From Nocardioides thalensis (GTDB taxonomy: Bacteria; Actinomycetota; Actinomycetes; Propionibacteriales; Nocardioidaceae), in contig NZ_JACCFP010000001.1 of the NCBI RefSeq assembly GCF_013410655.1, positions 1,364,001 to 1,428,000 on the forward strand: a stretch of 64,000 bases of DNA. The letters run 5' to 3'. This document shows positions 1 through 64,000 of this stretch, one piece after another (position 1 is the first letter of the stretch; every line of letters starts with the position of its first letter). The position numbers were made by a program, and so were the translations under genes. The notes under the pieces are model-generated. The model did no database searches and had not been told where the DNA came from. It saw only the letters and a program-made list of their open reading frames with translations.

Positions 1-945
1 CCCGGCGTCCTCGAGCACGTAGAGCTGCTCGATGAAGTCCAGCAGGAGCCCGTGCACCCGCTCGGGCTGCTCGAGCTGGATGAAGTGCGATCCGCGCAGC
101 TCGATGTAGTCGGCGTCGCGGAGCCGCTCGGCCGCGGTCGCCATGTCGCGCGCGCCCGCGAGGACGTCGTACGTCGCCGCCACGAACCGGGCGGGCGCCT
201 CGATGCCGCTCAGCGACACGCGTGCGTGCTTGGACGTGCCGAGGGCGAGGTGGGCGTACCACTGCACGGGCGTGGTCAGGAACTCCTTGATCCCCACCGC
301 CGCCTGCACCGGGTCGGCGACCGGGAACATGAAGCCGGTGTGGCTGATCAGGTTGATCGTCCGCGGCCCGATGGGCAGCCGGGTCGTGATCGGGGTGACG
401 GCCCAGCCGCCGAGCTGGGCGGCACGACACCCGGTGATCGTCAGCAGTCGGGCCACCGGGTGCGGCAGGTGGAACGGCGCGAGCATCGTCCGGAACGTAT
501 CGCCGGGGACGCCGCAGACCGCGAACAGGCCACGCACCCGCTCCGGGTTGCGCGTCGCCAGCTCGAACATCGTGTTCACGCCCATCGACCAGCCCATCAG
601 CACCGCCCGGTCGATGCCGAAGTGGTCCATCACGGACAGGCCGTCCTCGACGAAGTGCTCGATCTCGACGTGTCGCTTGTCGGCGGGCCGCTCGGACCCG
701 CCGACGCCACGGTGGTTCCACGAGACCACGCGCACGCCGCAGTCGGGGTCGAGCAGCGCGGGCCAGAGGTAGGGGTTGGTGCCGAGCCCGTTGCACAGCA
801 CGACCGTGGGTCCGTCGATCACGCCCTCGGGATCGTTGGTCCAGGCCCGCAGGTAGGTGCCGTCGTCGGACAGGATGTCGCGGTAGCCCACCTGCTCGGA
901 CAGGTCGCTCGGCGTCGTCGCAGGGCGGGGCGCGGGGACTGACAT
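1..945 (-). CDS. alpha/beta hydrolase, 3' end outside window
   Basis: Alpha/beta-hydrolase-fold enzyme, probably a cytoplasmic esterase or related hydrolase; substrate unknown. The ATG lies at 943-945 and the frame stays open to base 1, giving 315 residues, so little is missing. Visible features are a fold-typical VLCNGLGTNPYLW strand-loop, an SWNHRGVGGS turn, the nucleophile elbow GWSMG, and a late GSHFIQLEQPE segment that should hold the catalytic histidine. Length and motifs fit the family. No signal peptide is seen. Upstream lies a 22-bp tandem repeat array, so its promoter must overlap or follow that array. The family call is firm; the specific function is not. Confidence 0.85.
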   Translation of the reverse strand, partial: MSVPAPRPATTPSDLSEQVGYRDILSDDGTYLRAWTNDPEGVIDGPTVVLCNGLGTNPYLWPALLDPDCGVRVVSWNHRGVGGSERPADKRHVEIEHFVEDGLSVMDHFGIDRAVLMGWSMGVNTMFELATRNPERVRGLFAVCGVPGDTFRTMLAPFHLPHPVARLLTITGCRAAQLGGWAVTPITTRLPIGPRTINLISHTGFMFPVADPVQAAVGIKEFLTTPVQWYAHLALGTSKHARVSLSGIEAPARFVAATYDVLAGARDMATAAERLRDADYIELRGSHFIQLEQPERVHGLLLDFIEQLYVLEDAG

Positions 946-974
946 GACGTCGATTGTGCCGGAGTACGCCGGCT

Positions 975-1062
975 CGGCCCGCCAACTGTGCCCGTTCGGC
1001 CCGCCAACTGTGCCCGTTCGGCCCGCCAACTGTGCCGGTTCGGCCCGCCAACCGTGCCGGTT
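975..1062. repeat. intergenic tandem repeat, 4 x 22 bp
   Basis: Four adjoining 22-bp units begin at 975, 997, 1019 and 1041. The core is cggcccgccaactgtg followed by cc[cg]gtt. Units 1 and 2 are identical; unit 3 has one change and unit 4 has two. The array fills nearly all of the space between the EamA stop and the hydrolase start. There are no spacers, so it is not CRISPR. Two further intergenic arrays in this window (63582-63669 and 63698-63763) have the same 22-bp period with different sequences. Confidence 0.9.
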
Positions 1063-1064
1063 CG

Positions 1065-1937
1065 TCAGTCGGGGGCGGGGGCGGCGACGGGGGTGGTGGT
1101 GGCGCGGGTGGCGCCGATCGAGGCGGCGACGACGCACGCGATCGCCGTCCACTGCAGCACGCCGAGCTCCTCGGACACCACGACGAGGCCCGCGAGCGCG
1201 GCCGCGGCGGGCTCGAGGCTCATCAGCACGCCGACGAGGGCGGGCTTCAGGCGGCGGAGGGCGACGAGCTCGCAGCTGTAGGGGATGACGGAGCTGAGCA
1301 GCCCGACGGCTGCGCCGATCAGCAGGATCCGGCCGTCGAGGAGGTCGGTGCCGTCGGTCGTCAGCAGCGCCGGAGTGACCAGGGCGACCGCGACCAGGCT
1401 GGCGAGGGCGAGGCCGTCGAAGCCCTCCCACCGCTGGCCCGTGCGGGCGCTGAGCAGGATGTAGCCCGCCCAGCCGGCGCCCGCGACCAGTGCGAAGGCC
1501 ACGCCGACCAGGTCCAGCTCGGCGCGCTCGACGCCGAGGAGCGCGACGCCGAGCGCGGCGAGCGCGACCCACGCCAGGTCGCGCGGCCGCCGGAAGCCGA
1601 AGGCAGCGATCAGGAGCGGCCCGATGAACTCGATCGTGACCGCGATGCCGATCGGGATCCGCGAGAACGACTGGTAGATCGCCCAGTTCATCGTGCCCAG
1701 GCAGACGCCGAAGCCGAGCACCGTCAGCCAGTCGAGCCGGTCGCGCCCCCGCACCCGCGGGCGCGCCCAGACGAGGAGCACGAGCGTGCTGGTCGCGAGG
1801 CGCAGCCACACGATCGCCGACGGCGGGATCTCGTCGAAGAGCGTCTTCGCGATGCCCGCGCCCAGCTGCACCGACGCGATCCCGATGAGGACCAGCACCA
1901 CCGATTCGAGGTGGACCGATGACTTCTGGGGTGGCAC
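1065..1937 (-). CDS. EamA/DMT-superfamily exporter (RhtA-like)
   Basis: Integral membrane transporter of 290 residues with about ten hydrophobic segments arranged as two EamA repeats, the usual layout of drug/metabolite transporters. Features such as SRIPIGIAVTIEFIGPL in the first half and SSVIPYSCELVALRRL with LMSLEPAAAALAG in the second half are typical of the RhtA (threonine/homoserine exporter) branch. It would act in the cytoplasmic membrane, probably exporting an amino acid or similar metabolite. It is transcribed away from the BNR-repeat gene at 2012. Substrate is inferred from the family only. Confidence 0.85.
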   Translation of the reverse strand: MPPQKSSVHLESVVLVLIGIASVQLGAGIAKTLFDEIPPSAIVWLRLATSTLVLLVWARPRVRGRDRLDWLTVLGFGVCLGTMNWAIYQSFSRIPIGIAVTIEFIGPLLIAAFGFRRPRDLAWVALAALGVALLGVERAELDLVGVAFALVAGAGWAGYILLSARTGQRWEGFDGLALASLVAVALVTPALLTTDGTDLLDGRILLIGAAVGLLSSVIPYSCELVALRRLKPALVGVLMSLEPAAAALAGLVVVSEELGVLQWTAIACVVAASIGATRATTTPVAAPAPD

Positions 1938-2011
1938 TGGGTCACTCTAGGGAGAGGGCGGGAGCCTGCCCGCACGCAGGCCCTGCTGACGACGGGAAAG
2001 GGTGGTGCTCG

Positions 2012-3103
2012 ATGGGCACGGTCTTGTTGGTCGGGACCCGCAAGGGACAGTGGATCGGCCGGTCCGACGACCGGCGCGAGGAGTGGACCTTCACCGGTCC
2101 CCACCACAACATGGAGGAGGTCTACTCCGGCCTCGTCGACAACCGCGGCGGCGGGACTCCGCGGATCTTCGCCGGCGCATCGTCCATGTGGCTGGGCCCG
2201 CAGGTGCGGTGGTCCGACGACTTCGGCGAGACCTGGCAGGAGACCGCGGGCGGGGGCGTGAAGTTCCCCGAGGGCGCCGACGCCACGGTCGAGCGCGTCT
2301 GGCAGTTGATGCCCGGCGCCGTCGACGGCGTGGTCTGGGCCGGCACCGAGCCCGGAGCGGTCTGGAAGTCCGAGGACGGCGGCGAGACCTTCGCGCTCGA
2401 GCAGGGGCTCTGGGACCACCCGCAGCGCCCCGAGTGGGGCGAGGGTTTCGGCGGGCAGGCGTTCCACACCGTGCTGCCGCACCCGACCGACCCGGCGTCG
2501 GTGACCGCCGCGATCTCGACCGGAGGCGTCTACCGCACGACCGACGGCGGCATGTCGTGGGAGCCGCGCAACCAGGGCATCCGGGCCGACTTCCTGCCCG
2601 AGGAGCAGCGCTACCCCGAGTTCGGGCAGTGCGTCCACAAGGTGACCCGGCACCCGAGCCGCCCCGAGCGGCTCTACGCCCAAAACCACGGCGGTGTCTA
2701 CCGCTCCGACGACGAGGGCGGCTCGTGGGCCGACATCGGCGCCGGGCTCCCGAGCGACTTCGGCTTCCCGATCGTGGTCCACCCGCACAAGCCGGACACG
2801 ATCTACGTCTTCCCGCTGGCCGGGGGCGACGGCCGCTTCCCGCCCGACGCCAAGCCGTTGGTCTGGCGCTCCGACGACGCGGGCGAGTCCTGGACGCCGT
2901 ACGGCGAGGGGCTGCCGGAGTCCTTCTACGTCGCGGTCATGCGCGACGCGATGTGCGCCGACGACCACGACCCGGCGGGGCTCTACCTCGGAGCCCGCAA
3001 CGGCACCGTGTGGGCGTCGGCCGACGAGGGCGTCACCTGGCGGAACATCGTCGCCGACCTCCCCGACGTGATGTCGGTGAAGGTCGGCACCTACGAGGGC
3101 TAG
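2012..3103 (+). CDS. BNR/Asp-box repeat beta-propeller protein (sialidase-like fold)
   Basis: A 363-residue protein built from repeated Asp-box motifs: SDDFGETW, SEDGGETF, TTDGGMSW, SDDEGGSW, SDDAGESW and SADEGVTW, spaced as expected for the blades of a beta-propeller. Such proteins are often annotated as exo-alpha-sialidase or WD40/YVTN/BNR-like, but the Asp boxes are structural and I see no sialidase arginine triad, so enzyme activity should not be assumed. ATG 2012 was chosen because the protein starts naturally there (MGTVLLVGTRKG) behind a purine-rich gggaaaggg. No signal peptide is seen, so it is probably cytoplasmic. It is followed by a convergent secreted protein gene. Confidence 0.8.
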   Translation: MGTVLLVGTRKGQWIGRSDDRREEWTFTGPHHNMEEVYSGLVDNRGGGTPRIFAGASSMWLGPQVRWSDDFGETWQETAGGGVKFPEGADATVERVWQLMPGAVDGVVWAGTEPGAVWKSEDGGETFALEQGLWDHPQRPEWGEGFGGQAFHTVLPHPTDPASVTAAISTGGVYRTTDGGMSWEPRNQGIRADFLPEEQRYPEFGQCVHKVTRHPSRPERLYAQNHGGVYRSDDEGGSWADIGAGLPSDFGFPIVVHPHKPDTIYVFPLAGGDGRFPPDAKPLVWRSDDAGESWTPYGEGLPESFYVAVMRDAMCADDHDPAGLYLGARNGTVWASADEGVTWRNIVADLPDVMSVKVGTYEG

Positions 3104-3157
3104 CAAGGGTCGCACCCCGCGAGCGGCCGCCCCACATCGGCCGCCCGCGGGGGCGAG

Positions 3158-5062
3158 TCACTTGGCGACGACGAGACCGTCGATCGCGACCTTCCGGCCG
3201 TCGGCGCTGACCACGGTCAGCTTCAGCTTCCCGCTGCGGATCTTGCCGAACTTCGCCAGCGTGAGGAGCTTCTGCTTGCCGGTGCCCTTGAGCGCGAAGG
3301 TCCCCAGCAGCTGGCCGCTGAACGTCGCCCGGAGAGTGCCACCCTTCGGCGCCCGCTGCACCACCAGCGCGAGGCGCTTGGCCCGGATACCGCCGCGGGT
3401 GAGGACGGCTCCCTTCTGGTCGGTGCGGGTGACCGTGCCGAGGTAGTGGCCGGCCTCCTTCTGTCGCTTCCAGACGTTGCCGCCGACCAGCGAGGTGTCG
3501 TCGAGCGGGAGCGTCGTGCACCGCTCGGGCGTCCGGGCGCTGGTGTTGTTGGCAGCGTCCTTGGCCTGGACCGCGAGGCAGTACGTCGTGCCGGGGTCAC
3601 CGGAGAAGTCCACGGGTGACCCGGTGGCCTGCTGCAGGACGGCGGGCTCCGTGAAGGCGGTTTTGTTCCACGCCGCCTCCCGGCCGATGATCGTCGCACC
3701 GCTGATCGCGGTGAGCGAGTCGGTGGCGGTCCAGCTGACCGGGAACGTCGTGACGAGCTGCTGCGCGCCCTGCGGGCCGGTGAGCTCGACCTGCGGCCCG
3801 GCGGTGTCGAAGAACCGCGCGTAGACCTTGTCGCCGGCCTTGTAGCCGACCATCACCGCGTTGCCCTCGGTGTCGACGTCGACCGCGTTGTGCTGCCCGA
3901 AGCCGTTGCCGGTCGTGATCGAGTCGAAGAGCTGCGGCCCGGTGCGGAAGCTGGTCATGACCTTGCCCGACCCATGGTGCTGGATCAGCCGGAGCCCGTG
4001 GTCGCTCAGGCGTGGGGTCGGCTCCGCCGCCTCGTCGAGCGTGCCCGGCAGCAGGACCGAGGTGCCCGGGCCGGCGTTGTTGGCCGCGGTCGCGTAGCGG
4101 ACGGACTTGGTGCCGTTCTTGAACGCCGCCCAGGTGAAGAGGGCGGCCCCGTCGGCGTCGATCGCGACCTTGGGATCGCTCGCGCTCTCGTCGGCAGGGG
4201 ACAGGAAGCCCTCGGCCTTCGTGACGTTGCCGTCCGCATGCACCCGGCTGGTCTGGATCCGGTAGGTCCCGTCGTCCACGGCGCTCCAGACGACCTGCGC
4301 CGTGCCGTTGTCGCTCATCGCGACGTCGACGGACGACGCCAGGTTGCCGTCGGCACCCGCGTTCTGCGAGAGCTCCCAGCCCTGGCCCGGGGTGCGGACG
4401 TACACGTCGACGATGTCGTCGATGAGGCCGGTGTACTGAGCAGCGATGACCGCCTCGCCGGCGGCGTTGACGTCGAGCGACGGGTTCCACGAGTCGGCGG
4501 CGGAGAGCACCTTCGGCTCGCCCGGCGCCTGGCCCTCGGCCCACTCGACGACGACCAGCTGGTGGTCGACGTCGCCGCCGCTGACTGCCGTCGTCGCGAT
4601 CACGCGGCCGTTGCCGGCGACCCCGATGTCGGGGAGACCGTCGACGGGGAGGTCGTCGCCGACGAGGGTCTGCGGCGCCGACCAGCTGCCCGGCGTGAGC
4701 TGGCGGCTCGCGCGCAGCTTGTTCTTGTCGTTGATCGACTGCACCCAGGCGACGACCGTGTCGCCGGCGCCGTTGCTCGACAGCTGGAGGCCGGTCGCCA
4801 CGGTGTCGGCGACGACGGTGTGGTGGGTCCAGGTGCCGTGGTTGGCGGTGGCGACGTGGACGTCGCCGCCGATGATCGCCGCGGCGACGGCGTCGCCGGG
4901 TCCGGTGGACGCGACGGTGAGGTCGGTGGCGACACCGGCAGGGAACGGGACCGGCTTGAGCGGCTGCCAGGCGTCGGCCTGTGCGGGGGTCGCCGGGAGG
5001 CCGAGGGTGACGGCTCCGGTGATCGCCGCGAGGGCGGCAGTACCGAGAATCTGCGTGCGCAT
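3158..5062 (-). CDS. secreted repeat protein of unknown function
   Basis: A 634-residue exported protein. ATG 5062 gives a clean signal peptide (MRTQILG, a hydrophobic stretch, then PAQADA). The mature part repeats a blade-like unit around motifs such as NGAGDTVVAW, NAAGEAVIA, DNGTAQVVW, DADGAALFTW and DTEGNAVMVG, roughly every 45-60 residues, suggesting a beta-propeller. A later segment (GPQVELTGPQGAQQLVTTFP) resembles an Ig-like domain with a paired-cysteine region, and the C-terminus is a lysine-rich beta domain. No catalytic motif is recognised. It is divergent from the LuxR-type regulator at 5223, which could control it. Confidence 0.7.
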   Translation of the reverse strand: MRTQILGTAALAAITGAVTLGLPATPAQADAWQPLKPVPFPAGVATDLTVASTGPGDAVAAAIIGGDVHVATANHGTWTHHTVVADTVATGLQLSSNGAGDTVVAWVQSINDKNKLRASRQLTPGSWSAPQTLVGDDLPVDGLPDIGVAGNGRVIATTAVSGGDVDHQLVVVEWAEGQAPGEPKVLSAADSWNPSLDVNAAGEAVIAAQYTGLIDDIVDVYVRTPGQGWELSQNAGADGNLASSVDVAMSDNGTAQVVWSAVDDGTYRIQTSRVHADGNVTKAEGFLSPADESASDPKVAIDADGAALFTWAAFKNGTKSVRYATAANNAGPGTSVLLPGTLDEAAEPTPRLSDHGLRLIQHHGSGKVMTSFRTGPQLFDSITTGNGFGQHNAVDVDTEGNAVMVGYKAGDKVYARFFDTAGPQVELTGPQGAQQLVTTFPVSWTATDSLTAISGATIIGREAAWNKTAFTEPAVLQQATGSPVDFSGDPGTTYCLAVQAKDAANNTSARTPERCTTLPLDDTSLVGGNVWKRQKEAGHYLGTVTRTDQKGAVLTRGGIRAKRLALVVQRAPKGGTLRATFSGQLLGTFALKGTGKQKLLTLAKFGKIRSGKLKLTVVSADGRKVAIDGLVVAK

Positions 5063-5197
5063 GGGTGGGGCCTTTCGGGAGGTTCGGGATCGGTGTCCCC
5101 AACGCTGCCCGCGGCGGCTGCGCCGTACATCCGAGCGCGCCACGCATCCAAGGGCGACGGCTACGTAACCAACACCGAGCCAACCTCCTGCGCCGGT

Positions 5198-5213
5198 CTA
5201 GTCAACGGACTAG
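5198..5213. promoter_or_regulatory. dyad overlapping the LuxR-gene promoter
   Basis: CTAGTC-aacg-GACTAG is a perfect 16-bp dyad. Its right arm overlaps the likely -10 hexamer TAGCCT (5211-5216), which sits 6 nt before the GTG start at 5223, so transcription probably begins at the start codon. The position fits an autoregulatory or repressor site for the regulator gene. Confidence 0.5.
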
Positions 5214-5222
5214 CCTCCGACC

Positions 5223-8084
5223 GTGCGCTGCCCCGTCCTCGTGTCCCGCAACGAGGAGCTCACCCGGCTCCGCGACGCCCTCGCCCTGCCTGCGGCTGGC
5301 CGCGGCGGCGTCTGGGTGGTGCGGGGGGAGCCGGGCGTGGGCAAGTCCCGGCTGGCGGGGGAGCTGCTCGAGGAGGCGCGTGCTGGCGGGCTCGCCGTCC
5401 TCGCCGGCAGGGCGGTGCGGGCCGCGACCCCGGTGCCGCTGCGGCCCCTCGGCGAGGCCCTGCTCGCGTGGTTGCGCGGCGGCGCCGTACCCGACGACCC
5501 GGCGCTCGCGCCGTTCCTCCCGGCTCTCGGCCGGCTGGCGCCCCAGCTCCGCACGACGGCCGACGACGGAGAGCCGTCGGTCGTGCTGATCGGAGAGGCG
5601 CTGCTGCGGCTCGCGACGGCGATCGGCGGGCGCGGCACGCTGCTGATGATCGAGGACCTGCACTGGGCCGACCCGGAGACGCTCAACGTGCTCCAGTACG
5701 TCGCCGACAACATCCGCGACGTGCCGCTCGTCGTCGTCGCGACCACCCGGCCGCACGACGTCGCCGCGGTCACCGAGCTGGTCGCCGACCTCCATGCCCG
5801 CGGCGCGCTCGAGGTCGTCGACCTCGAGCCGATGGCCGACGACGACGTGACCGCGATGCTGCGCGCATGCCTGGACGGCGAGCCGCCCGCCGAGGTCGCC
5901 GACCTGGTGCGGCGCTACGCGGCGGGCTTCCCGCTCTTCGTCGAGGAGCTGCTGGCCGACCTCCGCGACAGCGGAGCGCTGGTACGCCGCGACGACACCT
6001 GGGTGGCGGGGGAGCAGCCCGAGCTCGTCGTCCCGCGCTCGTTCGCGCGTTCGGTCGCCGGCCGCCTCGAGGCGGTGAGCCCGGCGGCGCGGGACGTGCT
6101 GGAGGCCGCGGCGATGCTCGGCACCGAGTTCGACTGGACCATCGTCGGCGCCGCGCTCGGCCTCGACGGCCGCGGCCTCTCCGCCGCGATGCGCGAGCTG
6201 CGGGACCAGCGGTTCGTCGTACCCGCGCCGCCCGACGGGTTCGCGTTCCGGCACGCGCTGACGCGCGAGGCGGTGCTGGAGTCGGTGCTGCCGCCCGACC
6301 GGGTGCGGCTGGCGGGAGTGCTCGCCGAGGCGATCGCGGGCACGGTCGGCGACACCTCCACCGACGGCGTCGTCGGTGCTGCCGACGACGAGGCGCACCA
6401 GCAGCTGGCCGAGCTCTTCGAGGCGGCGGGCGAGGACGTCCGCGCCGCGACCCACTGGCTCGCCGCGGGCCGCGCGGCGACCGAGCGCGGCGCCCTCGTC
6501 AGCGCCGGCGAGGCGCTCGCCCGCGCGGCGGACCTCGTCCCTGCCGACCACCCGACCGCCGTCGAGGTGCGCGAGGCGCAGGTCGGCGTGCACGCGCTGG
6601 CGGGTGACGCCCAGGCCGCGCTCGAGGTGGCCGAGCCGCTCGTCGAACAGCTGACCGGGAGCGCCAGCGACCCGGCGCGGCTCGCCGAGCTGCAGCTGCG
6701 CCTGGTGCGGATCCTCGTCGCCGCCGGGCGCTGGGACGAGGCCGAGGAGCGCCTCGCCGGATGCGCCGACCACGACCCGGCGCTGGGTCACGTGCTGGCC
6801 GCCCGGATCGCGCTCGGCCGGCTCGACGACGACCTCGCCGGGGAGCGCGCCCGCGCGGCGCTCGCCGCCGTCGGCGAGGACCGCCCCGAGATCGCGTGCG
6901 AGGCGTGGGAGGTGCTCGGCCGCGCGCTGCGCGGCCACGACGTGGTCGCGTCGGAGGAGGCCTTCGAGGAGGGCTTCCGGATCGCGGACAGGCATGGCCT
7001 GCTGCTGTGGCGGGCGCGCAACCTCGCCCAGCTCGGCTCCCTCGACATCATCCGGCGCCGCCCGACCGACGACCGGCTGCTGGCTGCCCGTGCGGCGCTG
7101 CTGGAGATCGGCGCCGTCCCGGCCGCGGCGCGGGTGGAGTTCGACATCGCGCTCGTCCGGATCCGGCTGATGGACGTCGCCGACGCGTTGGCCCGCCTGG
7201 ACCGGGCGGTCGCGATCATGCGGCGGCTGCGGCAGGCCGAGCTCGCCATCACCATCGTGCTCCGCGCGCACGCGCACGGGCTGCTCGGTGACACCGACGC
7301 GATGGAGGCCGACCTCGCCGAGGGCCTCGCGCTGGGCGCCGACGACCCGCTGGTGGAGATGTCGGTCGCCGGCCACGTGCGGGCGCCGGTCGCGCTCGCC
7401 CGGGGGAGGTACGACGAGGCGCACGCGCACTTCGCGGCGGCCGACGAGGTGCTGCGGCGCCATCCCGGGCTGCCGTTCTCGTTGCGCGGGCTCTACGCGC
7501 TGGTCGACACGGTGCTGCACGACGGCGAGGCCGTGCGGGCCGAGGTGCGGGCGTGGCCGCAGGTGCACGCGCCCTTCAACTGGTTCGCGCTCGGAGCGGC
7601 CGACGCCGTCGCCGCCGGCCGGGCCGGTGATGCCGCCACCGCCGAGCAGACGTTCGCCGACGCCGCCGGTGCGATGCCCGGCGACGAGCCCTGGCACGAG
7701 CTGTGCGTCTGGGCGTTGGTCGCTCGTGCCGCCGCTGCCGACCGCTGGGGCGAGCCGGAGCGCTGGTTCCGCCGGGCGCTCGACGGCTTCGTCGACCTCG
7801 GCCTCACCGAGGCCGCCTCGGCGACCCGCGTAGCGATGCGGGAGGCCGGCTTCGCCGTACCCCGTCGGGCGGCGGGAGGAGACCGGGTGCCCGCGGCGCT
7901 CCAACAGCTCGGAGTCACCGCACGGGAGTACGACGTCCTGCGCCTCGTCGTCGAGGGCCGCACCAACAAGGAGATCGCCGACCGGCTGTTCCTCTCCGTC
8001 CGCACGGTGGAGACCCACGTCGCCCGGCTGCTCCAGCGCACCGGCGCCGCCGACCGTGGCGGCCTGGGCGCGTTCGCCGGGTGA
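5223..8084 (+). CDS. LAL-type transcriptional regulator: AAA ATPase plus LuxR HTH
   Basis: Large 953-residue regulator of the LAL class. The N-terminus has Walker A GEPGVGKS at about 35-42 and a Walker B-like LLMIEDLHWADPE near 140, followed by a signal-transduction ATPase domain and a long alpha-helical TPR-like middle rich in Ala/Arg/Glu. The C-terminal 60 residues form a LuxR helix-turn-helix (LTAREYDVLRLV, NKEIADRLFLS, VRTVETHVARLL). Length agrees with the family. GTG 5223 is supported by TAGCCT 6 nt upstream. These proteins typically activate transcription in response to ATP and an effector bound by the helical domain; effector and targets here are unknown. The divergent secreted protein is a candidate target. 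Confidence 0.9.
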   Translation: MRCPVLVSRNEELTRLRDALALPAAGRGGVWVVRGEPGVGKSRLAGELLEEARAGGLAVLAGRAVRAATPVPLRPLGEALLAWLRGGAVPDDPALAPFLPALGRLAPQLRTTADDGEPSVVLIGEALLRLATAIGGRGTLLMIEDLHWADPETLNVLQYVADNIRDVPLVVVATTRPHDVAAVTELVADLHARGALEVVDLEPMADDDVTAMLRACLDGEPPAEVADLVRRYAAGFPLFVEELLADLRDSGALVRRDDTWVAGEQPELVVPRSFARSVAGRLEAVSPAARDVLEAAAMLGTEFDWTIVGAALGLDGRGLSAAMRELRDQRFVVPAPPDGFAFRHALTREAVLESVLPPDRVRLAGVLAEAIAGTVGDTSTDGVVGAADDEAHQQLAELFEAAGEDVRAATHWLAAGRAATERGALVSAGEALARAADLVPADHPTAVEVREAQVGVHALAGDAQAALEVAEPLVEQLTGSASDPARLAELQLRLVRILVAAGRWDEAEERLAGCADHDPALGHVLAARIALGRLDDDLAGERARAALAAVGEDRPEIACEAWEVLGRALRGHDVVASEEAFEEGFRIADRHGLLLWRARNLAQLGSLDIIRRRPTDDRLLAARAALLEIGAVPAAARVEFDIALVRIRLMDVADALARLDRAVAIMRRLRQAELAITIVLRAHAHGLLGDTDAMEADLAEGLALGADDPLVEMSVAGHVRAPVALARGRYDEAHAHFAAADEVLRRHPGLPFSLRGLYALVDTVLHDGEAVRAEVRAWPQVHAPFNWFALGAADAVAAGRAGDAATAEQTFADAAGAMPGDEPWHELCVWALVARAAAADRWGEPERWFRRALDGFVDLGLTEAASATRVAMREAGFAVPRRAAGGDRVPAALQQLGVTAREYDVLRLVVEGRTNKEIADRLFLSVRTVETHVARLLQRTGAADRGGLGAFAG

Positions 8085-8091
8085 CCTCCGC

Positions 8092-8403
8092 CTACGGGTC
8101 GATCCGTACGCCGGGCCGCGGCGCCAGGTCGAGGTCGGCGACCACCTCGCAGCGGGCGACGTGCCACGACCGGGCCGGGGTGTCGGGCAGCGCCAGCGTC
8201 GCCTCGGCGACGTCGGTGGCGTGCTGCTCGTCGTCGAACTCCACCGTGATCGTGCAGTGGCGGTGGTCGTCGGCGAGGAACCAACGGCTGGACTGGAAGC
8301 CGGGGCGGTGCCGCATCCACGGCGCCATCTCGGTGCGGAGCAGGCGCACGACCTCGTCCGACCGGGCGGGGTCGAGGTCGAGGCTGATGAGGAGTGTCGG
8401 CAC
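8092..8403 (-). CDS. small ABM-like (ferredoxin-fold) protein
   Basis: A 103-residue protein reading from GTG 8403 ([18 protein letters not shown]). The pattern, with an N-terminal beta strand, a helix with [32 protein letters not shown] and a C-terminal strand pair, resembles antibiotic-biosynthesis-monooxygenase-like dimeric alpha/beta barrel proteins. Catalytic function cannot be claimed. A longer reading from ATG 8460 is possible but adds a low-complexity extension. It is convergent with the LuxR-type gene, 7 bp away. The region upstream (8404-8470) contains an AT-rich patch likely to hold its promoter. Confidence 0.6.
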
Positions 8404-8612
8404 GGAACCAGCGTGGGGCCGGCCGCGGTCGCCGTACATCCGTGGACAACACTGATACAAGGATCAACAACATTTTCGGGCGCCGAGACCGCGCCGGGCC
8501 GGCAGGGCTACCCCGACGGGGCGCTTCGCGCCCTGCTCGCTCGCTCGCGGCCAGCGTCTCGTCTCGTTCCTCGCCGACGACGCCGCTCACCCGCTCGCAT
8601 ACGATTCCTGCC

Positions 8613-10295
8613 ATGACCGACGCCCCCGACATCAAGCCCCGCTCGCGCGACGTCACCGACGGCCTGGAGAAGGCCGCCGCCCGTGGCATGCTCCGCGCGG
8701 TAGGCATGGGGGACGAGGACTTCGCCAAGCCGCAGATCGGCGTCGCCTCGTCGTGGAACGAGATCACGCCCTGCAACCTCTCGCTCGACCGGCTGGCCAA
8801 GGCCGTGAAGAACGGGGTGCACGCCGGCGGGGGCTACCCGCTGGAGTTCGGCACCATCTCGGTTTCCGACGGCATCTCGATGGGCCACGAGGGCATGCAC
8901 TTCTCGCTGGTGTCGCGGGAGGTGATCGCCGACTCGGTCGAGGTCGTGATGAACGCCGAGCGGCTCGACGGCTCGGTGCTGCTCGCCGGTTGCGACAAGT
9001 CGCTGCCCGGCATGCTCATGGCCGCGGCCCGCCTCGACCTCGCGAGCGTGTTCCTCTACGCCGGCTCGATCATGCCCGGCAACGTCGACGGCCGCGACGT
9101 CACGATCATCGACGCCTTCGAGGCTGTCGGCGCCTGCCTCGCCGGCAAGATCACCCGCGAGGAGGTCGACCGCATCGAGCGGGCGATCTGCCCGGGCGAG
9201 GGCGCCTGCGGCGGCATGTACACCGCGAACACGATGGCCTCGGTCGGCGAGGCGCTCGGCATGTCGCTGCCCGGCTCGGCCGCGCCGCCGGCCGTCGACC
9301 GCCGCCGCGACGGGTTCGCCCACAAGTCGGGCGAGGCGGTCGTCAACCTGCTGCGCCGGGGCATCACCGCGCGCCAGATCATGACCAAGGAGGCGTTCGA
9401 GAACGCCATCACGGTCGTGATGGCCCTCGGCGGCTCGACCAACGCGGTGCTGCACCTGCTCGCCATCGCGCGTGAGGCCGAGGTGGACCTGACCCTCGAC
9501 GACTTCAACCGGGTCGGCGACAAGGTGCCGCACCTCGGCGACCTCAAGCCGTTCGGCAAGTACGTCATGAACGACGTCGACAAGATCGGCGGCATCCCGG
9601 TCGTGATGAAGGCGCTGCTCGACGCCGGCCTGATGCACGGCGACTGCCTGACCGTGACCGGCAAGACGCTGGCCGAGAACCTCGAGGAGATCGCGCCGCC
9701 GTCGCTCGACGACGACGTCATCCGCAGCCTCGACCGGCCGATCCACAAGACCGGCGGTATCACCATCCTCAAGGGCTCGCTCGCCCCCGAGGGCGCGGTC
9801 GTCAAGAGCGCGGGCTTCGACGAGACGGTCTTTCGCGGCACCGCCCGGGTCTTCGACGGCGAGCGCGCCGCGATGGACGCCCTCGAGGAGGGCCGGATCG
9901 TCGCGAACGACGTCGTGGTCATCCGCTACGAGGGCCCCAAGGGCGGCCCCGGCATGCGCGAGATGCTCGCCATCACCGGCGCGATCAAGGGCGCCGGCCT
10001 CGGCAAGGACGTGCTCCTGATCACCGACGGCCGGTTCTCCGGCGGCACCACCGGCCTGTGCGTCGGCCACATCGCGCCGGAAGCGGTCGACGCCGGGCCG
10101 ATCGCGTTCGTCCGGGACGGTGACCCGATCGTGCTCGACGTGCTCAACCGGACCCTCGAGGTCGAGGTCGCGCCGGAGGAGCTCGAGGCGCGCAAGGAGG
10201 GCTGGGCGCCGAACCCGCCGAAGTACACCCGCGGCGTCCTCGGCAAGTACGCCAAGATCGTGCAGTCGGCCGCCCACGGCGCCGTCACCGGCTGA
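8613..10295 (+). CDS. ilvD: dihydroxy-acid dehydratase
   Basis: IlvD converts 2,3-dihydroxyisovalerate and 2,3-dihydroxy-3-methylvalerate to the 2-oxo acids that are precursors of valine/leucine and isoleucine. The 560-residue protein has the expected length. Family motifs visible are [11 protein letters not shown] near residue 50, [13 protein letters not shown] near 130, and [16 protein letters not shown] near 200; their cysteines are the iron-sulfur ligands. ATG 8613 is preferred because TACGAT (8600-8605) lies 7 nt upstream, which implies a leaderless transcript, and no Shine-Dalgarno is present. It is physically separate from ilvBNC (17.2 kb) and from leuB/ilvE (50-52 kb). Confidence 0.96.
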
Positions 10296-10305
10296 TCGTC
10301 CGCGC

Positions 10306-11274
10306 GTGGCCAAGGTCTACGGGAGCATCTCGGGTCGGCTCCGCGAGTTCGTCGACAAGCAGCACGTCTTCTTCGTCGCCACCTCGCCGCTCGCGGCGGA
10401 CGGGCACGTCAACGTGTCGCCGCGCGGCCTCAAGGGCACGTTCGGCGTGCTCGACGACCACACGTTCGCGTGGGTCGACACGAGCGGCAGCGGCAGCGAG
10501 ACGATCGCCCACATCCGCGAGAACGGCCGCGTCGTGGCGATGTTCTGCGCCTTCGAGGGCCCGCCCAACATCGTGCGCTTCCACGGCACCGGCCGCGTGG
10601 TGACGATCTACGACGAGGAGTACGACGAGCTCGCCTCGCGCTTCGACGACGTCCCCGGGGCGCGGGCGGTGATCGTGGTCGACGTCGAGCGGATCTCCGA
10701 CGCGTGCGGCTACGGCGTACCGCTCATGTCGTTCGAGGGCGAGCGCGACCTGCTGCCGCGCTACTTCGGCCGCCGTGGGGTCGAGGGCTCGGCCGACTAC
10801 CGCCGGCGCAAAAACCGCACGAGCATCGACGGCCTGCCCGCCTTCGACTTCGACCCGCTCGAGGAGTGGTCGACCCTCGACGGACTCGCGGCGATCCGGG
10901 GCCGGCTCGAGGCGTTCATCGACCGGTGGGTCGCGCCGGTGACGTGGGCGGTAGCGGTCGACGGCGAGATCCCGCACGTGAACCTGCCCGGCGGCAAGCA
11001 CGGTCTGGCGTCGGTCATGCTCGCGACGGTGCTGAAGCACGACGGCAGCTCCGCGACGGTCGACATGTCACGGCAGCAGCTCGACGAGGTCATCGCCGCG
11101 CTCGCGCCGGCGACCGCCTGCACGGAGGTCGAGCACCCGAACCTCGCCGCCTGGCGCGCGATCCGCGACCGGCTCGACGAGCGGGGAGGCGGCACCCTGA
11201 CGGCCGTCTTCGTCCGTGACCTGACCGACCCGATCACGTCCGAGGTCGACGCAGCCCTCCGCGCGGCAGTCTGA
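10306..11274 (+). CDS. pyridoxamine 5'-phosphate oxidase-family (FMN-binding) protein
   Basis: A 322-residue protein whose first ~190 residues form a PNPOx-like split barrel: VFFVATSPLAADGHVNVSPRGLKGTF, TIAHIRENGRVVAMFCAFEGPPNIVRFHGTG-type segments are diagnostic of the FMN-binding family. The C-terminal ~130 residues (LEEWSTLDGLAAIRGRLEAFIDRW onward) form a second domain that I do not recognise. GTG 10306 was chosen because it starts the conserved region and lies 10 bp after the ilvD stop, suggesting co-transcription. The family includes flavin- or F420-dependent reductases and non-catalytic binders, so the reaction is not assigned. Confidence 0.8.
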   Translation: MAKVYGSISGRLREFVDKQHVFFVATSPLAADGHVNVSPRGLKGTFGVLDDHTFAWVDTSGSGSETIAHIRENGRVVAMFCAFEGPPNIVRFHGTGRVVTIYDEEYDELASRFDDVPGARAVIVVDVERISDACGYGVPLMSFEGERDLLPRYFGRRGVEGSADYRRRKNRTSIDGLPAFDFDPLEEWSTLDGLAAIRGRLEAFIDRWVAPVTWAVAVDGEIPHVNLPGGKHGLASVMLATVLKHDGSSATVDMSRQQLDEVIAALAPATACTEVEHPNLAAWRAIRDRLDERGGGTLTAVFVRDLTDPITSEVDAALRAAV

Positions 11275-11276
11275 CG

Positions 11277-12143
11277 ATGACACGTCGCGCGCGGCTGATG
11301 GTCGGTGCGATCGCCCTGTTCGCCCCTGTCGGGCTGACGTCGTGCTCGTCCTCGGCCGGAGACGACGACCCGGCCCAGCCGCCGAGCCCGTCAGCGACCC
11401 CGGACCGGCCCACCGACGACGCGACCGTCGCCGAGCCGGAGCGGCCGCGTCCGACCCGTTACGAGCCGCACGCCGCCGAGGTCGACGGCGCCGCGAAGCG
11501 CGTGGCCGCCCGCGCGGTCGAGGCCCTGCCCGCGGTGCGGCAGGTGACCTACACGCAGTACTTCGGCTACCTCCCGCCCGAGGCAAGCATCCTGGTCGAG
11601 GCCGACTTCAGGTCGGGCGGCGGCACGACGTACGACGTGCGGCTGCGCGAGACCGCCGAGGGCTGGCGGACCGCGTCGGTCACGCCCGCGGCGGACCTGT
11701 CGCCAGTGGAAGAGCCGGGGCGCTTGGCTCGCCGGGTGCTGGACAGCGACCGGATCGACCTGCCCTGGGCCGGCCGGAAGGACGTCGCCGCCGGACTGGT
11801 CGCCGAGCCGGTGCTGAGGTCGATGCTCGCCGTGGCCGAGCACCACCGGATCGGCATCAGCGTGCTGATCTCGGCGCACCCGGTGAACGTCTTCGGCACC
11901 GACCGACGCAGCAACCACCCCGACGGGCAGGCCTACGACATCGGGAGCATCGACGGCCGACTGGTGGTCGACCCCGACACGGCGGGCCTGGTCCGTCGGG
12001 TCATGGGGATCGCCGCGGACACCGGTGCCTACCAGGTGGGTGGCCCGGTCGATCCGGACGCCGACGGCAGCCAGTACTTCTCCGACCTCACGCACAGCGA
12101 CCACGTGCACGTGGGCTTCGACGGGCCGGCAGTGCGTCCCTGA
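11277..12143 (+). CDS. lipoprotein with M15-like peptidase signature
   Basis: A 288-residue exported lipoprotein: basic start MTRRARLM, hydrophobic stretch, then lipobox LTSC at about residue 23, followed by a Ser/Pro/Asp-rich linker. The C-terminal third contains SNHPDGQAYDIGSIDG and, later, THSDHVHVGFDG. The H-x6-D and late H-x-H spacing recalls the zinc site of M15/VanY-type peptidases, so a cell-wall D,D-peptidase-like role is plausible. The first conserved motif is somewhat divergent, so activity is uncertain. The start is 2 bp after the preceding stop, which suggests translational coupling with the PNPOx-family gene. Confidence 0.65.
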   Translation: MTRRARLMVGAIALFAPVGLTSCSSSAGDDDPAQPPSPSATPDRPTDDATVAEPERPRPTRYEPHAAEVDGAAKRVAARAVEALPAVRQVTYTQYFGYLPPEASILVEADFRSGGGTTYDVRLRETAEGWRTASVTPAADLSPVEEPGRLARRVLDSDRIDLPWAGRKDVAAGLVAEPVLRSMLAVAEHHRIGISVLISAHPVNVFGTDRRSNHPDGQAYDIGSIDGRLVVDPDTAGLVRRVMGIAADTGAYQVGGPVDPDADGSQYFSDLTHSDHVHVGFDGPAVRP

Positions 12144-12180
12144 TTCGGTCACGCCCGCGTGCGGGCCGCACAATCGCCTG

Positions 12181-12462
12181 GTGGTCAGCTTCCTCCTCTC
12201 GGTGACGTTCGCGTGCGGGCTCTTCGTGGCGGTCGCGCACGTGGCCAACCGGCGCTTCGTCGCCCCGGTCTACGACGTGGTCGCCAACCTGGTGGCGTTC
12301 GCGTCCGCGGTCGCCGCGTCCTCCCTGCTGCACCACTGGATCCCGGCGCTGCTCGCGGCTGTGGCGGTCGGCTGCTGGGTCGTTCTGGCAGTGCGGACCG
12401 CGACGGCGATGCGTGACGGACGGCCTCGGGTCGGGCAGGCGCTGGAGACCAGCGACGCGTAG
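12181..12462 (+). CDS. small membrane protein
   Basis: A 93-residue hydrophobic protein from GTG 12181. Three transmembrane segments are apparent (FLLSVTFACGLFVAVAHV, VVANLVAFASAVAASSLL, ALLAAVAVGCWVVLAV), ending in a charged tail. A CACAAT hexamer 6 nt upstream supports a leaderless start. No family is recognised. It sits between the lipoprotein gene and an MFS exporter gene, all on the same strand, but its own promoter suggests independent expression. Confidence 0.6.
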   Translation: MVSFLLSVTFACGLFVAVAHVANRRFVAPVYDVVANLVAFASAVAASSLLHHWIPALLAAVAVGCWVVLAVRTATAMRDGRPRVGQALETSDA

Positions 12463-12497
12463 CAGCCCGGCGGCCGCGGGCACCCTCAGAAACCTGG

Positions 12498-12528
12498 TTG
12501 ACCTCGTGTGGGCTTGAGGTTCTAGCGT
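12498..12528 (+). promoter_or_regulatory. MerR/SoxR-type promoter with overlapping dyad
   Basis: A -35 TTGACC (12498-12503) and -10 TAGCGT (12523-12528) are separated by 19 bp, the elongated spacer typical of MerR-family promoters. The spacer region holds an 18-bp dyad at 12502-12519: CCTCGTG-TGGG-CTTGAGG. Its right half equals the SoxR half-site CTTGAGG and the left half differs at two positions. The transcript would begin at the GTG of the MFS gene. The regulator itself is not encoded in this window. Confidence 0.6.
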
Positions 12529-12534
12529 CAGCGC

Positions 12535-13902
12535 GTGACCACGACGCCCGTCGCCTCCCGCGAGCGCATCCTGTCGCCGGCGTACGTCGCCACGACGATC
12601 GGGATGTTCGGCCTGATCGCGTTCGTCGCGTTCGAGGCGATGGCCGTCGCGACGATGATGCCGACCGTCGCCAGGGACCTCGACGGGCTCGACCTCTACG
12701 CGCTGGCGTTCGCAGCCCCGCTGGCGAGCGGCGTCGTCGGCATGGTGGCCGCCGGGATGTGGAGCGACCGCACCGGACCCGTCGCACCGTTGCTGGTCTC
12801 GATGGCGCTGTTCGCCGCCGGGCTGGTGGTGGCGGGTCTCGCGCCGTCGATGGAGATGCTGCTCGTCGGCCGGGTCCTCCAGGGGCTCGGCGGGGGAGCG
12901 CTCACGGTCGGCCTCTACGTCCTCGTCGGGCTCGTCTACCCGCCGCCGCTGCAGCCGGCGGTCTTCGCGTCGTTCGCGGCCGCCTGGGTGCTGCCGTCCC
13001 TGTTCGGCCCCGGCCTCGCGGCGCTGGTCGCCGACGTGTGGACGTGGCGGTGGGTGTTCCTCGGGACGATCGCGTTCGTCGCTCTCGCGCTGGTCCTGCT
13101 CGCCCCTGCGCTCCGGCGCCTCGAGCCGCGCGCCGAGGCAGGTGAGCCCGGCGGCTACTCCCGTCTGTGGTGGGCGGTCGTGGGAGCCGCCGCGGTGCTC
13201 GCGCTGGAGCTGGCCGGCTCGGCTCGCGGTGCCGCCGCCGTCGGCGGTGTCGTCGCGCTCGCCGTCGTCTGGATCGCGCTCGGCCGGCTCCTGCCGCGCG
13301 GGAGCCGCGTCGCCGCCCGCGGCCTGCCAGCGGTGGTCGCGACGCGCGGGCTGCTGGCCGCCATGTTCTTCTGCGCCGAGGCCTACATCGTCTACGTGCT
13401 CCAGGAGCATTGGGACCTCTCGGCGGGGCGCGCCGGCATCGCGCTGACCTGCGTCGGCGTGGTGTGGGCGGCCGCGAGCCAGGTGCAGGCCCGTCTCGGC
13501 GAGCGCGTGTCCCACTCCCGCGCGATGGTGATCGGTACGTCGATCGTGCTGCTCGCGCTCACGGGGCTCGCCGGGTCGGTTCTGGCGTTCGAGTCCGGCG
13601 CCCGCCCGTCCGCGGTCGTGCCCGTCGCGGCGTACGTCCTGGCCGGCGCAGGGATGGGCTTCGCCTACCCGCGGACCGGCGTCGCGATGCTGGCGACCTC
13701 GACTGACCAGGACCGCGGCTTCAACTCCTCGGCGCTCTCGATCGCCGACTCGCTGGGCGCCGCGCTGGCCCTGTCGGTCGCGGGCGCGGCCTTCGCCGCG
13801 GCGGAGCGTGCGGACCAGGACCCGTTCCTGGTCGTGTTCTCGCTGGCCGCGGCGGGTGCCGTCCTCGGTGTCGTCGCGGCGTCGCGGACCTCCGCGCCGT
13901 GA
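12535..13902 (+). CDS. MFS drug-efflux transporter
   Basis: A 455-residue major facilitator with about 12-14 hydrophobic segments. Loop 2-3 carries the family motif A (GMWSDRTGP), and GRVLQGLGGGALTVGLYV is the helix-4/5 region of drug:H+ antiporters. It would export a hydrophobic compound from the cytoplasmic membrane. GTG 12535 coincides with the transcription start predicted from the SoxR-like promoter, so translation is probably leaderless. In actinobacteria SoxR commonly controls exporters and oxidoreductases in response to redox-active compounds, which fits. Substrate is unknown. Confidence 0.88.
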   Translation: MTTTPVASRERILSPAYVATTIGMFGLIAFVAFEAMAVATMMPTVARDLDGLDLYALAFAAPLASGVVGMVAAGMWSDRTGPVAPLLVSMALFAAGLVVAGLAPSMEMLLVGRVLQGLGGGALTVGLYVLVGLVYPPPLQPAVFASFAAAWVLPSLFGPGLAALVADVWTWRWVFLGTIAFVALALVLLAPALRRLEPRAEAGEPGGYSRLWWAVVGAAAVLALELAGSARGAAAVGGVVALAVVWIALGRLLPRGSRVAARGLPAVVATRGLLAAMFFCAEAYIVYVLQEHWDLSAGRAGIALTCVGVVWAAASQVQARLGERVSHSRAMVIGTSIVLLALTGLAGSVLAFESGARPSAVVPVAAYVLAGAGMGFAYPRTGVAMLATSTDQDRGFNSSALSIADSLGAALALSVAGAAFAAAERADQDPFLVVFSLAAAGAVLGVVAASRTSAP

Positions 13903-13933
13903 GCTCGCTCGAGCCCGCGTCTAGGCTTCCCGC

Positions 13934-14620
13934 GTGCCAGAAGTCAACGAGCACGGCCAACAGGTCGGCGACGTCGTCCCGGGCTGGGAGCCGCGATCCG
14001 CGCCCGAGCCGGTGGAACTCGAGGGCCGCTACGCGAAGGTTGTGCCGCTGACGTCGGCGCACTACGCCGACCTGTTCGCGGCGACCTGCGGCGAGGACGA
14101 CGACGCCCTCTGGACCTACCGCCCGATCGCGAAGCCGACCAAGCTGCCCGACCTCTGGATGCACCTGGCCGGTGTGGTCGAGTCCGACCTGACCTTCGCG
14201 ATCCTGCCGGAGGGCCGGCGCGCCGAGGGGTTCGCGTCGTTCCTGCGCATCGACCCGCGCACCGGACAGGTGGAGATCGCGGGCGTGCTCTTCGGGCGGA
14301 CTCTGCAGCGGACGCGGGCGGCGACCGAGGCGGTCCACCTGCTGATGCGCTACGCGTTCGAGGACCTCGGCTACCGCCGCTTCGAGTGGAAGTGCGACAG
14401 CCTCAACGAGCCGTCACGGCGCGCGGCCGAGCGGCTCGGGTTCGTCTACGAGGGCCGGTTCCGCAACCACATGGTGATCAAGGGCCGCAACCGCGACACC
14501 GACTGGTTCTCGGTGACCGACGCCGAGTGGCCCCGGGTGCGCGCCGCTCACGAGGCTTGGCTCGACCCGAGCAACTTCGACGCCGAAGGGTCGCAGAGGA
14601 GCAGGCTCCGGGTGCCCTAG
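13934..14620 (+). CDS. GNAT-family N-acetyltransferase (RimJ-like)
   Basis: A 228-residue acetyltransferase. The acetyl-CoA binding region is seen as EIAGVLFGRTLQRTRAATEAVHLLMRYAF, followed by GYRRFEWKCDSLNEPSRRAAERLGFVYEG, which is characteristic of the RimJ/RimL-like branch acting on protein N-termini or small amines. GTG 13934 is supported by TAGGCT ending 6 nt upstream, implying a leaderless message. The acceptor substrate cannot be deduced. It stands between the MFS gene and a CHAD gene with its own promoter. Confidence 0.85.
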   Translation: MPEVNEHGQQVGDVVPGWEPRSAPEPVELEGRYAKVVPLTSAHYADLFAATCGEDDDALWTYRPIAKPTKLPDLWMHLAGVVESDLTFAILPEGRRAEGFASFLRIDPRTGQVEIAGVLFGRTLQRTRAATEAVHLLMRYAFEDLGYRRFEWKCDSLNEPSRRAAERLGFVYEGRFRNHMVIKGRNRDTDWFSVTDAEWPRVRAAHEAWLDPSNFDAEGSQRSRLRVP

Positions 14621-14629
14621 CCTGAATCC

Positions 14630-15490
14630 ATGGCGGCGCCGGACCTGACCGTGGGCGAGCTGCTGCCCGTCGTGCTGGACGACCTGGCCGGCCGGATCGC
14701 CGAGCGGACGCCGGCGGCGCTGGCCGACGCACCGGACGGAGTCCACCAGCTGCGCACCGAGGTGCGGCGGCTTCGCAACGTGCTCGCGGCGTTCGGCGGC
14801 CTGCTCGACCCGGGTCCGGTCGGCGCGGTGCGCGCGCAGCTCTCGTCGTACGGCGACCGCCTCGGTCGGGCCCGCGACCTCGAGGTGCGTGCGGCCGACG
14901 CGGCTGCAGCGGCCGCCGCCGTCGGCCTGGGGGCGGGTCCGAGCGCGCGACTGGTCGGGCCGCTCGCCGAGGCGCACCGCACGGCCCACGCCAAGCTGGT
15001 CGCCTGGGTGGGCGGTCACGAGGAGATCGCGGGCCTGTCCGAGCTGGGGGCGGTCACCGTGGTCGGCGGCGGTCGCCCGGCGCGCGTCGTCGCGCAGGAG
15101 GTGCTGCTCGCGCAGGCCGACCGTGCGCTGGCGCGCGAGGCGGACTACCTCTCGGACCCCGACGCGGGCCACGCGCTGCGCAAGGCGGCCCGGCGGCTGC
15201 GGCACGTCGCGGACGCGGTGACCAAGGAGCCGGGTGACGTCCTCGGCGAGCCCGCGACCGCGCTCGGCAAGGCCGGCAAGGGCATCCAGTCACTGCTCGG
15301 CGACCAGCGCGACGCGCTGCTCCTCGCCGAGTGCGTACGCGGGCTCCTGCCGGATGCCGGCCCGGACGCGCCGGCCTACCTCGAGGTCGTCGCCCATGCC
15401 GAGCAGCGCGCCGCCGCCGCTCTCGGCGACGTCCCCGGTGCTCTCGCCGAGCTCGAGCGGCGGCGCGCAGTCATGGACGCAGGGCCCTGA
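14630..15490 (+). CDS. CHAD-domain protein
   Basis: A 286-residue, almost wholly helical protein with the CHAD hallmark of conserved histidines followed by basic residues in two halves: VHQLRTEVRRLRNVLAAF near residue 40 and HALRKAARRLRHVADA near residue 185. CHAD domains bind inorganic polyphosphate through this basic surface, so a polyphosphate-associated role is likely. It has no CYTH (triphosphatase) domain, unlike some family members. ATG 14630 follows TAGCCT by 6 nt, consistent with a leaderless mRNA. Its 3' end overlaps the convergent SGNH hydrolase gene by 20 bp. Confidence 0.85.
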   Translation: MAAPDLTVGELLPVVLDDLAGRIAERTPAALADAPDGVHQLRTEVRRLRNVLAAFGGLLDPGPVGAVRAQLSSYGDRLGRARDLEVRAADAAAAAAAVGLGAGPSARLVGPLAEAHRTAHAKLVAWVGGHEEIAGLSELGAVTVVGGGRPARVVAQEVLLAQADRALAREADYLSDPDAGHALRKAARRLRHVADAVTKEPGDVLGEPATALGKAGKGIQSLLGDQRDALLLAECVRGLLPDAGPDAPAYLEVVAHAEQRAAAALGDVPGALAELERRRAVMDAGP

Positions 15491-16454
15491 GCACAGACTG
15501 TGCCTGGGCGCGGGCTCCTGCGGAGTTCGGATGGGCCGGGACGCCCACGGCGACGTCGTTGACCGACACCAGGCCGAGGCCCTCGACGTACGCGTTGGTC
15601 GGGCCCGAGCAGACGTGGTGCCCGGTGCTGAGCGGGTGGGTGTCGACGAGCTCGACGCCGGCGTTGCGCGCCGCGCGCGCGAGCATCCGGTTGAGACGCG
15701 CGAACGTGTCGTGGAGGTAGCCCATGTCGGCGTCGGTGATCGGGACGATCGGCCAGCAGCCGCGCTCCGGGATCGCGTCGAGGTAGTTGACGAGCAGCAC
15801 CCGCGCGTTGGGCGCGCGGCGGCGGACCTGGCGCAGTGCCCGCACCACGAGCGGCTGCGCGTCGCGGATCTGCTGGGCCAGCCGGTCGACGCCGCCGGCG
15901 GTGAAGCGCTCCTTGCACGCGCCCAGCGGCAGGATCGACTCGTCGATGAGCGGCAGCAGGTCGGGCAGCGGCACCGGCGGGGCAGGGATGCCGAGCGGGG
16001 AGACCGAGATGCAGGTCATCGCGGCGGCCGCGATGCCGGCGTCGTTGCCGCCGATGCCCACGGTGACCAGGTCGGTACGACGGGTCAGGCGGTCGAGCTG
16101 CGGCGGGTTGGTCCCGCCGAGCGGAAGGCCCGTCTGCGGGCCGGCGAAGTGCGCGGTCGTCGCCGAGCCGCAGGTGGCGTCGCGGAAGACCTTCACGCCC
16201 AGCGCTGCGGCCACCAGCTTCGGGTAGTTCACCCGTGACTGGAAGCAGTCGAGCGGCGCGTGCGTGGTGTCGGGCCCGCCGTGCTGGTTGAGGAACACGA
16301 CGTCGGCCGACCAGGAGTCGCCGAGGGCGACGTACTCGCGGAAGCCGGCGCCGGACCGGTCGTCCGCCGAGGCCGGTGCGGCGAGCGCGACCGACGCGAC
16401 GAGCGCGGCGAGCAACGCGGGCAACGCGACGAACAGCTTCCGGGGGGTGCGCAC
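15471..16454 (-). CDS. secreted SGNH/GDSL hydrolase
   Basis: A 327-residue exported lipase/esterase-type hydrolase. MRTPRKLFVALPALLAALVA and a processing site near APASADD form a signal peptide. The SGNH blocks are present: GDSWS with the nucleophilic serine (block I), the GIGGND block with the oxyanion asparagine (block III), and a C-terminal AHPNSAG containing the catalytic histidine (block V). Several cysteines suggest disulfides after export. This architecture matches actinobacterial extracellular lipases and esterases. The preferred substrate is unknown. The 3' end overlaps the CHAD gene. Confidence 0.9.
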   Translation of the reverse strand: MRTPRKLFVALPALLAALVASVALAAPASADDRSGAGFREYVALGDSWSADVVFLNQHGGPDTTHAPLDCFQSRVNYPKLVAAALGVKVFRDATCGSATTAHFAGPQTGLPLGGTNPPQLDRLTRRTDLVTVGIGGNDAGIAAAAMTCISVSPLGIPAPPVPLPDLLPLIDESILPLGACKERFTAGGVDRLAQQIRDAQPLVVRALRQVRRRAPNARVLLVNYLDAIPERGCWPIVPITDADMGYLHDTFARLNRMLARAARNAGVELVDTHPLSTGHHVCSGPTNAYVEGLGLVSVNDVAVGVPAHPNSAGARAQAQSVLRALRP

Positions 16455-16531
16455 GCTCCCTCAACGACCGAACGTGGCCGCCGTCACACCCGTGGACGAC
16501 GCCTGTCGGCGTCGCGTGCCACGGTGGACCC

Positions 16532-16948
16532 ATGGACCAGCGGATCAGCTTCGTCACGCTCGCCGTCGCCGACCTCGATGCCACCCGCCGCTTCTACCTC
16601 GACGGGCTGGGGTGGACCGCCGACCTCGACGTGCCCGGCGAGGTCCTCATGATCCGGGCGGGGGAGCACCTGGTGCTGTCGCTGTGGGACCGCGCCCACT
16701 TCGAGGCCGAGGTCGGCCCGATCGCGGTCGGGGAGGGCGTCGCGCCGTTCACGCTCGCCCACAACGTCGCCACGACCGACGAGGTCGACGCCGTGCTCGC
16801 GACGGCGGAGGCCGCCGGCGCCGACCCCGTCCACGCCGCGGAGACCCGCGACTGGGGCGGCTACACCGGCTACTTCGGCGACCCCGACGGCTACCGCTGG
16901 GAGATCGCCTACAACCCGGGGCCGATCGGCGAGGTCGTGCTGCCCTGA
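16532..16948 (+). CDS. VOC (glyoxalase/bleomycin-resistance fold) protein
   Basis: A 138-residue vicinal-oxygen-chelate superfamily member with two beta-alpha-beta-beta-beta modules. FVTLAVADLDATRRFYLDGLGW and the C-terminal GYTGYFGDPDGYRWEIAYNP are family signatures, and the glutamate in the final strand would be a metal ligand. Possible roles are dioxygenase, glyoxalase or antibiotic sequestration; nothing here decides. CACGGT lies 6 nt upstream of ATG 16532, suggesting a leaderless transcript. The next gene downstream is the ilvB leader. Confidence 0.85.
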   Translation: MDQRISFVTLAVADLDATRRFYLDGLGWTADLDVPGEVLMIRAGEHLVLSLWDRAHFEAEVGPIAVGEGVAPFTLAHNVATTDEVDAVLATAEAAGADPVHAAETRDWGGYTGYFGDPDGYRWEIAYNPGPIGEVVLP

Positions 16949-16957
16949 CGGCATTTT

Positions 16958-16973
16958 TGAGACAGCCGTCTCG
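16958..16973. promoter_or_regulatory. inverted repeat GAGAC-agcc-GTCTC
   Basis: A perfect 5-bp dyad with a 4-bp spacer lies between the VOC stop and the ilvB leader. The T-run precedes rather than follows it on the + strand, and A's follow it on the - strand, so it is not an intrinsic terminator. An operator for a TetR-type protein is possible but unproven. Confidence 0.3.
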
Positions 16974-17036
16974 CGATCCGGGACGTTCGGCGGACCCGCC
17001 GCACGCCGCGGGCGTGGACCGCGTAGGGTGAGCGCC

Positions 17037-17078
17037 ATGCGTCAGCAGATTCTCGTATCCACCGGGCGCGCCGGCTAG
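17037..17078 (+). CDS. ilvB leader peptide (Ile-Leu-Val codons)
   Basis: A 13-codon reading frame [13 protein letters not shown]. Consecutive Ile, Leu and Val codons (ATT CTC GTA) in a short peptide upstream of acetolactate synthase are what ribosome-mediated attenuation needs to sense all three branched-chain amino acids. TAGGGT (17024-17029) lies 7 nt before the ATG, so the leader is probably translated from a leaderless transcript. A small hairpin starts 2 nt after the stop codon and a T-tailed terminator follows. Confidence 0.85.
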
Positions 17079-17079
17079 C

Positions 17080-17142
17080 GAGTCACCGACTCAAGCGACC
17101 AGCGCGTCCACCCCTCGTTGCCCGGCAACAGAGGGGTTTTTT
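17080..17142 (+). terminator. ilvB attenuator: pause hairpin and intrinsic terminator
   Basis: Hairpin GAGTC-acc-GACTC (17080-17092) immediately follows the leader stop. Then CCCCTC GTTG-cccgg-CAAC a GAGGGG (17111-17136) folds into a 10-bp stem with one bulge, directly followed by six T (17137-17142). This is a textbook intrinsic terminator 69 nt before ilvB. The competing antiterminator pairing was not resolved by eye. Confidence 0.85.
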
Positions 17143-17211
17143 GTTGGGCCACACTGTGGGTGCAACGGGTACGGGAGTGCCGCGCGGCACCACCGAGAGA
17201 GAGACGAACCG

Positions 17212-18984
17212 ATGAGCGAGCAGCAGGGCACCCCGTCCGCGGGCTCGGCCTCCGTCACCGGAGCCCAGAGCCTCGTCAAGTCGCTGGAGGCGGCGGGGGT
17301 CACCGACATCTTCGGGATTCCCGGAGGCGCGATCCTCCCGGCCTACGACCCGTTGATGGACAGCAGCATCCGCCACATCCTGGTGCGTCACGAGCAGGGT
17401 GCCGGCCACGCCGCGCAGGGGTACGCCGCCGCGTCCGGTCGCGTGGGCGTCTGCATGGCGACCTCGGGCCCCGGTGCGACCAACCTCGTCACCCCGATCG
17501 CCGACGCGCACATGGACTCGGTCCCGATGGTCGCGGTCACCGGCCAGGTCGGCGCCTCGATGATCGGCACCGACGCCTTCCAGGAGGCCGACATCCGCGG
17601 CATCACGATGCCGATCACCAAGCACAACTTCCTGGTCACCGACCCCGCCGACATCCCGCGCACCGTCGCCGAGGCGTTCCACATCGCCTCGACCGGCCGC
17701 CCCGGCCCGGTGCTCGTCGACGTCACCAAGTCGGCGCTCCAGGCCACCACCACGTTCGACTGGCCGTCCGAGATCTCGCTCCAGGGCTACCGCCCGGTGA
17801 CGCGTCCGCACGCCAAGCAGATCCGCGAGGCCGCCCGGCTGATCCTCGAGAGCCGCAAGCCGGTCCTGTACGTCGGCGGCGGCACGATCCGCAGCGGTGC
17901 GTCCAAGGAGCTGCTGGCCCTCGCCGAGCTCACCGGCATGCCGGTGGTCACGACGCTGATGGCGCGCGGCGCGTTTCCCGACAGCCACCCGCAGCACCTC
18001 GGCATGCCGGGCATGCACGGCACCGTCGCGGCCGTCGCCGGCCTCCAGAAGAGCGACCTGATCATCAGCCTGGGCGCGCGGTTCGACGACCGGGTCACCG
18101 GCAACCTCGACTCGTTCGCCCCGCAGGCCAAGGTCATCCACGCCGACATCGACCCGGCCGAGATCGGCAAGAACCGCCACGCCGACGTGCCGATCGTCGG
18201 AGACGTCCGCGAGGTGCTGGTCGACCTGATCACCACCCTGCGCACCGAGGCCGAGGCAGGCAACACTGGCGACTACGAGGGCTGGGTCCGCTTCCTCGAG
18301 GGGGTCAGGGGCAGCTACCCGCTCGGCTACGACACCCCGCCCTCCGGTGCGCTGGCGCCGCAGAAGGTGCTCGAGCGGCTGGGCGTCATCTCCGGCCCCG
18401 AGACGATCTACACCGCCGGCGTCGGCCAGCACCAGATGTGGGCTGCCCACTACATCAAGTACGAGCGCCCCAACACCTGGCTCAACTCCGGAGGCCTCGG
18501 CACCATGGGCTACGCCGTGCCGGCGGCGATGGGCGCGAAGGTCGCGATGCCCGACCAGACCGTGTGGGCGGTCGACGGCGACGGCTGCTTCCAGATGACC
18601 AACCAGGAGCTCGCCACCTGCGCGATCAACAACATCCCGATCAAGGTCGCGGTCATCAACAACGAGTCGCTCGGCATGGTCCGCCAGTGGCAGACGCTCT
18701 TCTACAACGAGCGCTACTCCAACACCGACCTGCACTCGAAGCGGATCCCCGACTTCGTGAAGCTGGCCGACGCCTACGGCTGCGTGGGGCTGGCGTGCGA
18801 GTCGCCCGACGACGTCGACGCCACCATCCAGAAGGCGATGGAGATCAACGACGTGCCCGTTGTCGTCGACTTCCGGGTCCACCGCGACGCGATGGTCTGG
18901 CCGATGGTCGCCGCCGGCACCAGCAACGACGACATCAAGTACGCGCGCGACCTCGCGCCCCAGTTCGACGAGGACGACCTCTGA
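17212..18984 (+). CDS. ilvB: acetolactate synthase, large subunit
   Basis: Catalytic subunit of acetohydroxyacid synthase, a ThDP/FAD/Mg enzyme that makes acetolactate and acetohydroxybutyrate, the first common step for valine, leucine and isoleucine. The 590-residue length is standard. Visible are the N-terminal [11 protein letters not shown] and [14 protein letters not shown] with the activating glutamate, and the ThDP motif beginning [18 protein letters not shown] and ending AVINN. ATG 17212 follows a purine-rich gagagagacg. The gene lies behind the leader peptide and attenuator and is followed 1 bp later by ilvN. Confidence 0.97.
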
Positions 18985-20661
<1,677 letters not shown>

Positions 20662-20668
20662 TCCTCGC

Positions 20669-20779
20669 CGAGTCGGCACAAGTTCGCGTCGCAGACGCGC
20701 CGAGTCGGCAGAAGTTCACACAGCGCGTGCGAACTTCTGCCGACTCGCGTGATTTCAGGTGCGACCTTCTGCCGACTCG
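20669..20779. repeat. 111-bp imperfect palindrome of four 19-bp units
   Basis: Units CGAGTCGGCAnAAGTTCnC start at 20669 and 20701 (+ orientation), and their reverse complements occupy 20729-20747 and 20761-20779. The spacing is 32 bp on each side and all four are symmetric about position 20724. The block fills the space between the convergent ilvC and small membrane protein genes. It could form a large cruciform or RNA hairpin; no T-run follows, so a conventional terminator is not shown. Confidence 0.85.
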
Positions 20780-20783
20780 CGCA

Positions 20784-21053
20784 TCAGCGGGTCAGCAGCC
20801 AGACGCGGGCACGCTGGAGCCAGGGCATCTCGCCGAACACGATCGTCGGTACGGCGATGGTCGCCAGGACGAACGTGCGCAGGACCGGGTTCATGTCGCC
20901 GATCCACGGGCCGAGGACCAGGGACAGCACGGTCAGGGTCGGGAAGACCGCGAGCCAGATCATGACGGCCATCTGCAGCCGGGTGGGCGGCCCGACCGGC
21001 GCGGGGGCGGTGGGCTGGTCGGTGCCGGACGGGGTGTTGGTGAGAGTGCTCAT
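20784..21053 (-). CDS. small two-helix membrane protein
   Basis: An 89-residue protein with a polar Pro/Thr-rich N-terminus and two transmembrane segments (MAVMIWLAVFPTLTVLSLVLG and LRTFVLATIAVPTIVF) separated by a short loop. The sequence resembles the C-terminal membrane tail attached to some ABM-domain proteins, here standing alone. ATG 21053 is supported by a good GAGGAG site. It is divergent from the XRE-type regulator at 21186 with 132 bp between them, so it may be that regulator's target. Confidence 0.7.
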   Translation of the reverse strand: MSTLTNTPSGTDQPTAPAPVGPPTRLQMAVMIWLAVFPTLTVLSLVLGPWIGDMNPVLRTFVLATIAVPTIVFGEMPWLQRARVWLLTR

Positions 21054-21185
21054 CGACTTCTCCTCGGGTGATCTCGTGGTGTGGTGCCTCCACGGTCGTC
21101 GCGCCGGCACGGGCGGAGAAGGCACAGCTCAACCGGGGACCGGCAGTCCCTGTCTGAGCAGCGGGGGACGGCGCATGATGGGGCC

Positions 21186-22034
21186 ATGATCGATCGTGCG
21201 GGCCTCGCCGACTTCCTCCGCCGGCGCCGCGACGGGCTGCGCCCCGAGGACGTCGGGCTGCCGCCCGGATTCCGCCGGCGGGCGCCGGGGCTGCGTCGCG
21301 AGGAGGTCGCCCAGCTCGCCGGGATGTCCACCGACTACTACTCCCGGCTCGAGCAGCAGCGCGGCGCGCACCCGTCGGAGCAGATCGTGGCGTCCCTCGC
21401 GCGGGCGCTGCGCCTGGACCTCGACGAGCGCGACCACCTCTACCACCTGGCCGACCTGACACCACCCGCCCGACGCGCGGGGCGGCACATCAGCCCCGGC
21501 CTGCTGGCACTGGCCGACCGGCTGACCGACGTACCTCTCGTGATCGCCACCGACATCGACGAGGTGCTCTGGCAGAACGCCCTCGCCGACGCGATCCTCG
21601 GTCACCGGGAGCCCGGCGGCGGCCGCGACAGCAACATCACCTGGCGGTGGTTCGCCGTCGAAGGGGCCAGGGACTCGTTCCCCGAGGAGCACTGGCCGAT
21701 CCACTCCGCCGCCCACGTCGCCGACCTGCGCGCGACCCATGCGAGGCGAGCCGGCGACGCCGACGTCAACGAGCTCGTGGACGACCTCCTCGAGCGGAGC
21801 GCGGAGTTCCGCGCGCTCTGGGAGCGCCACGAGGTCGCCGTACGCCGGCACGCGCTGAAGTCGATCGTGCACCCGGAGGTCGGGCTGGTCGAGCTCACGT
21901 GCGAGATCCTCTTCACGCCCGAGGAGGACCTGCGGGTGCGGGCGTTCCTCCCGGTCGAGGGCACGGACGCGCGCGAGAAGCTGGAGCTGCTCCGGGTCAT
22001 CGGCACCCAGAGCTTCGAGCAGAGCAGGACCTGA
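21186..22034 (+). CDS. XRE-family regulator with MmyB-like ligand domain
   Basis: A 282-residue transcription factor. Residues 1-75 form a Cro/cI-type HTH (GLRREEVAQLAGMSTDYYSR, LEQQRGAHPSEQIVASLARAL), and the remainder is the MmyB-like ligand-binding domain common in actinobacteria (VPLVIATDIDEVLWQNALADAILG, NITWRWF, HPEVGLVELTCEIL). The ligand is unknown; some family members are proposed to bind fatty acids. CATGAT lies 6 nt upstream of ATG 21186, so translation may be leaderless. These regulators often control a divergent neighbour, here the two-helix membrane protein. Confidence 0.88.
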   Translation: MIDRAGLADFLRRRRDGLRPEDVGLPPGFRRRAPGLRREEVAQLAGMSTDYYSRLEQQRGAHPSEQIVASLARALRLDLDERDHLYHLADLTPPARRAGRHISPGLLALADRLTDVPLVIATDIDEVLWQNALADAILGHREPGGGRDSNITWRWFAVEGARDSFPEEHWPIHSAAHVADLRATHARRAGDADVNELVDDLLERSAEFRALWERHEVAVRRHALKSIVHPEVGLVELTCEILFTPEEDLRVRAFLPVEGTDAREKLELLRVIGTQSFEQSRT

Positions 22035-22049
22035 CGCCTAGGGCGTGTC

Positions 22050-22484
22050 CTACCCCGTCACGGCGAGGAGTACGGCGCCGCCGCCGACGAGCAGGATGCC
22101 GACCCACTGGAGTCCCGACAGCCGCTCGGACAGGAACGTGACGCCGAAGACCGCGACGAGCACGACACTCAGCTTGTCGACCGGGGCGACGAGGGAGGCG
22201 TCGCCGACCTTCAGCGCCCGGAAGTAGCAGATCCACGAGGCGCCGGTGGCGAGACCGGACAGGACGAGGAACAGCCAGGTCCTGGTGCTGATCTCGCCGG
22301 GGGAGTGGAACTTGCCGACGGCCAGCAGGATCAGTCCCAGCGTCACCAGGATGACGATCGTGCGGATGAAGGTGGCGACGTCGGAGTCGATCTCCTTGAC
22401 GCCGACCTTGGCGAAGATTGCCGTGAGCGCGGCGAAGAAGGCCGACAGCAGCGCCCAGAACCACCAGGCCGAGGTGAGATCCAT
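22050..22484 (-). CDS. single-domain EamA transporter
   Basis: A 144-residue membrane protein with one EamA unit of about five hydrophobic segments (AWWFWALLSAFFAALTAIFAKVG, TIVILVTLGLILLAVG, LFLVLSGLATGASWICYFRAL, and the C-terminal VGILLVGGGAVLLAV). Half-length EamA proteins are thought to work as dimers, unlike the two-domain exporter at 1065. ATG 22484 was chosen because the upstream extension has no membrane character. It is convergent with the XRE gene and lies 48 bp downstream of the ABC permease on the same strand. Confidence 0.82.
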   Translation of the reverse strand: MDLTSAWWFWALLSAFFAALTAIFAKVGVKEIDSDVATFIRTIVILVTLGLILLAVGKFHSPGEISTRTWLFLVLSGLATGASWICYFRALKVGDASLVAPVDKLSVVLVAVFGVTFLSERLSGLQWVGILLVGGGAVLLAVTG

Positions 22485-22532
22485 CGGATGATGGTCGCAC
22501 CTCGGCCCGGTGGTGGGGAGCAAGTCGAGCGG

Positions 22533-23357
22533 CTACTTCACCTCGCTGCGCATCACCAGACGCAGCCCGATGACGAACGGGACCAGCACCCACAGACCGG
22601 TGGTCAGGCCGAGCTGCACCCAGTCCTGGCTGCTGAGCTCGGAGTCGAACAGGAGGAACCGCGTCTGGTTGAGGTCGAACCAGGCGGCGTTGTCGGCCCA
22701 CCAGTCCTGTGCCGAGGCGAGGGCCTCGGACAGGCCGGGCAGCACCAGGCTGAACACGAAGTAGCCGACGATCGCGGCCGGGGAGTTGCGGAACAGCAGG
22801 CCGAGCGTGAACCCGACGAGCATGCCGAGCTCGTTGGCGAGCACGATCTGCGCGATGTTCCAGGCGGGGATGTCCCACACGGGGTCGTTGCCGGTGATGC
22901 CGGCGGCGACCAGGTTGCCGATGGCGCCGATGCCGAGCGCGACCAGCATCGAGATCGCACCGAGCGCGAGCACGTTGACGAGCTTGGCGCCGATGACCCG
23001 GCGGCGGCTCGGCACCAGGGTGAAGCTGGTCAGCGCGGTGCGCTGGCTCCACTCGCTGCTCACCGCCAGCGCGGCGACCAGCGGCAGGATGATCGACGTC
23101 GGGCTGCCGACGGACGCTGCGAACGAGTCGAGGCTCAGCTCGTCGCGGTCGCCGACCAGCACCGTGATCGTGGTGGCGATCGCGGAGGAGATGACGATGC
23201 TCGCCATCAGCCAGAAGCCGGCACGGGTGTCGAACATCTTGCGGAGCTCGACGGCGAGGATCCGGGTGAACGGGATGGGGTCGGGGACCGCCCGCTCCCG
23301 CTTCGGTACGGCGACCGCGGCTCCCGAGGCCGTGGCCGGGATGGTGGTGGTGCTCAT
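22533..23357 (-). CDS. ABC-2-type transporter permease
   Basis: A 274-residue permease with about six membrane spans (ASIVISSAIATTITVLVG, PTSIILPLVAALAVSSEW, VLALGAISMLVALGIGAIG and others) and the ABC-2 signature region SSEWSQRTALTSFTLVPSRRRVIGAKL. It pairs with the ATPase at 23354-24253, whose stop overlaps this start by 4 bp. Such two-gene exporters usually move lipids, peptides or antibiotics out of the cell; the cargo is unknown. The polar N-terminal ~45 residues are cytoplasmic. Confidence 0.87.
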   Translation of the reverse strand: MSTTTIPATASGAAVAVPKRERAVPDPIPFTRILAVELRKMFDTRAGFWLMASIVISSAIATTITVLVGDRDELSLDSFAASVGSPTSIILPLVAALAVSSEWSQRTALTSFTLVPSRRRVIGAKLVNVLALGAISMLVALGIGAIGNLVAAGITGNDPVWDIPAWNIAQIVLANELGMLVGFTLGLLFRNSPAAIVGYFVFSLVLPGLSEALASAQDWWADNAAWFDLNQTRFLLFDSELSSQDWVQLGLTTGLWVLVPFVIGLRLVMRSEVK

Positions 23358-24253
23358 GCTGCTGCTCCTTCGCGCTGGGTCTCGGCGGTGAGCTCGAGGA
23401 AGATCTCCTCCAGGCCGGCGCCGTCGGCCGCCCGGAGCTCGGTGACGGGGACGCCGGCGGCGAACGCCGTACGCCCGACCGCTGCGGCGTCGGCCTCGGC
23501 GCGGAGTGCGCCGTCCCCGCCGGTGTGGGTGGTGATGCCCGCCGCGGTGAGCGCGGCGGCGAGAGCGACCGGGTCGTCGGAGCGGACCAGGGTGCCGGCG
23601 GAGGCGAGGAGGTCGTCCTTGCTGCCCTCGGCGACGATCCGGCCGTTGCCGATCACCACGATGTCGTCGGCGATGACCTCGATCTCGTGCAGGAGGTGCG
23701 AGGAGAGCAGCACGGTGCCGCCCTCGTCGGCGAACCCGCGGAGCAGGTCGCGCATCCAGCGGATGCCCGCGGGGTCGAGGCCGTTGGCCGGCTCGTCGAG
23801 GATGAGCACCTCGGGGTCGCCGATCAGCGCCGTCGCGATGCCGAGGCGCTGCCGCATGCCGAGCGAGTAGTTGCGCACCCGGCGGCCGGCCTCCTCCTCA
23901 GTGAGGCTGACCCGCGCCAGCATCTCGTCGACGCGGTCCTTCGGGACGCCGATGGTGCGGGCGGCCACGGTGAGGATCTCCCGGCCGGTGCGGCCCGCGT
24001 GCTGGGCGGAGGCGTCGAGCAGGACGCCGACCTCGCGGCCCGGGTTGGGCAGGTCGGCGTAGTGGCGGCCGAGCACGGTGGCCGTCCCGGACGACGCCGG
24101 GGTGAGGCCGACCATGATCCGCATGGTGGTGGACTTGCCGGCGCCGTTGGGGCCCAGGAAGCCGGTCACGCGGCCGGGTGCGGCCGAGAACGTGACCTGG
24201 TCGACGGCCGTGTAGCCGCCGTAGCGCTTGGTGAGTGACTCGATGGTGATCAT
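23354..24253 (-). CDS. ABC transporter ATP-binding protein
   Basis: A 299-residue ATPase of the CcmA/DrrA type. Walker A is GPNGAGKST near residue 37, the signature is YSLGMRQRLGIA near 130, Walker B is LILDEPANGLDP, and the H-loop is SSHLLHEIE. The C-terminal ~90 residues follow the usual accessory domain of antibiotic/lipid exporters. ATG 24253 begins the conserved MITIESLTKRYG. It energises the permease encoded immediately downstream, with a 4-bp ATGA overlap indicating translational coupling. Confidence 0.92.
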   Translation of the reverse strand: MITIESLTKRYGGYTAVDQVTFSAAPGRVTGFLGPNGAGKSTTMRIMVGLTPASSGTATVLGRHYADLPNPGREVGVLLDASAQHAGRTGREILTVAARTIGVPKDRVDEMLARVSLTEEEAGRRVRNYSLGMRQRLGIATALIGDPEVLILDEPANGLDPAGIRWMRDLLRGFADEGGTVLLSSHLLHEIEVIADDIVVIGNGRIVAEGSKDDLLASAGTLVRSDDPVALAAALTAAGITTHTGGDGALRAEADAAAVGRTAFAAGVPVTELRAADGAGLEEIFLELTAETQREGAAA

Positions 24254-24558
24254 GACGAGAACTCTCGCGGCGGGAGGGCCTCGCGCGCGTCGGGCTTGTC
24301 CCCCTTGCTGTCCCTGAGTGACCCCTGAGGTTGTCTCGGGGGAGCGGGGGGTGGAGGTGAGGGTCGGGTGTGTGGCGCCGGGGCTCGAGGGGCCACGGCC
24401 GGGCTTGCTCGCTCCGCCGCGCGGCGGCGCTCTCGGGCTGGCCGCCGCGGGGGGCGGGGCGCCGGCGCGTCGTCGCGAAATCGCCCGGCCGTAACCCCTC
24501 GAGCCCCGGCGCCGCTCGCCCGAGGAACACGCCGGCGGAGCACGGCGTTGTGCCGCAC
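24254..24558. other. 305-bp intergenic region, no gene seen
   Basis: This space separates the divergent ABC exporter and FrnE-like genes. Open frames crossing it are low-complexity Arg/Ala/Pro and have no family resemblance. It is dominated by the fold-back element at 24374-24513; the flanks must contain both promoters, but I could not pick either with confidence. Confidence 0.6.
24374..24513. repeat. fold-back element with 31-bp inverted repeats
   Basis: Left arm 24374-24404 starts GGCGCCGGGGCTCGAGGGG; the right arm 24483-24513 ends with its exact complement. After those 19 perfect pairs there is a 3-nt mismatch and then 9 more pairs (CGGCCGGGC / GCCCGGCCG). The 78-bp interior is itself GC-rich and contains CCGCCGCGCGGCGG. 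No target-site duplication or coding capacity was recognised. It resembles a REP/MITE-like fold-back sequence. Confidence 0.8.
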
Positions 24559-25275
24559 ATGCGTATCGATGTGTGGAGCGACGTCGTCTGCCCGTGGTGC
24601 TCGATCGGCAAGAAGCGGCTGGAGAAGGCGATCGCCGGCTTCCCCCACCGCGACCAGGTGGAGGTCGTCTACCACTCGTTCCAGCTCGACCCGTCGGCCC
24701 CCACCGAGCCGACGGAGACCGCACGCCAGATGCTGTCGCGCAAGTACCGGATGAGCGATGCGCAGGCCGCCGAGGCTCAGGGCCGGGTGATCGCGCTCGC
24801 CGCCGAGGAGGGCATGGACTTCACCCGCCACAGCGAGTCGCCATTCGTCGGCACTGCCGACGCGCACCGGCTGCTCCACCTCGCGCTCGCGGAGAGCGGC
24901 CCCGAGCGGCAGGCGGTGCTCAAGGACGCGCTGCTGCACGCCTACTTCGGCGAGGCCAGCAACGTCGCCGACCACGCCGTGCTGCGCGAGGTCGCGGTCG
25001 CCGCCGGGCTCGACCCGGTCCGGGTCGACGAGGTGCTGTCGGGCAGGGAGTACGCCGACGCGGTCGAGGCCGACATCCGGCAGGCGGCGGCGTACGGCGC
25101 GACCGGCGTGCCGTTCTTCGTCGTCGACCAGAAGTTCGGCATCTCGGGCGCCCAGCCGGTCGAGCTGTTCGCGCAGGCGCTCGAGCGGGCGTGGGCGGCC
25201 GCGCACCCGGTGCTCGAGACCGTTCCGGGCGCGGCGGACGCCGACGCCTGCGGCCCCGACGGCTGCCCCATCTGA
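24559..25275 (+). CDS. DsbA-family oxidoreductase (FrnE-like)
   Basis: A 238-residue cytoplasmic thioredoxin-fold protein of the FrnE/2-hydroxychromene-2-carboxylate isomerase-like group. The active site CPWC lies at residues 11-14 (VWSDVVCPWCSIGKKR), the cis-proline region is GVPFFVVDQKFGISGAQP, and the helical insert carries the typical ARQMLSRKY and TADAHRLLHLA segments. There is no signal peptide. A second cysteine pair ends the protein (ACGPDGCPI), as in several actinobacterial FrnE homologues, and may bind metal or participate in thiol exchange. Disulfide isomerase activity and oxidative-stress tolerance are known for the family; the role here is inferred. Confidence 0.88.
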   Translation: MRIDVWSDVVCPWCSIGKKRLEKAIAGFPHRDQVEVVYHSFQLDPSAPTEPTETARQMLSRKYRMSDAQAAEAQGRVIALAAEEGMDFTRHSESPFVGTADAHRLLHLALAESGPERQAVLKDALLHAYFGEASNVADHAVLREVAVAAGLDPVRVDEVLSGREYADAVEADIRQAAAYGATGVPFFVVDQKFGISGAQPVELFAQALERAWAAAHPVLETVPGAADADACGPDGCPI

Positions 25276-25277
25276 TC

Positions 25278-25823
25278 TCAGCGGCGCGCGACCAGCCAGG
25301 GCAGAGCCCCGGCGAGCAGCAGCGTCGCCGCCACCAGCAGCGACGGAGAGTCGGCGCGGTCCTCGACCGCCGCCACCAACGCTGCCAGCGCGGCCGCGGC
25401 TGAGAGCAGCACCAGCGCCCGGGCCAGCAGGCGCCCGACGACACCGACCGACGGCACCACGCCCGGCGGACCGGTCGCTGCGAGCGCTGTCGCCAGGTGG
25501 AAGGCAAGGGCGCAGCCGGCCACGACCATCGTGGCCCCGGCGCCCGGGTCGGGGACAGCCACCAGCCACCACGCGGCCAGCGCGGCGAGCGTCAGGAGAG
25601 GCGCGCCGCTGTCCGGCGCCACGGCCGACGCGAGCGCCAGCACCACGAGGACGGCTGCCGGCCAGAGCGGCGCTCCGGCGCGGGCCCCTTCCGGCGACGA
25701 CGCCCACGTCGCGGCCGCCGCCGCGAGCACGGGCAGCACGACCGCCGCGTGCAGGAGGGTGCGGCCGACCGTGATCGTCGCGATCCGCCGCCCCGCCCGG
25801 TCCTGGACGACCAGGCCGCTCAT
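25278..25823 (-). CDS. membrane protein of the MoxR/DUF58 operon
   Basis: A 181-residue protein with five or six Ala/Leu/Val-rich transmembrane segments and little polar sequence. No family motif is recognised. ATG 25823 overlaps the DUF58 stop by 4 bp, so it is the last gene of the operon starting at 29140. Its stop is 2 bp from the convergent FrnE-like gene. Its steady position next to MoxR and DUF58 suggests a membrane partner of that complex. Confidence 0.7.
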   Translation of the reverse strand: MSGLVVQDRAGRRIATITVGRTLLHAAVVLPVLAAAAATWASSPEGARAGAPLWPAAVLVVLALASAVAPDSGAPLLTLAALAAWWLVAVPDPGAGATMVVAGCALAFHLATALAATGPPGVVPSVGVVGRLLARALVLLSAAAALAALVAAVEDRADSPSLLVAATLLLAGALPWLVARR

Positions 25824-27100
25824 CGCGGCACCAGCCGGGGTACGGCGGACCGCTGGCTGAGGTCGCGCAGCACCCGGTCGAGGCTGTGTGCACCGGCCCA
25901 CGGCACGAACGGCACGCCGAGCGCTGCGAGCCGGTCCATCTCGACCCGCCGTTGGAGCATCCGCAGCCGCCACGCCAGCGCCGCCGGCGTCGTACCGCCC
26001 TCGACCCCGACGCCGGGCGGCAGCGTGTCGATGACCACGACGTCGATGCCGGCGCGGTTGAGGATCGCGACCTGCTGGGTCGCGGCCGGGTCGATCAGCG
26101 GCGACAGCAGCAGCGCGAGCGTCCCGGCGCGCAGGCCCTGGCGCGCGGCGAGCGGCGCCTCGCCGCGGGCGGTGCCGGGCTCGATGAGCGCGAGCGAGTC
26201 GAGGATCCGGCGCAGCTGCGTGCCGCCCGTCGCCGCCGGCACCACGCTCACGCCCCAGGCGCCGAAGACCCGCACGCCGACCCGGTCGCCGCGGTGCAGG
26301 AAGTGCTCGGCCAGCACGGCGGCCGCCCGCACGGCGAGGTCCATCGAGCTGTGCACACCGCCGAGGCCGGCGCTCTCGCCGACGTCGTTGACCGCGTCGA
26401 CGAGGATCGCCACGTGCGCGTCCTCGTCGGCGTACGTCGCGGTCACGTGCAGCCGTCCGGTCCGCGCGGAGACGGGCCAGTGGATCCGACGCAGCCGGTC
26501 GCCGGGCGCGAACGGCCGCACCTTCGCGAACTCGGTGCCCTCGCCCGTGCGCGCGGCGCGCTCGGGCCCGACCAGCCCGCGCGGGTGGGGCGCCGGTGCC
26601 GCCATCTCCAGCGGCGAGGTCACCGGCAGCACCGTCAGTCGCAACGGCTCCGCGAGCACGGGGCCCGAGCGCCAGGCGAGCCACGGGTCGTAGGCGGCGA
26701 CCGCGGGCTCGCCGAGGCGGCGCCTGCCCCACCGGGTGGGCCGCAGCGCCGCCTCGGCGGCTGCCGTCCCCTCCACTGCCGCGACCAGCACGCCCTCGGC
26801 GGGCTCGACGTCGAGCCACCGCTGGCCCGGGTGCAGCGCGGCCACGACTCCGCCGCTCGGCAGCCCGGTCACGACCGCCTGCCACGTGAGCTCCTCGCCC
26901 TCGTGCACGGTGAGCGACTCGCCCGGCGCGGAGACGGCCGGCTCGACGCTCGGTCGGGCGGCGGTCGCCCAGATCGCGGCCGCGACGAGCGGCGCGGCGA
27001 TCACCACCGCGTCCGGCCGGCCCAGCAGGACCCCGACGACGAGCAGCCCGAGCCCGACGATCGCCGCGCGCAGGTAGGCGTACGTAGCCCGCCAGCTCAC
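25820..27100 (-). CDS. DUF58-domain protein
   Basis: A 426-residue protein with two N-terminal membrane helices (LRAAIVGLGLLVVGVLLG, AVVIAAPLVAAAIWATAA), a beta-rich middle and the DUF58 core: TEFAKVRPFAPGDRLRRIHWPVSARTG-type sequence near 215-240. The C-terminal half has a vWA-like fold with an AILVDAVND segment. DUF58 proteins are regularly paired with MoxR ATPases and are thought to be assembly or processing factors for envelope proteins. GTG 27100 overlaps the MoxR stop by 4 bp. The function in this organism is unknown. Confidence 0.88.
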   Translation of the reverse strand: MSWRATYAYLRAAIVGLGLLVVGVLLGRPDAVVIAAPLVAAAIWATAARPSVEPAVSAPGESLTVHEGEELTWQAVVTGLPSGGVVAALHPGQRWLDVEPAEGVLVAAVEGTAAAEAALRPTRWGRRRLGEPAVAAYDPWLAWRSGPVLAEPLRLTVLPVTSPLEMAAPAPHPRGLVGPERAARTGEGTEFAKVRPFAPGDRLRRIHWPVSARTGRLHVTATYADEDAHVAILVDAVNDVGESAGLGGVHSSMDLAVRAAAVLAEHFLHRGDRVGVRVFGAWGVSVVPAATGGTQLRRILDSLALIEPGTARGEAPLAARQGLRAGTLALLLSPLIDPAATQQVAILNRAGIDVVVIDTLPPGVGVEGGTTPAALAWRLRMLQRRVEMDRLAALGVPFVPWAGAHSLDRVLRDLSQRSAVPRLVPR

Positions 27101-28065
27101 ACCCGCTCCCGCGCGGTCGGTGCCGGCACCTGGTTGAGGACCGTCTCGACCACGGTGCGTCCTGAGATCTCGGTCATCCAGAGCTCGGGGCGGATCGTGA
27201 TCCGATGCGCCAGCGCGGGCACGGCGACGGCCTTCACGTCCTCGGGCACGACGAAGTCGCGGCCGGCGATCACGGCGTACCCCCTCGCCACGAGCATCAG
27301 CGCGAGCCCGCCGCGCGGCGACGAGCCGACGAGCGTGTGCTGGTGGGAGCGGGTCGCGCCGGCGAGCGCGACGCAGTAGCGGCCGATGTCGGGGTCGACG
27401 GTCACCGCCTCGACGGCCGCCTGGATGTCGCGCAGCTCCTCGGGCGTGGTGACCTGCCTCAGCGTCTGCTCCTCCTGCCGGCGCTCGAGGCGGCGCCGCA
27501 GCACCTCCCACTCCTCGTCGGCGTCGGGGTAGCCGAAGCCGACCCGCAGGAGGAACCGGTCCAGCTGTGCCTCGGGCAGCGGATAGGTGCCCTCGTACTC
27601 GATGGGGTTGGCCGTCGCGAGCACGTGGAACGGCGGCTCCAGCTCGAACGTGCGGCCCTCGATCGTCACCTGCCGCTCCTGCATCGCCTCGAGGAGCGCG
27701 GCCTGCGTCTTGGGCGGCGTCCGGTTGATCTCGTCGGCGAGCAGCAGGCCGGTGAACAGCGGCCCCGGGCGGAACTCGAACTCGCCCTTGCTCTGGTCGT
27801 AGATGAACGAGCCGGTGAGGTCGGCGGGCAGCAGGTCGGGGGTGAACTGCGCCCGCCGGAACTCCAGGCCGAGGGTCTGCGCGAACGAGCGAGCGGCGAG
27901 CGTCTTGCCGAGCCCCGGGAAGTCCTCGAGGAGGACGTGGCCGCCGGCGAGGATGCCGGCGAGGACGAGGGTGAGCGCGTCGCGCTTCCCGACGACGGCG
28001 GTCTCCACCTCGTCGAGGACCTCCCGCGCGCGCCGCGACGCGGTGACGGAGTCGATGGTCGTCAC
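27097..28065 (-). CDS. MoxR-family AAA+ ATPase
   Basis: A 322-residue AAA+ chaperone-like ATPase. Walker A appears as EDFPGLGKT near residue 50, Walker B as LLADEINR, sensor 1 as VLATANPIEYEGTYPLPEAQLDRF, and sensor 2 in SPRGGLALMLVARGYA; together these are the MoxR signature. MoxR proteins mature or remodel protein complexes. GTG 28065 begins the natural N-terminus (MTTIDSVTASRRAREVLDEV) and overlaps the upstream stop by 4 bp. It would act with the DUF58 and DUF4129 proteins of the same operon. Confidence 0.93.
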   Translation of the reverse strand: MTTIDSVTASRRAREVLDEVETAVVGKRDALTLVLAGILAGGHVLLEDFPGLGKTLAARSFAQTLGLEFRRAQFTPDLLPADLTGSFIYDQSKGEFEFRPGPLFTGLLLADEINRTPPKTQAALLEAMQERQVTIEGRTFELEPPFHVLATANPIEYEGTYPLPEAQLDRFLLRVGFGYPDADEEWEVLRRRLERRQEEQTLRQVTTPEELRDIQAAVEAVTVDPDIGRYCVALAGATRSHQHTLVGSSPRGGLALMLVARGYAVIAGRDFVVPEDVKAVAVPALAHRITIRPELWMTEISGRTVVETVLNQVPAPTARERV

Positions 28066-28418
28066 AGTCGCTCGATCCTCTCCAGCACGGCGGCCAGCTC
28101 GGCGCGGTAGCGCGCGGGAGAGGCCAGGGGCGGGTCGGCGAGGAACGCGGCGACCCGCGGGTCCAGGTCCGCGGGGGAGAGGTGCGCGGCGGCGAGCAGG
28201 TCGGCGGTCACCTCGCGCACGATCCGGTGCGCGGCGGTCGGGTCCTCGGCCGCTACCAGCCGGGCCAGGTGGGGCAGCTGCTGGTCGACGGCCCGGCTCT
28301 CGCGCACCTGCAGCGGGGCCTCGTCGGGCCACGCGGGGGCGAGCACCGAGCGGCTGACGGCTGTCACGAACGCGAGCACCGCGGCGAGCGCCACCAGAGC
28401 CGCGATCCAGACCACCAT
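28062..28418 (-). CDS. small membrane-anchored protein in MoxR operon
   Basis: A 118-residue protein with one N-terminal transmembrane helix (VVWIAALVALAAVLAFVTAV) and a soluble helical remainder containing PDLD-type and HLARLVAAEDPTAAHRIVREV sequence. I do not recognise the family. Its ATG shares a base with the upstream TGA, and its stop overlaps the MoxR start, so it is firmly within the operon. A scaffold or adaptor for MoxR/DUF58 is possible but only inferred from position. Confidence 0.65.
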   Translation of the reverse strand: MVVWIAALVALAAVLAFVTAVSRSVLAPAWPDEAPLQVRESRAVDQQLPHLARLVAAEDPTAAHRIVREVTADLLAAAHLSPADLDPRVAAFLADPPLASPARYRAELAAVLERIERL

Positions 28419-29140
28419 CACCGCACCGCCTTCTCCCCGACGGACGCGAGCAGCCGGTGCAGGCAGCGTCCCGCCTCGCGCCGGTGCGCCTCGGTGACCG
28501 GGTGCGCGGAGAACCGCGCCTCCTCGTAGAGCTCGGCCAGGCGGTGGATCGCCTCCGCGTCCAGGCGGTACGCCGTCAGCGCGCGCGTGACCAGCTCGGT
28601 CGGCGTGTCCGCGGGCCGACGCGGGAGGTGCTCGGACACCACTCCGTCCTCGAGCCGGAGCCAGGCGCGGACGATCGCGTTGCGGGGCACGCCCTCGCCG
28701 ACCGCCCGGACGCCGGCGTCGAGCGCCGTCGTCAGTGGGTCGTCCTCGTCGGTGTCGGCCTCGGCGACCGACGGGCGGGCGCCCGTGCGGGGGCCCGCCC
28801 GCTGCGTGAGCCGGCTGCGTCGCCGTACCAGGCGGAGCCGGAGGGCGGCGACGACGACCAGTGCCGAGGCGAGCACCACGACGGCGAGGGTCAGCAGCCC
28901 GCCCGCCGTGGCCGGCTCCCCGCCGCCGGCACTGTCTTCGTCGGGAGCCGGACGCTCCTCGCCCCGGTCGGCCTGCCCCTCGGAGCCACCGGTCGCGTCG
29001 TCCTGCTGCGTCGACCGCTCCGGTGACGACGGCGCCTCGAGGACCGGCCATGGCGGCCGCTCGGAGGTGGCCGCGACGACCGCGCAGAGGACCAGCGCCA
29101 GCGCGGCCAGCACCGAAGTCGTCCACGACGACGTCCCCAT
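28418..29140 (-). CDS. DUF4129-domain membrane protein
   Basis: A 240-residue protein with an N-terminal hydrophobic segment (TTSVLAALALVLCAVVAAT), an acidic Ser/Gly/Glu-rich external linker, a second helix (LLTLAVVVLASALVVVAAL) and a cytoplasmic DUF4129 domain (RNAIVRAWLRLEDGV, PADTPTELVTRAL, RLAELYEEARFSAHPV). DUF4129 commonly accompanies MoxR/DUF58 and, elsewhere, transglutaminase-like proteins. It is the first gene of the operon running to 25278. The upstream region to serA contains both divergent promoters. Confidence 0.82.
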   Translation of the reverse strand: MGTSSWTTSVLAALALVLCAVVAATSERPPWPVLEAPSSPERSTQQDDATGGSEGQADRGEERPAPDEDSAGGGEPATAGGLLTLAVVVLASALVVVAALRLRLVRRRSRLTQRAGPRTGARPSVAEADTDEDDPLTTALDAGVRAVGEGVPRNAIVRAWLRLEDGVVSEHLPRRPADTPTELVTRALTAYRLDAEAIHRLAELYEEARFSAHPVTEAHRREAGRCLHRLLASVGEKAVR

Positions 29141-29296
29141 GAAGGAACGCTAGCCCGGTCGGCCACTGTGAGATAGGTCCGAATCGCGTTCATGAGTTCG
29201 TAACACCCGAGCCGTCGGGTAGCGTGAGTCTCGGCACAGCGTCGTGCACTCGGTTACCTCTTCACCCCGCACGCGTCGTACGCAAAGGACCCCGCT

Positions 29297-30886
29297 GTGA
29301 CTGACCGCCCTGTCGTTCTCATCGCCGAAGAGCTGAGCCCCGCCACCGTCGAGGCGCTGGGCCCGGACTTCGAGATCCGCAACTGCAACGGCGCCGACCG
29401 CGCGGAGCTGCTGCCGGCGATCGCCGACGTCGACGCGATCCTGGTGCGGTCCGCGACCAAGGTCGACGCCGAGGCCCTGGCCGCGGCGAAGCGGCTCAAG
29501 GTGGTCGCGCGTGCCGGCGTCGGCCTCGACAACGTCGACGTCAAGGCCGCGACCCAGTCGGGCGTCATGGTCGTCAACGCGCCGACCTCCAACATCGTCT
29601 CGGCCGCGGAGCTGGCCGTCGCCCTGATGCTGGCCGCCGCGCGCCACGTCAGCCCCGCCCACGCCGCGCTCAAGAACGGCGAGTGGAAGCGGTCGAAGTA
29701 CACCGGCATCGAGCTCTACGAGAAGACCGTCGGCATCGTCGGCCTCGGCCGCATCGGCGTCCTCGTCGCCCAGCGCCTCAGCGCGTTCGGCATGAACGTC
29801 ATCGCCTACGACCCCTACGTGCAGGCCGGCCGTGCTGCGCAGATGGGCGTGCGCCTCGTCGACCTCGACACCCTGCTCGCCGAGGCCGACTTCATGTCGG
29901 TCCACCTGCCCAAGACCCCGGAGACGGTCGGCCTCATCGGCGCCGACCAGCTAGCGAAGGTCAAGCCGAGCCTGGTGCTCGTCAACGCGGCGCGCGGCGG
30001 CATCGTCGACGAGGCGGCGCTCTACGACGCGCTCAAGACCGGCCGCATCGCGGCCGCCGGCCTCGACGTGTTCGCCAAGGAGCCGTGCACCGACAGCCCG
30101 CTGTTCGAGCTCGAGAACGTCGTCGCCACCCCGCACCTCGGCGCGTCCACCGACGAGGCGCAGGAGAAGGCCGGCATCGCTGTCGCCAAGTCGGTGCGCC
30201 TCGCCCTGTCGGGCGAGCTTGTGCCCGACGCGGTCAACGTCCAGGGTGGCGTCATCGCCGAGGACGTGCGCCCGGGCATCCCGCTGACCGAGAAGCTGGG
30301 CCAGATCTTCACCGGCGTCGCCGGCGAGGTCGCCCAGCAGCTCGACGTCGAGGTGCGCGGCGAGATCACCGAGCTCGACGTCAAGGTGCTCGAGCTCGCC
30401 GCCCTCAAGGGCGTGTTCAGCAGCGTGGTCGAGGACCAGGTGTCCTACGTCAACGCGCCGCTGCTCGCCGCCGAGCGCGGCACGGCGGTCCGCCTGGTGA
30501 CCGACGCCGAGAGCCCCGATCACCGCAACCTGATCACCATCCGCGGCACCCTCGCCGACGGCACCCAGGTGTCGGTCAGCGGCACGCTCGTCGGCATCCA
30601 CCAGCGCGAGCGGATCGTCGAGGTCAACGGCTTCGACATCGACATCGAGCCCACCGACCACCTCGCGTTCTTCACCTACGTCGACCGCCCGGGCATGGTC
30701 GGCACCGTCGGCCAGATCCTGGGGCAGGCGAAGGTCAACATCGCGGGCATGCAGGTCTCCCGTGAGACCGAGGGCGGCGAGGCGCTCGTGGCGCTCTCGG
30801 TCGACTCGGCGATCCCGGCCGAGACACTGGCCGAGATCGAGGCCGCGATCGACGCGACCTCGATCCGGGCCGTGGATCTGGTCTAG
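29297..30886 (+). CDS. serA: D-3-phosphoglycerate dehydrogenase
   Basis: SerA oxidises 3-phosphoglycerate to 3-phosphohydroxypyruvate, the first step of serine synthesis. The 529-residue size is the long actinobacterial form with a substrate-binding N-domain, NAD domain, intervening ASB domain and C-terminal ACT domain. Visible are the NAD motif GLGRIG near 152, VNAARGGIVDEAALYDAL, TPHLGASTDEAQ with the catalytic histidine, and the ACT segment DRPGMVGTVGQILGQAKVNIAGMQV. GTG 29297 follows gcaaaggac. A TAGCGT at 29220-29225 may be its -10, giving an untranslated leader of about 60 nt. Confidence 0.96.
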   Translation: MTDRPVVLIAEELSPATVEALGPDFEIRNCNGADRAELLPAIADVDAILVRSATKVDAEALAAAKRLKVVARAGVGLDNVDVKAATQSGVMVVNAPTSNIVSAAELAVALMLAAARHVSPAHAALKNGEWKRSKYTGIELYEKTVGIVGLGRIGVLVAQRLSAFGMNVIAYDPYVQAGRAAQMGVRLVDLDTLLAEADFMSVHLPKTPETVGLIGADQLAKVKPSLVLVNAARGGIVDEAALYDALKTGRIAAAGLDVFAKEPCTDSPLFELENVVATPHLGASTDEAQEKAGIAVAKSVRLALSGELVPDAVNVQGGVIAEDVRPGIPLTEKLGQIFTGVAGEVAQQLDVEVRGEITELDVKVLELAALKGVFSSVVEDQVSYVNAPLLAAERGTAVRLVTDAESPDHRNLITIRGTLADGTQVSVSGTLVGIHQRERIVEVNGFDIDIEPTDHLAFFTYVDRPGMVGTVGQILGQAKVNIAGMQVSRETEGGEALVALSVDSAIPAETLAEIEAAIDATSIRAVDLV

Positions 30887-30911
30887 ACACCGAGTCGCAC
30901 TTACGGCATCC

Positions 30912-30930
30912 TCTCGCGAGAACTTGTTCT
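30912..30930. promoter_or_regulatory. overlapping palindromes upstream of GH16 gene
   Basis: TCTCGCGAGA (30912-30921) overlaps AGAACTTGTTCT (30919-30930), and a further TTTCTCGCG follows at 30941-30949. The GAAC...GTTC spacing is 2 nt rather than the 4 nt of the actinobacterial LexA box, so an SOS site is unlikely. It may be an operator for a sugar-responsive regulator of the downstream glycosidase. Confidence 0.35.
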
Positions 30931-31001
30931 AGGAGCGCCGTTTCTCGCGTGGGGGCTGAGCCAGCGCGCGCCTGGGACCGAACTCGGAGGTTGCCAGGAC
31001 A

Positions 31002-31913
31002 ATGATCCCCATGCGCACGCGCGTCGGCGGCACCATCGCGGCAGTTCTCGTCACGGCCCTCGGGGCCGTCGGCGCGGTCGCGCTCGGCGGCGACGACGAC
31101 CGCAACCGTGCCGGCACCGAGGCCGCGACCAGCGGGCCGTCCTGCGGCGCGCCCGTCCCCAAGCCCGGCGGCGGCTACTGGCGGTGCACGTTCAGCGACG
31201 ACTTCAAGGGGTCGACGCTCGACCCGGCCAAGTGGAAGGTGCAGACCACCGCGCTGAGCGGCTTCCAGGTCAACCGCGAGTGCCACGTCGACTCGCCGCG
31301 CAACGTGTCGGTCGCTCTGGGTGTGCTGCGGCTGACGGTGCGCAAGGAGGCGGCCCCGTTCACCTGCGCCGCAGGCGGCTCGTCGTGGACCACGCAGTAC
31401 ACCGCCGGCACCGTCATGACCTGGAACCGCTTCGACCAGACCTACGGTCGGTTCGAGTTCCGCGCGGCGTTCCCGGCCGCCACGCAGCCCGGCCTGCACA
31501 GCAACCTCTGGCTCTACCACCGCCACAACACCTACGGCCCCGGCCGGGTCTCGGGAGAGATCGACGTGGCCGAGTGGTTCTCCCAGACGCCCGGACAGGT
31601 CTATCCGTCGCTCCACTACGAAGGCCGGGTCGCTGCCGCCGACACCGCGTGGAACTGCTTCGTGGAGTCGCCGAGCGGGTTCCACAAGTACGTGCTCGAG
31701 TGGACGCCGACGCAGATGCGGTTCTTCTACGACGGCAGGCTCTGCTTCGCCCGCTCGTGGAAGCCGGCCGCGCCGTTGACCGCTCCGCAGCCGTTCGACC
31801 ACCCGTTCTTCGTGATCCTGACCCAGGCCCTGGGCGGCGGCAACAATGCTCCGGTGGCCGGCACGACGCTGCCGGCGACGACCCGCGTCGACTACGTCCG
31901 GGTCTGGCGGTAG
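31002..31913 (+). CDS. secreted glycoside hydrolase family 16 protein
   Basis: A 303-residue exported beta-glucanase-type enzyme. The N-terminal hydrophobic stretch (GTIAAVLVTALGAVGAVAL) is a signal peptide or anchor. The GH16 fold shows FSDDFKGSTLDPAKW at the start, the catalytic ExDxxE as GEIDVAEWF near residue 190 (nucleophile and acid/base glutamates), and a C-terminal RVDYVRVW strand. Several cysteines suggest disulfides. Substrates in this family include laminarin, lichenan and related beta-glucans; the specific one is not deducible. ATG 31002 or 31011 could be used. Confidence 0.9.
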   Translation: MIPMRTRVGGTIAAVLVTALGAVGAVALGGDDDRNRAGTEAATSGPSCGAPVPKPGGGYWRCTFSDDFKGSTLDPAKWKVQTTALSGFQVNRECHVDSPRNVSVALGVLRLTVRKEAAPFTCAAGGSSWTTQYTAGTVMTWNRFDQTYGRFEFRAAFPAATQPGLHSNLWLYHRHNTYGPGRVSGEIDVAEWFSQTPGQVYPSLHYEGRVAAADTAWNCFVESPSGFHKYVLEWTPTQMRFFYDGRLCFARSWKPAAPLTAPQPFDHPFFVILTQALGGGNNAPVAGTTLPATTRVDYVRVWR

Positions 31914-31914
31914 C

Positions 31915-33366
31915 TCAGGCCACGAGCACCCCGGACGAGCCGGCGGGCCGCGGCGGCCGGCCGGCTCCCTCGGTCACGGCCCGCCACGCGGTGGCGGTAC
32001 GCCGTACCGCCTCCTCCAGGACGGACGGGGCGACCGTGTAGGGAATCCGCAGCCACCGGTCGAGGCCGCCCTCGGGCGCGAACGACGGCCCCGGCGCGAG
32101 CAGCACGCCGTGGTGCTCTGCCTCCGCCGAGAGCGCGGTCGCGCCGGTGGTGGGGAGCTCGCACCACAGTGCCATCCCGCCGGCGGGCAGCCGGAACCGC
32201 CAGTCGGGCAGCTCCCGGGTGACGGCCGCGGCCAGCGCGTCGCGCTGCTCGCGCAGCCGGGCAAGGTGGGCGTCGAGCAGCTCGTCCAGGCCGTGGGTGA
32301 GGAGCCGGGCGAGCACCAGTTGCTCGAGCACCGGCGCGCCGAGGTCGAGGCCGACCCGCGCGCGGGTGAGCCGGTCGACGAGGGGGAGCGGGGAGCGGAT
32401 CCAGCCCAGGCGCAGCCCGCCCCAGATGCTCTTGCTCGCGCTGCCGACGGTCACCGCGTCCTTCGCGAACGTGGCGAACGGGCGCTGGTCGTCGCCGTCG
32501 TCGAGGCGGAGTGCGTGGTGGGCCTCGTCGACGACCGCGATCGCCTCGTGACGCGCGAGCAGGCGGGCGTAGTCGGCGCGCTGCCCGGCCGGCATCACCA
32601 GGCCGGTCGGGTTGTGGAAGTCGGGCATCACGTGCACGAGGTGCGGGCTCCGCCGGCGCAGCACGCCCGCGACGACGCCGAGGTCCCATCCGTCGTGCTC
32701 GAGCGGCACCGACACCAGGCGGCCGCCGCCGGACCGGAGCGCCTGCACGGCGTTGGGATAGGTCGGCGACTCCATCAGCACCCGGTCGCGCGGACCGGCG
32801 AGCGCGGTGCCGACGACCGCCGACGCGGCGAGGGCGCCGGCGGTCACCACGATCTGCTCGGGCCGGGTCGGCAGGCCGCGGGCGTCGTACGTCGCGGCGA
32901 TCGCGGCCTGGAGCGCGGGCAGCCCGGCCGGGTAGTAGCCGTGGCCGCCCAGCAGCGCCGGGAGCTCCTCGACGGCCTCGGCGTACGCCGCCGCGATGCC
33001 CGGGGGAGCGGTCGCGGCGGCGCAGACCAGGTCGATCACCCCGCTCGAGGCGGCGACGTCGGTCGGCCAGAGCGCCCGGTCGTACGCGCGCGTCGGGCCG
33101 CCGGGCAGCCGCGTGAACGTGCCGGCGCCCTGGCGGGCCTCGGCGTACGCCGAGTCACGGAGCACCGCGTAGGCGCGGGTGACCGTGGTGCGGGAGACGC
33201 CGAGCGCCGCGGTCAGGTCGCGCTCGCTCGGTAGCCGGGTGCCGTAGCCGATGCGGCCGTCGCCGATCAGCTCGCGCAGCGCCTCGGCCAGGCCGACGTA
33301 CGCCGGGGAGCGGTCGAAGTCGCCCACAAGAGTGGCGACGCGGCTGGCGGAAATGGCCTCGCTCAT
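31915..33366 (-). CDS. MocR-family regulator (GntR HTH plus aminotransferase fold)
   Basis: A 483-residue PLP-binding transcription factor. Residues ~15-85 form a GntR winged helix (YVGLAEALRELIGDGRIGYGTRLPSERDLTAALG, VSRTTVTRAYAVL). The rest is a fold-type I aminotransferase domain with the PLP lysine in VGSASKSIWGGLRLGWIR and VVDEAHHALRL. The longer reading from 33531 runs through the divergent gene, so ATG 33366 is preferred. MocR proteins often regulate a divergent membrane protein gene, matching YczE at 33428. Its ligand is probably a vitamin B6 or amino-acid related metabolite. Confidence 0.9.
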   Translation of the reverse strand: MSEAISASRVATLVGDFDRSPAYVGLAEALRELIGDGRIGYGTRLPSERDLTAALGVSRTTVTRAYAVLRDSAYAEARQGAGTFTRLPGGPTRAYDRALWPTDVAASSGVIDLVCAAATAPPGIAAAYAEAVEELPALLGGHGYYPAGLPALQAAIAATYDARGLPTRPEQIVVTAGALAASAVVGTALAGPRDRVLMESPTYPNAVQALRSGGGRLVSVPLEHDGWDLGVVAGVLRRRSPHLVHVMPDFHNPTGLVMPAGQRADYARLLARHEAIAVVDEAHHALRLDDGDDQRPFATFAKDAVTVGSASKSIWGGLRLGWIRSPLPLVDRLTRARVGLDLGAPVLEQLVLARLLTHGLDELLDAHLARLREQRDALAAAVTRELPDWRFRLPAGGMALWCELPTTGATALSAEAEHHGVLLAPGPSFAPEGGLDRWLRIPYTVAPSVLEEAVRRTATAWRAVTEGAGRPPRPAGSSGVLVA

Positions 33367-33367
33367 G

Positions 33368-33407
33368 CAGTCCAGTAGATCACGAGTGGCTATTTCACAA
33401 CAGTCCA
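33368..33407. promoter_or_regulatory. direct repeats between mocR and yczE-like genes
   Basis: CAGTCCA occurs at 33368-33374 and again at 33401-33407, 33 bp (about three helical turns) apart in the 61-bp intergenic region. Direct repeats in divergent promoters are the usual target of MocR dimers, so this is a candidate operator. Confidence 0.5.
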
Positions 33408-33427
33408 ATCGGGATGATCCTTGGAGG

Positions 33428-34099
33428 GTGAGCACCACCGTCCCCACGACCGCCCCCGTCCTCGCCGACCTCGGCCCGATCGCCCAGCTGCGCGCCGGCC
33501 GCCTCGGCCGCCGTCTCCCGCAGCTCGTCATCGGCCTCTGGCTGTACGGCGTGAGCCTCGCGCTGATGTTCCGCGGCGACCTGGGCCTGGCCCCGTGGGA
33601 CGTGCTTCACTCCGGCTTCATCCAGCATGTGCCGATCACGCTCGGTCAGGCCGTCGTGCTGATGAGCTTCGCGGTGCTCGTGGCGTGGATCCCGCTGCGC
33701 GAGGTGCCGGGCATCGGCACCGTCGCCAACGCGCTGCTGGTCGGCATCTCGGTCGACGCCACGCTGTGGCTGCTCGGGCCGGTCGACGGGCTCGTCGGCC
33801 GGGTCGCGCTCATGGTCGGGGGCGTCGTGCTGTGCGCCCTGGCGACCGCCGTCTACATCGGCGCCCAGCTCGGCCGCGGGCCGCGTGACGGGCTGATGAC
33901 CGGCCTGCACCGCCGTACCGGGCTGTCCATCCGGCTGGTGCGCACCGCGCTCGAGGTCACCGTCGTCGCGGTCGGCCTGGTCCTGGGCGGCGCGATCGGC
34001 ATCGGCACGGTGGTGTTCGCGCTGGCGATCGGACCGCTGACCCAGCTGATGCTCCCGTGGTTTCTTGTGGACCTGGAAGACCGGCACATTTCAGGGTGA
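33428..34099 (+). CDS. YczE/YyaS-family membrane protein
   Basis: A 223-residue integral membrane protein with five or six transmembrane segments. The sequence LRAGRLGRRLPQLVIGLWLYGVSLALMFRGDLGLAPWDVLHSG and the late AQLGRGPRDGLMTGLHRRTG are family signatures of YczE. The biochemical role is unknown; homologues are frequently beside MocR-type regulators, as here. GTG 33428 follows a tight ggagg site. It is transcribed away from the mocR gene and ends 43 bp before the TelA-family gene. Confidence 0.87.
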   Translation: MSTTVPTTAPVLADLGPIAQLRAGRLGRRLPQLVIGLWLYGVSLALMFRGDLGLAPWDVLHSGFIQHVPITLGQAVVLMSFAVLVAWIPLREVPGIGTVANALLVGISVDATLWLLGPVDGLVGRVALMVGGVVLCALATAVYIGAQLGRGPRDGLMTGLHRRTGLSIRLVRTALEVTVVAVGLVLGGAIGIGTVVFALAIGPLTQLMLPWFLVDLEDRHISG

Positions 34100-34142
34100 A
34101 TCCTGAGTGTGGACCCGGGTATCGGTGGATAGTCTCAGGTCC

Positions 34143-35369
34143 ATGACCACCGATGGTTCCGCAGCCGCGCCCGAACCGAGCCCGCTCGCTCCGCCCGAGC
34201 CGGTCCTCACGCTCACCGCCCCCGAGGCGCCCGCCGTCGTCATCGAGACGCAGGCCCCCAAGATGGCGCCCCAGGTCGCGCCCGAGATGGTGCCCGAGCT
34301 CGACGCGAAGGTCGACAACTTCCTGACCGCCCTCAGCACGCAGAAGGTCGGCAGCCCGGAGTTCGCCAAGCAGGCCGAGAACGTCCGCACCATGGGCGAC
34401 AACGACATCCGCAAGGCGGCCGAGACGTCCAACCGGATGCTCGACAAGCCGGTGACCGCGCTCAAGGAGGGCGGCATCGCGCAGGGCTCGAAGGTCGGCA
34501 AGACGCTGCTCGACCTGCGCCGTACCGTCGAGGACCTCGACCCCGGCCAGGCCAAGGGCGCGAAGAAGTTCTGGGACATGCTCCCGTTCAACGACAAGAT
34601 CGAGGACTACTTCCGCAAGTACCAGTCGGCGCAGAGCCAGCTCAACGGCATCCTGCACAGCCTGCGCAGCGGTCAGGACGAGCTGACCAAGGACAACGTC
34701 GCGCTCAACCTCGAGAAGACCAACCTCTGGGCCACCATGGGCCGCCTCAACCAGTACGTCTACGTCGCGGAGCAGCTCGACGCGAAGCTGTCGGCGAAGA
34801 TCGCCGAGCTCGAGCTCAGCGACCCCGAGGCCGCGAAGACGATGTCGCAGGACGTGCTGTTCTACGTCCGCCAGAAGCACCAGGACCTGCTCACCCAGCT
34901 CGCGGTCTCGATCCAGGCCTACCTGGCGATCGACATCATCATCAAGAACAACATCGAGCTCATCAAGGGCGTCGACCGCGCCACGACCACCACGATCTCG
35001 GCGCTCCGCACGGCCGTCATCGTGGCCCAGGCCCTCGGCAACCAGAAGCTGGTGCTCGACCAGATCACCGCGCTGAACACGACGACGTCCAACATGATCC
35101 AGCGGACGTCGGAGATGCTGCGCGACAACTCCGCGGCGATCCAGGAGCAGGCCGCGTCGTCGACGATCGGCATGGAGCAGCTCCAGGCCGCGTTCAACAA
35201 CATCTACATGACGATGGACTCCATCGACGAGTTCAAGCTGAAGGCGCTCGACAACATGTCGACGACCATCGGCGTGCTCGAGTCGGAGGTCCAGAAGTCG
35301 CGTGCCTACCTCGACCGCGTGCAGAGGCACGACCAGCGCAACGCCGCCGGCACCCTGGACATCGGCTGA
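34143..35369 (+). CDS. TelA/KlaA-family (toxic anion resistance) protein
   Basis: A 408-residue soluble, mostly helical protein of the TelA family. After a Pro/Ala-rich N-terminus, conserved family segments are visible: FWDMLPFNDKIEDYFRKYQSAQSQL, LWATMGRLNQYVYVAEQLD, LAVSIQAYLAIDIIIKNN and NQKLVLDQITALNTTTSNMI. Family members are linked to tellurite and other stress resistance, but the biochemical role is poorly known and tellurite should not be assumed. TAGTCT (34130-34135) lies 7 nt before ATG 34143, so this is the promoter and first gene of a ten-gene run. Coiled-coil stretches suggest it scaffolds other proteins. Confidence 0.88.
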   Translation: MTTDGSAAAPEPSPLAPPEPVLTLTAPEAPAVVIETQAPKMAPQVAPEMVPELDAKVDNFLTALSTQKVGSPEFAKQAENVRTMGDNDIRKAAETSNRMLDKPVTALKEGGIAQGSKVGKTLLDLRRTVEDLDPGQAKGAKKFWDMLPFNDKIEDYFRKYQSAQSQLNGILHSLRSGQDELTKDNVALNLEKTNLWATMGRLNQYVYVAEQLDAKLSAKIAELELSDPEAAKTMSQDVLFYVRQKHQDLLTQLAVSIQAYLAIDIIIKNNIELIKGVDRATTTTISALRTAVIVAQALGNQKLVLDQITALNTTTSNMIQRTSEMLRDNSAAIQEQAASSTIGMEQLQAAFNNIYMTMDSIDEFKLKALDNMSTTIGVLESEVQKSRAYLDRVQRHDQRNAAGTLDIG

Positions 35370-35375
35370 TCTTCG

Positions 35376-35897
35376 GTGGGTCTGAAGTCGTGGTTCAAGC
35401 GGCTCGGTGACGACAAGGACGACGACCAGGAGTACGTCGTACCTGCGCCTCCGACGGAGCAGGACGTGCTCGCCGCGCTCAACCGAGTCAACGCGATGCT
35501 CCGCGAGGGCAACGCGCCGCCCGTCGTCGTCTCGCGCGTGGTGCGGATCGCACGCACCATCAGCCAGACGCTGCCGCGGATACGCAACCTCGGGCTCGGC
35601 AGCCAGGAGGGCTACTCGGTCGTGGCGACCGCGACGGAGTACCTCCCCGAGGCCGTGAGCTCCTACCTGCGGCTGCCGCGCGAGTGGGCCGACAGCCGGC
35701 CGATCGACGGCCACAAGACGTCGTTGGTGCTGCTCATCGAGACCCTCGACCTGCTGGGCATGACGATGGACAAGATCCTCGACGCGGCCAACCGGGCCGA
35801 TGCGCAGGCGCTGATCGCGCACAGCCGCTTCCTCGACGCCAAGTTCGGCCACCACAACGACGGTGGCCAGGAGCTCAACCTAGGGACGCCACAGTGA
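35376..35897 (+). CDS. unknown protein of the TelA-PknG locus
   Basis: A 173-residue soluble protein with no recognised domain. The start MGLKSWFKRLGDDKDDD is basic then acidic; the body is helical with VLAALNRVNAMLREG, VVVSRVVRIARTISQTLPRI and KTSLVLLIETLDLLGMTMDKIL. GTG 35376 is 6 nt after the TelA stop, and the stop overlaps the AAA+ start by 4 bp. The amphipathic helices and stable position between TelA and the ATPase suggest an adaptor. No alternative family can be offered from sequence alone. Confidence 0.75.
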   Translation: MGLKSWFKRLGDDKDDDQEYVVPAPPTEQDVLAALNRVNAMLREGNAPPVVVSRVVRIARTISQTLPRIRNLGLGSQEGYSVVATATEYLPEAVSSYLRLPREWADSRPIDGHKTSLVLLIETLDLLGMTMDKILDAANRADAQALIAHSRFLDAKFGHHNDGGQELNLGTPQ

Positions 35898-37552
35898 CGA
35901 ACTCATCCGGTACGACGCTGAGCGGCGCCCTCGACGCGCTCGTGGAAGCCGCGCGGGGCGCGGGTCTCGACGAGGCCGCGGCCCGCGCCGAGGGAGAGGC
36001 GCTCGCCGCCACCGTGGCCGAGCGGTCCAAGGGTGCGTTCGTCGACTGGTCGGAGCAGACCGGCCGGGCGACCTCGGCCGAGGAGTTCTTCCTCGCCGCC
36101 AAGCGGGGCAACCGGTTCCGCGCCGGCCCGACCCCGTCGATGGCGCAGCTCTCGCTCGAGAAGTCGCAGCATGCCCCGGCGTACGCGAAGGCGCTCGGCG
36201 AGGTCGCCCTCGCCGCCAGCATGCTGGGCCAGCCCGGACCCGACGCGGTCGGCGCCGCCACGATGGCCGCTGCTGCACAGCTGGGGGAGGGTGCCGCCGG
36301 AGGTTTCGAGGCTCGGTCGCTGGGCGACCTCGCACCTCAACCACCGGCTGGCCGCCAACCGGTGCCCGGTGTCGGCGACGAGATGCTCGACCAGGTGCGC
36401 GCGATGGGGGAGCGGGTCCAGCAACAGCTGCGCGCCCTCAACGACGCCTTGCCGACGCCGCCGGTGGTTGAGGCGGGAGGCGCGCCAGCGCCGACCCTCG
36501 AAACTTCCGGTGGCACGGACGGCGTACAGACCGCCACCCAGGAGCCCGCGGAGAAGCCGGCCGAGGAGCCGGAGCCCGAGGAGCCCGTCAAGACCGTCGA
36601 GGAGCTGCTCGCCGAGCTCGACGCGCTCACCGGCCTCGCCAACGTGAAGGCCGAGATCCACCGCCAGGCCGCGGTGCTGCGGGTCGAGGGGCTGCGCAAG
36701 AAGGCAGGTCTCGAGACGCCCACGATCACCCGCCACCTCGTCTTCAACGGCAATCCCGGCACCGGCAAGACCACCGTCGCCCGCCTGGTCGCCGGCATCT
36801 ACCGGGCGCTCGGCCTGCTGTCCAAGGGCCAGCTCGTCGAGGTCGACCGCTCCGAGCTGGTCGCCGGCTATCTCGGCCAGACCGCCCAGAAGACGGCGGA
36901 GGTCGTGAAGTCCGCCGAGGGCGGCGTTCTCTTCATCGACGAGGCCTACTCGCTCTCGGGCGACCAGTACGGCAAGGAAGCAATCGACACCCTCGTCAAG
37001 GAGATGGAGGACAAGCGCGACGACCTGGTCGTGATCGTCGCCGGCTATCCGCTCCCCATGGCGATCTTCATCTCCGAGAACCCCGGCCTCGAGAGCCGCT
37101 TCCGCACCACGATCGACTTCGCCGACTACACCGACGACGAGCTCGCCGAGATCTTCGCCGGCATGGCGAAGGGCGCCGACTACGACGCGGGGGAGGAGGT
37201 CGTCGCCCGCCTCCGCGAGATCCTCGCCGGCGTCCAGCGCGGCCCGTCCTTCGGCAACGCGCGCTTCGTGCGCAACGTGCTCGAGGCCGCGATCGGCCAC
37301 CACGCCTGGCGCCTGCGCGAGATCGCCGAGCCCACGCTCGAGCAGCTGCGCAGCCTGGAGCCGGACGACCTGGTGGTGGAGACCGACGAGGACGAGTCTG
37401 CCGAGGACGAGCCCGTCGTCACCGAGGACGGCGAGCTGGCTCCTCCTGCCGATGCGGAACCCGCCGTACCCGTCGAACCGTTCGATGAGGCAGAGACCGA
37501 CGACGCGGCCCCCACCGAGGAGGCCGACGCCGTGGCCCAGGAGGACAAGTGA
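35894..37552 (+). CDS. CbbX/CfxQ-type AAA+ ATPase
   Basis: A 552-residue protein. Residues 1-130 are a helical Ala-rich domain of unknown type, 130-235 a disordered linker, and about 236-480 a CbbX-like AAA+ module: LDALTGLANVKAEIHRQA, Walker A GNPGTGKT (286-293), pore-like SELVAGYLGQTAQKT, Walker B GVLFIDEAYSL near 345-353, sensor GYPLPMAIFISENPGLESRF and GNARFVRNV. The tail is acidic. CbbX-type proteins remodel client proteins. Two dispersed-repeat copies (36302-36345, 36473-36504) are translated within the linker. Both ends overlap neighbours by 4 bp. Confidence 0.9.
   Translation: MTNSSGTTLSGALDALVEAARGAGLDEAAARAEGEALAATVAERSKGAFVDWSEQTGRATSAEEFFLAAKRGNRFRAGPTPSMAQLSLEKSQHAPAYAKALGEVALAASMLGQPGPDAVGAATMAAAAQLGEGAAGGFEARSLGDLAPQPPAGRQPVPGVGDEMLDQVRAMGERVQQQLRALNDALPTPPVVEAGGAPAPTLETSGGTDGVQTATQEPAEKPAEEPEPEEPVKTVEELLAELDALTGLANVKAEIHRQAAVLRVEGLRKKAGLETPTITRHLVFNGNPGTGKTTVARLVAGIYRALGLLSKGQLVEVDRSELVAGYLGQTAQKTAEVVKSAEGGVLFIDEAYSLSGDQYGKEAIDTLVKEMEDKRDDLVVIVAGYPLPMAIFISENPGLESRFRTTIDFADYTDDELAEIFAGMAKGADYDAGEEVVARLREILAGVQRGPSFGNARFVRNVLEAAIGHHAWRLREIAEPTLEQLRSLEPDDLVVETDEDESAEDEPVVTEDGELAPPADAEPAVPVEPFDEAETDDAAPTEEADAVAQEDK
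36302..36345. repeat. dispersed repeat inside AAA+ gene, copy 1
   Basis: GGTTTCGAGGCTCG at the left end and CTCGCACCTCAACCACC at the right end match the dispersed repeat seen between ilvN and ilvC. Here it is read in frame as about GFEARSLGDLAPQPPA within the linker, between residues ~137 and 151. Confidence 0.75.
36473..36504. repeat. dispersed repeat inside AAA+ gene, copy 2 (opposite orientation)
   Basis: GGTGGTTGAGG at the left and CCCTCGAAAC at the right show the same repeat in the reverse direction, 128 bp from copy 1. It is read in frame as VVEAGGAPAPTLET (residues ~191-204). In this frame the repeat's TGA is avoided. Confidence 0.7.
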
Positions 37553-38862
37553 GTCAGCCCGCTCCCGCACCGGCCCCGGCCGGCGCCCCGGCTCCCGCTG
37601 CCCAGCAGCCCGCCCCCGGCACGCCCGTCGTGATCCCCGCCGCTCAGCCCGGCGGCCGCACCGTGGTCGACACCCCCGCGCTGCTCAACCGCTGGCAGCT
37701 CATCGGCGTGAGCATCGCGATCGTCTTCGGCCTGGTCTGCGCGCTGCTCCAGTTCCTCGCGTGGCAGTCGGACGGCCGCGCGGCCGACGATGCCGAGCAG
37801 CTCATCCGGATCCGCTCGGTCGAGTCGAACCTGCTCCACGCTGACGCGCTCGCCACTAACGCCTTCCTCGTCGGAGGCCTCGAGGACCCGGACCAGCGCG
37901 AGCAGTACGACACCGCGATCAACGACGTCTTCACCGACATCACCGATGCGGCGAAGGCGCAGCCGGCGGACCGCGAGGCGCTTGCAGCGCTGATCGTCGA
38001 GATCAACGACTACACCGACGCCGTCGCGCAGGCGCGGGTCAACAACCGTCAGGGCTTCCCGGTCGGCGCCGAGTACCTGAGCGGTGCCAGCGCGGCGCTG
38101 CGCGCCGAGGCAATGCCGATCCTCACGAACCTTGCCGACGCCAACACCGAACGCACCGAGGACGCGATGGGCGGGCAGCACCCGATCTGGCTGCTGCTGC
38201 TCGGGGTTCTCGCCCTGGTGGGACTGTGGTGGCTCAACCGCCAGCTTGCTCAGCACTTCCGCCGGCGCATCAACGTCGGGTTCGCGGTGGCCGCCGGCAT
38301 CGTGCTCGTGGTGACGCTCGTCGCCGTTGCCGCCGCCTACCGTGGCGACAGCCAGAACGACTCACTGTTGAGCGATGAACTCGACACCGCAACCCGCCAG
38401 GCCATCGCCCGCACAGCCGGCAACGACGCGAAGGCGCTGGAGAGCCTGCGGTTGATCAAGCGAGGGTCCGGCGAGCTGTACGAGGAGCCCTGGCGCACGG
38501 CGGCCGCAGTGGTCGTTGAGAAGGCCGTTGGCAGTACCGACGAAGAGTGGACGGCATACGCCGACTTTCACGAAGCGATCGTGAAGCTCGACGAGAGGGA
38601 CCGCTGGTTCAGCGCAGTCATCCAGGCAACCGCGCGCGACGAGGACGACAACGAGACGGCTGACACGTCGACTGCAGCGTTCGAGGCCTTTGACAACGCG
38701 TCCGAGCGGGTGGTCGACACCAACGGCACGAAGACGTCCGACGAGCTGCGGTCGGGCCGCGGGCTGGCTCTGGCTGGGTCCGCCATCACACTGCTGCTCG
38801 GCATCGTCGCCGCCGTTGCGGTTGCCCGAGGTATCGGTGCTCGCCGGAAGGAGTACGCATGA
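37549..38862 (+). CDS. glnX: GlnX-like membrane sensor protein
   Basis: A 437-residue membrane protein with a Pro/Ala-rich cytoplasmic N-terminus (1-48) and four transmembrane segments at about 51-72, 212-229, 243-264 and 405-427. The two extracytoplasmic regions (73-211 and 265-404) are helical and sensor-like. Size, topology and the position between PknG and GlnH homologues match mycobacterial GlnX, which passes the amino-acid signal of GlnH to PknG. Assignment rests mainly on topology and neighbours, since sequence similarity within the family is low. GTG 37549 overlaps the AAA+ stop. Codon use becomes less GC-biased in its second half. Confidence 0.8.
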   Translation: MSQPAPAPAPAGAPAPAAQQPAPGTPVVIPAAQPGGRTVVDTPALLNRWQLIGVSIAIVFGLVCALLQFLAWQSDGRAADDAEQLIRIRSVESNLLHADALATNAFLVGGLEDPDQREQYDTAINDVFTDITDAAKAQPADREALAALIVEINDYTDAVAQARVNNRQGFPVGAEYLSGASAALRAEAMPILTNLADANTERTEDAMGGQHPIWLLLLGVLALVGLWWLNRQLAQHFRRRINVGFAVAAGIVLVVTLVAVAAAYRGDSQNDSLLSDELDTATRQAIARTAGNDAKALESLRLIKRGSGELYEEPWRTAAAVVVEKAVGSTDEEWTAYADFHEAIVKLDERDRWFSAVIQATARDEDDNETADTSTAAFEAFDNASERVVDTNGTKTSDELRSGRGLALAGSAITLLLGIVAAVAVARGIGARRKEYA

Positions 38863-39884
38863 CGAGGATTTCGAGGCCTGTCGTAGTCCTCGGCGCCCTG
38901 GCGCTCATCTTGTCGGGTTGCGGTTATGACGAAACGCCCCTTCCCGAGGACCCGGCGCCTTCGTCAGCCGCGCCTCCGCCGCCGCTGCTGTGCGAGCGGG
39001 ACAGTGTGGAAACGGACAAGCGGTCCTACGCACCCGGCTCAGTCGACCCTGCAGACCTGGAGATCGGGGACGGGTCCGGACCCCGGACGCTCCGGGTCGG
39101 CGTCTCGGCGGACACCTATCTGATGGCCGCGGCCAACCCGGAGAAGAACAACCGGATCGAGGGTTTCGACATCGAGATCGTGACCCGGATCGCTGAGGAG
39201 ATCTTCGGCGACGACTTCAACCCGGGCCGCGACATCGAGTATCGCGTCATCACCGCCGGGCAGCGGATCCCTCTGCTGGAGGAGGGCGAGCTCGACATGG
39301 TCGTACGCAACATGACGATCAACTGCGACCGTTGGGAGCACATCGCCTTCTCGGCGGAGTACTACCACGCAACCCAGAAGGTGCTGGTCCGCGCGGATCT
39401 CGCTGAGCCAGTGGACGCCGACGGTGATGGCGTCGAAGACGAGACACAGGTGCCCGACCTCGCCGAGCTTCGGGTGTGCGCACCGACTGGTTCCACAAGC
39501 CTCGACAACGTGGCGGAAGAAGAGCCCGAGGCCGTGATCTCGCCGGCTCCCAACCACACCGGTTGCCTGGTCAAGCTTCAGAACGGCGACGTCGACGTGA
39601 TCACGGGTGATGACACCGTGCTCGCCGGACTCGCCGCTCAGGACCCCTACGCCATCGTCCCCGAGGTGCAGCCACAGCTCGGAGGCGAATACGGCGAGCC
39701 CTACGGCGTCGGCGTGAATGCGGAGAATATTGAGCTCGCTGCGTTCATCAACCAGGTCCTCGAGGACATGCGCGCCGACGGTTCGTGGCAGGCCGCGTAC
39801 AACAAGTGGCTCGCTCCCTACCTCGGTGGTCCGGACGTCAACGAGGAGGGTGCCGTCCAGCCTGAGCCCCTCTACGGGCGGTGA
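38859..39884 (+). CDS. glnH: GlnH-like amino-acid-binding lipoprotein
   Basis: A 341-residue exported lipoprotein: MTRISRPVVVLGALALILSGC ends in a lipobox (LSGC). The mature part is a family 3 solute-binding protein (LRVGVSADTYLMAAANPEKN, IEGFDIEIVTRIAEEIFG, LEEGELDMVVRNMTINCDRW, FINQVLEDMRADGSW). Mycobacterial GlnH binds aspartate/glutamate and signals through GlnX rather than feeding a transporter; no ABC permease or ATPase is encoded here, consistent with a sensor role. ATG 38859 overlaps the GlnX stop by 4 bp. Base and codon use are less GC-rich than its neighbours (for example AAT, ATT and TCA codons). Confidence 0.9.
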   Translation: MTRISRPVVVLGALALILSGCGYDETPLPEDPAPSSAAPPPPLLCERDSVETDKRSYAPGSVDPADLEIGDGSGPRTLRVGVSADTYLMAAANPEKNNRIEGFDIEIVTRIAEEIFGDDFNPGRDIEYRVITAGQRIPLLEEGELDMVVRNMTINCDRWEHIAFSAEYYHATQKVLVRADLAEPVDADGDGVEDETQVPDLAELRVCAPTGSTSLDNVAEEEPEAVISPAPNHTGCLVKLQNGDVDVITGDDTVLAGLAAQDPYAIVPEVQPQLGGEYGEPYGVGVNAENIELAAFINQVLEDMRADGSWQAAYNKWLAPYLGGPDVNEEGAVQPEPLYGR

Positions 39885-39891
39885 TCCCGGC

Positions 39892-41004
39892 TTGACCACC
39901 GCCCCCATCGCACCGGGCCGGCTCGGCGAGGCGCTCGAGCCGGCGGCGATCCAGCGCTACCTCGGCGAGCTGGACACCTGGCTGCGCGACCGTCGCGCCG
40001 AGCTCGACGACCTCGACCAGACCGCGCTCGCGGCCGGCCGGGGCAACGAGGTCGCGTCCGACATGCAGCTGGCGCTGGCGCTGTGGCAGGCGATCTCCGA
40101 CCGCTACCAGCTGGTCTTCGCCACCTGGGACGGTGGCCGGGTGATGCAGCAGGAGCGGGAGCGGATCTCCGCGCTGGTGTGGGGGCGCCTCGACGGAGCC
40201 GCGCAGATGCCCGGTGGTCTCGCGGTCTCGATGCCCGAGGCCTGCCGGCTCTGCGACGCGCTCACCGGGCAGCTCACCGCGACTCTCTCGCTCGCGCCCG
40301 GCGCGGTCGAGACGGCCGGCCGGATCCGCGACGTGCGGGCCCAGCTCGAGCGGATCCGCGACCAGGTCGGCCTCGAGCCCGCCAGCACCCGCGAGTCCGC
40401 GGCGCACCGGCTCGCCGGGCTGATGCTGCGACTCGACTCGATCGCCGACCGCGCCGAGCGCGGCGCCGACGTCGGCGGCCTGCTCGGGCCGCTCGAGGTC
40501 GACGCGACGATGTTCGAGCGCGACCTGATCGTCGGCAACGCCCGTCGCCGCGACGCGCGCAGCCAGGTGCTCTCGGCCCGCGAGCTGCGCGCCGACCTCG
40601 AGCAGCGCGAGGCCGCGCTCGAGAAGCTCGCCGCCACCTGCGTCGCCACCGTCTCGCCGGCGCCGCGGTTCGCCGTACCCGACGTCGAGGCGCTCGGTCC
40701 GGTGCCGGTGACGCCGGACGCGATCGGGCCCTACCTCGAGAAGCTCGACCGGGTCTCGCAGGCGCTGGAGTTCGCGCAGCACAAGTACGCCGACGCGCTC
40801 GCCGAGCACACCGACCTGGTCGCGCTCCTCGACTCCTACGTCGCGAAGGCGCACGCCCTGCGCATCGGCGACCACCCCGACCTCGCCGCCAGCGAGAAGG
40901 CCGCTCGCGACGTGCTCGACCGACGCCCCACGCCGATGGCGATCGCCCGGCAGATGGTGGCGACCTACCAGACCTGGCTCCAGACGGAAGGCAACAAGTC
41001 ATGA
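39892..41004 (+). CDS. unknown helical protein of the TelA-PknG locus
   Basis: A 370-residue soluble protein without a recognised domain. It is almost entirely helical (IQRYLGELDTWLRDRRAELDD, VRAQLERIRDQVGLEP, LEQREAALEKLAATC, GPYLEKLDRVSQALEFAQHKYADAL) with coiled-coil potential. TTG 39892 is the only in-frame start consistent with the conserved beginning and lies 7 nt after the GlnH stop; its stop overlaps the kinase start by 4 bp. By position it may connect GlnX/GlnH to PknG or serve as a PknG partner, but that is inference. Confidence 0.75.
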   Translation: MTTAPIAPGRLGEALEPAAIQRYLGELDTWLRDRRAELDDLDQTALAAGRGNEVASDMQLALALWQAISDRYQLVFATWDGGRVMQQERERISALVWGRLDGAAQMPGGLAVSMPEACRLCDALTGQLTATLSLAPGAVETAGRIRDVRAQLERIRDQVGLEPASTRESAAHRLAGLMLRLDSIADRAERGADVGGLLGPLEVDATMFERDLIVGNARRRDARSQVLSARELRADLEQREAALEKLAATCVATVSPAPRFAVPDVEALGPVPVTPDAIGPYLEKLDRVSQALEFAQHKYADALAEHTDLVALLDSYVAKAHALRIGDHPDLAASEKAARDVLDRRPTPMAIARQMVATYQTWLQTEGNKS

Positions 41005-43421
41005 GCAGTGGAGCTACCTGCACCCAGCCGGGCTGCACCGGCACGATCGTCGACGGCTACTGCGACACGTGCGGCATGGCCGCGCCGGAGGGCACCGCGT
41101 CGGCGAAGAGCCCCATCCCGACCGCGGCGGTCGGCACGGCCGCGACCGGGGTTTCGACAGGCTCAACCGCCGGAGGTGCCGCCCCCGTGGCAAACGGCAC
41201 CGCGTGCACGCAGCCCGGGTGCACCGGCAAGATCCTCGACGGCTACTGCGACCTGTGCGGGTCGCCCGCCGTGCCCGGCGCCAGGGTCAAGGAGGCTGCT
41301 GCCGTCGCCGAGGCGCAGCCGCTCTCCTCGGGCGAGGGCTCGGTCGCCACGTCCGCCAGCCGCGTGCAGTCGGCGGCCATCGGCTCGAAGCGGGCTCCGG
41401 GCGGCAGCGGCGCGACCCGGCGTACCCGCACCGGCTCGCAGCGGATGCGCGCGGCCCGGCTCGGCGCCGGACTCACCACGGTGCCGCCGGCCCCGCCGGT
41501 CGACGCGGCGAAGGCGATCATGGCCAATGCCCAGGTGCCGGAGGACAAGCGCAGCTGCGCCAAGTGCGGCAAGCCGGTCGGCCGGAGCATCGACGGGAAG
41601 CCCGGCCGCAGCGAGGGCTTCTGCCCCAACTGCGGCACCCAGTTCTCGTTCAGCGCCAAGCTCAAGCAGGGCGACCTCGTCGCCAACCAGTACGAGGTGG
41701 CCGGCGCGCTGGCGCACGGCGGCATGGGCTGGATCTACCTCGCGCGCGACCGCAACGTGTCCAACCGGTGGGTCGTGCTCAAGGGCCTGCTCAACTCCGT
41801 CGACCCCGATCTCCTAGCGGCCGCGATCGCGGAGCAGCAGTTCCTGGCCCAGGTCGAGCACCCGGCGATCGTCGAGATCTACAACTTCGTGACCCACGAG
41901 GGCGCCGGCTACATCGTCATGGAGTACGTCGGCGGCAAGTCGCTGAAGCAGATCCTCAAGCAGCGGATGGCCGCCAACAACGGCGCCTACGACCCGCTGC
42001 CGGTGGACCAGGCGCTCGCCTACATCCTGGAGCTGCTGCCCGCGTTCCAGTACCTGCACGACCTCGGGCTCGTCTACTGCGACTTCAAGCCCGACAACAT
42101 GATCCAGGTCGGCGACGCGATGAAGCTGATCGACCTCGGCGGCGTGCGCCGCATCGACGACCAGGACTCCGCGATCTACGGCACCGTCGGCTACCAGGCG
42201 CCCGAGGTGGCCGAGGTCGGCCCCAGCGTCGCGTCCGACATCTACACGATCGGCCGCACCCTGCTGGTGCTGACGATGGAGTTCCGCGGCTACCAAGGCA
42301 CCTACCTGCACAGCCTGCCACCGGTGGAGTCGACGCCGCTGTTCCAGCAGTACGACTCGCTCTACTGGCTGGTGCGCAAGTGCTGCGCTCCCGACCCGGC
42401 CGACCGGTTCGCCTCCGTCGACGAGCTGCGTACCCAGGTGCTCGGTGTGCTCCGCGAGGTCGTCGCTCGGCGACGTTCGGGACCGGCGACCACGTCGGCG
42501 GCGTCAGTCCTCTTCGAGCCGCTCGCGACCGCGCGTCCGATCGCGGAATGGAGCCAGCTGCCCAGGCTGCGCCCCGACACCACCGACCCGCAGCACGGCT
42601 GGCTCCAGACGATCGGCGCCGAGGACCCGGTCCAGCGGCTCAAGGACCTCTCGGCCGCGCCGGAGGACTCCGCCGAGGTGTGGCTCGCCCGCATCCAGGC
42701 GGCGCTGGAGTCCAACGACGCCACCGCCGCGAGACAGTTCGCCGCGAAGCTCCTCGCCGACGACCCCTGGGAGTGGCGGGCGCTCTGGGGTGAGGGCCTC
42801 GCCGCCGTCCAGGTCGCCGACTGGGACACCGCCAAGGCGGCGTTCAACGCGGTCTACCAGCAGGTCCCCGGCGAGCTCGCGCCCAAGCTGGCGCTGGCGT
42901 TCGCGTGCGAGCGCGGCGGTCTGCCGGAGGTCGCCGAGGGTCTCTACCAGACCTGCGCATCCACGGATGCGGCGTACGTCGCGCCCGCCGCCTTCGGGAT
43001 GGCGCGGGTGCGCGCCGACCAGGGCGACACGACCGGTGCCGTCGCCGCGCTCGACCTCGTGCCCAACACCAGCCGGGGCTACATCGAGAGTCGCCAGCAG
43101 CGGGCGGAGGTGCTGCTCGCGGGGAGCGCGCAGGACCTGACGGTGCTCGACCAGGCGATGAACACGATCGAGCGGGCGCAGCTCGACAACCCGACACGGC
43201 AGCGGTTCACCGTGCGGATCCTCAGCGAGGCGCTTCCCGTGGTCGCCTCCAACCCGCCCCGGGCCGGCGTGCACATCGGGTCGGTGCAGGCGTCGGAGGC
43301 GGGCATCCGCGACGGCATCGAGGCGGCGCTGCGCAGCCTCGCGCGCGACACCAACGACCTGAAGGAGCGCGTCGACCTGGTCAACCAGGCGAACGCCGTA
43401 CGGAACTGGAGCCTCACGTGA
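41001..43421 (+). CDS. pknG: PknG-like serine/threonine protein kinase
   Basis: An 806-residue soluble kinase. Two N-terminal zinc-ribbon repeats (CTQPGCTGTIVDGYCDTCG at 7-25 and a second at 69-87) precede a Ser/Ala/Arg linker, a rubredoxin-like domain with CAKCG/CPNCG (Cys 186, 189, 208, 211), and a kinase domain at about 231-480. Key residues: ALAHGGMGWIYLA glycine loop, Lys261 (VVLKGL), YCDFKPDN with catalytic Asp361 in place of HRD, and DLG (Asp378) for DFG, both as in PknG. A TPR-like C-domain follows. Mycobacterial PknG phosphorylates the FHA protein GarA in response to amino acids. The extra zinc ribbons distinguish this protein. Confidence 0.92.
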   Translation: MSSGATCTQPGCTGTIVDGYCDTCGMAAPEGTASAKSPIPTAAVGTAATGVSTGSTAGGAAPVANGTACTQPGCTGKILDGYCDLCGSPAVPGARVKEAAAVAEAQPLSSGEGSVATSASRVQSAAIGSKRAPGGSGATRRTRTGSQRMRAARLGAGLTTVPPAPPVDAAKAIMANAQVPEDKRSCAKCGKPVGRSIDGKPGRSEGFCPNCGTQFSFSAKLKQGDLVANQYEVAGALAHGGMGWIYLARDRNVSNRWVVLKGLLNSVDPDLLAAAIAEQQFLAQVEHPAIVEIYNFVTHEGAGYIVMEYVGGKSLKQILKQRMAANNGAYDPLPVDQALAYILELLPAFQYLHDLGLVYCDFKPDNMIQVGDAMKLIDLGGVRRIDDQDSAIYGTVGYQAPEVAEVGPSVASDIYTIGRTLLVLTMEFRGYQGTYLHSLPPVESTPLFQQYDSLYWLVRKCCAPDPADRFASVDELRTQVLGVLREVVARRRSGPATTSAASVLFEPLATARPIAEWSQLPRLRPDTTDPQHGWLQTIGAEDPVQRLKDLSAAPEDSAEVWLARIQAALESNDATAARQFAAKLLADDPWEWRALWGEGLAAVQVADWDTAKAAFNAVYQQVPGELAPKLALAFACERGGLPEVAEGLYQTCASTDAAYVAPAAFGMARVRADQGDTTGAVAALDLVPNTSRGYIESRQQRAEVLLAGSAQDLTVLDQAMNTIERAQLDNPTRQRFTVRILSEALPVVASNPPRAGVHIGSVQASEAGIRDGIEAALRSLARDTNDLKERVDLVNQANAVRNWSLT
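41150..41168. repeat. short dispersed repeat inside kinase gene
   Basis: GGTTTCGACAGGCTCAACC is a 19-bp near-palindrome (GGTT...AACC) of the kind scattered through actinobacterial genomes. It is translated as VSTGSTA between the two N-terminal zinc ribbons, at about residue 51. Confidence 0.7.
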
Positions 43422-44665
43422 CCTGTCCCTCCTGCGGCACGGCGCTGGCCGAGGGTGCCCGCTTCTGCGAGAACTGCGGTGCCCAGGTCGGCGCCGACGC
43501 GCCCGCTCCGCTGACGCCGCCCGAGCAGGTCGAGGACCACCCCCTCGGCGACGCGCCGATCAGCGCGCCCACCCGGCGGCCCCACGACGCCCTGCCCGAC
43601 CCGTTGCCCGACCCCGGTCGGCGGCCGTGCCCGAACTGCGGGGGAGAGGTCGGACCCGACCTCTACTGCATGTCCTGCGGCACCAAGGCGCCCAGCGAGC
43701 GCGACCACTTCCGGGAGAGCCCGGCGTCGTGGGTCGGCGGGGTCTGTGACAAGGGCGTCGGCAAGAGCCGCAACGAGGACGCGATGGCCCTGCTGGCCGG
43801 GCCCGAGCCCGGCTCCCGAGCCGTCCTCGTCGTGATGGACGGCGTCTCCAACTCGATCGACTCCGACGTCGCCTCGCTGGCCGGCGCGCGCGCCGCGCGC
43901 GAGGTGCTGAGGATGCCGCTGCCGTCGGGCATGGGTACGCCGGACAGCAGGTCGGCGGCCATCACGAAGGTGTTCAACGACGCCGCGGCCGCCGCCAACA
44001 CCGCGATCATCGCGGTCACCGACCCGGACTCGCCCAACCCGGCGTCCGCCACCTTCTCCGCCGCGGTGCTCGAGGGCAACCGGCTGCACTACGCCAACAT
44101 CGGAGACTCGCGCTCCTACTGGCTGCCCGACGACGCGCCGGGCGTGCAGCTCTCGGTCGACGACTCGATCGCGCAGGCGCAGATCGCCGCCGGCATGCCG
44201 CGCAAGGAGGCCGAGTCCGGTCCGCAGGCGCACGCGATCACCAAGTGGCTCGGCCGCGACGCCGAGGACATCGTGCCGATGACCGGCGCGATCGACGTCT
44301 CCGGCGACGGCTGGGTACTGGTGTGCTCCGACGGCCTGTGGAACTACGCCTCGGAACCGGGCGCGCTCAAGGACGAGATCGCCAAGGCCGGCACGAGTGA
44401 CCCGACCGCGCTCGCCGCCAAGCTGGTCGACTTCGCCAACAGCTGCGGCGGCGTCGACAACATCACTGCCGCGCTGGCGCGGGTCGGCGCGATGCCCGAG
44501 CCGGTCGAGCCGCCGCCACCGCCGGCCGCGGCCGACGTACCCCCGCCACCCCCGGCCGCGGCCGACGTACCCCCGCCGCCGCCTCCGCCGGTCGGGCAGA
44601 ATGCACCAGACACCCCGCCGACCGCGGGGCCCGCAGCAGGAGAGGGAGCGCCCACCGATGGCTGA
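43418..44665 (+). CDS. PP2C-type phosphatase with zinc ribbons
   Basis: A 415-residue soluble phosphatase. Two zinc ribbons (CPSCG...CENCG at 3-21 and CPNCG...CMSCG at 71-88) precede a PPM catalytic domain at about 105-360. Metal-binding and catalytic motifs are intact: SRNEDAM, VVMDGVSNS, YANIGDSRSYW, VLVCSDGLWNY and GGVDNITAAL. It would dephosphorylate Ser/Thr sites, most likely those made by the PknG-like kinase encoded just upstream. The C-terminus is a Pro-rich tail containing a 30-bp DNA duplication. GTG 43418 overlaps the kinase stop; its own stop overlaps the next gene by 8 bp. Confidence 0.92.
   Translation: MTCPSCGTALAEGARFCENCGAQVGADAPAPLTPPEQVEDHPLGDAPISAPTRRPHDALPDPLPDPGRRPCPNCGGEVGPDLYCMSCGTKAPSERDHFRESPASWVGGVCDKGVGKSRNEDAMALLAGPEPGSRAVLVVMDGVSNSIDSDVASLAGARAAREVLRMPLPSGMGTPDSRSAAITKVFNDAAAAANTAIIAVTDPDSPNPASATFSAAVLEGNRLHYANIGDSRSYWLPDDAPGVQLSVDDSIAQAQIAAGMPRKEAESGPQAHAITKWLGRDAEDIVPMTGAIDVSGDGWVLVCSDGLWNYASEPGALKDEIAKAGTSDPTALAAKLVDFANSCGGVDNITAALARVGAMPEPVEPPPPPAAADVPPPPPAAADVPPPPPPPVGQNAPDTPPTAGPAAGEGAPTDG
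44513..44572 (+). repeat. 30-bp tandem duplication in PP2C tail
   Basis: Two adjoining 30-bp copies (44513-44542 and 44543-44572) differ at one base and encode two copies of PPPPAAADVP-type sequence in the proline-rich C-terminus. It is an in-frame expansion of a disordered tail. Confidence 0.8.
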
Positions 44666-45941
44666 GTTCACCGCCGCCGTCTACCAGAACGAGTTCCTGC
44701 CCGACGGCGGGACGGACGTCAACGCGATCGTCACGATCACCTGCAAGGGAGCCGGCACCGCCGGCCAGAGCGGGTCCGGCGACGCGGGCGAGATCATCAT
44801 CGTCGACACGTCCGGCTCGATGGGACCGGCGACCATGGCCGCCGCCAAGGACGCCGCGCAGGCAGCCCTCGCCGAGATCGTCGACGGCACCTGGTTCGCC
44901 GTCGTCGCCGGCGCCGACCGCGCGATGCTGGCCTACCCGCCGGTGTCGAGCGGCCCCGGCATGGTGCGCATGGACACCCGGGTCCGCGAGGAGGCGTCCG
45001 CGGCGATCTCGCGCTTCGTCGGCAGCGGCGGTACGGCGATCAGCACCTGGCTCGACCTGGCGGGGCAGTTGTTCGCCTCGGTGCCCGAGGTGACCCAGCG
45101 CCACGCGCTCCTGCTCACCGATGGCGAGAACCGCGAGCGCCCCGGCAAGCTCGACGAGGCGATCCGCCGCGCGACCGGCTACTTCCAGTGCGACTGCCGC
45201 GGCGCCGGCACCGACTGGCAGGTCGCCGAGATCCGCCGCATCGCCCAGGCCCTGCTCGGCACCGTCGACATCATCCCGAGGCCCGAGCAGATGCGTGCGC
45301 AGTTCCAGGAGATCATGCGCAACGCGATGTCGCGCGGGGTCGCGGACGCGTCGCTCCGGGTCTGGACGCCGCAGGGCGCGCAGGTCCTGTTCGTGCGCCA
45401 GGTGGCGCCGACGCTCGAGGACCTCACCGACCGCCGGGTCGCGGTCAACCCGCTCACGGGCGACTATCCGACGGGTGCGTGGGCCGACGAGTCGCGCGAC
45501 TACCACGTGGCGATCCGGGTGGCCGCCAAGGCGATCGGGCAGGAGCAGCTCGCCGCACGGGTGCAGCTCGCCCTCGGCAACGACGTCGTCACGCAGGGCC
45601 TGGTCAAGGCGACCTGGTCCAACAACTCCGAGCTGACCGCGAAGATCGACCAGCAAGTCGCCCACTACACAGGGCAGACCGAGCTCGCGGCCGCGATCCA
45701 GGAGGGGCTGGCGGCGAAGGCCGCGGGCGACGAGGCCACCGCCACGACCAAGCTCGGCCGCGCCGTACAGCTCGCCGCCGAGACGGGCAACGAGGAGGCG
45801 ACGAGCAAGCTCCGCAAGGTCGTCGAGATCGACAGCGAGGCCGAGGGCACGGTGCGGCTCAAGCGGGCCGTCGACAAGGCCGACGAGATGGCGCTCGACA
45901 CCGCCTCGACCAAGACCACTCGCGTCCGTAAGGAAAACTAG
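44658..45941 (+). CDS. von Willebrand factor A domain protein
   Basis: A 427-residue soluble protein. The N-terminal ~230 residues are a vWA domain with an intact metal-ion-dependent adhesion site: DTSGSM (Asp50, Ser52, Ser54), the GGTAISTW threonine and LLTDGENRERPG. A beta-rich middle (ADASLRVWTPQGAQVLFVRQVAP) and a helical C-terminus with AAIQEGLAAKAAGDEATATTKLGRAVQLA, resembling TPR or repeat helices, follow. Cytoplasmic vWA proteins usually mediate Mg-dependent protein contacts with AAA+ ATPases, here possibly the CbbX-like protein. ATG 44658 has a strong aggagaggga ribosome site and overlaps the phosphatase stop. Confidence 0.9.
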   Translation: MAEFTAAVYQNEFLPDGGTDVNAIVTITCKGAGTAGQSGSGDAGEIIIVDTSGSMGPATMAAAKDAAQAALAEIVDGTWFAVVAGADRAMLAYPPVSSGPGMVRMDTRVREEASAAISRFVGSGGTAISTWLDLAGQLFASVPEVTQRHALLLTDGENRERPGKLDEAIRRATGYFQCDCRGAGTDWQVAEIRRIAQALLGTVDIIPRPEQMRAQFQEIMRNAMSRGVADASLRVWTPQGAQVLFVRQVAPTLEDLTDRRVAVNPLTGDYPTGAWADESRDYHVAIRVAAKAIGQEQLAARVQLALGNDVVTQGLVKATWSNNSELTAKIDQQVAHYTGQTELAAAIQEGLAAKAAGDEATATTKLGRAVQLAAETGNEEATSKLRKVVEIDSEAEGTVRLKRAVDKADEMALDTASTKTTRVRKEN

Positions 45942-45946
45942 GTCTC

Positions 45947-46735
45947 GTGACCAGCACCTGTCCCTCGGGCCACCAGTCCGCCTCCGACGACTACTGCGAC
46001 GTCTGCGGGCTGCCCATCCCTGCCGGTGGCGGGGGACAGCCGGCCGCGCCCGACGCGCCGCCGCCGGCGCCGGACCCGGCGACCGCGCCGGCGCCGGACA
46101 CGTCGGAGTGCCCGAACTGCCAGGCGGCCAACCCGGCCAACGCGCTGTTCTGCGAGGCGTGCGGCTACGACTTCACCACGGGCACGATGCCGCGCCCGAT
46201 CGAGCCGTCGTCGCTCGACATCGGCCTGCCCCCGCCGGTGACGACGCCGTCCGCCGGCACCGACGACCCGCCCACGGCTGAGGCCGCCGCGGCTCCTGAC
46301 GAGCCGGCCACGCCCGTCGCGCCGCCGCTGGAGGACTCGTGGGTGGCCGAGGTCTGGATCGACCCCGACTGGTACGCCGACCAGGACAGCGACGACCCGC
46401 TCCCGTCTGCCGGCGTGCCGACGGTCGTGCCGCTGAAGACGAAGTCGATCCTCGTCGGGCGTACGTCGCGCAGCCGCAACATCCACCCCGACATCGACCT
46501 GGCGACCGACAGCGGCATCAGCCGCCGCCACTGCCAGTTCACGACCGACGGCAAGCGCTGGTGGGTCGAGGACCTCGGCTCGTCCAACGGCACGTACGTC
46601 GGCGGCGCCACCGGCGCGCTGCCCCAGCAGCCGGTCCCGCCGGGGGAGAAGCGCGAGATCGCCCCCGACGACAAGGTCTACCTCGGTGCCTGGACGCGGA
46701 TCGTGCTGCGCCGCGCCACGCCTGGCGAGGTCTGA
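45947..46735 (+). CDS. FHA-domain protein with zinc ribbons
   Basis: A 262-residue soluble protein. Two zinc ribbons (CPSGHQSASDDYCDVCG at 5-21, and CPNC...CEAC at 55-72) precede a Pro/Ala linker and a C-terminal FHA domain at about 155-255 with ILVGRTSRS, SGISRRHCQF and DLGSSNGTYVGG, which are the phosphothreonine-binding residues. It is the expected reader of phosphorylation by the PknG-like kinase and is analogous to GarA. The N-terminal ETT-type phosphosite of GarA is not seen, so regulation may differ. GTG 45947 is 5 nt after the vWA stop with an aaggaaa site. Confidence 0.9.
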   Translation: MTSTCPSGHQSASDDYCDVCGLPIPAGGGGQPAAPDAPPPAPDPATAPAPDTSECPNCQAANPANALFCEACGYDFTTGTMPRPIEPSSLDIGLPPPVTTPSAGTDDPPTAEAAAAPDEPATPVAPPLEDSWVAEVWIDPDWYADQDSDDPLPSAGVPTVVPLKTKSILVGRTSRSRNIHPDIDLATDSGISRRHCQFTTDGKRWWVEDLGSSNGTYVGGATGALPQQPVPPGEKREIAPDDKVYLGAWTRIVLRRATPGEV

Positions 46736-46750
46736 TTCGCGCCGCCGGGC

Positions 46751-47074
46751 TCACTCCTCGCCCAGCCGCACGACGAGCAGCCCTGAGATCAGGAGGGCGA
46801 GGCCCATCAACCGCGCCGCGGAGAGCCGATCGCCGCTCCAGAGGACACCGACCCCGACCGCGCCGATGGCGCCGATCCCGGTGAAGGCGCAGTAGGCCAG
46901 TCCCACGGGGAGGCCCTCCATGGCCCGGCTGAGGAGGAACACCGCACTGACGCCGAGCACGAAGCAGACGATCGTCGGAACGGGCCTGGTGAAACCGTCG
47001 GTCGGCTTGATGCTCTGGGTCCAGGCCACCTCCACCAATCCGGCGGCGAGGAGCCACCACCAAGAGCTGTGCAT
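46751..47074 (-). CDS. SMR-family (QacE/SugE-like) efflux protein
   Basis: A 107-residue membrane protein with four transmembrane helices. WWWLLAAGLVEVAWTQSIKPTDGFT carries the membrane-embedded glutamate of small multidrug resistance proteins, and GLAYCAFTGIGAIGAVGVGV is the conserved helix 3. SMR proteins function as dimers exporting quaternary ammonium or guanidinium-type cations. Its ATG shares one base with the azoreductase TGA, so the two are co-transcribed under the palindrome at 47772-47816. It is convergent with the FHA gene, 15 bp away. Confidence 0.9.
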   Translation of the reverse strand: MHSSWWWLLAAGLVEVAWTQSIKPTDGFTRPVPTIVCFVLGVSAVFLLSRAMEGLPVGLAYCAFTGIGAIGAVGVGVLWSGDRLSAARLMGLALLISGLLVVRLGEE

Positions 47075-47736
47075 CACCGGACCTCCTCGAGCGGGATGAC
47101 CTGCCGTGCCGCCGCCCGCGCGGACGCGATCGCGTCCGCGAGCGAGGCCTCGTGGGCTTCCTGGAGATGGGCCAGCGCAGGGTCGACCCTCGCGTTGTTG
47201 AGCTCGGCGACGACGGAGATCGGCGGTTCCACGGAGTAGTGACCCACGATGAAGTCCGAGAGGTACCGGACGTGGTGCTCCATCGGTGCCCGCGGCCGGC
47301 CGGGTGTGTAGCTGCCCCCCTGCGCCGCTGCCACGACGAACCGCCGGTGCCCCAGGTTCATCCGCGGGAAGGTGACCTGGTCGATCCACGCCTTGAGCGA
47401 GGACGGGATGCCGAAGTTGTACATCGGGGCCGAGATGAGCACGACGTCGGCCGCGACCAGCTCGGCGAGCAGGGGCTCGACGACGGCCCAGGCGGCCCTC
47501 TCCTCCGTGGTGCGTGCGCCGCGATGCAGCTCGGAGAGGTCGGAGATCTGGTCCCGGAGCAGGTTGTCGCAGATCCGGGTCCATCCCTCGGTGATGTGCG
47601 GCACCGGCTGCGCCGCGAGATCGCGGTACGTGACCGAGGCCCCCGGGTCTGTCCGGAAGACCGAGGCGAACTCCTGCCCCAGGCGACGGGAGACGGAATC
47701 CCTGCGAGCACTCGAGTCGAGATGAAGTAGGTGCAC
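47074..47736 (-). CDS. FMN-dependent NADH:azo/quinone reductase
   Basis: A 220-residue flavodoxin-like reductase of the AzoR family. VHLLHLDSSARRDSVSRRLGQEF begins the fold and binds the FMN phosphate; SAPMYNFGIPSSLKAWIDQVTF is the FMN-contact signature of azoreductases. Such enzymes reduce quinones and azo compounds with NADH. GTG 47736 was preferred over ATG 47802 because it begins the conserved strand and follows AAGGAGCTTGATC; the longer version reads through the operator palindrome. It is coupled to the SMR efflux gene. Confidence 0.88.
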   Translation of the reverse strand: MHLLHLDSSARRDSVSRRLGQEFASVFRTDPGASVTYRDLAAQPVPHITEGWTRICDNLLRDQISDLSELHRGARTTEERAAWAVVEPLLAELVAADVVLISAPMYNFGIPSSLKAWIDQVTFPRMNLGHRRFVVAAAQGGSYTPGRPRAPMEHHVRYLSDFIVGHYSVEPPISVVAELNNARVDPALAHLQEAHEASLADAIASARAAARQVIPLEEVR

Positions 47737-47771
47737 GATCAAGCTCCTTTGGCATGGGTGGTGGGTGGTGA

Positions 47772-47816
47772 GTTCGGAGGAATAAGTGGACGCACCGTCC
47801 ACTTATTCCTCCGAAC
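47772..47816. promoter_or_regulatory. 45-bp perfect palindrome between azoR-like and LLM genes
   Basis: GTTCGGAGGAATAAGTGGACG (21 nt; first part gttcggaggaataa, then gtggacg) is repeated exactly in reverse complement after a 3-bp centre (cac, 47793-47795). The inner part TGGACGcacCGTCCA resembles TetR-family operators. It sits between the two divergent transcription units and close to both starts, so a repressor here would control both. The TetR gene at 48856 is the obvious candidate. Confidence 0.85.
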
Positions 47817-47864
47817 CCGACGACGTCGTACGGACGCCGTCACCACTCACACGAAGGAACCGCC

Positions 47865-48851
47865 ATGGTCGACCTGCACCAGATCGGAATCGTCTTCGGC
47901 AGCCTGACCCCGCCCGAGGCACTGCCGAGCGGAGCAAGGCTCGCGGAGGAGCTGGGCTTCGGGGAGCTCTGGTTCTCCGAGGACTGCTTCTTCACCGGCG
48001 GGATGTCGGGTCTGACGCAGCTGCTGTCGTCGACCTCGTCGATCCCTGCCGGCCTGGGTCTGGCGAGCGTGATGACCCGGCACCCGGCAGTCCTCGCCAT
48101 GGAGCTCGCGGGCATCGCCCGCCTCCATCCCGGGCGCACCCGGGCGGCCATCGGACTAGGCAACCGTCACTGGCTGGAGCAGATGGGTCTCCTGCCGGAC
48201 CGACCGCTCACCACGGTCGCCGAGACGTACGACGCGGTGGGACGTCTGCTCCGGGGCGACGCCGTCGACACGCCGACGAGCCAGCACCACTTCGACGACA
48301 TCGCGCTCGCCTTCCCTCCGCAGAGCCCCCCGGAGCTGTGGATCGGCGCGGTGAACGAGCGGGCCTTGCGGCTCGCGGGCGCGAGGGCGGACGGGGTGCT
48401 CCTCTCGGTCCTGGCGAGCCCGACGTACGTCCGGTGGGCCAAGCGGGTCATCGCCTCGGGCGCGCAGGAGGCCGGGCGGCCGGTACCGCGGGTCACCGCG
48501 TTCGCGCTCGCCGCCGTCGACGACGAGGAGCGCCGGGCCGTGGACGCGGTCCGCGACGCGGTCGGCTTCTTCGTCGGCGCGGAGGCACACACCGCGCTCG
48601 TGACCCGATCGTCCCTGGCTTCGGAGATCGCCGAGCGCCGGGCAACCGGAGGCGCGTACGCCGTGCCCGACCACTGGGTCAGGGACCTGGCCGTCGCCGG
48701 CGACCCCGACACCGTGACGGAGCGGATCGGGGCGCTGCTGGACGCGGGTGCGGACAGTGTCGGACTCTGGCTGTTCCCACCCGAGCGCCTTTCCGTGACC
48801 ATGCGGCAGCTCAGCGACAGCCTCGCCGGCCCGGCAGTCGCGGAGGGGTGA
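47865..48851 (+). CDS. LLM-class flavin-dependent oxidoreductase
   Basis: A 328-residue luciferase-like TIM-barrel flavoenzyme. IGIVFGSLTPPEALPSGARLAEELGFGELWFSED, IPAGLGLASVMTRHPAVLAMELAGIARLHPGRTRAAIGLGN and AGDPDTVTERIGALLDAGADSVGLWLF are typical of FMN- or F420-dependent LLM proteins. Without a cofactor-specific motif I do not choose between them. ATG 47865 has an aaggaac site. It is the first gene of the unit that ends with the TetR regulator, opposite the azoreductase and SMR genes. Confidence 0.87.
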   Translation: MVDLHQIGIVFGSLTPPEALPSGARLAEELGFGELWFSEDCFFTGGMSGLTQLLSSTSSIPAGLGLASVMTRHPAVLAMELAGIARLHPGRTRAAIGLGNRHWLEQMGLLPDRPLTTVAETYDAVGRLLRGDAVDTPTSQHHFDDIALAFPPQSPPELWIGAVNERALRLAGARADGVLLSVLASPTYVRWAKRVIASGAQEAGRPVPRVTAFALAAVDDEERRAVDAVRDAVGFFVGAEAHTALVTRSSLASEIAERRATGGAYAVPDHWVRDLAVAGDPDTVTERIGALLDAGADSVGLWLFPPERLSVTMRQLSDSLAGPAVAEG

Positions 48852-48855
48852 CGGG

Positions 48856-49437
48856 GTGGCCGTCCACTACGGTTGCGATGTGAGGGCGCAGCGAGCGGAC
48901 GCGCAGCGCAACACCGAGCGCCTGCTGGACGCCGCCGCACGCCTCTTCTCCGAGCACGATCCGGCAGACGTCTCGATGGAGCAGATCGCCCAGGCCGCCG
49001 GCGTCGGCAAGGCCACGCTCTACCGACGGTTCCCCGACCTCGCCTCCGTGGCCGCGGCGCTCCTGGGCGAGCACGAGGTCGAGCTGCAGGAACGGATGAT
49101 GCGGGGAGAGCCGCCGCTCGGCCCGGGCGCGCCCCCGGGCGATCGCCTGGCCGCGTTCTACGGCGCCATGGTCGACCTGCTCGAGCGGCACGGCTCCCTC
49201 GTCCTCGGCACGGAGGTCGGCCACGAGCGGTTCTCCGTGGGGGCCTACGGCTTCTGGCGAGCTCACGTGCTGGCCCTGCTTCGCGGAGGCGCCGTTCCGG
49301 ACCCCGAGGCGACGGTCGACCTCCTGCTGGCCCCGATCGCGCCGGACGTCTACCTGCACCAGCGCAGGCGGCTGAAGCTCGACGAGCAGCGCATCCGGGA
49401 CAGCCTCGCGGAGATGGCGCACCGCGTGCTGGGCTGA
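48856..49437 (+). CDS. TetR-family repressor
   Basis: A 193-residue regulator. The N-terminal HTH reads NTERLLDAAARLFSEHDPADVSMEQIAQAAGVGKATLYRRFPDL, a standard TetR DNA-binding domain; the C-terminal ligand domain includes GDRLAAFYGAMVDLLERHGSL. GTG 48856 follows gaggggtgac and is 4 nt from the LLM stop; a second GTG at 48880 would drop eight residues. It probably binds the 45-bp palindrome upstream of the LLM gene and controls both divergent units. The inducer is unknown; its neighbours suggest a quinone, azo compound or cationic toxin. Confidence 0.9.
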   Translation: MAVHYGCDVRAQRADAQRNTERLLDAAARLFSEHDPADVSMEQIAQAAGVGKATLYRRFPDLASVAAALLGEHEVELQERMMRGEPPLGPGAPPGDRLAAFYGAMVDLLERHGSLVLGTEVGHERFSVGAYGFWRAHVLALLRGGAVPDPEATVDLLLAPIAPDVYLHQRRRLKLDEQRIRDSLAEMAHRVLG

Positions 49438-49447
49438 GGCCGCCGGG

Positions 49448-50059
49448 TCAGCGGCGGGTGGCGATGATCGCTGAGGAGTCGGGCGCGACCATCACCTCGA
49501 CCGCGGTGAAGCGATCGTCGGTGAGCCAGTGCTCGCGGAGGGTGTCGACCCGGCCGCCGGTGATGGGCGGCCACAGCTCGCACGGGTAGAAGTCGTCGAG
49601 CACGACGATCCCGCCGGGCTCGAGCAGGTCGGCGAGCTTGTCGACGGCGACCGCCTCCGGGTCGCCGGAGTCGAGGAAGAGCAGCGAGTAGGGACCCTTG
49701 TCCATCAGCGTCGACCAGTCGGCCTCGAGCACGTCGACGAGCGGGTCGTCGGTGAAGATCTCGGCCGCGGCCTTGGCCAGGCGGGGGTCGAGCTCGGCGG
49801 TGATGATGCGGGCGTTGCGGTCGCGCACGCCCGACCGCAGCCACGCGGTGCCGACGCCGCAACCGGTGCCGAACTCGGCCATGATGCCGCTGCGCGTCGC
49901 GGCCAGCATGGCCAGCAGCCGGCCGGTCTCGTTGCGGCAGAACGACACGTAGCCCGCGCGGCGAGAGACGTCGAAGGCGCGGCTCACCACGTCAGGCAGG
50001 TCTGGGGGCGCGCTCACCAGAGCAGTCTTCCCCGGCGGTTCAAACAGGGTGACCTGCAT
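49448..50059 (-). CDS. class I SAM-dependent O-methyltransferase
   Basis: A 203-residue methyltransferase. Motif I is MAEFGTGCGVGTAWL, the acidic residue that binds the ribose follows in ITAELDPRLAKAAAE, motif IV region is YSLLFLDSGDPEAV, and LLEPGGIVVLDDFYP is the conserved post-motif strand. This pattern fits the small-molecule O-methyltransferase (catechol/caffeoyl-CoA-like) family. ATG 50059 was chosen because the upstream frame overlaps the region of the leader-like reading frame at 50128. Substrate unknown; convergent with the TetR gene. Confidence 0.82.
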   Translation of the reverse strand: MQVTLFEPPGKTALVSAPPDLPDVVSRAFDVSRRAGYVSFCRNETGRLLAMLAATRSGIMAEFGTGCGVGTAWLRSGVRDRNARIITAELDPRLAKAAAEIFTDDPLVDVLEADWSTLMDKGPYSLLFLDSGDPEAVAVDKLADLLEPGGIVVLDDFYPCELWPPITGGRVDTLREHWLTDDRFTAVEVMVAPDSSAIIATRR

Positions 50060-50127
50060 CTCGGATGGCGAACACGCTGCGGAAATCCCGCGACAGGAGC
50101 CGGCGGCCGCCGTACGCTTGCCCCACC

Positions 50128-50181
50128 ATGCGGACGTTCGCTGCTCTCGCAGTATCCATCGAACGCCGCGGCGAGGCCTGA
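50128..50181 (+). CDS. possible leader peptide upstream of leuB
   Basis: A 17-codon frame encodes M-R-T-F-A-A-L-A-V-S-I-E-R-R-G-E-A. TACGCT (50113-50118) lies 9 nt upstream and could be a -10. Its stop codon (50179-50181) lies in the loop of a strong GC hairpin. It contains single Leu, Val and Ile codons. The arrangement resembles an attenuation leader, but no T-tailed terminator follows, and another small frame intervenes before leuB. Confidence 0.4.
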   Translation: MRTFAALAVSIERRGEA

Positions 50182-50201
50182 GAGAGGCCACCTCGCCGCG
50201 G
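50166..50201 (+). other. RNA hairpin upstream of leuB
   Basis: CCGCGGCGAGG (50166-50176) pairs perfectly with CCTCGCCGCGG (50191-50201) over 11 bp, around a 14-nt loop with an inner CCT/AGG pairing. A second, weaker hairpin (GGGCTT at 50234 with AAGCCC at 50256) follows and contains the direct repeat TCGACAA-tcg-TTGACAA (50241-50257). No T-run follows either stem. Confidence 0.55.
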
Positions 50202-50283
50202 TGTCTGCGGCGTTGCTCCACCATCGCCGGCATGGGCTTCTCGACAATCGTTGACAAGCCCGTCCCGAGAGCGAGACATCGTC

Positions 50284-50436
50284 ATGAGCACCACCGCCTT
50301 CACCCGCACCCCCGCCCCGACGTTCTGGGGTCCCGCGGCCCACGACCCGGACCACCCGCTGCACCAGGACGCCGGTCCCTTCGAGCAGGGGACTGACCTG
50401 CGAGACGCGACGGACCTGCGCCCCGACGACAACTAA
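50284..50436 (+). CDS. small protein of unknown function before leuB
   Basis: A 50-residue frame ([20 protein letters not shown] start, acidic [17 protein letters not shown] end). It has no hydrophobic segment or recognised motif. Composition is Pro/Thr/Asp-rich. Its TAA is part of TAACGT (50434-50439), the likely -10 of leuB, and it ends 10 bp before leuB. It may be a real small protein made from the transcript starting near 50125, or a chance frame in a regulatory leader. Confidence 0.4.
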
Positions 50437-50446
50437 CGTCGGACGT

Positions 50447-51547
50447 ATGAGCGAGACGTCCTCCCCGAGCACCAGTCCCACCCCGGCAGAGGGGAGCGTG
50501 GCGCTCGCCGTCGTCCCCGGCGACGGCATCGGTCCCGAGGTCACGGCCGAGGCGCTGAAGGTGCTCGAGGTCGCGGCCCCCGAGGGCCTGAAGTTCGAGC
50601 AGACCCACTACGCCCTGGGCGCCGAGAACTACCTGGCGACCGGCGAGGTGCTGCCCGACTCGGTGCTCGAGGAGATCCGCAGGGCCGACGCCATCCTGCT
50701 CGGCGCGGTGGGCGGCAAGCCCAACGACCCGAACCTGCCGCCGGGCATCCTCGAGCGCGGCCTGCTGCTCAGGCTGCGGTTCGAGCTCGACCACTACGTC
50801 AACCTGCGCCCGTCGCGGATCTTCCCCGGCGCGGTCTCCCCGCTGTCCGCGGACGTGCTCGCCAAGGGCGACGTCGACTTCGTCGTGGTCCGCGAGGGCA
50901 CCGAGGGCCCCTACACCGGCAACGGCGGCGCGCTCCGCGTCGGCACGCCGGCCGAGGTCGCCACGGAGGTCTCCGTCAACACGGCGTACGGCGTCGAGCG
51001 CGTCATCCGTGACGCGTTCGCCCGAGCCGAGCGCCGGCCGCGGAAGAAGCTCACCCTGGTCCACAAGACCAACGTGCTCGTCAACGCCGGCTCGCTGTGG
51101 TGGCGCCTGTTCGAGAAGGTCGCCGCCGAGCACCCCGACGTCGCCACCGACTACTGCCACATCGACGCGGTCATGATCTACCTCGCGACCGACCCCCAGC
51201 GCTTCGACGTCATCGTCACCGACAACCTCTTCGGCGACATCGTCACCGACCTCGCCGCCGCGATCACCGGCGGCATCGGCCTGGCCGCGTCCGGCAACGT
51301 CAACCCCGACCGCACCGCGCCGTCGATGTTCGAGCCGGTGCACGGCTCGGCCCCCGACATCGCGGGCCAGCTGGTCGCCGACCCCACCGCCGCGATCCTC
51401 TCCGGTGCGCTGCTGCTCGACCACCTCGGTCACCCCGAGGCGGCGGCCCGCATCGAGGAGGCCGTCGTCGCGGATCTCGCCGCCCGCACGCCGGGCGCGC
51501 AGCGCCGTACCCCCGAGGTCGGCGATGCGATCGCTGCCCGGCTGTAA
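50447..51547 (+). CDS. leuB: 3-isopropylmalate dehydrogenase
   Basis: LeuB oxidatively decarboxylates 3-isopropylmalate to 2-oxoisocaproate, the last specific step of leucine synthesis; in organisms using CimA it also acts on the citramalate-derived intermediate for isoleucine. The 366-residue protein shows [17 protein letters not shown], the substrate arginines in [17 protein letters not shown], the [16 protein letters not shown] metal site and the NAD-type [19 protein letters not shown] ends 7 nt before ATG 50447, so a leaderless start is likely in addition to any upstream transcript. Followed by ilvE 30 bp later. Confidence 0.96.
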
Positions 51548-51577
51548 TTACTAGGAAGTCCCACTAAAGTGGCCGCC

Positions 51578-52657
51578 ATGGAGATCACCACCACGCTTGC
51601 CGCGAACCCCACCGACGACGCGCGGCTCGCGGAGATCCTGTCCAACCCCGGTTTCGGCACCAACTTCAGCGACCACATGTTCACGGTGGAGTGGACGCCG
51701 GCCGACGGCTGGCACAAGGCGCGGATCACGCCGTACGGCCCGATCACGCTCGACCCGGCGGCGGCCGTGCTGCACTACGCGCAGGAGACCTTCGAGGGCA
51801 TGAAGGCCTACCGCCACGACGACGGCTCCATCTGGTCGTTCCGGCCCGAGGAGAACGCCAAGCGGATGGTGCGCTCCAGCCACCGGCTGGCGCTGCCCGT
51901 GCTCGAGCCCGACGACTTCGTCCAGGCCGTGACCGAGCTGGTGAAGGTCGACCAGCGGTGGGTGCCGGGCAATCCCGAGGGTGGCGAGAAGAGCCTCTAC
52001 GTGCGGCCGTTCATGTTCGCCTCCGAGAAGTTCCTCGGCGTGCGGCCCGCCGAGCACGTCACGTTCATGGTGATCACCAGCCCCGCCGGCGCCTATTTCA
52101 AGGGCGGCGTGAAGCCCGTGACGCTGTGGCTGACCGAGGAGTACACCCGCGCCGGCCGCGGCGGCATGGGCGCCGCCAAGACGGGCGGCAATTACGCGTC
52201 GTCGCTCGTCGCGCAGCAGGAGGCCTACGCCAACGGCTGCGACCAGGTCGTCTTCCTCGACGCTCAGGAGGGCCGGTACGTCGAGGAGCTCGGCGGCATG
52301 AACATGTACTTCGTGTTCGACGACGGCTCGATCGTCACGCCCGAGACCGGCACCATCCTCGAGGGCATCACGCGCTCGTCGATCATCGAGCTGGCGGGCA
52401 AGATGGGCCACCACGTCACCGAGCGGAAGTTCGGCATCGACGAGTGGCGCGACGGCGTCTCCAGCGGCCGGATCACCGAGGTCTTCGCGTGCGGCACGGC
52501 CGCTGTGGTCACGCCGGTCGGCTCGCTCAAGTGGGACGGCGGCGAGACGCCGGCGCCCGCGTCGACGGACCTGACGATGCGGATCCGCCAGGCGCTCGTC
52601 GACGTGCAGCTCGGCCGGGCCGACGACACCTTCGGCTGGATGCACCGCATCGTCTGA
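51578..52657 (+). CDS. ilvE: branched-chain amino acid aminotransferase
   Basis: IlvE performs the last step of valine, leucine and isoleucine synthesis by transferring an amino group from glutamate. The 359-residue length and motifs match the class IV PLP enzyme: HYAQETFEGMKAYRHDDGSI, RMVRSSHRLALP, the PLP lysine in AAKTGGNYASS, and VEELGGMNMYFVF. ATG 51578 follows TAAAGT (51565-51570) by 7 nt, consistent with a leaderless message of its own. The palindrome CCACT-aa-AGTGG (51561-51572) overlaps this promoter. The gene is convergent with an ArsR-type regulator, 3 bp away. Confidence 0.96.
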   Translation: MEITTTLAANPTDDARLAEILSNPGFGTNFSDHMFTVEWTPADGWHKARITPYGPITLDPAAAVLHYAQETFEGMKAYRHDDGSIWSFRPEENAKRMVRSSHRLALPVLEPDDFVQAVTELVKVDQRWVPGNPEGGEKSLYVRPFMFASEKFLGVRPAEHVTFMVITSPAGAYFKGGVKPVTLWLTEEYTRAGRGGMGAAKTGGNYASSLVAQQEAYANGCDQVVFLDAQEGRYVEELGGMNMYFVFDDGSIVTPETGTILEGITRSSIIELAGKMGHHVTERKFGIDEWRDGVSSGRITEVFACGTAAVVTPVGSLKWDGGETPAPASTDLTMRIRQALVDVQLGRADDTFGWMHRIV

Positions 52658-52660
52658 GCG

Positions 52661-52984
52661 TCACCGCGACCGGCGTCCCCGCGCGATCTCGGTCTCGAGT
52701 GCGTCGAGTCGCTGCTCCCAGAACCGCCGGAACGGGTGCAGCCACGCGTCGACCTCGGCGAGCGGCGCGGCGTCGATCGCGTAGATCCGGCGCGTGCCCT
52801 CGGGGCGCACGGTCGCGAAGCCGCTGTCGCGGAGCACGCGGAGGTGCATCGAGACGGCCGGCTGGCTGATGCCGAACTCGTCGGCGATGACGGCGACGAC
52901 CTCGCCGGAGGCGTGCTCGCCCTCGGCCAGCAGCTCCAGGATCCGCCTGCGGACCGGGTCTCCGAGGACGTCGAACGCGTGCAT
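52661..52984 (-). CDS. ArsR-family regulator paired with SRPBCC protein
   Basis: A 107-residue winged-helix protein (MHAFDVLGDPVRRRILELLAEG, EFGISQPAVSMHLRVLRDSGF, RRIYAIDAAPLAEVDAWL). It has no cysteine metal site, as in the ArsR subgroup that accompanies AHSA1/SRPBCC genes. The ATG shares one base with the TGA of the upstream SRPBCC gene. Its likely operator is the AT-rich palindrome at 53621-53650 in front of that gene. The C-terminal tail is Arg-rich. Confidence 0.88.
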   Translation of the reverse strand: MHAFDVLGDPVRRRILELLAEGEHASGEVVAVIADEFGISQPAVSMHLRVLRDSGFATVRPEGTRRIYAIDAAPLAEVDAWLHPFRRFWEQRLDALETEIARGRRSR

Positions 52985-53616
52985 CAGGCCCCGTCGTCCG
53001 GTGCACCGGTGTAGGCCGCCAGGCAACGGGCCGCCGCGGCACGGGCCTGCTCGGGGTCGGTGCCGAAGGCCGCGTCCGCCTCGCCCCATGCGGCGCTGCT
53101 CCCGGCCATGAAGCCCGACAGGTCGGGCATCTCCTCCGGGGACTCGGGGCGCCTCCACTCGGGCGCGGCGAGGTGCTCGCCGAGGCCCATCAGCATCATC
53201 TCCCAGCCGATGCCGACCGCTCCCGGCCCGAACTGCTCCCACATCTCGGGCGGAACCGGGGCGGAGTGCTCGAGCCGGAGCAGCGTGCGGTCGCCCTCGG
53301 GCGTCAGCGTCGCGTCGACCCAGCTCATGCCGTCGTACTCCCAGGTGATCGACAGCCGCTCGGGCGGCTCGCAGGCGAGGACCTCGCCTCCCGCGTTGCC
53401 CTCGAGCTGGAAGCGGCCGCCGAGGCGGAGGTCGCCGGAGACGGGCATCAGCCAGCGGTCGATCCGCTCGGCCGTGGTGAGGGCGTCCCACACCTCGTCG
53501 GGCGGGGCGTCGAACGTGCGGGTCACGACGAGGACGCGCAGCTCCTGCCCGTCGCGCGTCGTGGTGGAGAGGGCGCGGTCGACCGCGCCCAGGTGGTCGG
53601 CGGGAGTGAAGGTCAT
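52984..53616 (-). CDS. SRPBCC (AHSA1-type) domain protein
   Basis: A 210-residue START-like protein: VVTRTFDAPPDEVWDALTTAERIDRWLMPVSGDLRLGGRFQLEG, LSITWEYDGMSWVDATLTPEGDRTLLRLEHS, and a C-terminal helix. This family binds small hydrophobic ligands in a helix-grip cavity; the AHSA1-like branch is commonly encoded with ArsR regulators. Ligand and role are unknown. ATG 53616 is 4 bp from the operator palindrome. Gene order here is SRPBCC first and ArsR second, with a TGATG overlap. Confidence 0.87.
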   Translation of the reverse strand: MTFTPADHLGAVDRALSTTTRDGQELRVLVVTRTFDAPPDEVWDALTTAERIDRWLMPVSGDLRLGGRFQLEGNAGGEVLACEPPERLSITWEYDGMSWVDATLTPEGDRTLLRLEHSAPVPPEMWEQFGPGAVGIGWEMMLMGLGEHLAAPEWRRPESPEEMPDLSGFMAGSSAAWGEADAAFGTDPEQARAAAARCLAAYTGAPDDGA

Positions 53617-53620
53617 GTCT

Positions 53621-53650
53621 GCTTTATATCAGGCAACGCTGATATAAAGC
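53621..53650. promoter_or_regulatory. AT-rich palindromic operator
   Basis: GCTTTATATCAG (53621-53632) and CTGATATAAAGC (53639-53650) are exact reverse complements separated by gcaacg. It stands out as an AT-rich block in GC-rich DNA, 4 bp in front of the SRPBCC start and 34 bp before the divergent YjbR-family gene. A dimeric ArsR protein binding here could repress both directions. Confidence 0.75.
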
Positions 53651-53684
53651 CAGCGTCGTCGGCGGCCGATGGTTCACTGGGCGC

Positions 53685-54086
53685 ATGGCCCACCCGATCG
53701 TGTTCAGCGACGACGACCCGGGTCTCGCCGAGCTCCGGGAGATCTGCCTCGCGCTGCCCGGCGCCGAGGAGCGCATCAGCCACGGCCGGCCGACGTTTCG
53801 CGCGGGCAAGATCTTCGCGGCGTTCGGCGGGTCCGAGAAGCTGCGGCCGGGGGAGCACCGGCAGGTGCCGAGCGCGTTCATCTTCACCCCCGACGCCGTC
53901 GACCTGCCGGCGATCGACGAGGACCCGCGCTTCTTCGTGCCCGCCTATTACGGGCCGTACGGCGGCCGCGCGATCGACCTGGCCTCGCCCGACATCGACT
54001 GGGCGGAGATCGCCGAGCTCGCGGATGCGTCGTACCGGCGGGTCGCGCCGAAGCGGCTGGTCGCCGAGCTCGACGCACGCGGCTGA
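53685..54086 (+). CDS. MmcQ/YjbR-family protein
   Basis: A 133-residue protein with the MmcQ/YjbR DNA-binding-like fold: LREICLALPGAEERISHGRPTFRAGKIFAAFGG near the start and ASPDIDWAEIAELADASYRRVAPKRLVAEL at the end. The fold resembles CyaY-like alpha/beta proteins and some members bind DNA, but no specific function is established. It lies between two ArsR/SRPBCC modules and is divergent from the first, so it may share the operator at 53621-53650. Confidence 0.82.
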   Translation: MAHPIVFSDDDPGLAELREICLALPGAEERISHGRPTFRAGKIFAAFGGSEKLRPGEHRQVPSAFIFTPDAVDLPAIDEDPRFFVPAYYGPYGGRAIDLASPDIDWAEIAELADASYRRVAPKRLVAELDARG

Positions 54087-54094
54087 GGACCTGC

Positions 54095-54442
54095 CTACTT
54101 CTGTCGGCGCTCGACCGCCTCGGCGATCCGCTTGATGCGCGCCAGCCGCGCGTCCCACGCGGTGCCGACGGCGGCGAGCTGGGCGGCCGCCCGCTCGAGC
54201 TGGGCCTGGTTGACGTGGAACCGGCGCTCCCGGCCCGCGGTGCTGGAGGCGACGAGGCCGACGCGGTCGAGCACCGCGAGGTGCTTGGTCACCGCCTGTC
54301 GGGTCACCGGGAGCTGGGCGCTGAGCGAGGTCGCCGTGCCGACGCCGTCACTGAGCAGCAGGTCGAGCATCCGGCGCCGCGTCGGGTCGCCGATCGCCGA
54401 CCACAGCTCGTCGTCGACCCCGGTGCGCGGCTGGGCGCTCAT
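54095..54442 (-). CDS. ArsR-family regulator, second module
   Basis: A 115-residue winged-helix protein (ELWSAIGDPTRRRMLDLLLSDG, LPVTRQAVTKHLAVLDRVGL, RERRFHVNQAQLERAAAQL), of the same metal-free SRPBCC-associated type as the one at 52661 but not closely similar. Its ATG overlaps the stop of the upstream SRPBCC gene by 4 bp. It is convergent with the YjbR-family gene. The dyads at 54931-54993 are candidate binding sites. Confidence 0.88.
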   Translation of the reverse strand: MSAQPRTGVDDELWSAIGDPTRRRMLDLLLSDGVGTATSLSAQLPVTRQAVTKHLAVLDRVGLVASSTAGRERRFHVNQAQLERAAAQLAAVGTAWDARLARIKRIAEAVERRQK

Positions 54443-54921
54443 CGCCGCGCGACCGCGGTCGGGGCGTAGGCGACCAGCTTGGGCAGGAAGTAGTCCCAGC
54501 CGGACGTGTGGTCGAAGTAGGTCTCCTCGAGCTGCGCGACCTCCCAGCCCATCTCGCGGAAGCCGGTCTCCTTGAACCGCACCGTGGTCCCGCTGCCCGT
54601 CGGCACCAGCTCGAAGGTCACGAGCAGCGAGTTGCCCTCGCGGGCGTCCTCGCCGGCCTCGTGGATCCAGCGGAACGTGAACGACCGCGGCGGGATCGCC
54701 TCGATCACCGTCAGCGTGACGACCTTGCCGCCGTCGGCGACGTCGCCGAACGTGATCGTGCCGGTCGCGCCGGGGGAGACGTCGTACGCCGCGTCGTCGG
54801 GCCACCACTCCTTGACGTGCTCGGGGTCGCTGATGACCTCGTAGACCACCTCGGGCGCCGCGTCGATGTAGAGCTCGCGCTCGATGCTGCCGAGCTCGGT
54901 GTCCGTGCCCTCTGTCCGCAT
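54439..54921 (-). CDS. SRPBCC-domain protein, second module
   Basis: A 160-residue START-like protein (IERELYIDAAPEVVYEVISDPEHVKEWWPDDAAYDV, TLTVIEAIPPRSFTFRWIH, TTVRFKETGFREMGWEVAQLEE). ATG 54921 is preferred over 54981 because it follows GGAGG and the longer start overlaps the operator dyads. It is encoded with the ArsR gene immediately downstream. The repeated ArsR/SRPBCC arrangement within 2 kb suggests an ancient duplication or two ligand-specific circuits; the ligand is unknown. Confidence 0.87.
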   Translation of the reverse strand: MRTEGTDTELGSIERELYIDAAPEVVYEVISDPEHVKEWWPDDAAYDVSPGATGTITFGDVADGGKVVTLTVIEAIPPRSFTFRWIHEAGEDAREGNSLLVTFELVPTGSGTTVRFKETGFREMGWEVAQLEETYFDHTSGWDYFLPKLVAYAPTAVARR

Positions 54922-54930
54922 TCCTGCCTC

Positions 54931-54993
54931 CTGCAACCGCCGGTTGCAGAAGACGGTACCCACGCGGGCACGCCGGCGCAACCCGGCGTTGCG
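54931..54993. promoter_or_regulatory. paired GCAAC-N5-GTTGC operators
   Basis: CTGCAACC-gcc-GGTTGCAG (54931-54949) is a perfect dyad, and a second CGCAAC-ccggc-GTTGCG lies at 54977-54993. Both share GCAAC-N5-GTTGC, with centres 45 bp apart. They lie just upstream of the second SRPBCC/ArsR pair, as expected for autoregulation. Confidence 0.65.
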
Positions 54994-55057
54994 CGACGCG
55001 GCGGGCCTCAGGCGCAGCCTGGGCTTCGGACGGCCTCTCCGCGGGTAGCCTTTGCGC

Positions 55058-56725
55058 GTGACGAGCCAGCCCCAGAGCGCGCAGCCGACCCGCGTCGGCG
55101 ACTACGCCGTGCTCACCAAGCTCGGCGAGGGCGGCATGGGCATCGTCCACCTCGCCCGCGGGGCCGACGGCCGTCGGGTGGCGCTCAAGGTGCTGCGCCC
55201 GCACGTCGTGGGCGACAACGAGGCGCGGGCCCGGCTGGCGCGGGAGGTGGCCTCCCTCGAGAGGGTGCGCAGCCCGTGGATCGCCGAGATCCTCGACGCC
55301 GACCCGTGGGCCGACGTGCCCTACGTCGTCACCCGCTACGTCCCGGGCCTCTCTCTTCACGACCACGTGGCGGAGGAGGGGCCGATCGCCGACCGCGACC
55401 TCCACTGGCTCGCGGGGTGCCTGGCCGAGGGGATCGCCGCGGTGCACTCCGCCGGCGTGCTCCACCGCGACGTGAAGCCGTCCAACGTGCTGATGGAGGG
55501 CCGCACCCCGATCCTCATCGACTTCGGGCTCGCGCGCGTCGCCGACGACCCGCGCCTCACCCAGACCGGCTGGCTGCTGGGCACGCCGGGCTACCTCGCG
55601 CCGGAGATCCTGTACGGCGACGACGCCACGCCCGCGTCCGACGTGCACGCGTGGGCGGCGACGGTGGCCTACGCGGGCAACGGCCGCGCGCCGTACGGCC
55701 GCGGACCGTCGATGGCGATCATGGACCGCGCCCGCCGCGGCGAACACGACCTCGGTGGGCTGACCGGGTCGCTGCGCGAGGTGGTCGACGCCGCCCTGTC
55801 GCCCGACCCGCTGGAGCGGCCGAGCCTGCACGAGATCCTCGCCTGGATCCGGCCGCTGAGCACCCGCCCCGAGCTGCCCGTGGCCGACCCTCCGGTCGCC
55901 GACGACTTCACGCTCCCGCTGGCGGTCGCAGCGCAGGGTGGTGCGCCCGCACCGGTGCTGCCTCCGCCGCCTCCGGCCCGACCCACCCGGGTGCTCGAGA
56001 CCGAGGTCGGCCCGGTGCCGCCGGCCGCGCCGTTCCCGGCCGCGGCGCCGACACTGGGTCCCGCCCAGCCCGGTCCGCCGGCTCCGCCGGCGCACGCGAT
56101 GGAGCGGCTGGGGCAGGAGTGGGACGAGCAGTGGGGCGCCCCCTACCCGCCGGTCGCGCCGAGGCCGCCGCTCGCGGAGCGGTTGCGCCGCGGTGTCGCC
56201 GTCGGGTGCGGGGCGATCCTGCTCGGCGCGGCGACGGCCGCGGCGCCGTACGTCACCGCCGCCGGCGTCCTCGTCGCCGTGTGGCTGCTCCGGGCGGGCT
56301 CGCTCGCGGCGTCGTCGCTCGCCCACAAGCGGGTCGCGCGCGGGGCCAAGTGGCACGACGGGATCGGGTTCGTCGTGTCCAGCCCGTGGCACCTGGTGCG
56401 CGCGATCACCGGCACCGTCGTGCTGGTGCTGTGGAGCGCCGGCATCGCCGCCGCCGCGGGGCTGATCTGCTACGCCCTCGCGACCGGGGTCGCGACGATG
56501 CTCTTCACCGGCGGTACGGCGCTGGGCGTCGCGCTGTGGACCGGCATCGCGAGCAGCCGCTTCCGCGGGCCGCTCTCGCGGGTGGTCCATCCGCTGAGCC
56601 GCGGCTGGGTGCCGTGGTCGGCCCTGTGCGGCGGGCTGCTCGTCGCGGCCGTCGTGCTCGGCGCGGTCGTCGCGAGCCGCGGGATCGAGTGGCTGCCCGC
56701 GGCGTCAGGCCCGTTCGGCCTGTGA
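55058..56725 (+). CDS. membrane-anchored serine/threonine protein kinase
   Basis: A 555-residue protein. The N-terminal kinase domain (~10-270) has GEGGMGIVHLA, the lysine in VALKVLRPHVV, HRDVKPSNVLM, DFGLARV and a GTPGYLAPEIL P+1 region, all intact. A Pro/Ala-rich juxtamembrane linker follows, then about five transmembrane segments in the last 180 residues (GAILLGAATAAAPYVTAAGV, ITGTVVLVLWSAGIAAAAGLI and others). No PASTA domain is present, so the sensing part is probably membrane-embedded. TAGCCT lies 6 nt before GTG 55058, suggesting a leaderless start. Not linked to the PknG-like locus by sequence. Confidence 0.9.
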   Translation: MTSQPQSAQPTRVGDYAVLTKLGEGGMGIVHLARGADGRRVALKVLRPHVVGDNEARARLAREVASLERVRSPWIAEILDADPWADVPYVVTRYVPGLSLHDHVAEEGPIADRDLHWLAGCLAEGIAAVHSAGVLHRDVKPSNVLMEGRTPILIDFGLARVADDPRLTQTGWLLGTPGYLAPEILYGDDATPASDVHAWAATVAYAGNGRAPYGRGPSMAIMDRARRGEHDLGGLTGSLREVVDAALSPDPLERPSLHEILAWIRPLSTRPELPVADPPVADDFTLPLAVAAQGGAPAPVLPPPPPARPTRVLETEVGPVPPAAPFPAAAPTLGPAQPGPPAPPAHAMERLGQEWDEQWGAPYPPVAPRPPLAERLRRGVAVGCGAILLGAATAAAPYVTAAGVLVAVWLLRAGSLAASSLAHKRVARGAKWHDGIGFVVSSPWHLVRAITGTVVLVLWSAGIAAAAGLICYALATGVATMLFTGGTALGVALWTGIASSRFRGPLSRVVHPLSRGWVPWSALCGGLLVAAVVLGAVVASRGIEWLPAASGPFGL

Positions 56726-57064
56726 CGCCTCCAGTGCCCTGATCGCGACGCCTGCGGCCCACCAGGCGAGTCCGGCGAGGGCCAGGCCACCGACGATCGC
56801 GCCGAGGAGCGACGGCGCCGGGCGCGCCGACTCCTGGAACCCGCCGACCACGCCGTCGGACTGCGCGGAGCCGATCGACCACCGGGACTGGTGCGACCCG
56901 ACGGAGAGCAGGGCCATCGAGGAGCCGAGCGACCCGGCGGACGCGAACGAGCCGACCGAGCCGATGGAGAAGGCCGAGCCGGCCGACCCGATCGACATGA
57001 ACGACTCGCTGGAGGCGATGCTGAGCATCGAGTTGCGGGAGCGGATCGACCAGAGCGACGGCAT
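56705..57064 (-). CDS. serine/glycine repeat membrane protein
   Basis: A 119-residue protein. Residues ~13-69 are built from a degenerate S-I-G-S-x-G-S repeat (SFMSIGSAGSAF, SIGSVGSFASAGSLGS, SVGSHQSRWSIGSAQS), which could form a short beta-solenoid or an extended sticky segment. A single transmembrane helix follows (LLGAIVGGLALAGLAWWAAGVAI). Similar Ser/Gly-repeat proteins occur in actinobacteria without known function. Its 3' end overlaps the kinase gene by 21 bp on the opposite strand, and its start is 79 bp from the cimA leader. Confidence 0.7.
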   Translation of the reverse strand: MPSLWSIRSRNSMLSIASSESFMSIGSAGSAFSIGSVGSFASAGSLGSSMALLSVGSHQSRWSIGSAQSDGVVGGFQESARPAPSLLGAIVGGLALAGLAWWAAGVAIRALEASQAERA

Positions 57065-57142
57065 GGCCGCATCCTGCCCGCGCGGGACGCCGGATGGCGA
57101 GACCCCCTGTCCGGCCGGGCGGGTCGTGGCAGGATGGGGGCC

Positions 57143-57172
57143 GTGTCCAGCACCAGCATCATCATTACCTAG
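57143..57172 (+). CDS. cimA leader peptide (three Ile codons)
   Basis: A 9-codon frame M-S-S-T-S-I-I-I-T (GTG start, TAG at 57170-57172). Three consecutive Ile codons (ATC ATC ATT) placed 94 bp before citramalate synthase, an isoleucine-pathway enzyme, strongly suggest ribosome-mediated attenuation by isoleucine. CAGGAT (57130-57135) lies 7 nt before the GTG, so the leader is likely leaderless. Confidence 0.85.
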   Translation: MSSTSIIIT

Positions 57173-57226
57173 CGCGTCGAGCCCAGCCCGACGCGCAGCC
57201 TCTCGCACCCGAGAGGCTTTTCTTTT
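57172..57226 (+). terminator. cimA attenuator: pause hairpin and terminator
   Basis: GCGCGTCG (57172-57179) pairs with CGACGCGC (57189-57196) directly after the leader stop. It is followed by GCCTCTC-gcaccc-GAGAGGC (57198-57217), a perfect 7-bp stem, and the T-rich tail TTTTCTTTT (57218-57226). The layout matches the ilvB attenuator: leader peptide, stop-proximal hairpin, intrinsic terminator, structural gene. Confidence 0.85.
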
Positions 57227-57265
57227 GCCCGGACGTTCCCACCCAGACTGCCGAAGAGAAGACCG

Positions 57266-58879
57266 ATGACCGACCAGCCCGCGCTCGACCTGCACGGCGC
57301 CTTCCACGTCTACGACACGACGCTGCGCGACGGCGCGCAGCAGGAGGGCCTCAACCTCTCCGTCGCGGACAAGCTGACGATCGCGCGCCAGCTCGACGGC
57401 CTCGGCGTCGGCTACATCGAGGGCGGGTGGCCGGGGGCCAACCCCAAGGACACGGAGTTCTTCCGCCGTGCGGCGCAGGAGCTCGACCTCCAGCACGCGC
57501 GGCTCGCGGCGTTCGGCGCCACCCGCAAGGCGGGCGTCGCCGCGGCCGACGACCCGCAGGTGGCCGCGCTGCGCGACAGCGGCGCGGGCGTGGTGACCCT
57601 GGTCGCGAAGTCGCACGTGGGCCACGTCGAGAAGGCGCTGCGCACCACGCTCGCCGAGAACCTCGCCATGGTGCGCGACACGGTCAGCCACCTCCGCGCG
57701 GAGGGCCAACAGGTCTTCCTCGACGCCGAGCACTTCTTCGACGGCTATCGGCTCGACCGGTCCTACGCGCTCGAGGTGCTGCGGACGGCGTACGACGCCG
57801 GCGCCGACGTGATCGCGCTCTGCGACACCAACGGCGGCATGCTGCCCGGCTGGGTCGCCGACGTCGTGGACGACGTCGTGCAGTCGACCGGGGTGCGGGT
57901 CGGCATCCACTGCCACAACGACACCGGCTGCGCGGTGGCCAACACCCTCGCCGCCGTCGACGCCGGCGCGACCCACGTGCAGGGCTGCATCAACGGCTAC
58001 GGCGAGCGCACGGGCAACGCCGACCTGGTCAACGTCGTGGCCAACCTCGAGCTCAAGCTGGACCGGCAGGTGCTGCCGCCGGGACTGCTCCAGGAGGCCA
58101 CCCGGATCGCGCACGCGGTCGCCGAGGTGACCAACGTGCCGCCGGCCTCCCGGCAGCCGTACGTCGGCACGTCGGCGTTCGCGCACAAGGCCGGCCTGCA
58201 CGCCAGCGCCATCAAGATCGACCCCGACCTCTACCAGCACATGGACCCCGCGGGCGTCGGCAACGACATGCGCCTGCTGGTCTCCGAGATGGCCGGTCGC
58301 GCGTCGATCGAGCTCAAGGGCAGGGAGCTCGGCTTCGACCTCAGCGGCGACCCGGAGACCGTCAGCCGCGTCACCGCGCGGGTCAAGGAGATGGAGGCGC
58401 GCGGCTACACGTTCGAGGCGGCCGATGCGTCCTTCGAGCTGCTGCTCGTCGAGGAGGCCGAGGGCCGGCGGCCGTCGTACTTCGACGTCGAGTCGTGGCG
58501 CGTCATCACCGAGACGCTCACCCACGCGGTGCCGGGGGAGGAGGCGGTCTCCGAGGCGACGGTGAAGCTCCAGGCCGCGGGCGTCCGCTACGTCGTCACC
58601 GGCGAGGGCAACGGCCCGGTCAACGCGCTCGACCAGGCGCTGCGTGCGGCGATCGTGCAGGCCTACCCGGCGATCGCGAAGTTCGAGCTGATCGACTTCA
58701 AGGTGCGGATCCTCGACCAGGGCCACGGGACCGACGCGATCACCCGCGTGCTGATCGAGACCTCCGACGGCGAGTCGTCGTGGGTCACCGTGGGGGTGGG
58801 CGCCAACGTGATCGAGGCCTCGTGGGAGGCGCTCGTCGACGGCTTCACCTACGGGCTGCTCCGCCACCAGGTCGGCTGA
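57266..58879 (+). CDS. cimA: citramalate synthase
   Basis: CimA condenses pyruvate and acetyl-CoA to citramalate, starting the threonine-independent route to 2-oxobutyrate and isoleucine. The 537-residue protein has the HMGL-like TIM barrel of the LeuA/CimA family (YDTTLRDGAQQEGLNLSVADK, CHNDTGCAVANTLAAVDAGATHVQGCINGYGERTGN with the metal-binding HxH-like residues) and a C-terminal LeuA-type allosteric domain (near 410-537) where isoleucine binds. GYIEGGWPGANPKD is typical of CimA rather than LeuA. ATG 57266 follows the attenuator by about 40 nt. No leuA is present in the window. Confidence 0.95.
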   Translation: MTDQPALDLHGAFHVYDTTLRDGAQQEGLNLSVADKLTIARQLDGLGVGYIEGGWPGANPKDTEFFRRAAQELDLQHARLAAFGATRKAGVAAADDPQVAALRDSGAGVVTLVAKSHVGHVEKALRTTLAENLAMVRDTVSHLRAEGQQVFLDAEHFFDGYRLDRSYALEVLRTAYDAGADVIALCDTNGGMLPGWVADVVDDVVQSTGVRVGIHCHNDTGCAVANTLAAVDAGATHVQGCINGYGERTGNADLVNVVANLELKLDRQVLPPGLLQEATRIAHAVAEVTNVPPASRQPYVGTSAFAHKAGLHASAIKIDPDLYQHMDPAGVGNDMRLLVSEMAGRASIELKGRELGFDLSGDPETVSRVTARVKEMEARGYTFEAADASFELLLVEEAEGRRPSYFDVESWRVITETLTHAVPGEEAVSEATVKLQAAGVRYVVTGEGNGPVNALDQALRAAIVQAYPAIAKFELIDFKVRILDQGHGTDAITRVLIETSDGESSWVTVGVGANVIEASWEALVDGFTYGLLRHQVG

Positions 58880-58899
58880 GCCGCCTCAGTCGGTGGTCC

Positions 58900-60777
58900 C
58901 TAGAGCGGGCCGACCTTGCCGCAGCGCCCGGTCTTCGGCCGGAAGGTCAGCAGGTTGATCGAGTGCGACTGGAAGTTGTAGCTGAGCCGGTCGACGTTCT
59001 TCTTCCACACCAGCGACCGCGGCGCGCGGACCGAGAGCGGGCGGCCCGACGCGTTGCGCGGCCGGGTCGAGCCGTCCGGCTCCGTGCGCAGGGTGCGGAC
59101 GGCGACGCACATCGCTCCCTTGCGGCCCGGGAGCGCGATCGCGGTCTTGCGGTCCTTGTCCCAGCTGGCGTTGACCACCAGCAGGGATGCCTTGCGCCCG
59201 TCGCGGGTGGCCACCACGGAGGTGCCCTTCGGCGTGCCCTTCGCGATCATCGGCTGCTCGCCGACGAGGTGGCGCACCAGCCCGAGCAGGTAGCCGCGGC
59301 CGGACAGCGTGACCCGGCCGCCGAAGTGCTCGAAGATGGCGCGGAAGTTGGACAGGTTGGACACCCGGACGCCCTGGTTGATCTGGGCGACCAGGTGGAT
59401 GCCCTGCACGATCTCGCGCATGAACGTCGACTGCAGCAGGCCGGGCCGCTTGCTGTGCTGGCCGCCGAACTCGGTGACGTTGAAGTAGCGGTCCTCGGCC
59501 CCGGGGTACGGCGAGCTGCGCATCTGGTCGCGCAGGTAGGCCAACCGCGCGTTCTGCGACCTGGCCGCCTTCATCAGCTGGTTGTACATCATCTTGACCC
59601 GGGTCGGGCCGCCGATGTTGGCGTAGGAGTGGACCGCGATGCAGTCGTAGTCGCGGTTGAGCTGGTTCATCCGCTCGACGAACGCGACGCTCGCCCACGA
59701 GCTGCACACCTCGACGTCGATGCCGGGGATGTTCTTCAGCGCGTTGAAGAAGTCGGTGAAGCCGGGGTGGCGCCCGGACTGGTAGCTGATCTTGATCTCG
59801 GCGCCCCGCGGCGGTCGCGGGCAGGAGGACAGCAGACCGCGGTCGGGAGCGAAGATGATGCGGGTCCGGTCGGCGCTGATGGTGTACTCACGCCGCTGCG
59901 GGGAGAGCAGCCCGCAGGTGCTGAAGGTCGGCACGTACTCGTAGACGTCGGTGCGGCTCTGGGTCACCACGGTCACCTTGGGCTGCGTGCCCGGCGCGAT
60001 CGGGGTGTAGCGGGGGCGGTAGGTCTGGTTCGGGCCGCCGACGGCCTTCGCCGGCTTCATCAGGTTGCAGCCGTTGACCGGGTAGACGCTGTGGTCGCCG
60101 GGCATCCCGTCCGGCATCCGCGTGCCGCCGAGGATGTAGTCGTTGAGTCGCGTCGCGAGGGGCTTGGCCCGCCAGTAGCGCTGGCGCGTCAGGAACGGCT
60201 CGTTGCCGACCTCGACGTAGAACTTCTTCTGCCCCGTGGCCTGGGACATCGCCTTCACGTAGGCGACCGCGTCGGCCGGGGTCGTGTTGATCATCGGGAT
60301 CATGATGTTCGTGCCCGCGCCGGCCATCCGGGCGAACGCCGCGTGCCGGCCGATCGTGTACTCCGACTTGTCGGGCGAGATCGAGGCGAACGCCGGCCGC
60401 AGCAGCCCGCCACTGACCTGGCAGCCCGGCTTGCCCAGGGCGTTGCGGAAGTTGAAGACGTTCGCGATCGTGCCGCCGGGGTAGCGGATGCTGCCGATGC
60501 CGATCCTGCGCACCTGCCGGGCGACGTCCGCGCGGAGGCGGTTCCGCTTGGGGTCCCAGGCGCCGTCGGCGGTGTTGAGCCAGCGCATGTTCGCGCCGAT
60601 GATCTCCCGCGGCACGATGCCCGCGTCGCGCCGCTGCTGGGTGATCGTCAGCGTCCGGCGGTCGGCCCGCGACGGGCCCTCGGGGTCGGCGGCGGAGGCC
60701 CGCGCAGGCATCAGCACAGCCACGACCGCGAGGGTCGTGAGCATCAGGAAGACCGAGAAGATGGGCCGCACTCGCAC
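58900..60777 (-). CDS. secreted clan GH-A glycoside hydrolase (arabinofuranosidase-like)
   Basis: A 625-residue exported TIM-barrel enzyme. GTG 60777 gives the signal peptide VRPIFSVFLMLTTLAVVAV...PARASA and follows TATCGT by 8 nt on the - strand; a longer start at 60837 is possible. The barrel shows IGSIRYPGGTIANVFNF, EVGNEPF with the acid/base glutamate of clan GH-A, and NVTEFGGQ with the nucleophile glutamate. This recalls GH51/GH39-like alpha-L-arabinofuranosidases. The C-terminal 100 residues are a lysine-rich beta domain. Substrate is inferred only. Confidence 0.75.
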   Translation of the reverse strand: MRVRPIFSVFLMLTTLAVVAVLMPARASAADPEGPSRADRRTLTITQQRRDAGIVPREIIGANMRWLNTADGAWDPKRNRLRADVARQVRRIGIGSIRYPGGTIANVFNFRNALGKPGCQVSGGLLRPAFASISPDKSEYTIGRHAAFARMAGAGTNIMIPMINTTPADAVAYVKAMSQATGQKKFYVEVGNEPFLTRQRYWRAKPLATRLNDYILGGTRMPDGMPGDHSVYPVNGCNLMKPAKAVGGPNQTYRPRYTPIAPGTQPKVTVVTQSRTDVYEYVPTFSTCGLLSPQRREYTISADRTRIIFAPDRGLLSSCPRPPRGAEIKISYQSGRHPGFTDFFNALKNIPGIDVEVCSSWASVAFVERMNQLNRDYDCIAVHSYANIGGPTRVKMMYNQLMKAARSQNARLAYLRDQMRSSPYPGAEDRYFNVTEFGGQHSKRPGLLQSTFMREIVQGIHLVAQINQGVRVSNLSNFRAIFEHFGGRVTLSGRGYLLGLVRHLVGEQPMIAKGTPKGTSVVATRDGRKASLLVVNASWDKDRKTAIALPGRKGAMCVAVRTLRTEPDGSTRPRNASGRPLSVRAPRSLVWKKNVDRLSYNFQSHSINLLTFRPKTGRCGKVGPL

Positions 60778-60877
60778 GGGTCGGAACGATAGGTGAGACG
60801 GCACGTCTAGACCGGCGGTTTGCGGAAATGGCAGCACAACCGTGGCCGAAAGGCGCGCCGCTGCTAGTGATTGCGGC

Positions 60878-61495
60878 TCAGGGGCGAGCGGCCACCCGGG
60901 TGACGAGGTCCGCCCAACCGGCGCGCAGCCGCTCCACCGGGATGTCCGCCTTGTCGACCTGCTCGCGGAGCACGACGATGTCGAGCGGCGCGACGAGCGC
61001 GGTGGCCAGGTAGGGGAGGTCGCCGGTGACGCCGAGCTCGCCCAGCAGGTAGCGCACGTGCATGGTCGTGAACGACATGGCGCCGAAGGCGCGGGCGCCG
61101 GGCGAGGCCGCCGCCGCGATCAGCTCGAAGTGGCGGAGGTTGAGCAGCATCCGGGACTCGCCGAACGCGAGCAGCCGCTCGAGGGGCGGGGCGCCGGGGC
61201 CGAGAGGTGGGGGTCCGCCGATGACCGCCTCCTGCCAGTGCCGCTCCGAGCGGTCGAGCACGCCCGCCATCAGGCCGCCGCGGCTGCCGAACCGCCGGAA
61301 CAACGTGCCCTTGCCGACGCCGGCACGCTGGGCCACCGCGTCCATCGTCACCTCCTGCACCCCGAGCTCCTCGATCAGCTCGTGGGCGGCGCGGAGGAGC
61401 GTCTCGCGGTTGAGCGCGGCATCGCGACGCTCGGGACGCTCGCTGCCGACGACGGGGAGCTGCCGGGTCTCGGCGAGGGGGAGAGGGGATTCCAT
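60878..61495 (-). CDS. TetR-family regulator of the FMN reductase gene
   Basis: A 205-residue repressor. The HTH is in ALNRETLLRAAHELIEELGVQEVTMDAVAQRAGVGKGTLFRRFGSRGGLM. The ligand domain includes GPPPLGPGAPPLERLLAFGESRMLLNLRHFELIAAAASPGARAF. ATG 61495 was chosen over upstream extensions that read through the divergent gene. It probably binds the palindrome at 61543-61562 and represses the divergent NADPH-FMN reductase gene and perhaps itself. The inducer is unknown. Confidence 0.9.
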   Translation of the reverse strand: MESPLPLAETRQLPVVGSERPERRDAALNRETLLRAAHELIEELGVQEVTMDAVAQRAGVGKGTLFRRFGSRGGLMAGVLDRSERHWQEAVIGGPPPLGPGAPPLERLLAFGESRMLLNLRHFELIAAAASPGARAFGAMSFTTMHVRYLLGELGVTGDLPYLATALVAPLDIVVLREQVDKADIPVERLRAGWADLVTRVAARP

Positions 61496-61542
61496 GGCGC
61501 TGCCCAAGGTAAGGGAGGACGTGAGGCAGGTCGCAGGAATAT

Positions 61543-61562
61543 AAGCGGACCGCGGTCCGTTT
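61543..61562. promoter_or_regulatory. TetR-type operator CGGACCGCGGTCCG
   Basis: A 14-bp perfect palindrome (61546-61559) flanked by AAG/TTT, giving a near-symmetric 20-bp site. It lies 48 bp from the TetR start and 8 bp from the reductase ATG, between two divergent genes. This is the usual layout of TetR control. Confidence 0.8.
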
Positions 61563-61570
61563 CGGAGGTC

Positions 61571-62131
61571 ATGACTGCTACCACCACGCCCACCCGCGTC
61601 GCCGTACTCGTCGGAAGCCTCCGTGCCGACTCGACCCACCGCAAGCTCGCCGAGATCCTGCGGCAGGACACCCCGGAGCACGTCGAGCTCGACATCATCG
61701 AGGGCCTCGACCAGGTCCCGTTCTACAACGAGGACCTCGACGGCGAGGCCGCGCCGGAGACCGCCGCCGCCCTCCGCGAGCGGGTTGCCCGCGCGGACCG
61801 GGTGCTGGTCCTGACCCCGGAGTACAACGGCACGATGCCGGCGGTCCTCAACAACGCCATCGACTGGCTCTCCCGTCCGTACGGCGCCGGCGCGCTCGTC
61901 GGCAAGCCGGTCGGCATCGCCGGCGCCACCCCCACGCCGTACGGCGGCAAGTGGGCGCACGCCGACACCGCCCGCTCGGTCGGCATCGCCGGTGCGGTGG
62001 CCGTCGAGGACATCACCGTCTCGCACCCGGCCCCCGGCGTCGACGTCACCACCGACGCGGACCTGCACGCCAAGCTCAAGGACGTCGTGGTGAAGCTCGT
62101 CGACTTCCAGCCCGCGACCACCGCTGCCTGA
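61571..62131 (+). CDS. NADPH-dependent FMN reductase
   Basis: A 186-residue flavodoxin-fold reductase. VAVLVGSLRADSTHRKLAEIL binds the FMN phosphate, and LTPEYNGTMPAVLNNAIDWLSRPYG is the diagnostic FMN-contact segment of the NADPH_FMN reductase/chromate-quinone reductase family. It would reduce quinones or supply reduced flavin in the cytoplasm. ATG 61571 follows gttttcggagg-like sequence. Control by the divergent TetR gene suggests induction by a toxic electrophile or quinone. Confidence 0.9.
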   Translation: MTATTTPTRVAVLVGSLRADSTHRKLAEILRQDTPEHVELDIIEGLDQVPFYNEDLDGEAAPETAAALRERVARADRVLVLTPEYNGTMPAVLNNAIDWLSRPYGAGALVGKPVGIAGATPTPYGGKWAHADTARSVGIAGAVAVEDITVSHPAPGVDVTTDADLHAKLKDVVVKLVDFQPATTAA

Positions 62132-62155
62132 CCCGCGACCCGGCATGATCGGGTC

Positions 62156-63580
62156 GTGACCGAGATCCACGACCTGACGGCCGTCGAGCAGGGCCGGTTG
62201 ATCCGCACCGGTGAGCTCGACCCCACCGAGATCACCGACCACTACCTGGCCCGTATCGAGCGCGCCGGTGACGACTTCGTCGCCGGCGCGTTCGCCTACC
62301 TGGGGGGCGACGAGGCGCGCGATCGGGCGCGGTCGGTCGCGGCGGTGGGCCCGGTCGGCGACGGGGCGTCGCCGCTGGCGGGCGTGCCGACGGCGATCAA
62401 GGACCTCAACCTGACCAAGGGCGTGCCGACCTCGTTCGGCTCGCCCGTGTTCGCCGACTACGTGCCCGAGGTCTCCGACGCCGTCACGCTGTCGATCGAG
62501 GAGGCCGGCCTGGTGTCGCTCGGCAAGACCAGCACGCCGGAGTTCGGATCGCCCTGCTACACCGAGCCGGAGGGCCGCCCACCCGCCGTCACGCCCTGGG
62601 ACCCGCGCCGGATGGCCGGCGGCTCGTCGGGCGGGGCCGCCGCTGCGGTCGCCGCCGGGCTGGTGCCGGTCGCCCACGGGTCCGACGGCGGCGGCTCGAT
62701 CCGGATCCCCGCCGCGTGCTGCGGCCTGGTCGGCCTGAAGCCCACCCGCGGCCGGATCAGCGGCTTCCCGATGTACGGCGACCCGGTCGGCCTCGCGACC
62801 TCCGGCTCGATCGCCCGCACGGTCGCGGACGCCGCTGCCCTGCTCGACGTGCTGGCGGGGCGTCGCGCCGGCGACCCGAGCTGGGCCCCCGATCCGGCGG
62901 GCACCTTCCTCGAGGCGACCACGCGGGAGCCCGGCCGGCTGCGGGTCGCCTGCTTCGACACCCCGGTCATCGCCGACGCCCAGGTGCACCCCGAGGTGCA
63001 GCGGGCCTTCGACGACGCGTGCCGTCTGCTGTCGTCGCTGGGCCACGTCGTCGAGGACGTGCCGGTGCCGATCCCCGCCGACGCGGTGCCGGTGTTCGAG
63101 ACGTGCTGGGCCGTGCTGACGGCGCTGTCCACCACGCCTCTCCAGCCGTCGCAGCGCGAGCTCCTCCGCCCGCTCACGCGTTGGCTGGGGGAGCGCGGCG
63201 AGGCGGTCAGCGCCCCTGCGTTCGGCCTCGCCGTCGGCGCGCTGCGACGTTTCGCCGGCGAGGCGCTGGTCGCCCTGGCGCCGTACGACATCGTGCTGAC
63301 GCCGACGCTGGCGCAGCCGCCGCTGCCGGTCGGCGCGATCCGCAACGACGACGACCCGGCCGCCGACTTCGAGGCGCAGAAGCTCTTCACGCCGTGGACC
63401 TCGGCGTGGAACGTCACCGGCATGCCCGCCATCACCCTGCCGTTGCACCAGACGCCCGAGGGCCTGCCGGTCGGCGTGATGCTGGCCGCGCGGCCCGCCG
63501 AGGAGGAGGTCCTGCTCTCCGTCGCCGCCCAGGTCGAGGCGGCCGCGCCCTGGAAGGACCGCCACCCGCCCCTCTGGTGA
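62156..63580 (+). CDS. amidase signature-family enzyme
   Basis: A 474-residue amidase. The Ser-Ser-Lys triad is visible: lysine in AIKDLN near residue 82, the first serine in GGSSGGAAAAVAAGL and the nucleophile in GSDGGGSIRIPAACCG. Length is right for the family. A GatA role is unlikely because gatB/gatC are absent and the sequence is closer to stand-alone aliphatic or aryl amidases. GTG 62156 follows CATGAT by 6 nt, suggesting a leaderless start. The stop is 1 bp from a tandem repeat array. Confidence 0.9.
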   Translation: MTEIHDLTAVEQGRLIRTGELDPTEITDHYLARIERAGDDFVAGAFAYLGGDEARDRARSVAAVGPVGDGASPLAGVPTAIKDLNLTKGVPTSFGSPVFADYVPEVSDAVTLSIEEAGLVSLGKTSTPEFGSPCYTEPEGRPPAVTPWDPRRMAGGSSGGAAAAVAAGLVPVAHGSDGGGSIRIPAACCGLVGLKPTRGRISGFPMYGDPVGLATSGSIARTVADAAALLDVLAGRRAGDPSWAPDPAGTFLEATTREPGRLRVACFDTPVIADAQVHPEVQRAFDDACRLLSSLGHVVEDVPVPIPADAVPVFETCWAVLTALSTTPLQPSQRELLRPLTRWLGERGEAVSAPAFGLAVGALRRFAGEALVALAPYDIVLTPTLAQPPLPVGAIRNDDDPAADFEAQKLFTPWTSAWNVTGMPAITLPLHQTPEGLPVGVMLAARPAEEEVLLSVAAQVEAAAPWKDRHPPLW

Positions 63581-63581
63581 T

Positions 63582-63669
63582 GCCGAATCCGCCCTCATGG
63601 TGGGCCGAATCCGCCCTCATGGTGGGCCGAATCCGCCCTCATGGTGGGGCGAACCCGCCCTCGTGGTCC
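63582..63669. repeat. intergenic tandem repeat, 4 x 22 bp (type A)
   Basis: Units beginning gccgaatccgccctcatg followed by gtgg start at 63582, 63604, 63626 and 63648. The first three are identical; the fourth has diverged. It starts 1 bp after the amidase stop. There are no spacers. Confidence 0.9.
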
Positions 63670-63697
63670 GCGGGTCGGCCCGAGCGCCATTCTGCGA

Positions 63698-63782
63698 ACC
63701 ATCGTGCACAACTCGGCTGACCATGGAGCACAACTCGGCTGACCATGGAGCACGACTCGGCTGACCATGAGGGCGGATTCGA
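63698..63782. repeat. intergenic tandem repeat, 3 x 22 bp (type B) with inverted type-A unit
   Basis: Units accat..gcac.actcggctg start at 63698, 63720 and 63742. Immediately after them, 63765-63782 reads ccatgagggcggattcga, the reverse complement of the type-A unit. The two arrays together therefore end in inverted copies of the same sequence, just before the bioD stop. Confidence 0.85.
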
Positions 63783-63786
63783 CGGG

Positions 63787-64000
63787 TCAGCGGAACCAGG
63801 CGGGGGCGGAGGAGAGGAAGTCGGAGCGGGGGAGGGTGCCGACGCCGTCGGGGAGTACGGCGAGCAGGGGGACGCCGGTGACCCGGGGGAGGTCCTCGAG
63901 GTTGCAGGTCTCGGCCAGGCCCGGCGCCTCGGGCCAGGAGCCGATGACCAAGCCGGCGGGCTCGATGCCGCGCGCGCGGAGCGCACCGACGGTGAGCTCG
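63787..64000 (-). CDS. bioD: dethiobiotin synthetase, C-terminal part
   Basis: The last 70 codons of a gene running off the window edge. RGIEPAGLVIGSWPEAPGLA, then ETCNLEDLPRVTGVPLLAVLPDGVG and a final APAWFR are typical of the C-terminus of BioD, which forms the ureido ring of dethiobiotin from 7,8-diaminopelargonate, CO2 and ATP. The NLEDLPRVTGVPLLAVLP segment contacts nucleotide in this family. The catalytic N-terminal P-loop is outside the window. Other biotin genes may follow beyond the edge. Confidence 0.85.
   Translation of the reverse strand, partial: ELTVGALRARGIEPAGLVIGSWPEAPGLAETCNLEDLPRVTGVPLLAVLPDGVGTLPRSDFLSSAPAWFR

Follow-up and report, generated by a model that had tools for sequence, protein, structure and literature searches.

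A ten-gene locus of Nocardioides thalensis that may encode a PknG phospho-switch with ArnA- and ArnB-like partners

What does the kinase PknG act on when its gene lies in a run that also encodes a phosphatase and a phospho-reader of its own? Passages of the PknG papers treat the kinase through GarA/OdhI (PMC6069109, PMC9769921, PMC8546545), and the literature covered here (titles, the beginnings of abstracts and text passages) holds no account of the extended run or of a PknG link to a vWA-FHA pair. The window analysed is a 64,000 bp stretch of contig NZ_JACCFP010000001.1, in which ten consecutive forward-strand open reading frames span positions 34143-46735 (Table 1). The nine junctions, from gene 1 to gene 10, measure +6, -4, -4, -4, +7, -4, -4, -8 and +5 bp, and thus agree with the initial annotation, which had described ten same-strand genes with overlaps of 4-8 bp and gaps of at most 7 bp; its observation that writer, eraser and phospho-reader are co-encoded also holds, as PknG, PP2C and FHA genes are all present in the one run. 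The start of gene 6 is a TTG codon that we selected. A promoter scan found no site and terminator-like sites are at chance level, so that transcription as a single unit is presumed.

Table 1. Genes and predicted phosphosite of the PknG locus, with positions in the 64,000 bp window.
Feature	Coordinates	Strand	Basis
Gene 1, TelA-family protein, 408 aa	34143..35369	+	PF05816 E 1.8e-92; first in 42 full-flank ten-gene loci
Gene 2, orphan 1 (o173), 173 aa, predicted all-helical TelA partner	35376..35897	+	AF2 pLDDT 86.9
Gene 3, AAA ATPase, SpoVK/CbbX/EccA group, 552 aa	35894..37552	+	AAA 3e-17, AAA_lid_6 1.3e-17
Gene 4, GlnX-family transducer, 437 aa, four predicted membrane segments	37549..38862	+	NCBI GlnX family NF058618 219.8 bits, under its cut-off of 250; hydropathy
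Gene 5, GlnH-like predicted amino-acid-binding lipoprotein, 341 aa	38859..39884	+	6h2t 1.5e-44; SBP_bac_3 4.7e-25; lipobox
Gene 6, orphan 2 (cc370), 370 aa, predicted all-helical, directly before pknG	39892..41004	+	AF2 pLDDT 91.8
Gene 7, PknG-type Ser/Thr kinase (rubredoxin-kinase-TPR), 806 aa	41001..43421	+	PF16918 1.1e-53, PF16919 8.1e-24; 2pzi 3.8e-140
Gene 8, zinc-ribbon PP2C phosphatase, 415 aa	43418..44665	+	PP2C_2 1.6e-7; Stp1 model 98.5 bits, under its cut-off of 230
Gene 9, ArnB-like vWA protein with VWA_3_C, 427 aa	44658..45941	+	4fx5 E 2.9e-109; MIDAS motif
vWA C-terminal Ser/Thr-rich tail, residues 410-427, predicted phosphosite	45885..45938	+	68/68 complete relatives
Gene 10, ArnA-like zinc-ribbon FHA protein, 262 aa	45947..46735	+	Best PDB matches ArnA 8s05, 5a8i

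The ten-gene run is real and beyond chance. Conservation of the neighbourhood, the refutation test set beforehand, is very strong: gene order is collinear in 80/80 fetched loci for the genes that each locus holds, and all ten genes are present in 42 of the 56 loci with full flanks, although the loci examined are the 80 best of 387 relatives found and the ten-gene counts are thus biased towards close relatives. Pimelobacter (Nocardioides) simplex (L011) also carries the ten-gene form. The class sample of genomes gives a broader view. Included in the 42 are L013 and the Rathayibacter locus L070, in which the vWA and FHA genes are shifted together by about 7 kb. GlnH alone is missing from 11 of the 56 full-flank loci, and in Propionibacteriaceae-type loci it has been dropped with the rest kept. 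Other lineages have either a three-gene form (GlnX-GlnH-PknG) or a form of about seven genes, and because the seven-gene form exists without TelA, TelA looks like an addition. This series of three, seven and ten genes, the loss of GlnH, the conserved vWA tail and the parallel with archaeal ArnA-ArnB are all points absent from the initial annotation.

The sensor and kinase genes relate the locus to the PknG-GlnX-GlnH-GarA/OdhI system of Mycobacterium and Corynebacterium as it is described in passages of PMC6069109, PMC9769921 and PMC8546545. The kinase architecture is alike (PF16919, PF00069 and PF16918, corresponding to the PknG rubredoxin, kinase and TPR domains) and a GlnX-family transducer with four hydrophobic segments and a GlnH-type lipoprotein are adjacent, but the Nocardioides locus adds seven genes, among them a local PP2C, a vWA protein, a non-GarA FHA protein and TelA/AAA. 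The GlnH product has M. tuberculosis GlnH (6h2t) as its best PDB match and carries a lipobox-like signal. With residue roles in the Asp pocket taken from the relevant passages of PMC6069109, alignment of 60 ten-gene rows shows that R147, R169 and D250 are invariant, but that W232 is replaced by H in 52 rows and T162 by N in 34; D250 is kept in 19 of 25 seven-gene rows. Genes 2 and 6 had been described as orphans, and indeed neither has a Pfam or NCBI family match in the window, nor a consistent one in relatives. They are not strays, however, since gene 2 relatives lie near TelA in 10 of 12 PknG-less loci and gene 6 goes along with PknG; many seven-gene loci have a match to it in the corresponding position, in most cases a weak one of about 20-45 bits.

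The initial annotation implied that the local FHA protein is a GarA-type target, and this is not borne out: it scores 32 bits on the OdhI/GarA model, against 180 bits for a distinct protein about 0.8 Mb away, itself below the model cut-off of 200, and GarA is thus encoded elsewhere, as in mycobacteria. The product of gene 10 contains zinc ribbons and an FHA domain (Pfam), and its best PDB sequence matches, ArnA 8s05 and 5a8i, have a modest lead over GarA (38.8 versus 31.8 bits); the phosphothreonine-pocket residues R172, S192, R193 and N214 are invariant in 66/66 rows. The gene 9 product, with vWA and VWA_3_C domains (Pfam) and a MIDAS motif, is alike over residues 3-425, Ser/Thr tail included, to the Catenulispora vWA protein 4FX5 (caci_2163), which passages of two ArnB papers (PMC12852372, PMC6509490) name as an ArnB-type three-domain fold of vWA, beta-sandwich and helical bundle; neither paper mentions PknG in its main text.

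The pair encoded by genes 9 and 10 resembles Sulfolobus ArnB-ArnA, a nutrient-linked phospho-switch. According to passages of the same two papers, ArnC phosphorylates the C-terminal region of ArnB, which then binds the ArnA FHA domain; no single threonine of ArnB is essential, and unphosphorylated ArnB is also bound by ArnA, via its zinc ribbon (PMC12852372). Both systems combine a kinase and a phosphatase with a zinc-ribbon FHA reader and a vWA protein whose C-terminal region contains threonines (PMC6509490, PMC12852372). The Nocardioides locus differs in being bacterial, in having kinase, PP2C and sensor in one run and in lacking a motility link, and its vWA protein has a short conserved tail, whereas the ArnB sites described in these passages are inside a helical bundle.

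The Ser/Thr tail is present at the vWA C-terminus in all complete relatives, a count that drops L013 (a run of N) and L033 (contig end) and includes loci cut by contig ends as well as L112, L113 and L150; residues T415, S417, T418, T420 and R422 are invariant in 69 rows. Among loci of other lineages, 33 of the 34 that carry PP2C have the tail motif, and none of the 16 that lack PP2C has it. These comprise a first set (15/15 with PP2C, 0/6 without), for which the motif was relaxed after viewing and L141, with its odd frame, is counted among the six, and a second set fetched after the motif had been fixed (18/19 with, 0/10 without), from which 20 of 49 loci without a vWA match of at least 40 bits are left out. 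The PP2C-bearing locus without the motif, L224, has a very divergent vWA protein. On the vWA tree, which omits L141 and vWA matches below 75 bits, the link between PP2C and the motif comes down to no more than 2-3 independent contrasts, with a median p of 0.5 in the sign test, and some of the rows that lack the motif lie on long, unsure branches. The PP2C catalytic motifs are present in 61-66 of 66 relatives, and further conserved Ser/Thr candidates lie at T77/T78 in the FHA protein and within parts of the N-terminal region of PknG.

A plausible scenario, to which we assign a probability of about 0.4, is that the ten genes are likely one operon encoding a GlnH-GlnX-PknG phospho-switch on the vWA tail, with the FHA protein as reader, PP2C as eraser and TelA/AAA as output. 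GlnH, the predicted amino-acid-binding lipoprotein, and the membrane transducer GlnX would control PknG, which would phosphorylate the conserved Ser/Thr tail; the phosphorylated tail would then be bound by the zinc-ribbon FHA protein, like ArnA on phosphorylated ArnB in Sulfolobus, until its phosphates were removed by the co-encoded PP2C. The state of the vWA-FHA pair could set the assembly of TelA with o173, the SpoVK/CbbX-like ATPase being the putative engine, and orphan 2 may be an adaptor for PknG. The output would be an arm of TelA and AAA proteins that resembles Ter-type stress loci, in which little-known predicted stress proteins are switched on or off. It is by linkage alone that TelA, the AAA protein and both orphans are placed in the output, and the signal-controlled protein complex suggested by the initial annotation is a reasonable supposition. 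Counting against the scenario are the few independent contrasts behind the link of PP2C and motif, the modest lead of ArnA over GarA, the binding of unphosphorylated ArnB and the dispensability of each single ArnB threonine, the other Ser/Thr candidates and the three genomes that keep FHA without a vWA gene.

The alternative that survives best, although we consider it unlikely, is an ordinary PknG-GlnX-GlnH pathway with the distant GarA as main target, in which the neighbours have accessory roles and the local FHA protein does no more than dock onto PknG once the kinase is phosphorylated. GlnX, GlnH and PknG correspond to their counterparts in that pathway, and in the distant GarA-like protein, as in those of congeners, a Thr-containing motif precedes the FHA domain (by eye); passages of PMC12321487 describe GarA as phosphorylated in Saccharopolyspora and as controlled by PknB and PknG, and those of PMC8546545 have FHA substrates docking on the autophosphorylated PknG N-terminus. 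However, a GarA-like protein is present in 40/40 congeners whereas PknG exceeds its cut-off in just 14, and the GarA motif persists in PknG-less genomes. In all 14 PknG-bearing congeners PknG and TelA lie on one contig, 7.7-8.5 kb apart, and among the 26 without PknG, TelA is found only in G321, as a different copy (481 bits with the locus profile, versus 766 for the TelA of G323) adjoining TerD and TerC-family genes; in the class sample PknG, o173 and VWA_3_C all occur in one and the same set of 7 out of 16 congeners. Inheritance of the locus within the genus is thus all-or-none, and GarA does not follow it. Because GarA is also regulated by PknB, as stated in passages of PMC12321487, its presence without PknG does not prove that PknG ignores GarA, but the extra genes pass on as a block with PknG, and a GarA pathway leaves the conserved vWA tail unexplained.

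It is less probable still that PknG acts mainly on the FHA protein, at T77/T78, with PP2C as eraser and the vWA protein as scaffold. Both threonines are kept in 98% of the 66 rows, and passages of PMC8546545 and PMC12321487 place GarA/OdhI phosphorylation in the stretch preceding the FHA domain. Three genomes (L218, L221 and L223) keep PP2C and FHA genes and have no vWA gene, so that the FHA protein must have another use there, and these genomes speak against an exclusive vWA-FHA partnership. Nonetheless, T77/T78 follow the zinc ribbon at its very edge and may be structural, and the vWA tail is both ubiquitous in complete relatives and associated with PP2C in the sampled loci.

At the other end of the locus, the gene 3 product had been called a CbbX-type ATPase. 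CbbX is a relative, but one of three comparable ones, with SpoVK best (278 bits), CbbX at 225 and EccA at 223, all below cut-off (for CbbX TIGR02880, 224.9 bits against 459.25); Walker A and B motifs are present in 63/63 near-full-length relatives. In the Bacillus and Listeria TelA/XpaC operons, too, a small partner gene comes after TelA (passages of PMC12791056), but o173 lacks a match to the XpaC Pfam model; at E up to 1, 46 o173 members match 10 Pfam families between them, and XpaC is not one of these. Relatives of o173 number 1908 among 7996 candidates scored. In the 12 distant PknG-less o173 loci examined, from 36 genomes with a distant match, TelA is adjacent in five and about 2 kb away in five; TerD is near o173-TelA in two of these ten and in G321; the loci where TelA and o173 relatives have TerD as a neighbour are L168, L170 and L200. 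TelA and its small helical partner, accompanied by TerD in some other genomes, may belong to an envelope-stress network.

TerY-P triads bring kinase, PP2C and vWA proteins together, and the marks of a Ter system are co-encoded TerD or TerC and a TerY-type vWA protein with a zinc ribbon. Least probable of the alternatives is a Ter-type system, for stress or defence, that took over PknG as its kinase, amino-acid sensing being secondary: kinase, PP2C, vWA and TelA are all together, distant TelA and o173 relatives lie beside TerD and Propionibacteriaceae-type loci dispense with GlnH, but the ten genes have no TerD or TerC match (Pfam), the vWA protein has no zinc-ribbon match (Pfam domain search), PADLOC returns only kinase-domain and AAA-domain matches plus one at E 0.09, and the TelA-less seven-gene form makes TelA look added.

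The loci of several actinobacterial families suggest that PknG belongs to a larger phospho-switch, co-inherited and equipped with an eraser and a reader of its own, which resembles an archaeal nutrient switch and has a TelA-type output in one lineage. The vWA tail is a concrete candidate substrate site, and species with GarA and without PknG provide a natural control for PknG roles besides GarA regulation. A broader and more doubtful reading is that, except in Mycobacteriaceae-type loci, PknG acts mainly through a bacterial ArnAB switch (vWA tail, FHA and PP2C) and not through GarA, the TelA/AAA stress arm having been captured in one lineage. If so, extracellular amino acids would directly control envelope protection in the TelA/AAA lineage, and the known metabolic role of PknG would be that of a reduced three-gene remnant.

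The initial annotation had described ten closely packed genes on one strand, and this description is borne out by the positions of the ORFs, their junctions and the family matches. Successive junctions measure +6, -4, -4, -4, +7, -4, -4, -8 and +5 bp; the GlnX-like product has four hydrophobic segments and the GlnH-like product a lipobox. Orphan 1 (hereafter o173) and orphan 2 are both predicted to be helical, without an assignable fold. The upstream gene that lacks a Pfam match stops 44 bp ahead of the locus.

Coordinates of the ten-gene locus, its neighbours and the GarA-like gene of the same genome
Feature	Coordinates	Strand	Basis or remark
Ten ORFs: TelA / orphan 1 (173 aa) / AAA / GlnX-like / GlnH-like / orphan 2 (370 aa) / PknG / zinc-ribbon PP2C / vWA with VWA_3_C / zinc-ribbon FHA	34143-46735	+	Family profile matches
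GntR-aminotransferase (MocR-type) gene, divergent to a gene without Pfam match	31915-34099	- (MocR-type gene)	
Small multidrug-resistance family gene and flavodoxin-fold reductase gene	46751-47802	Opposite to locus	Downstream of locus
GarA-like protein	G000:C1:2208028-2208417 (window's own genome, contig C1)		179.6 bits; about 0.8 Mb off the locus

A PknG scan of genome contigs returned 387 relatives, of which the best 80 were fetched and scored with profiles of the ten proteins. Neighbourhood conservation, on which the initial annotation had made its reading depend, is evident: the genes held are collinear in 80/80 of these loci. All ten are present in 42 of the 56 loci among them with full flanks; in two of the 56, vWA and FHA are not within reach, and one (L027, from a MAG, with full flanks and no N runs) holds only GlnX-GlnH-PknG-PP2C. 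Record titles assign the complete loci to Nocardioides, Pimelobacter, Pedococcus, Cellulomonas, Oerskovia, Agreia, Rathayibacter and others. Forty further regions drawn from a class-wide sample give three tiers of locus: the ten-gene form (families f1, f2 and f12); a form of about seven genes (GlnX, GlnH, orphan 2, PknG, PP2C, vWA and FHA, sometimes rearranged) in f16, f17 and f18, where second PknG copies often lack some parts; and that of f5, with GlnX-GlnH-PknG in six of seven loci and PknG alone in one. Going by gene content, f5 would be Mycobacteriaceae and f18 Streptomycetaceae. Of the 296 genomes in the class sample, 110 have PknG_TPR matches (108 over the cut-off), 45 have o173 matches and 76 have VWA_3_C matches. 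Second PknG loci without PP2C include L132, L136, L138, L139, L141, L142 and other f17 second copies; a GlnX-GlnH pair is often encoded on their opposite strand and is divergent.

GlnH residues R147, R169 and D250, whose roles are taken from part of PMC6069109, are kept in 60 ten-gene rows, with the tryptophan of the mycobacterial pocket replaced by histidine in 52; in seven-gene rows they are kept in 25/25, 22/25 and 19/25, respectively. Judged from sequence, the GlnH ligand is likely an amino acid. The kinase lysine and DxG motifs are each present in 82/82 rows and a relaxed HxD-loop pattern in 69/82; PP2C motifs are satisfied in 61-66 of 66, the MIDAS DxSxS in 68/70, and Walker A and B in 63/63.

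The best solved relatives of the FHA product by sequence are structures of the Sulfolobus protein ArnA, 8s05 (E 6.6e-9, 38.8 bits) and 5a8i (3.5e-8, 36.4 bits), with GarA in third place (31.8 bits). The Catenulispora structure 4fx5 aligns with residues 3-425 of the vWA product (E 2.9e-109). According to the portions consulted of PMC6509490 and PMC12852372, 4FX5 has the three-domain build of vWA2, the ArnB paralogue; ArnC phosphorylates ArnB within its C-terminal region, the phosphorylated form binding tightly to the ArnA FHA domain and the unphosphorylated form binding through the zinc ribbon; and the state of the pair tracks nutrient supply. PknG is absent from the main texts of both papers. 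The FHA pocket residues R172, S192, R193 and N214 are invariant in 66/66 rows. The two genes moved about 7 kb together in Rathayibacter L070, which supports a vWA-FHA pair, but vWA is absent, lost from the run, in three f16 genomes (L218, L221 and L223) that retain PP2C and FHA, which counts against an exclusive one; L249 has neither.

A Ser/Thr motif ends the vWA protein in 68/68 complete relatives of the ten-gene group, and T415, S417, T418, T420 and R422 of this tail (residues 410-427, a predicted phosphosite) are invariant in 69 rows. Among 21 vWA proteins of seven-gene-type loci, a relaxed motif is found in 15/15 with PP2C and 0/6 without. Because this pattern had first been seen in that set, the motif was fixed before 49 further loci were fetched; in the 29 with vWA it is present in 18/19 with PP2C and 0/10 without. 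A quick tree of 65 vWA proteins that leaves out the tail shows three changes of PP2C and four of the motif, with several motif-less rows on long branches. The independent contrasts share one direction, and since there are only two or three of them the sign test is unable to reach significance (median p 0.5). By eye, the PknG-linked loci L212-L217 and L246, which lack PP2C, have a zinc-ribbon-like Cys motif at the vWA C-terminus and no Ser/Thr tail.

The favoured scenario, to which as a whole we give a probability of about 0.4, is that GlnH and GlnX would control PknG, as in the known system, and that PknG would write on the vWA tail, the FHA protein would read it and PP2C would erase it, with the AAA protein and TelA-o173 as the putative output. 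Gene order, families, motifs and co-inheritance are established by the analysis. The individual parts are of known kinds; the literature searches turned up neither this fixed combination of genes nor the parallel with ArnA-ArnB.

One main rival is that GarA is the real target of PknG. Among 40 congeners, PknG exceeds the cut-off in 14 and TelA is present in these and in G321 (Fisher p 6e-10, kinship not corrected for); in all 14 with both, the two lie 7.7-8.5 kb apart on one contig. A GarA-like protein is found in 40/40 at E <=1e-35, none attaining the NCBI cut-off of 200 bits, and by eye (30 of 40 loci read) its Thr-containing motif persists in genomes without PknG. The ten-gene locus is therefore a unit inherited apart from GarA. 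The part consulted of PMC12321487 describes GarA as also regulated by PknB, so GarA is still a possible PknG target where both occur. A second main rival makes the FHA protein itself the substrate. The third is a stress system of the Ter type into which PknG was recruited. In G321, TelA (481 bits on the locus profile versus 766 for the operon-type copy of G323) adjoins TerD and TerC-family genes and the o173 match is weak; TerD is also near in L168 and L170, two loci with distant o173 relatives.

Twelve loci with such relatives, in stretches without PknG, were checked for TelA, which is adjacent in five and about 2 kb away in five (L159, L161 and L164-L166; in L165 a solute-binding plus vWA protein is encoded in between). 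In Bacillus and Listeria, TelA is accompanied by a small partner, XpaC, and disrupting TelA there raised sensitivity to nisin and tellurite (PMC12791056, in part). As in TelA/XpaC operons, o173 occupies the partner's position beside TelA; XpaC models gave no match to o173.

GlnH is the sole missing gene in 11 of the 56 full-flank loci (L036, L038, L042, L043, L046, L047, L057, L067, L072, L075 and L079, Propionibacteriaceae-type), titled Micropruina, Propionicimonas, Propionibacteriaceae and one actinomycete. In most of them GlnX and orphan 2 are no more than about 10 bp apart, against 67 bp in L042 and 64 bp in L057. The absence of GlnH with GlnX retained beside orphan 2 is a natural one-gene loss, and bears on what GlnX senses in these organisms.
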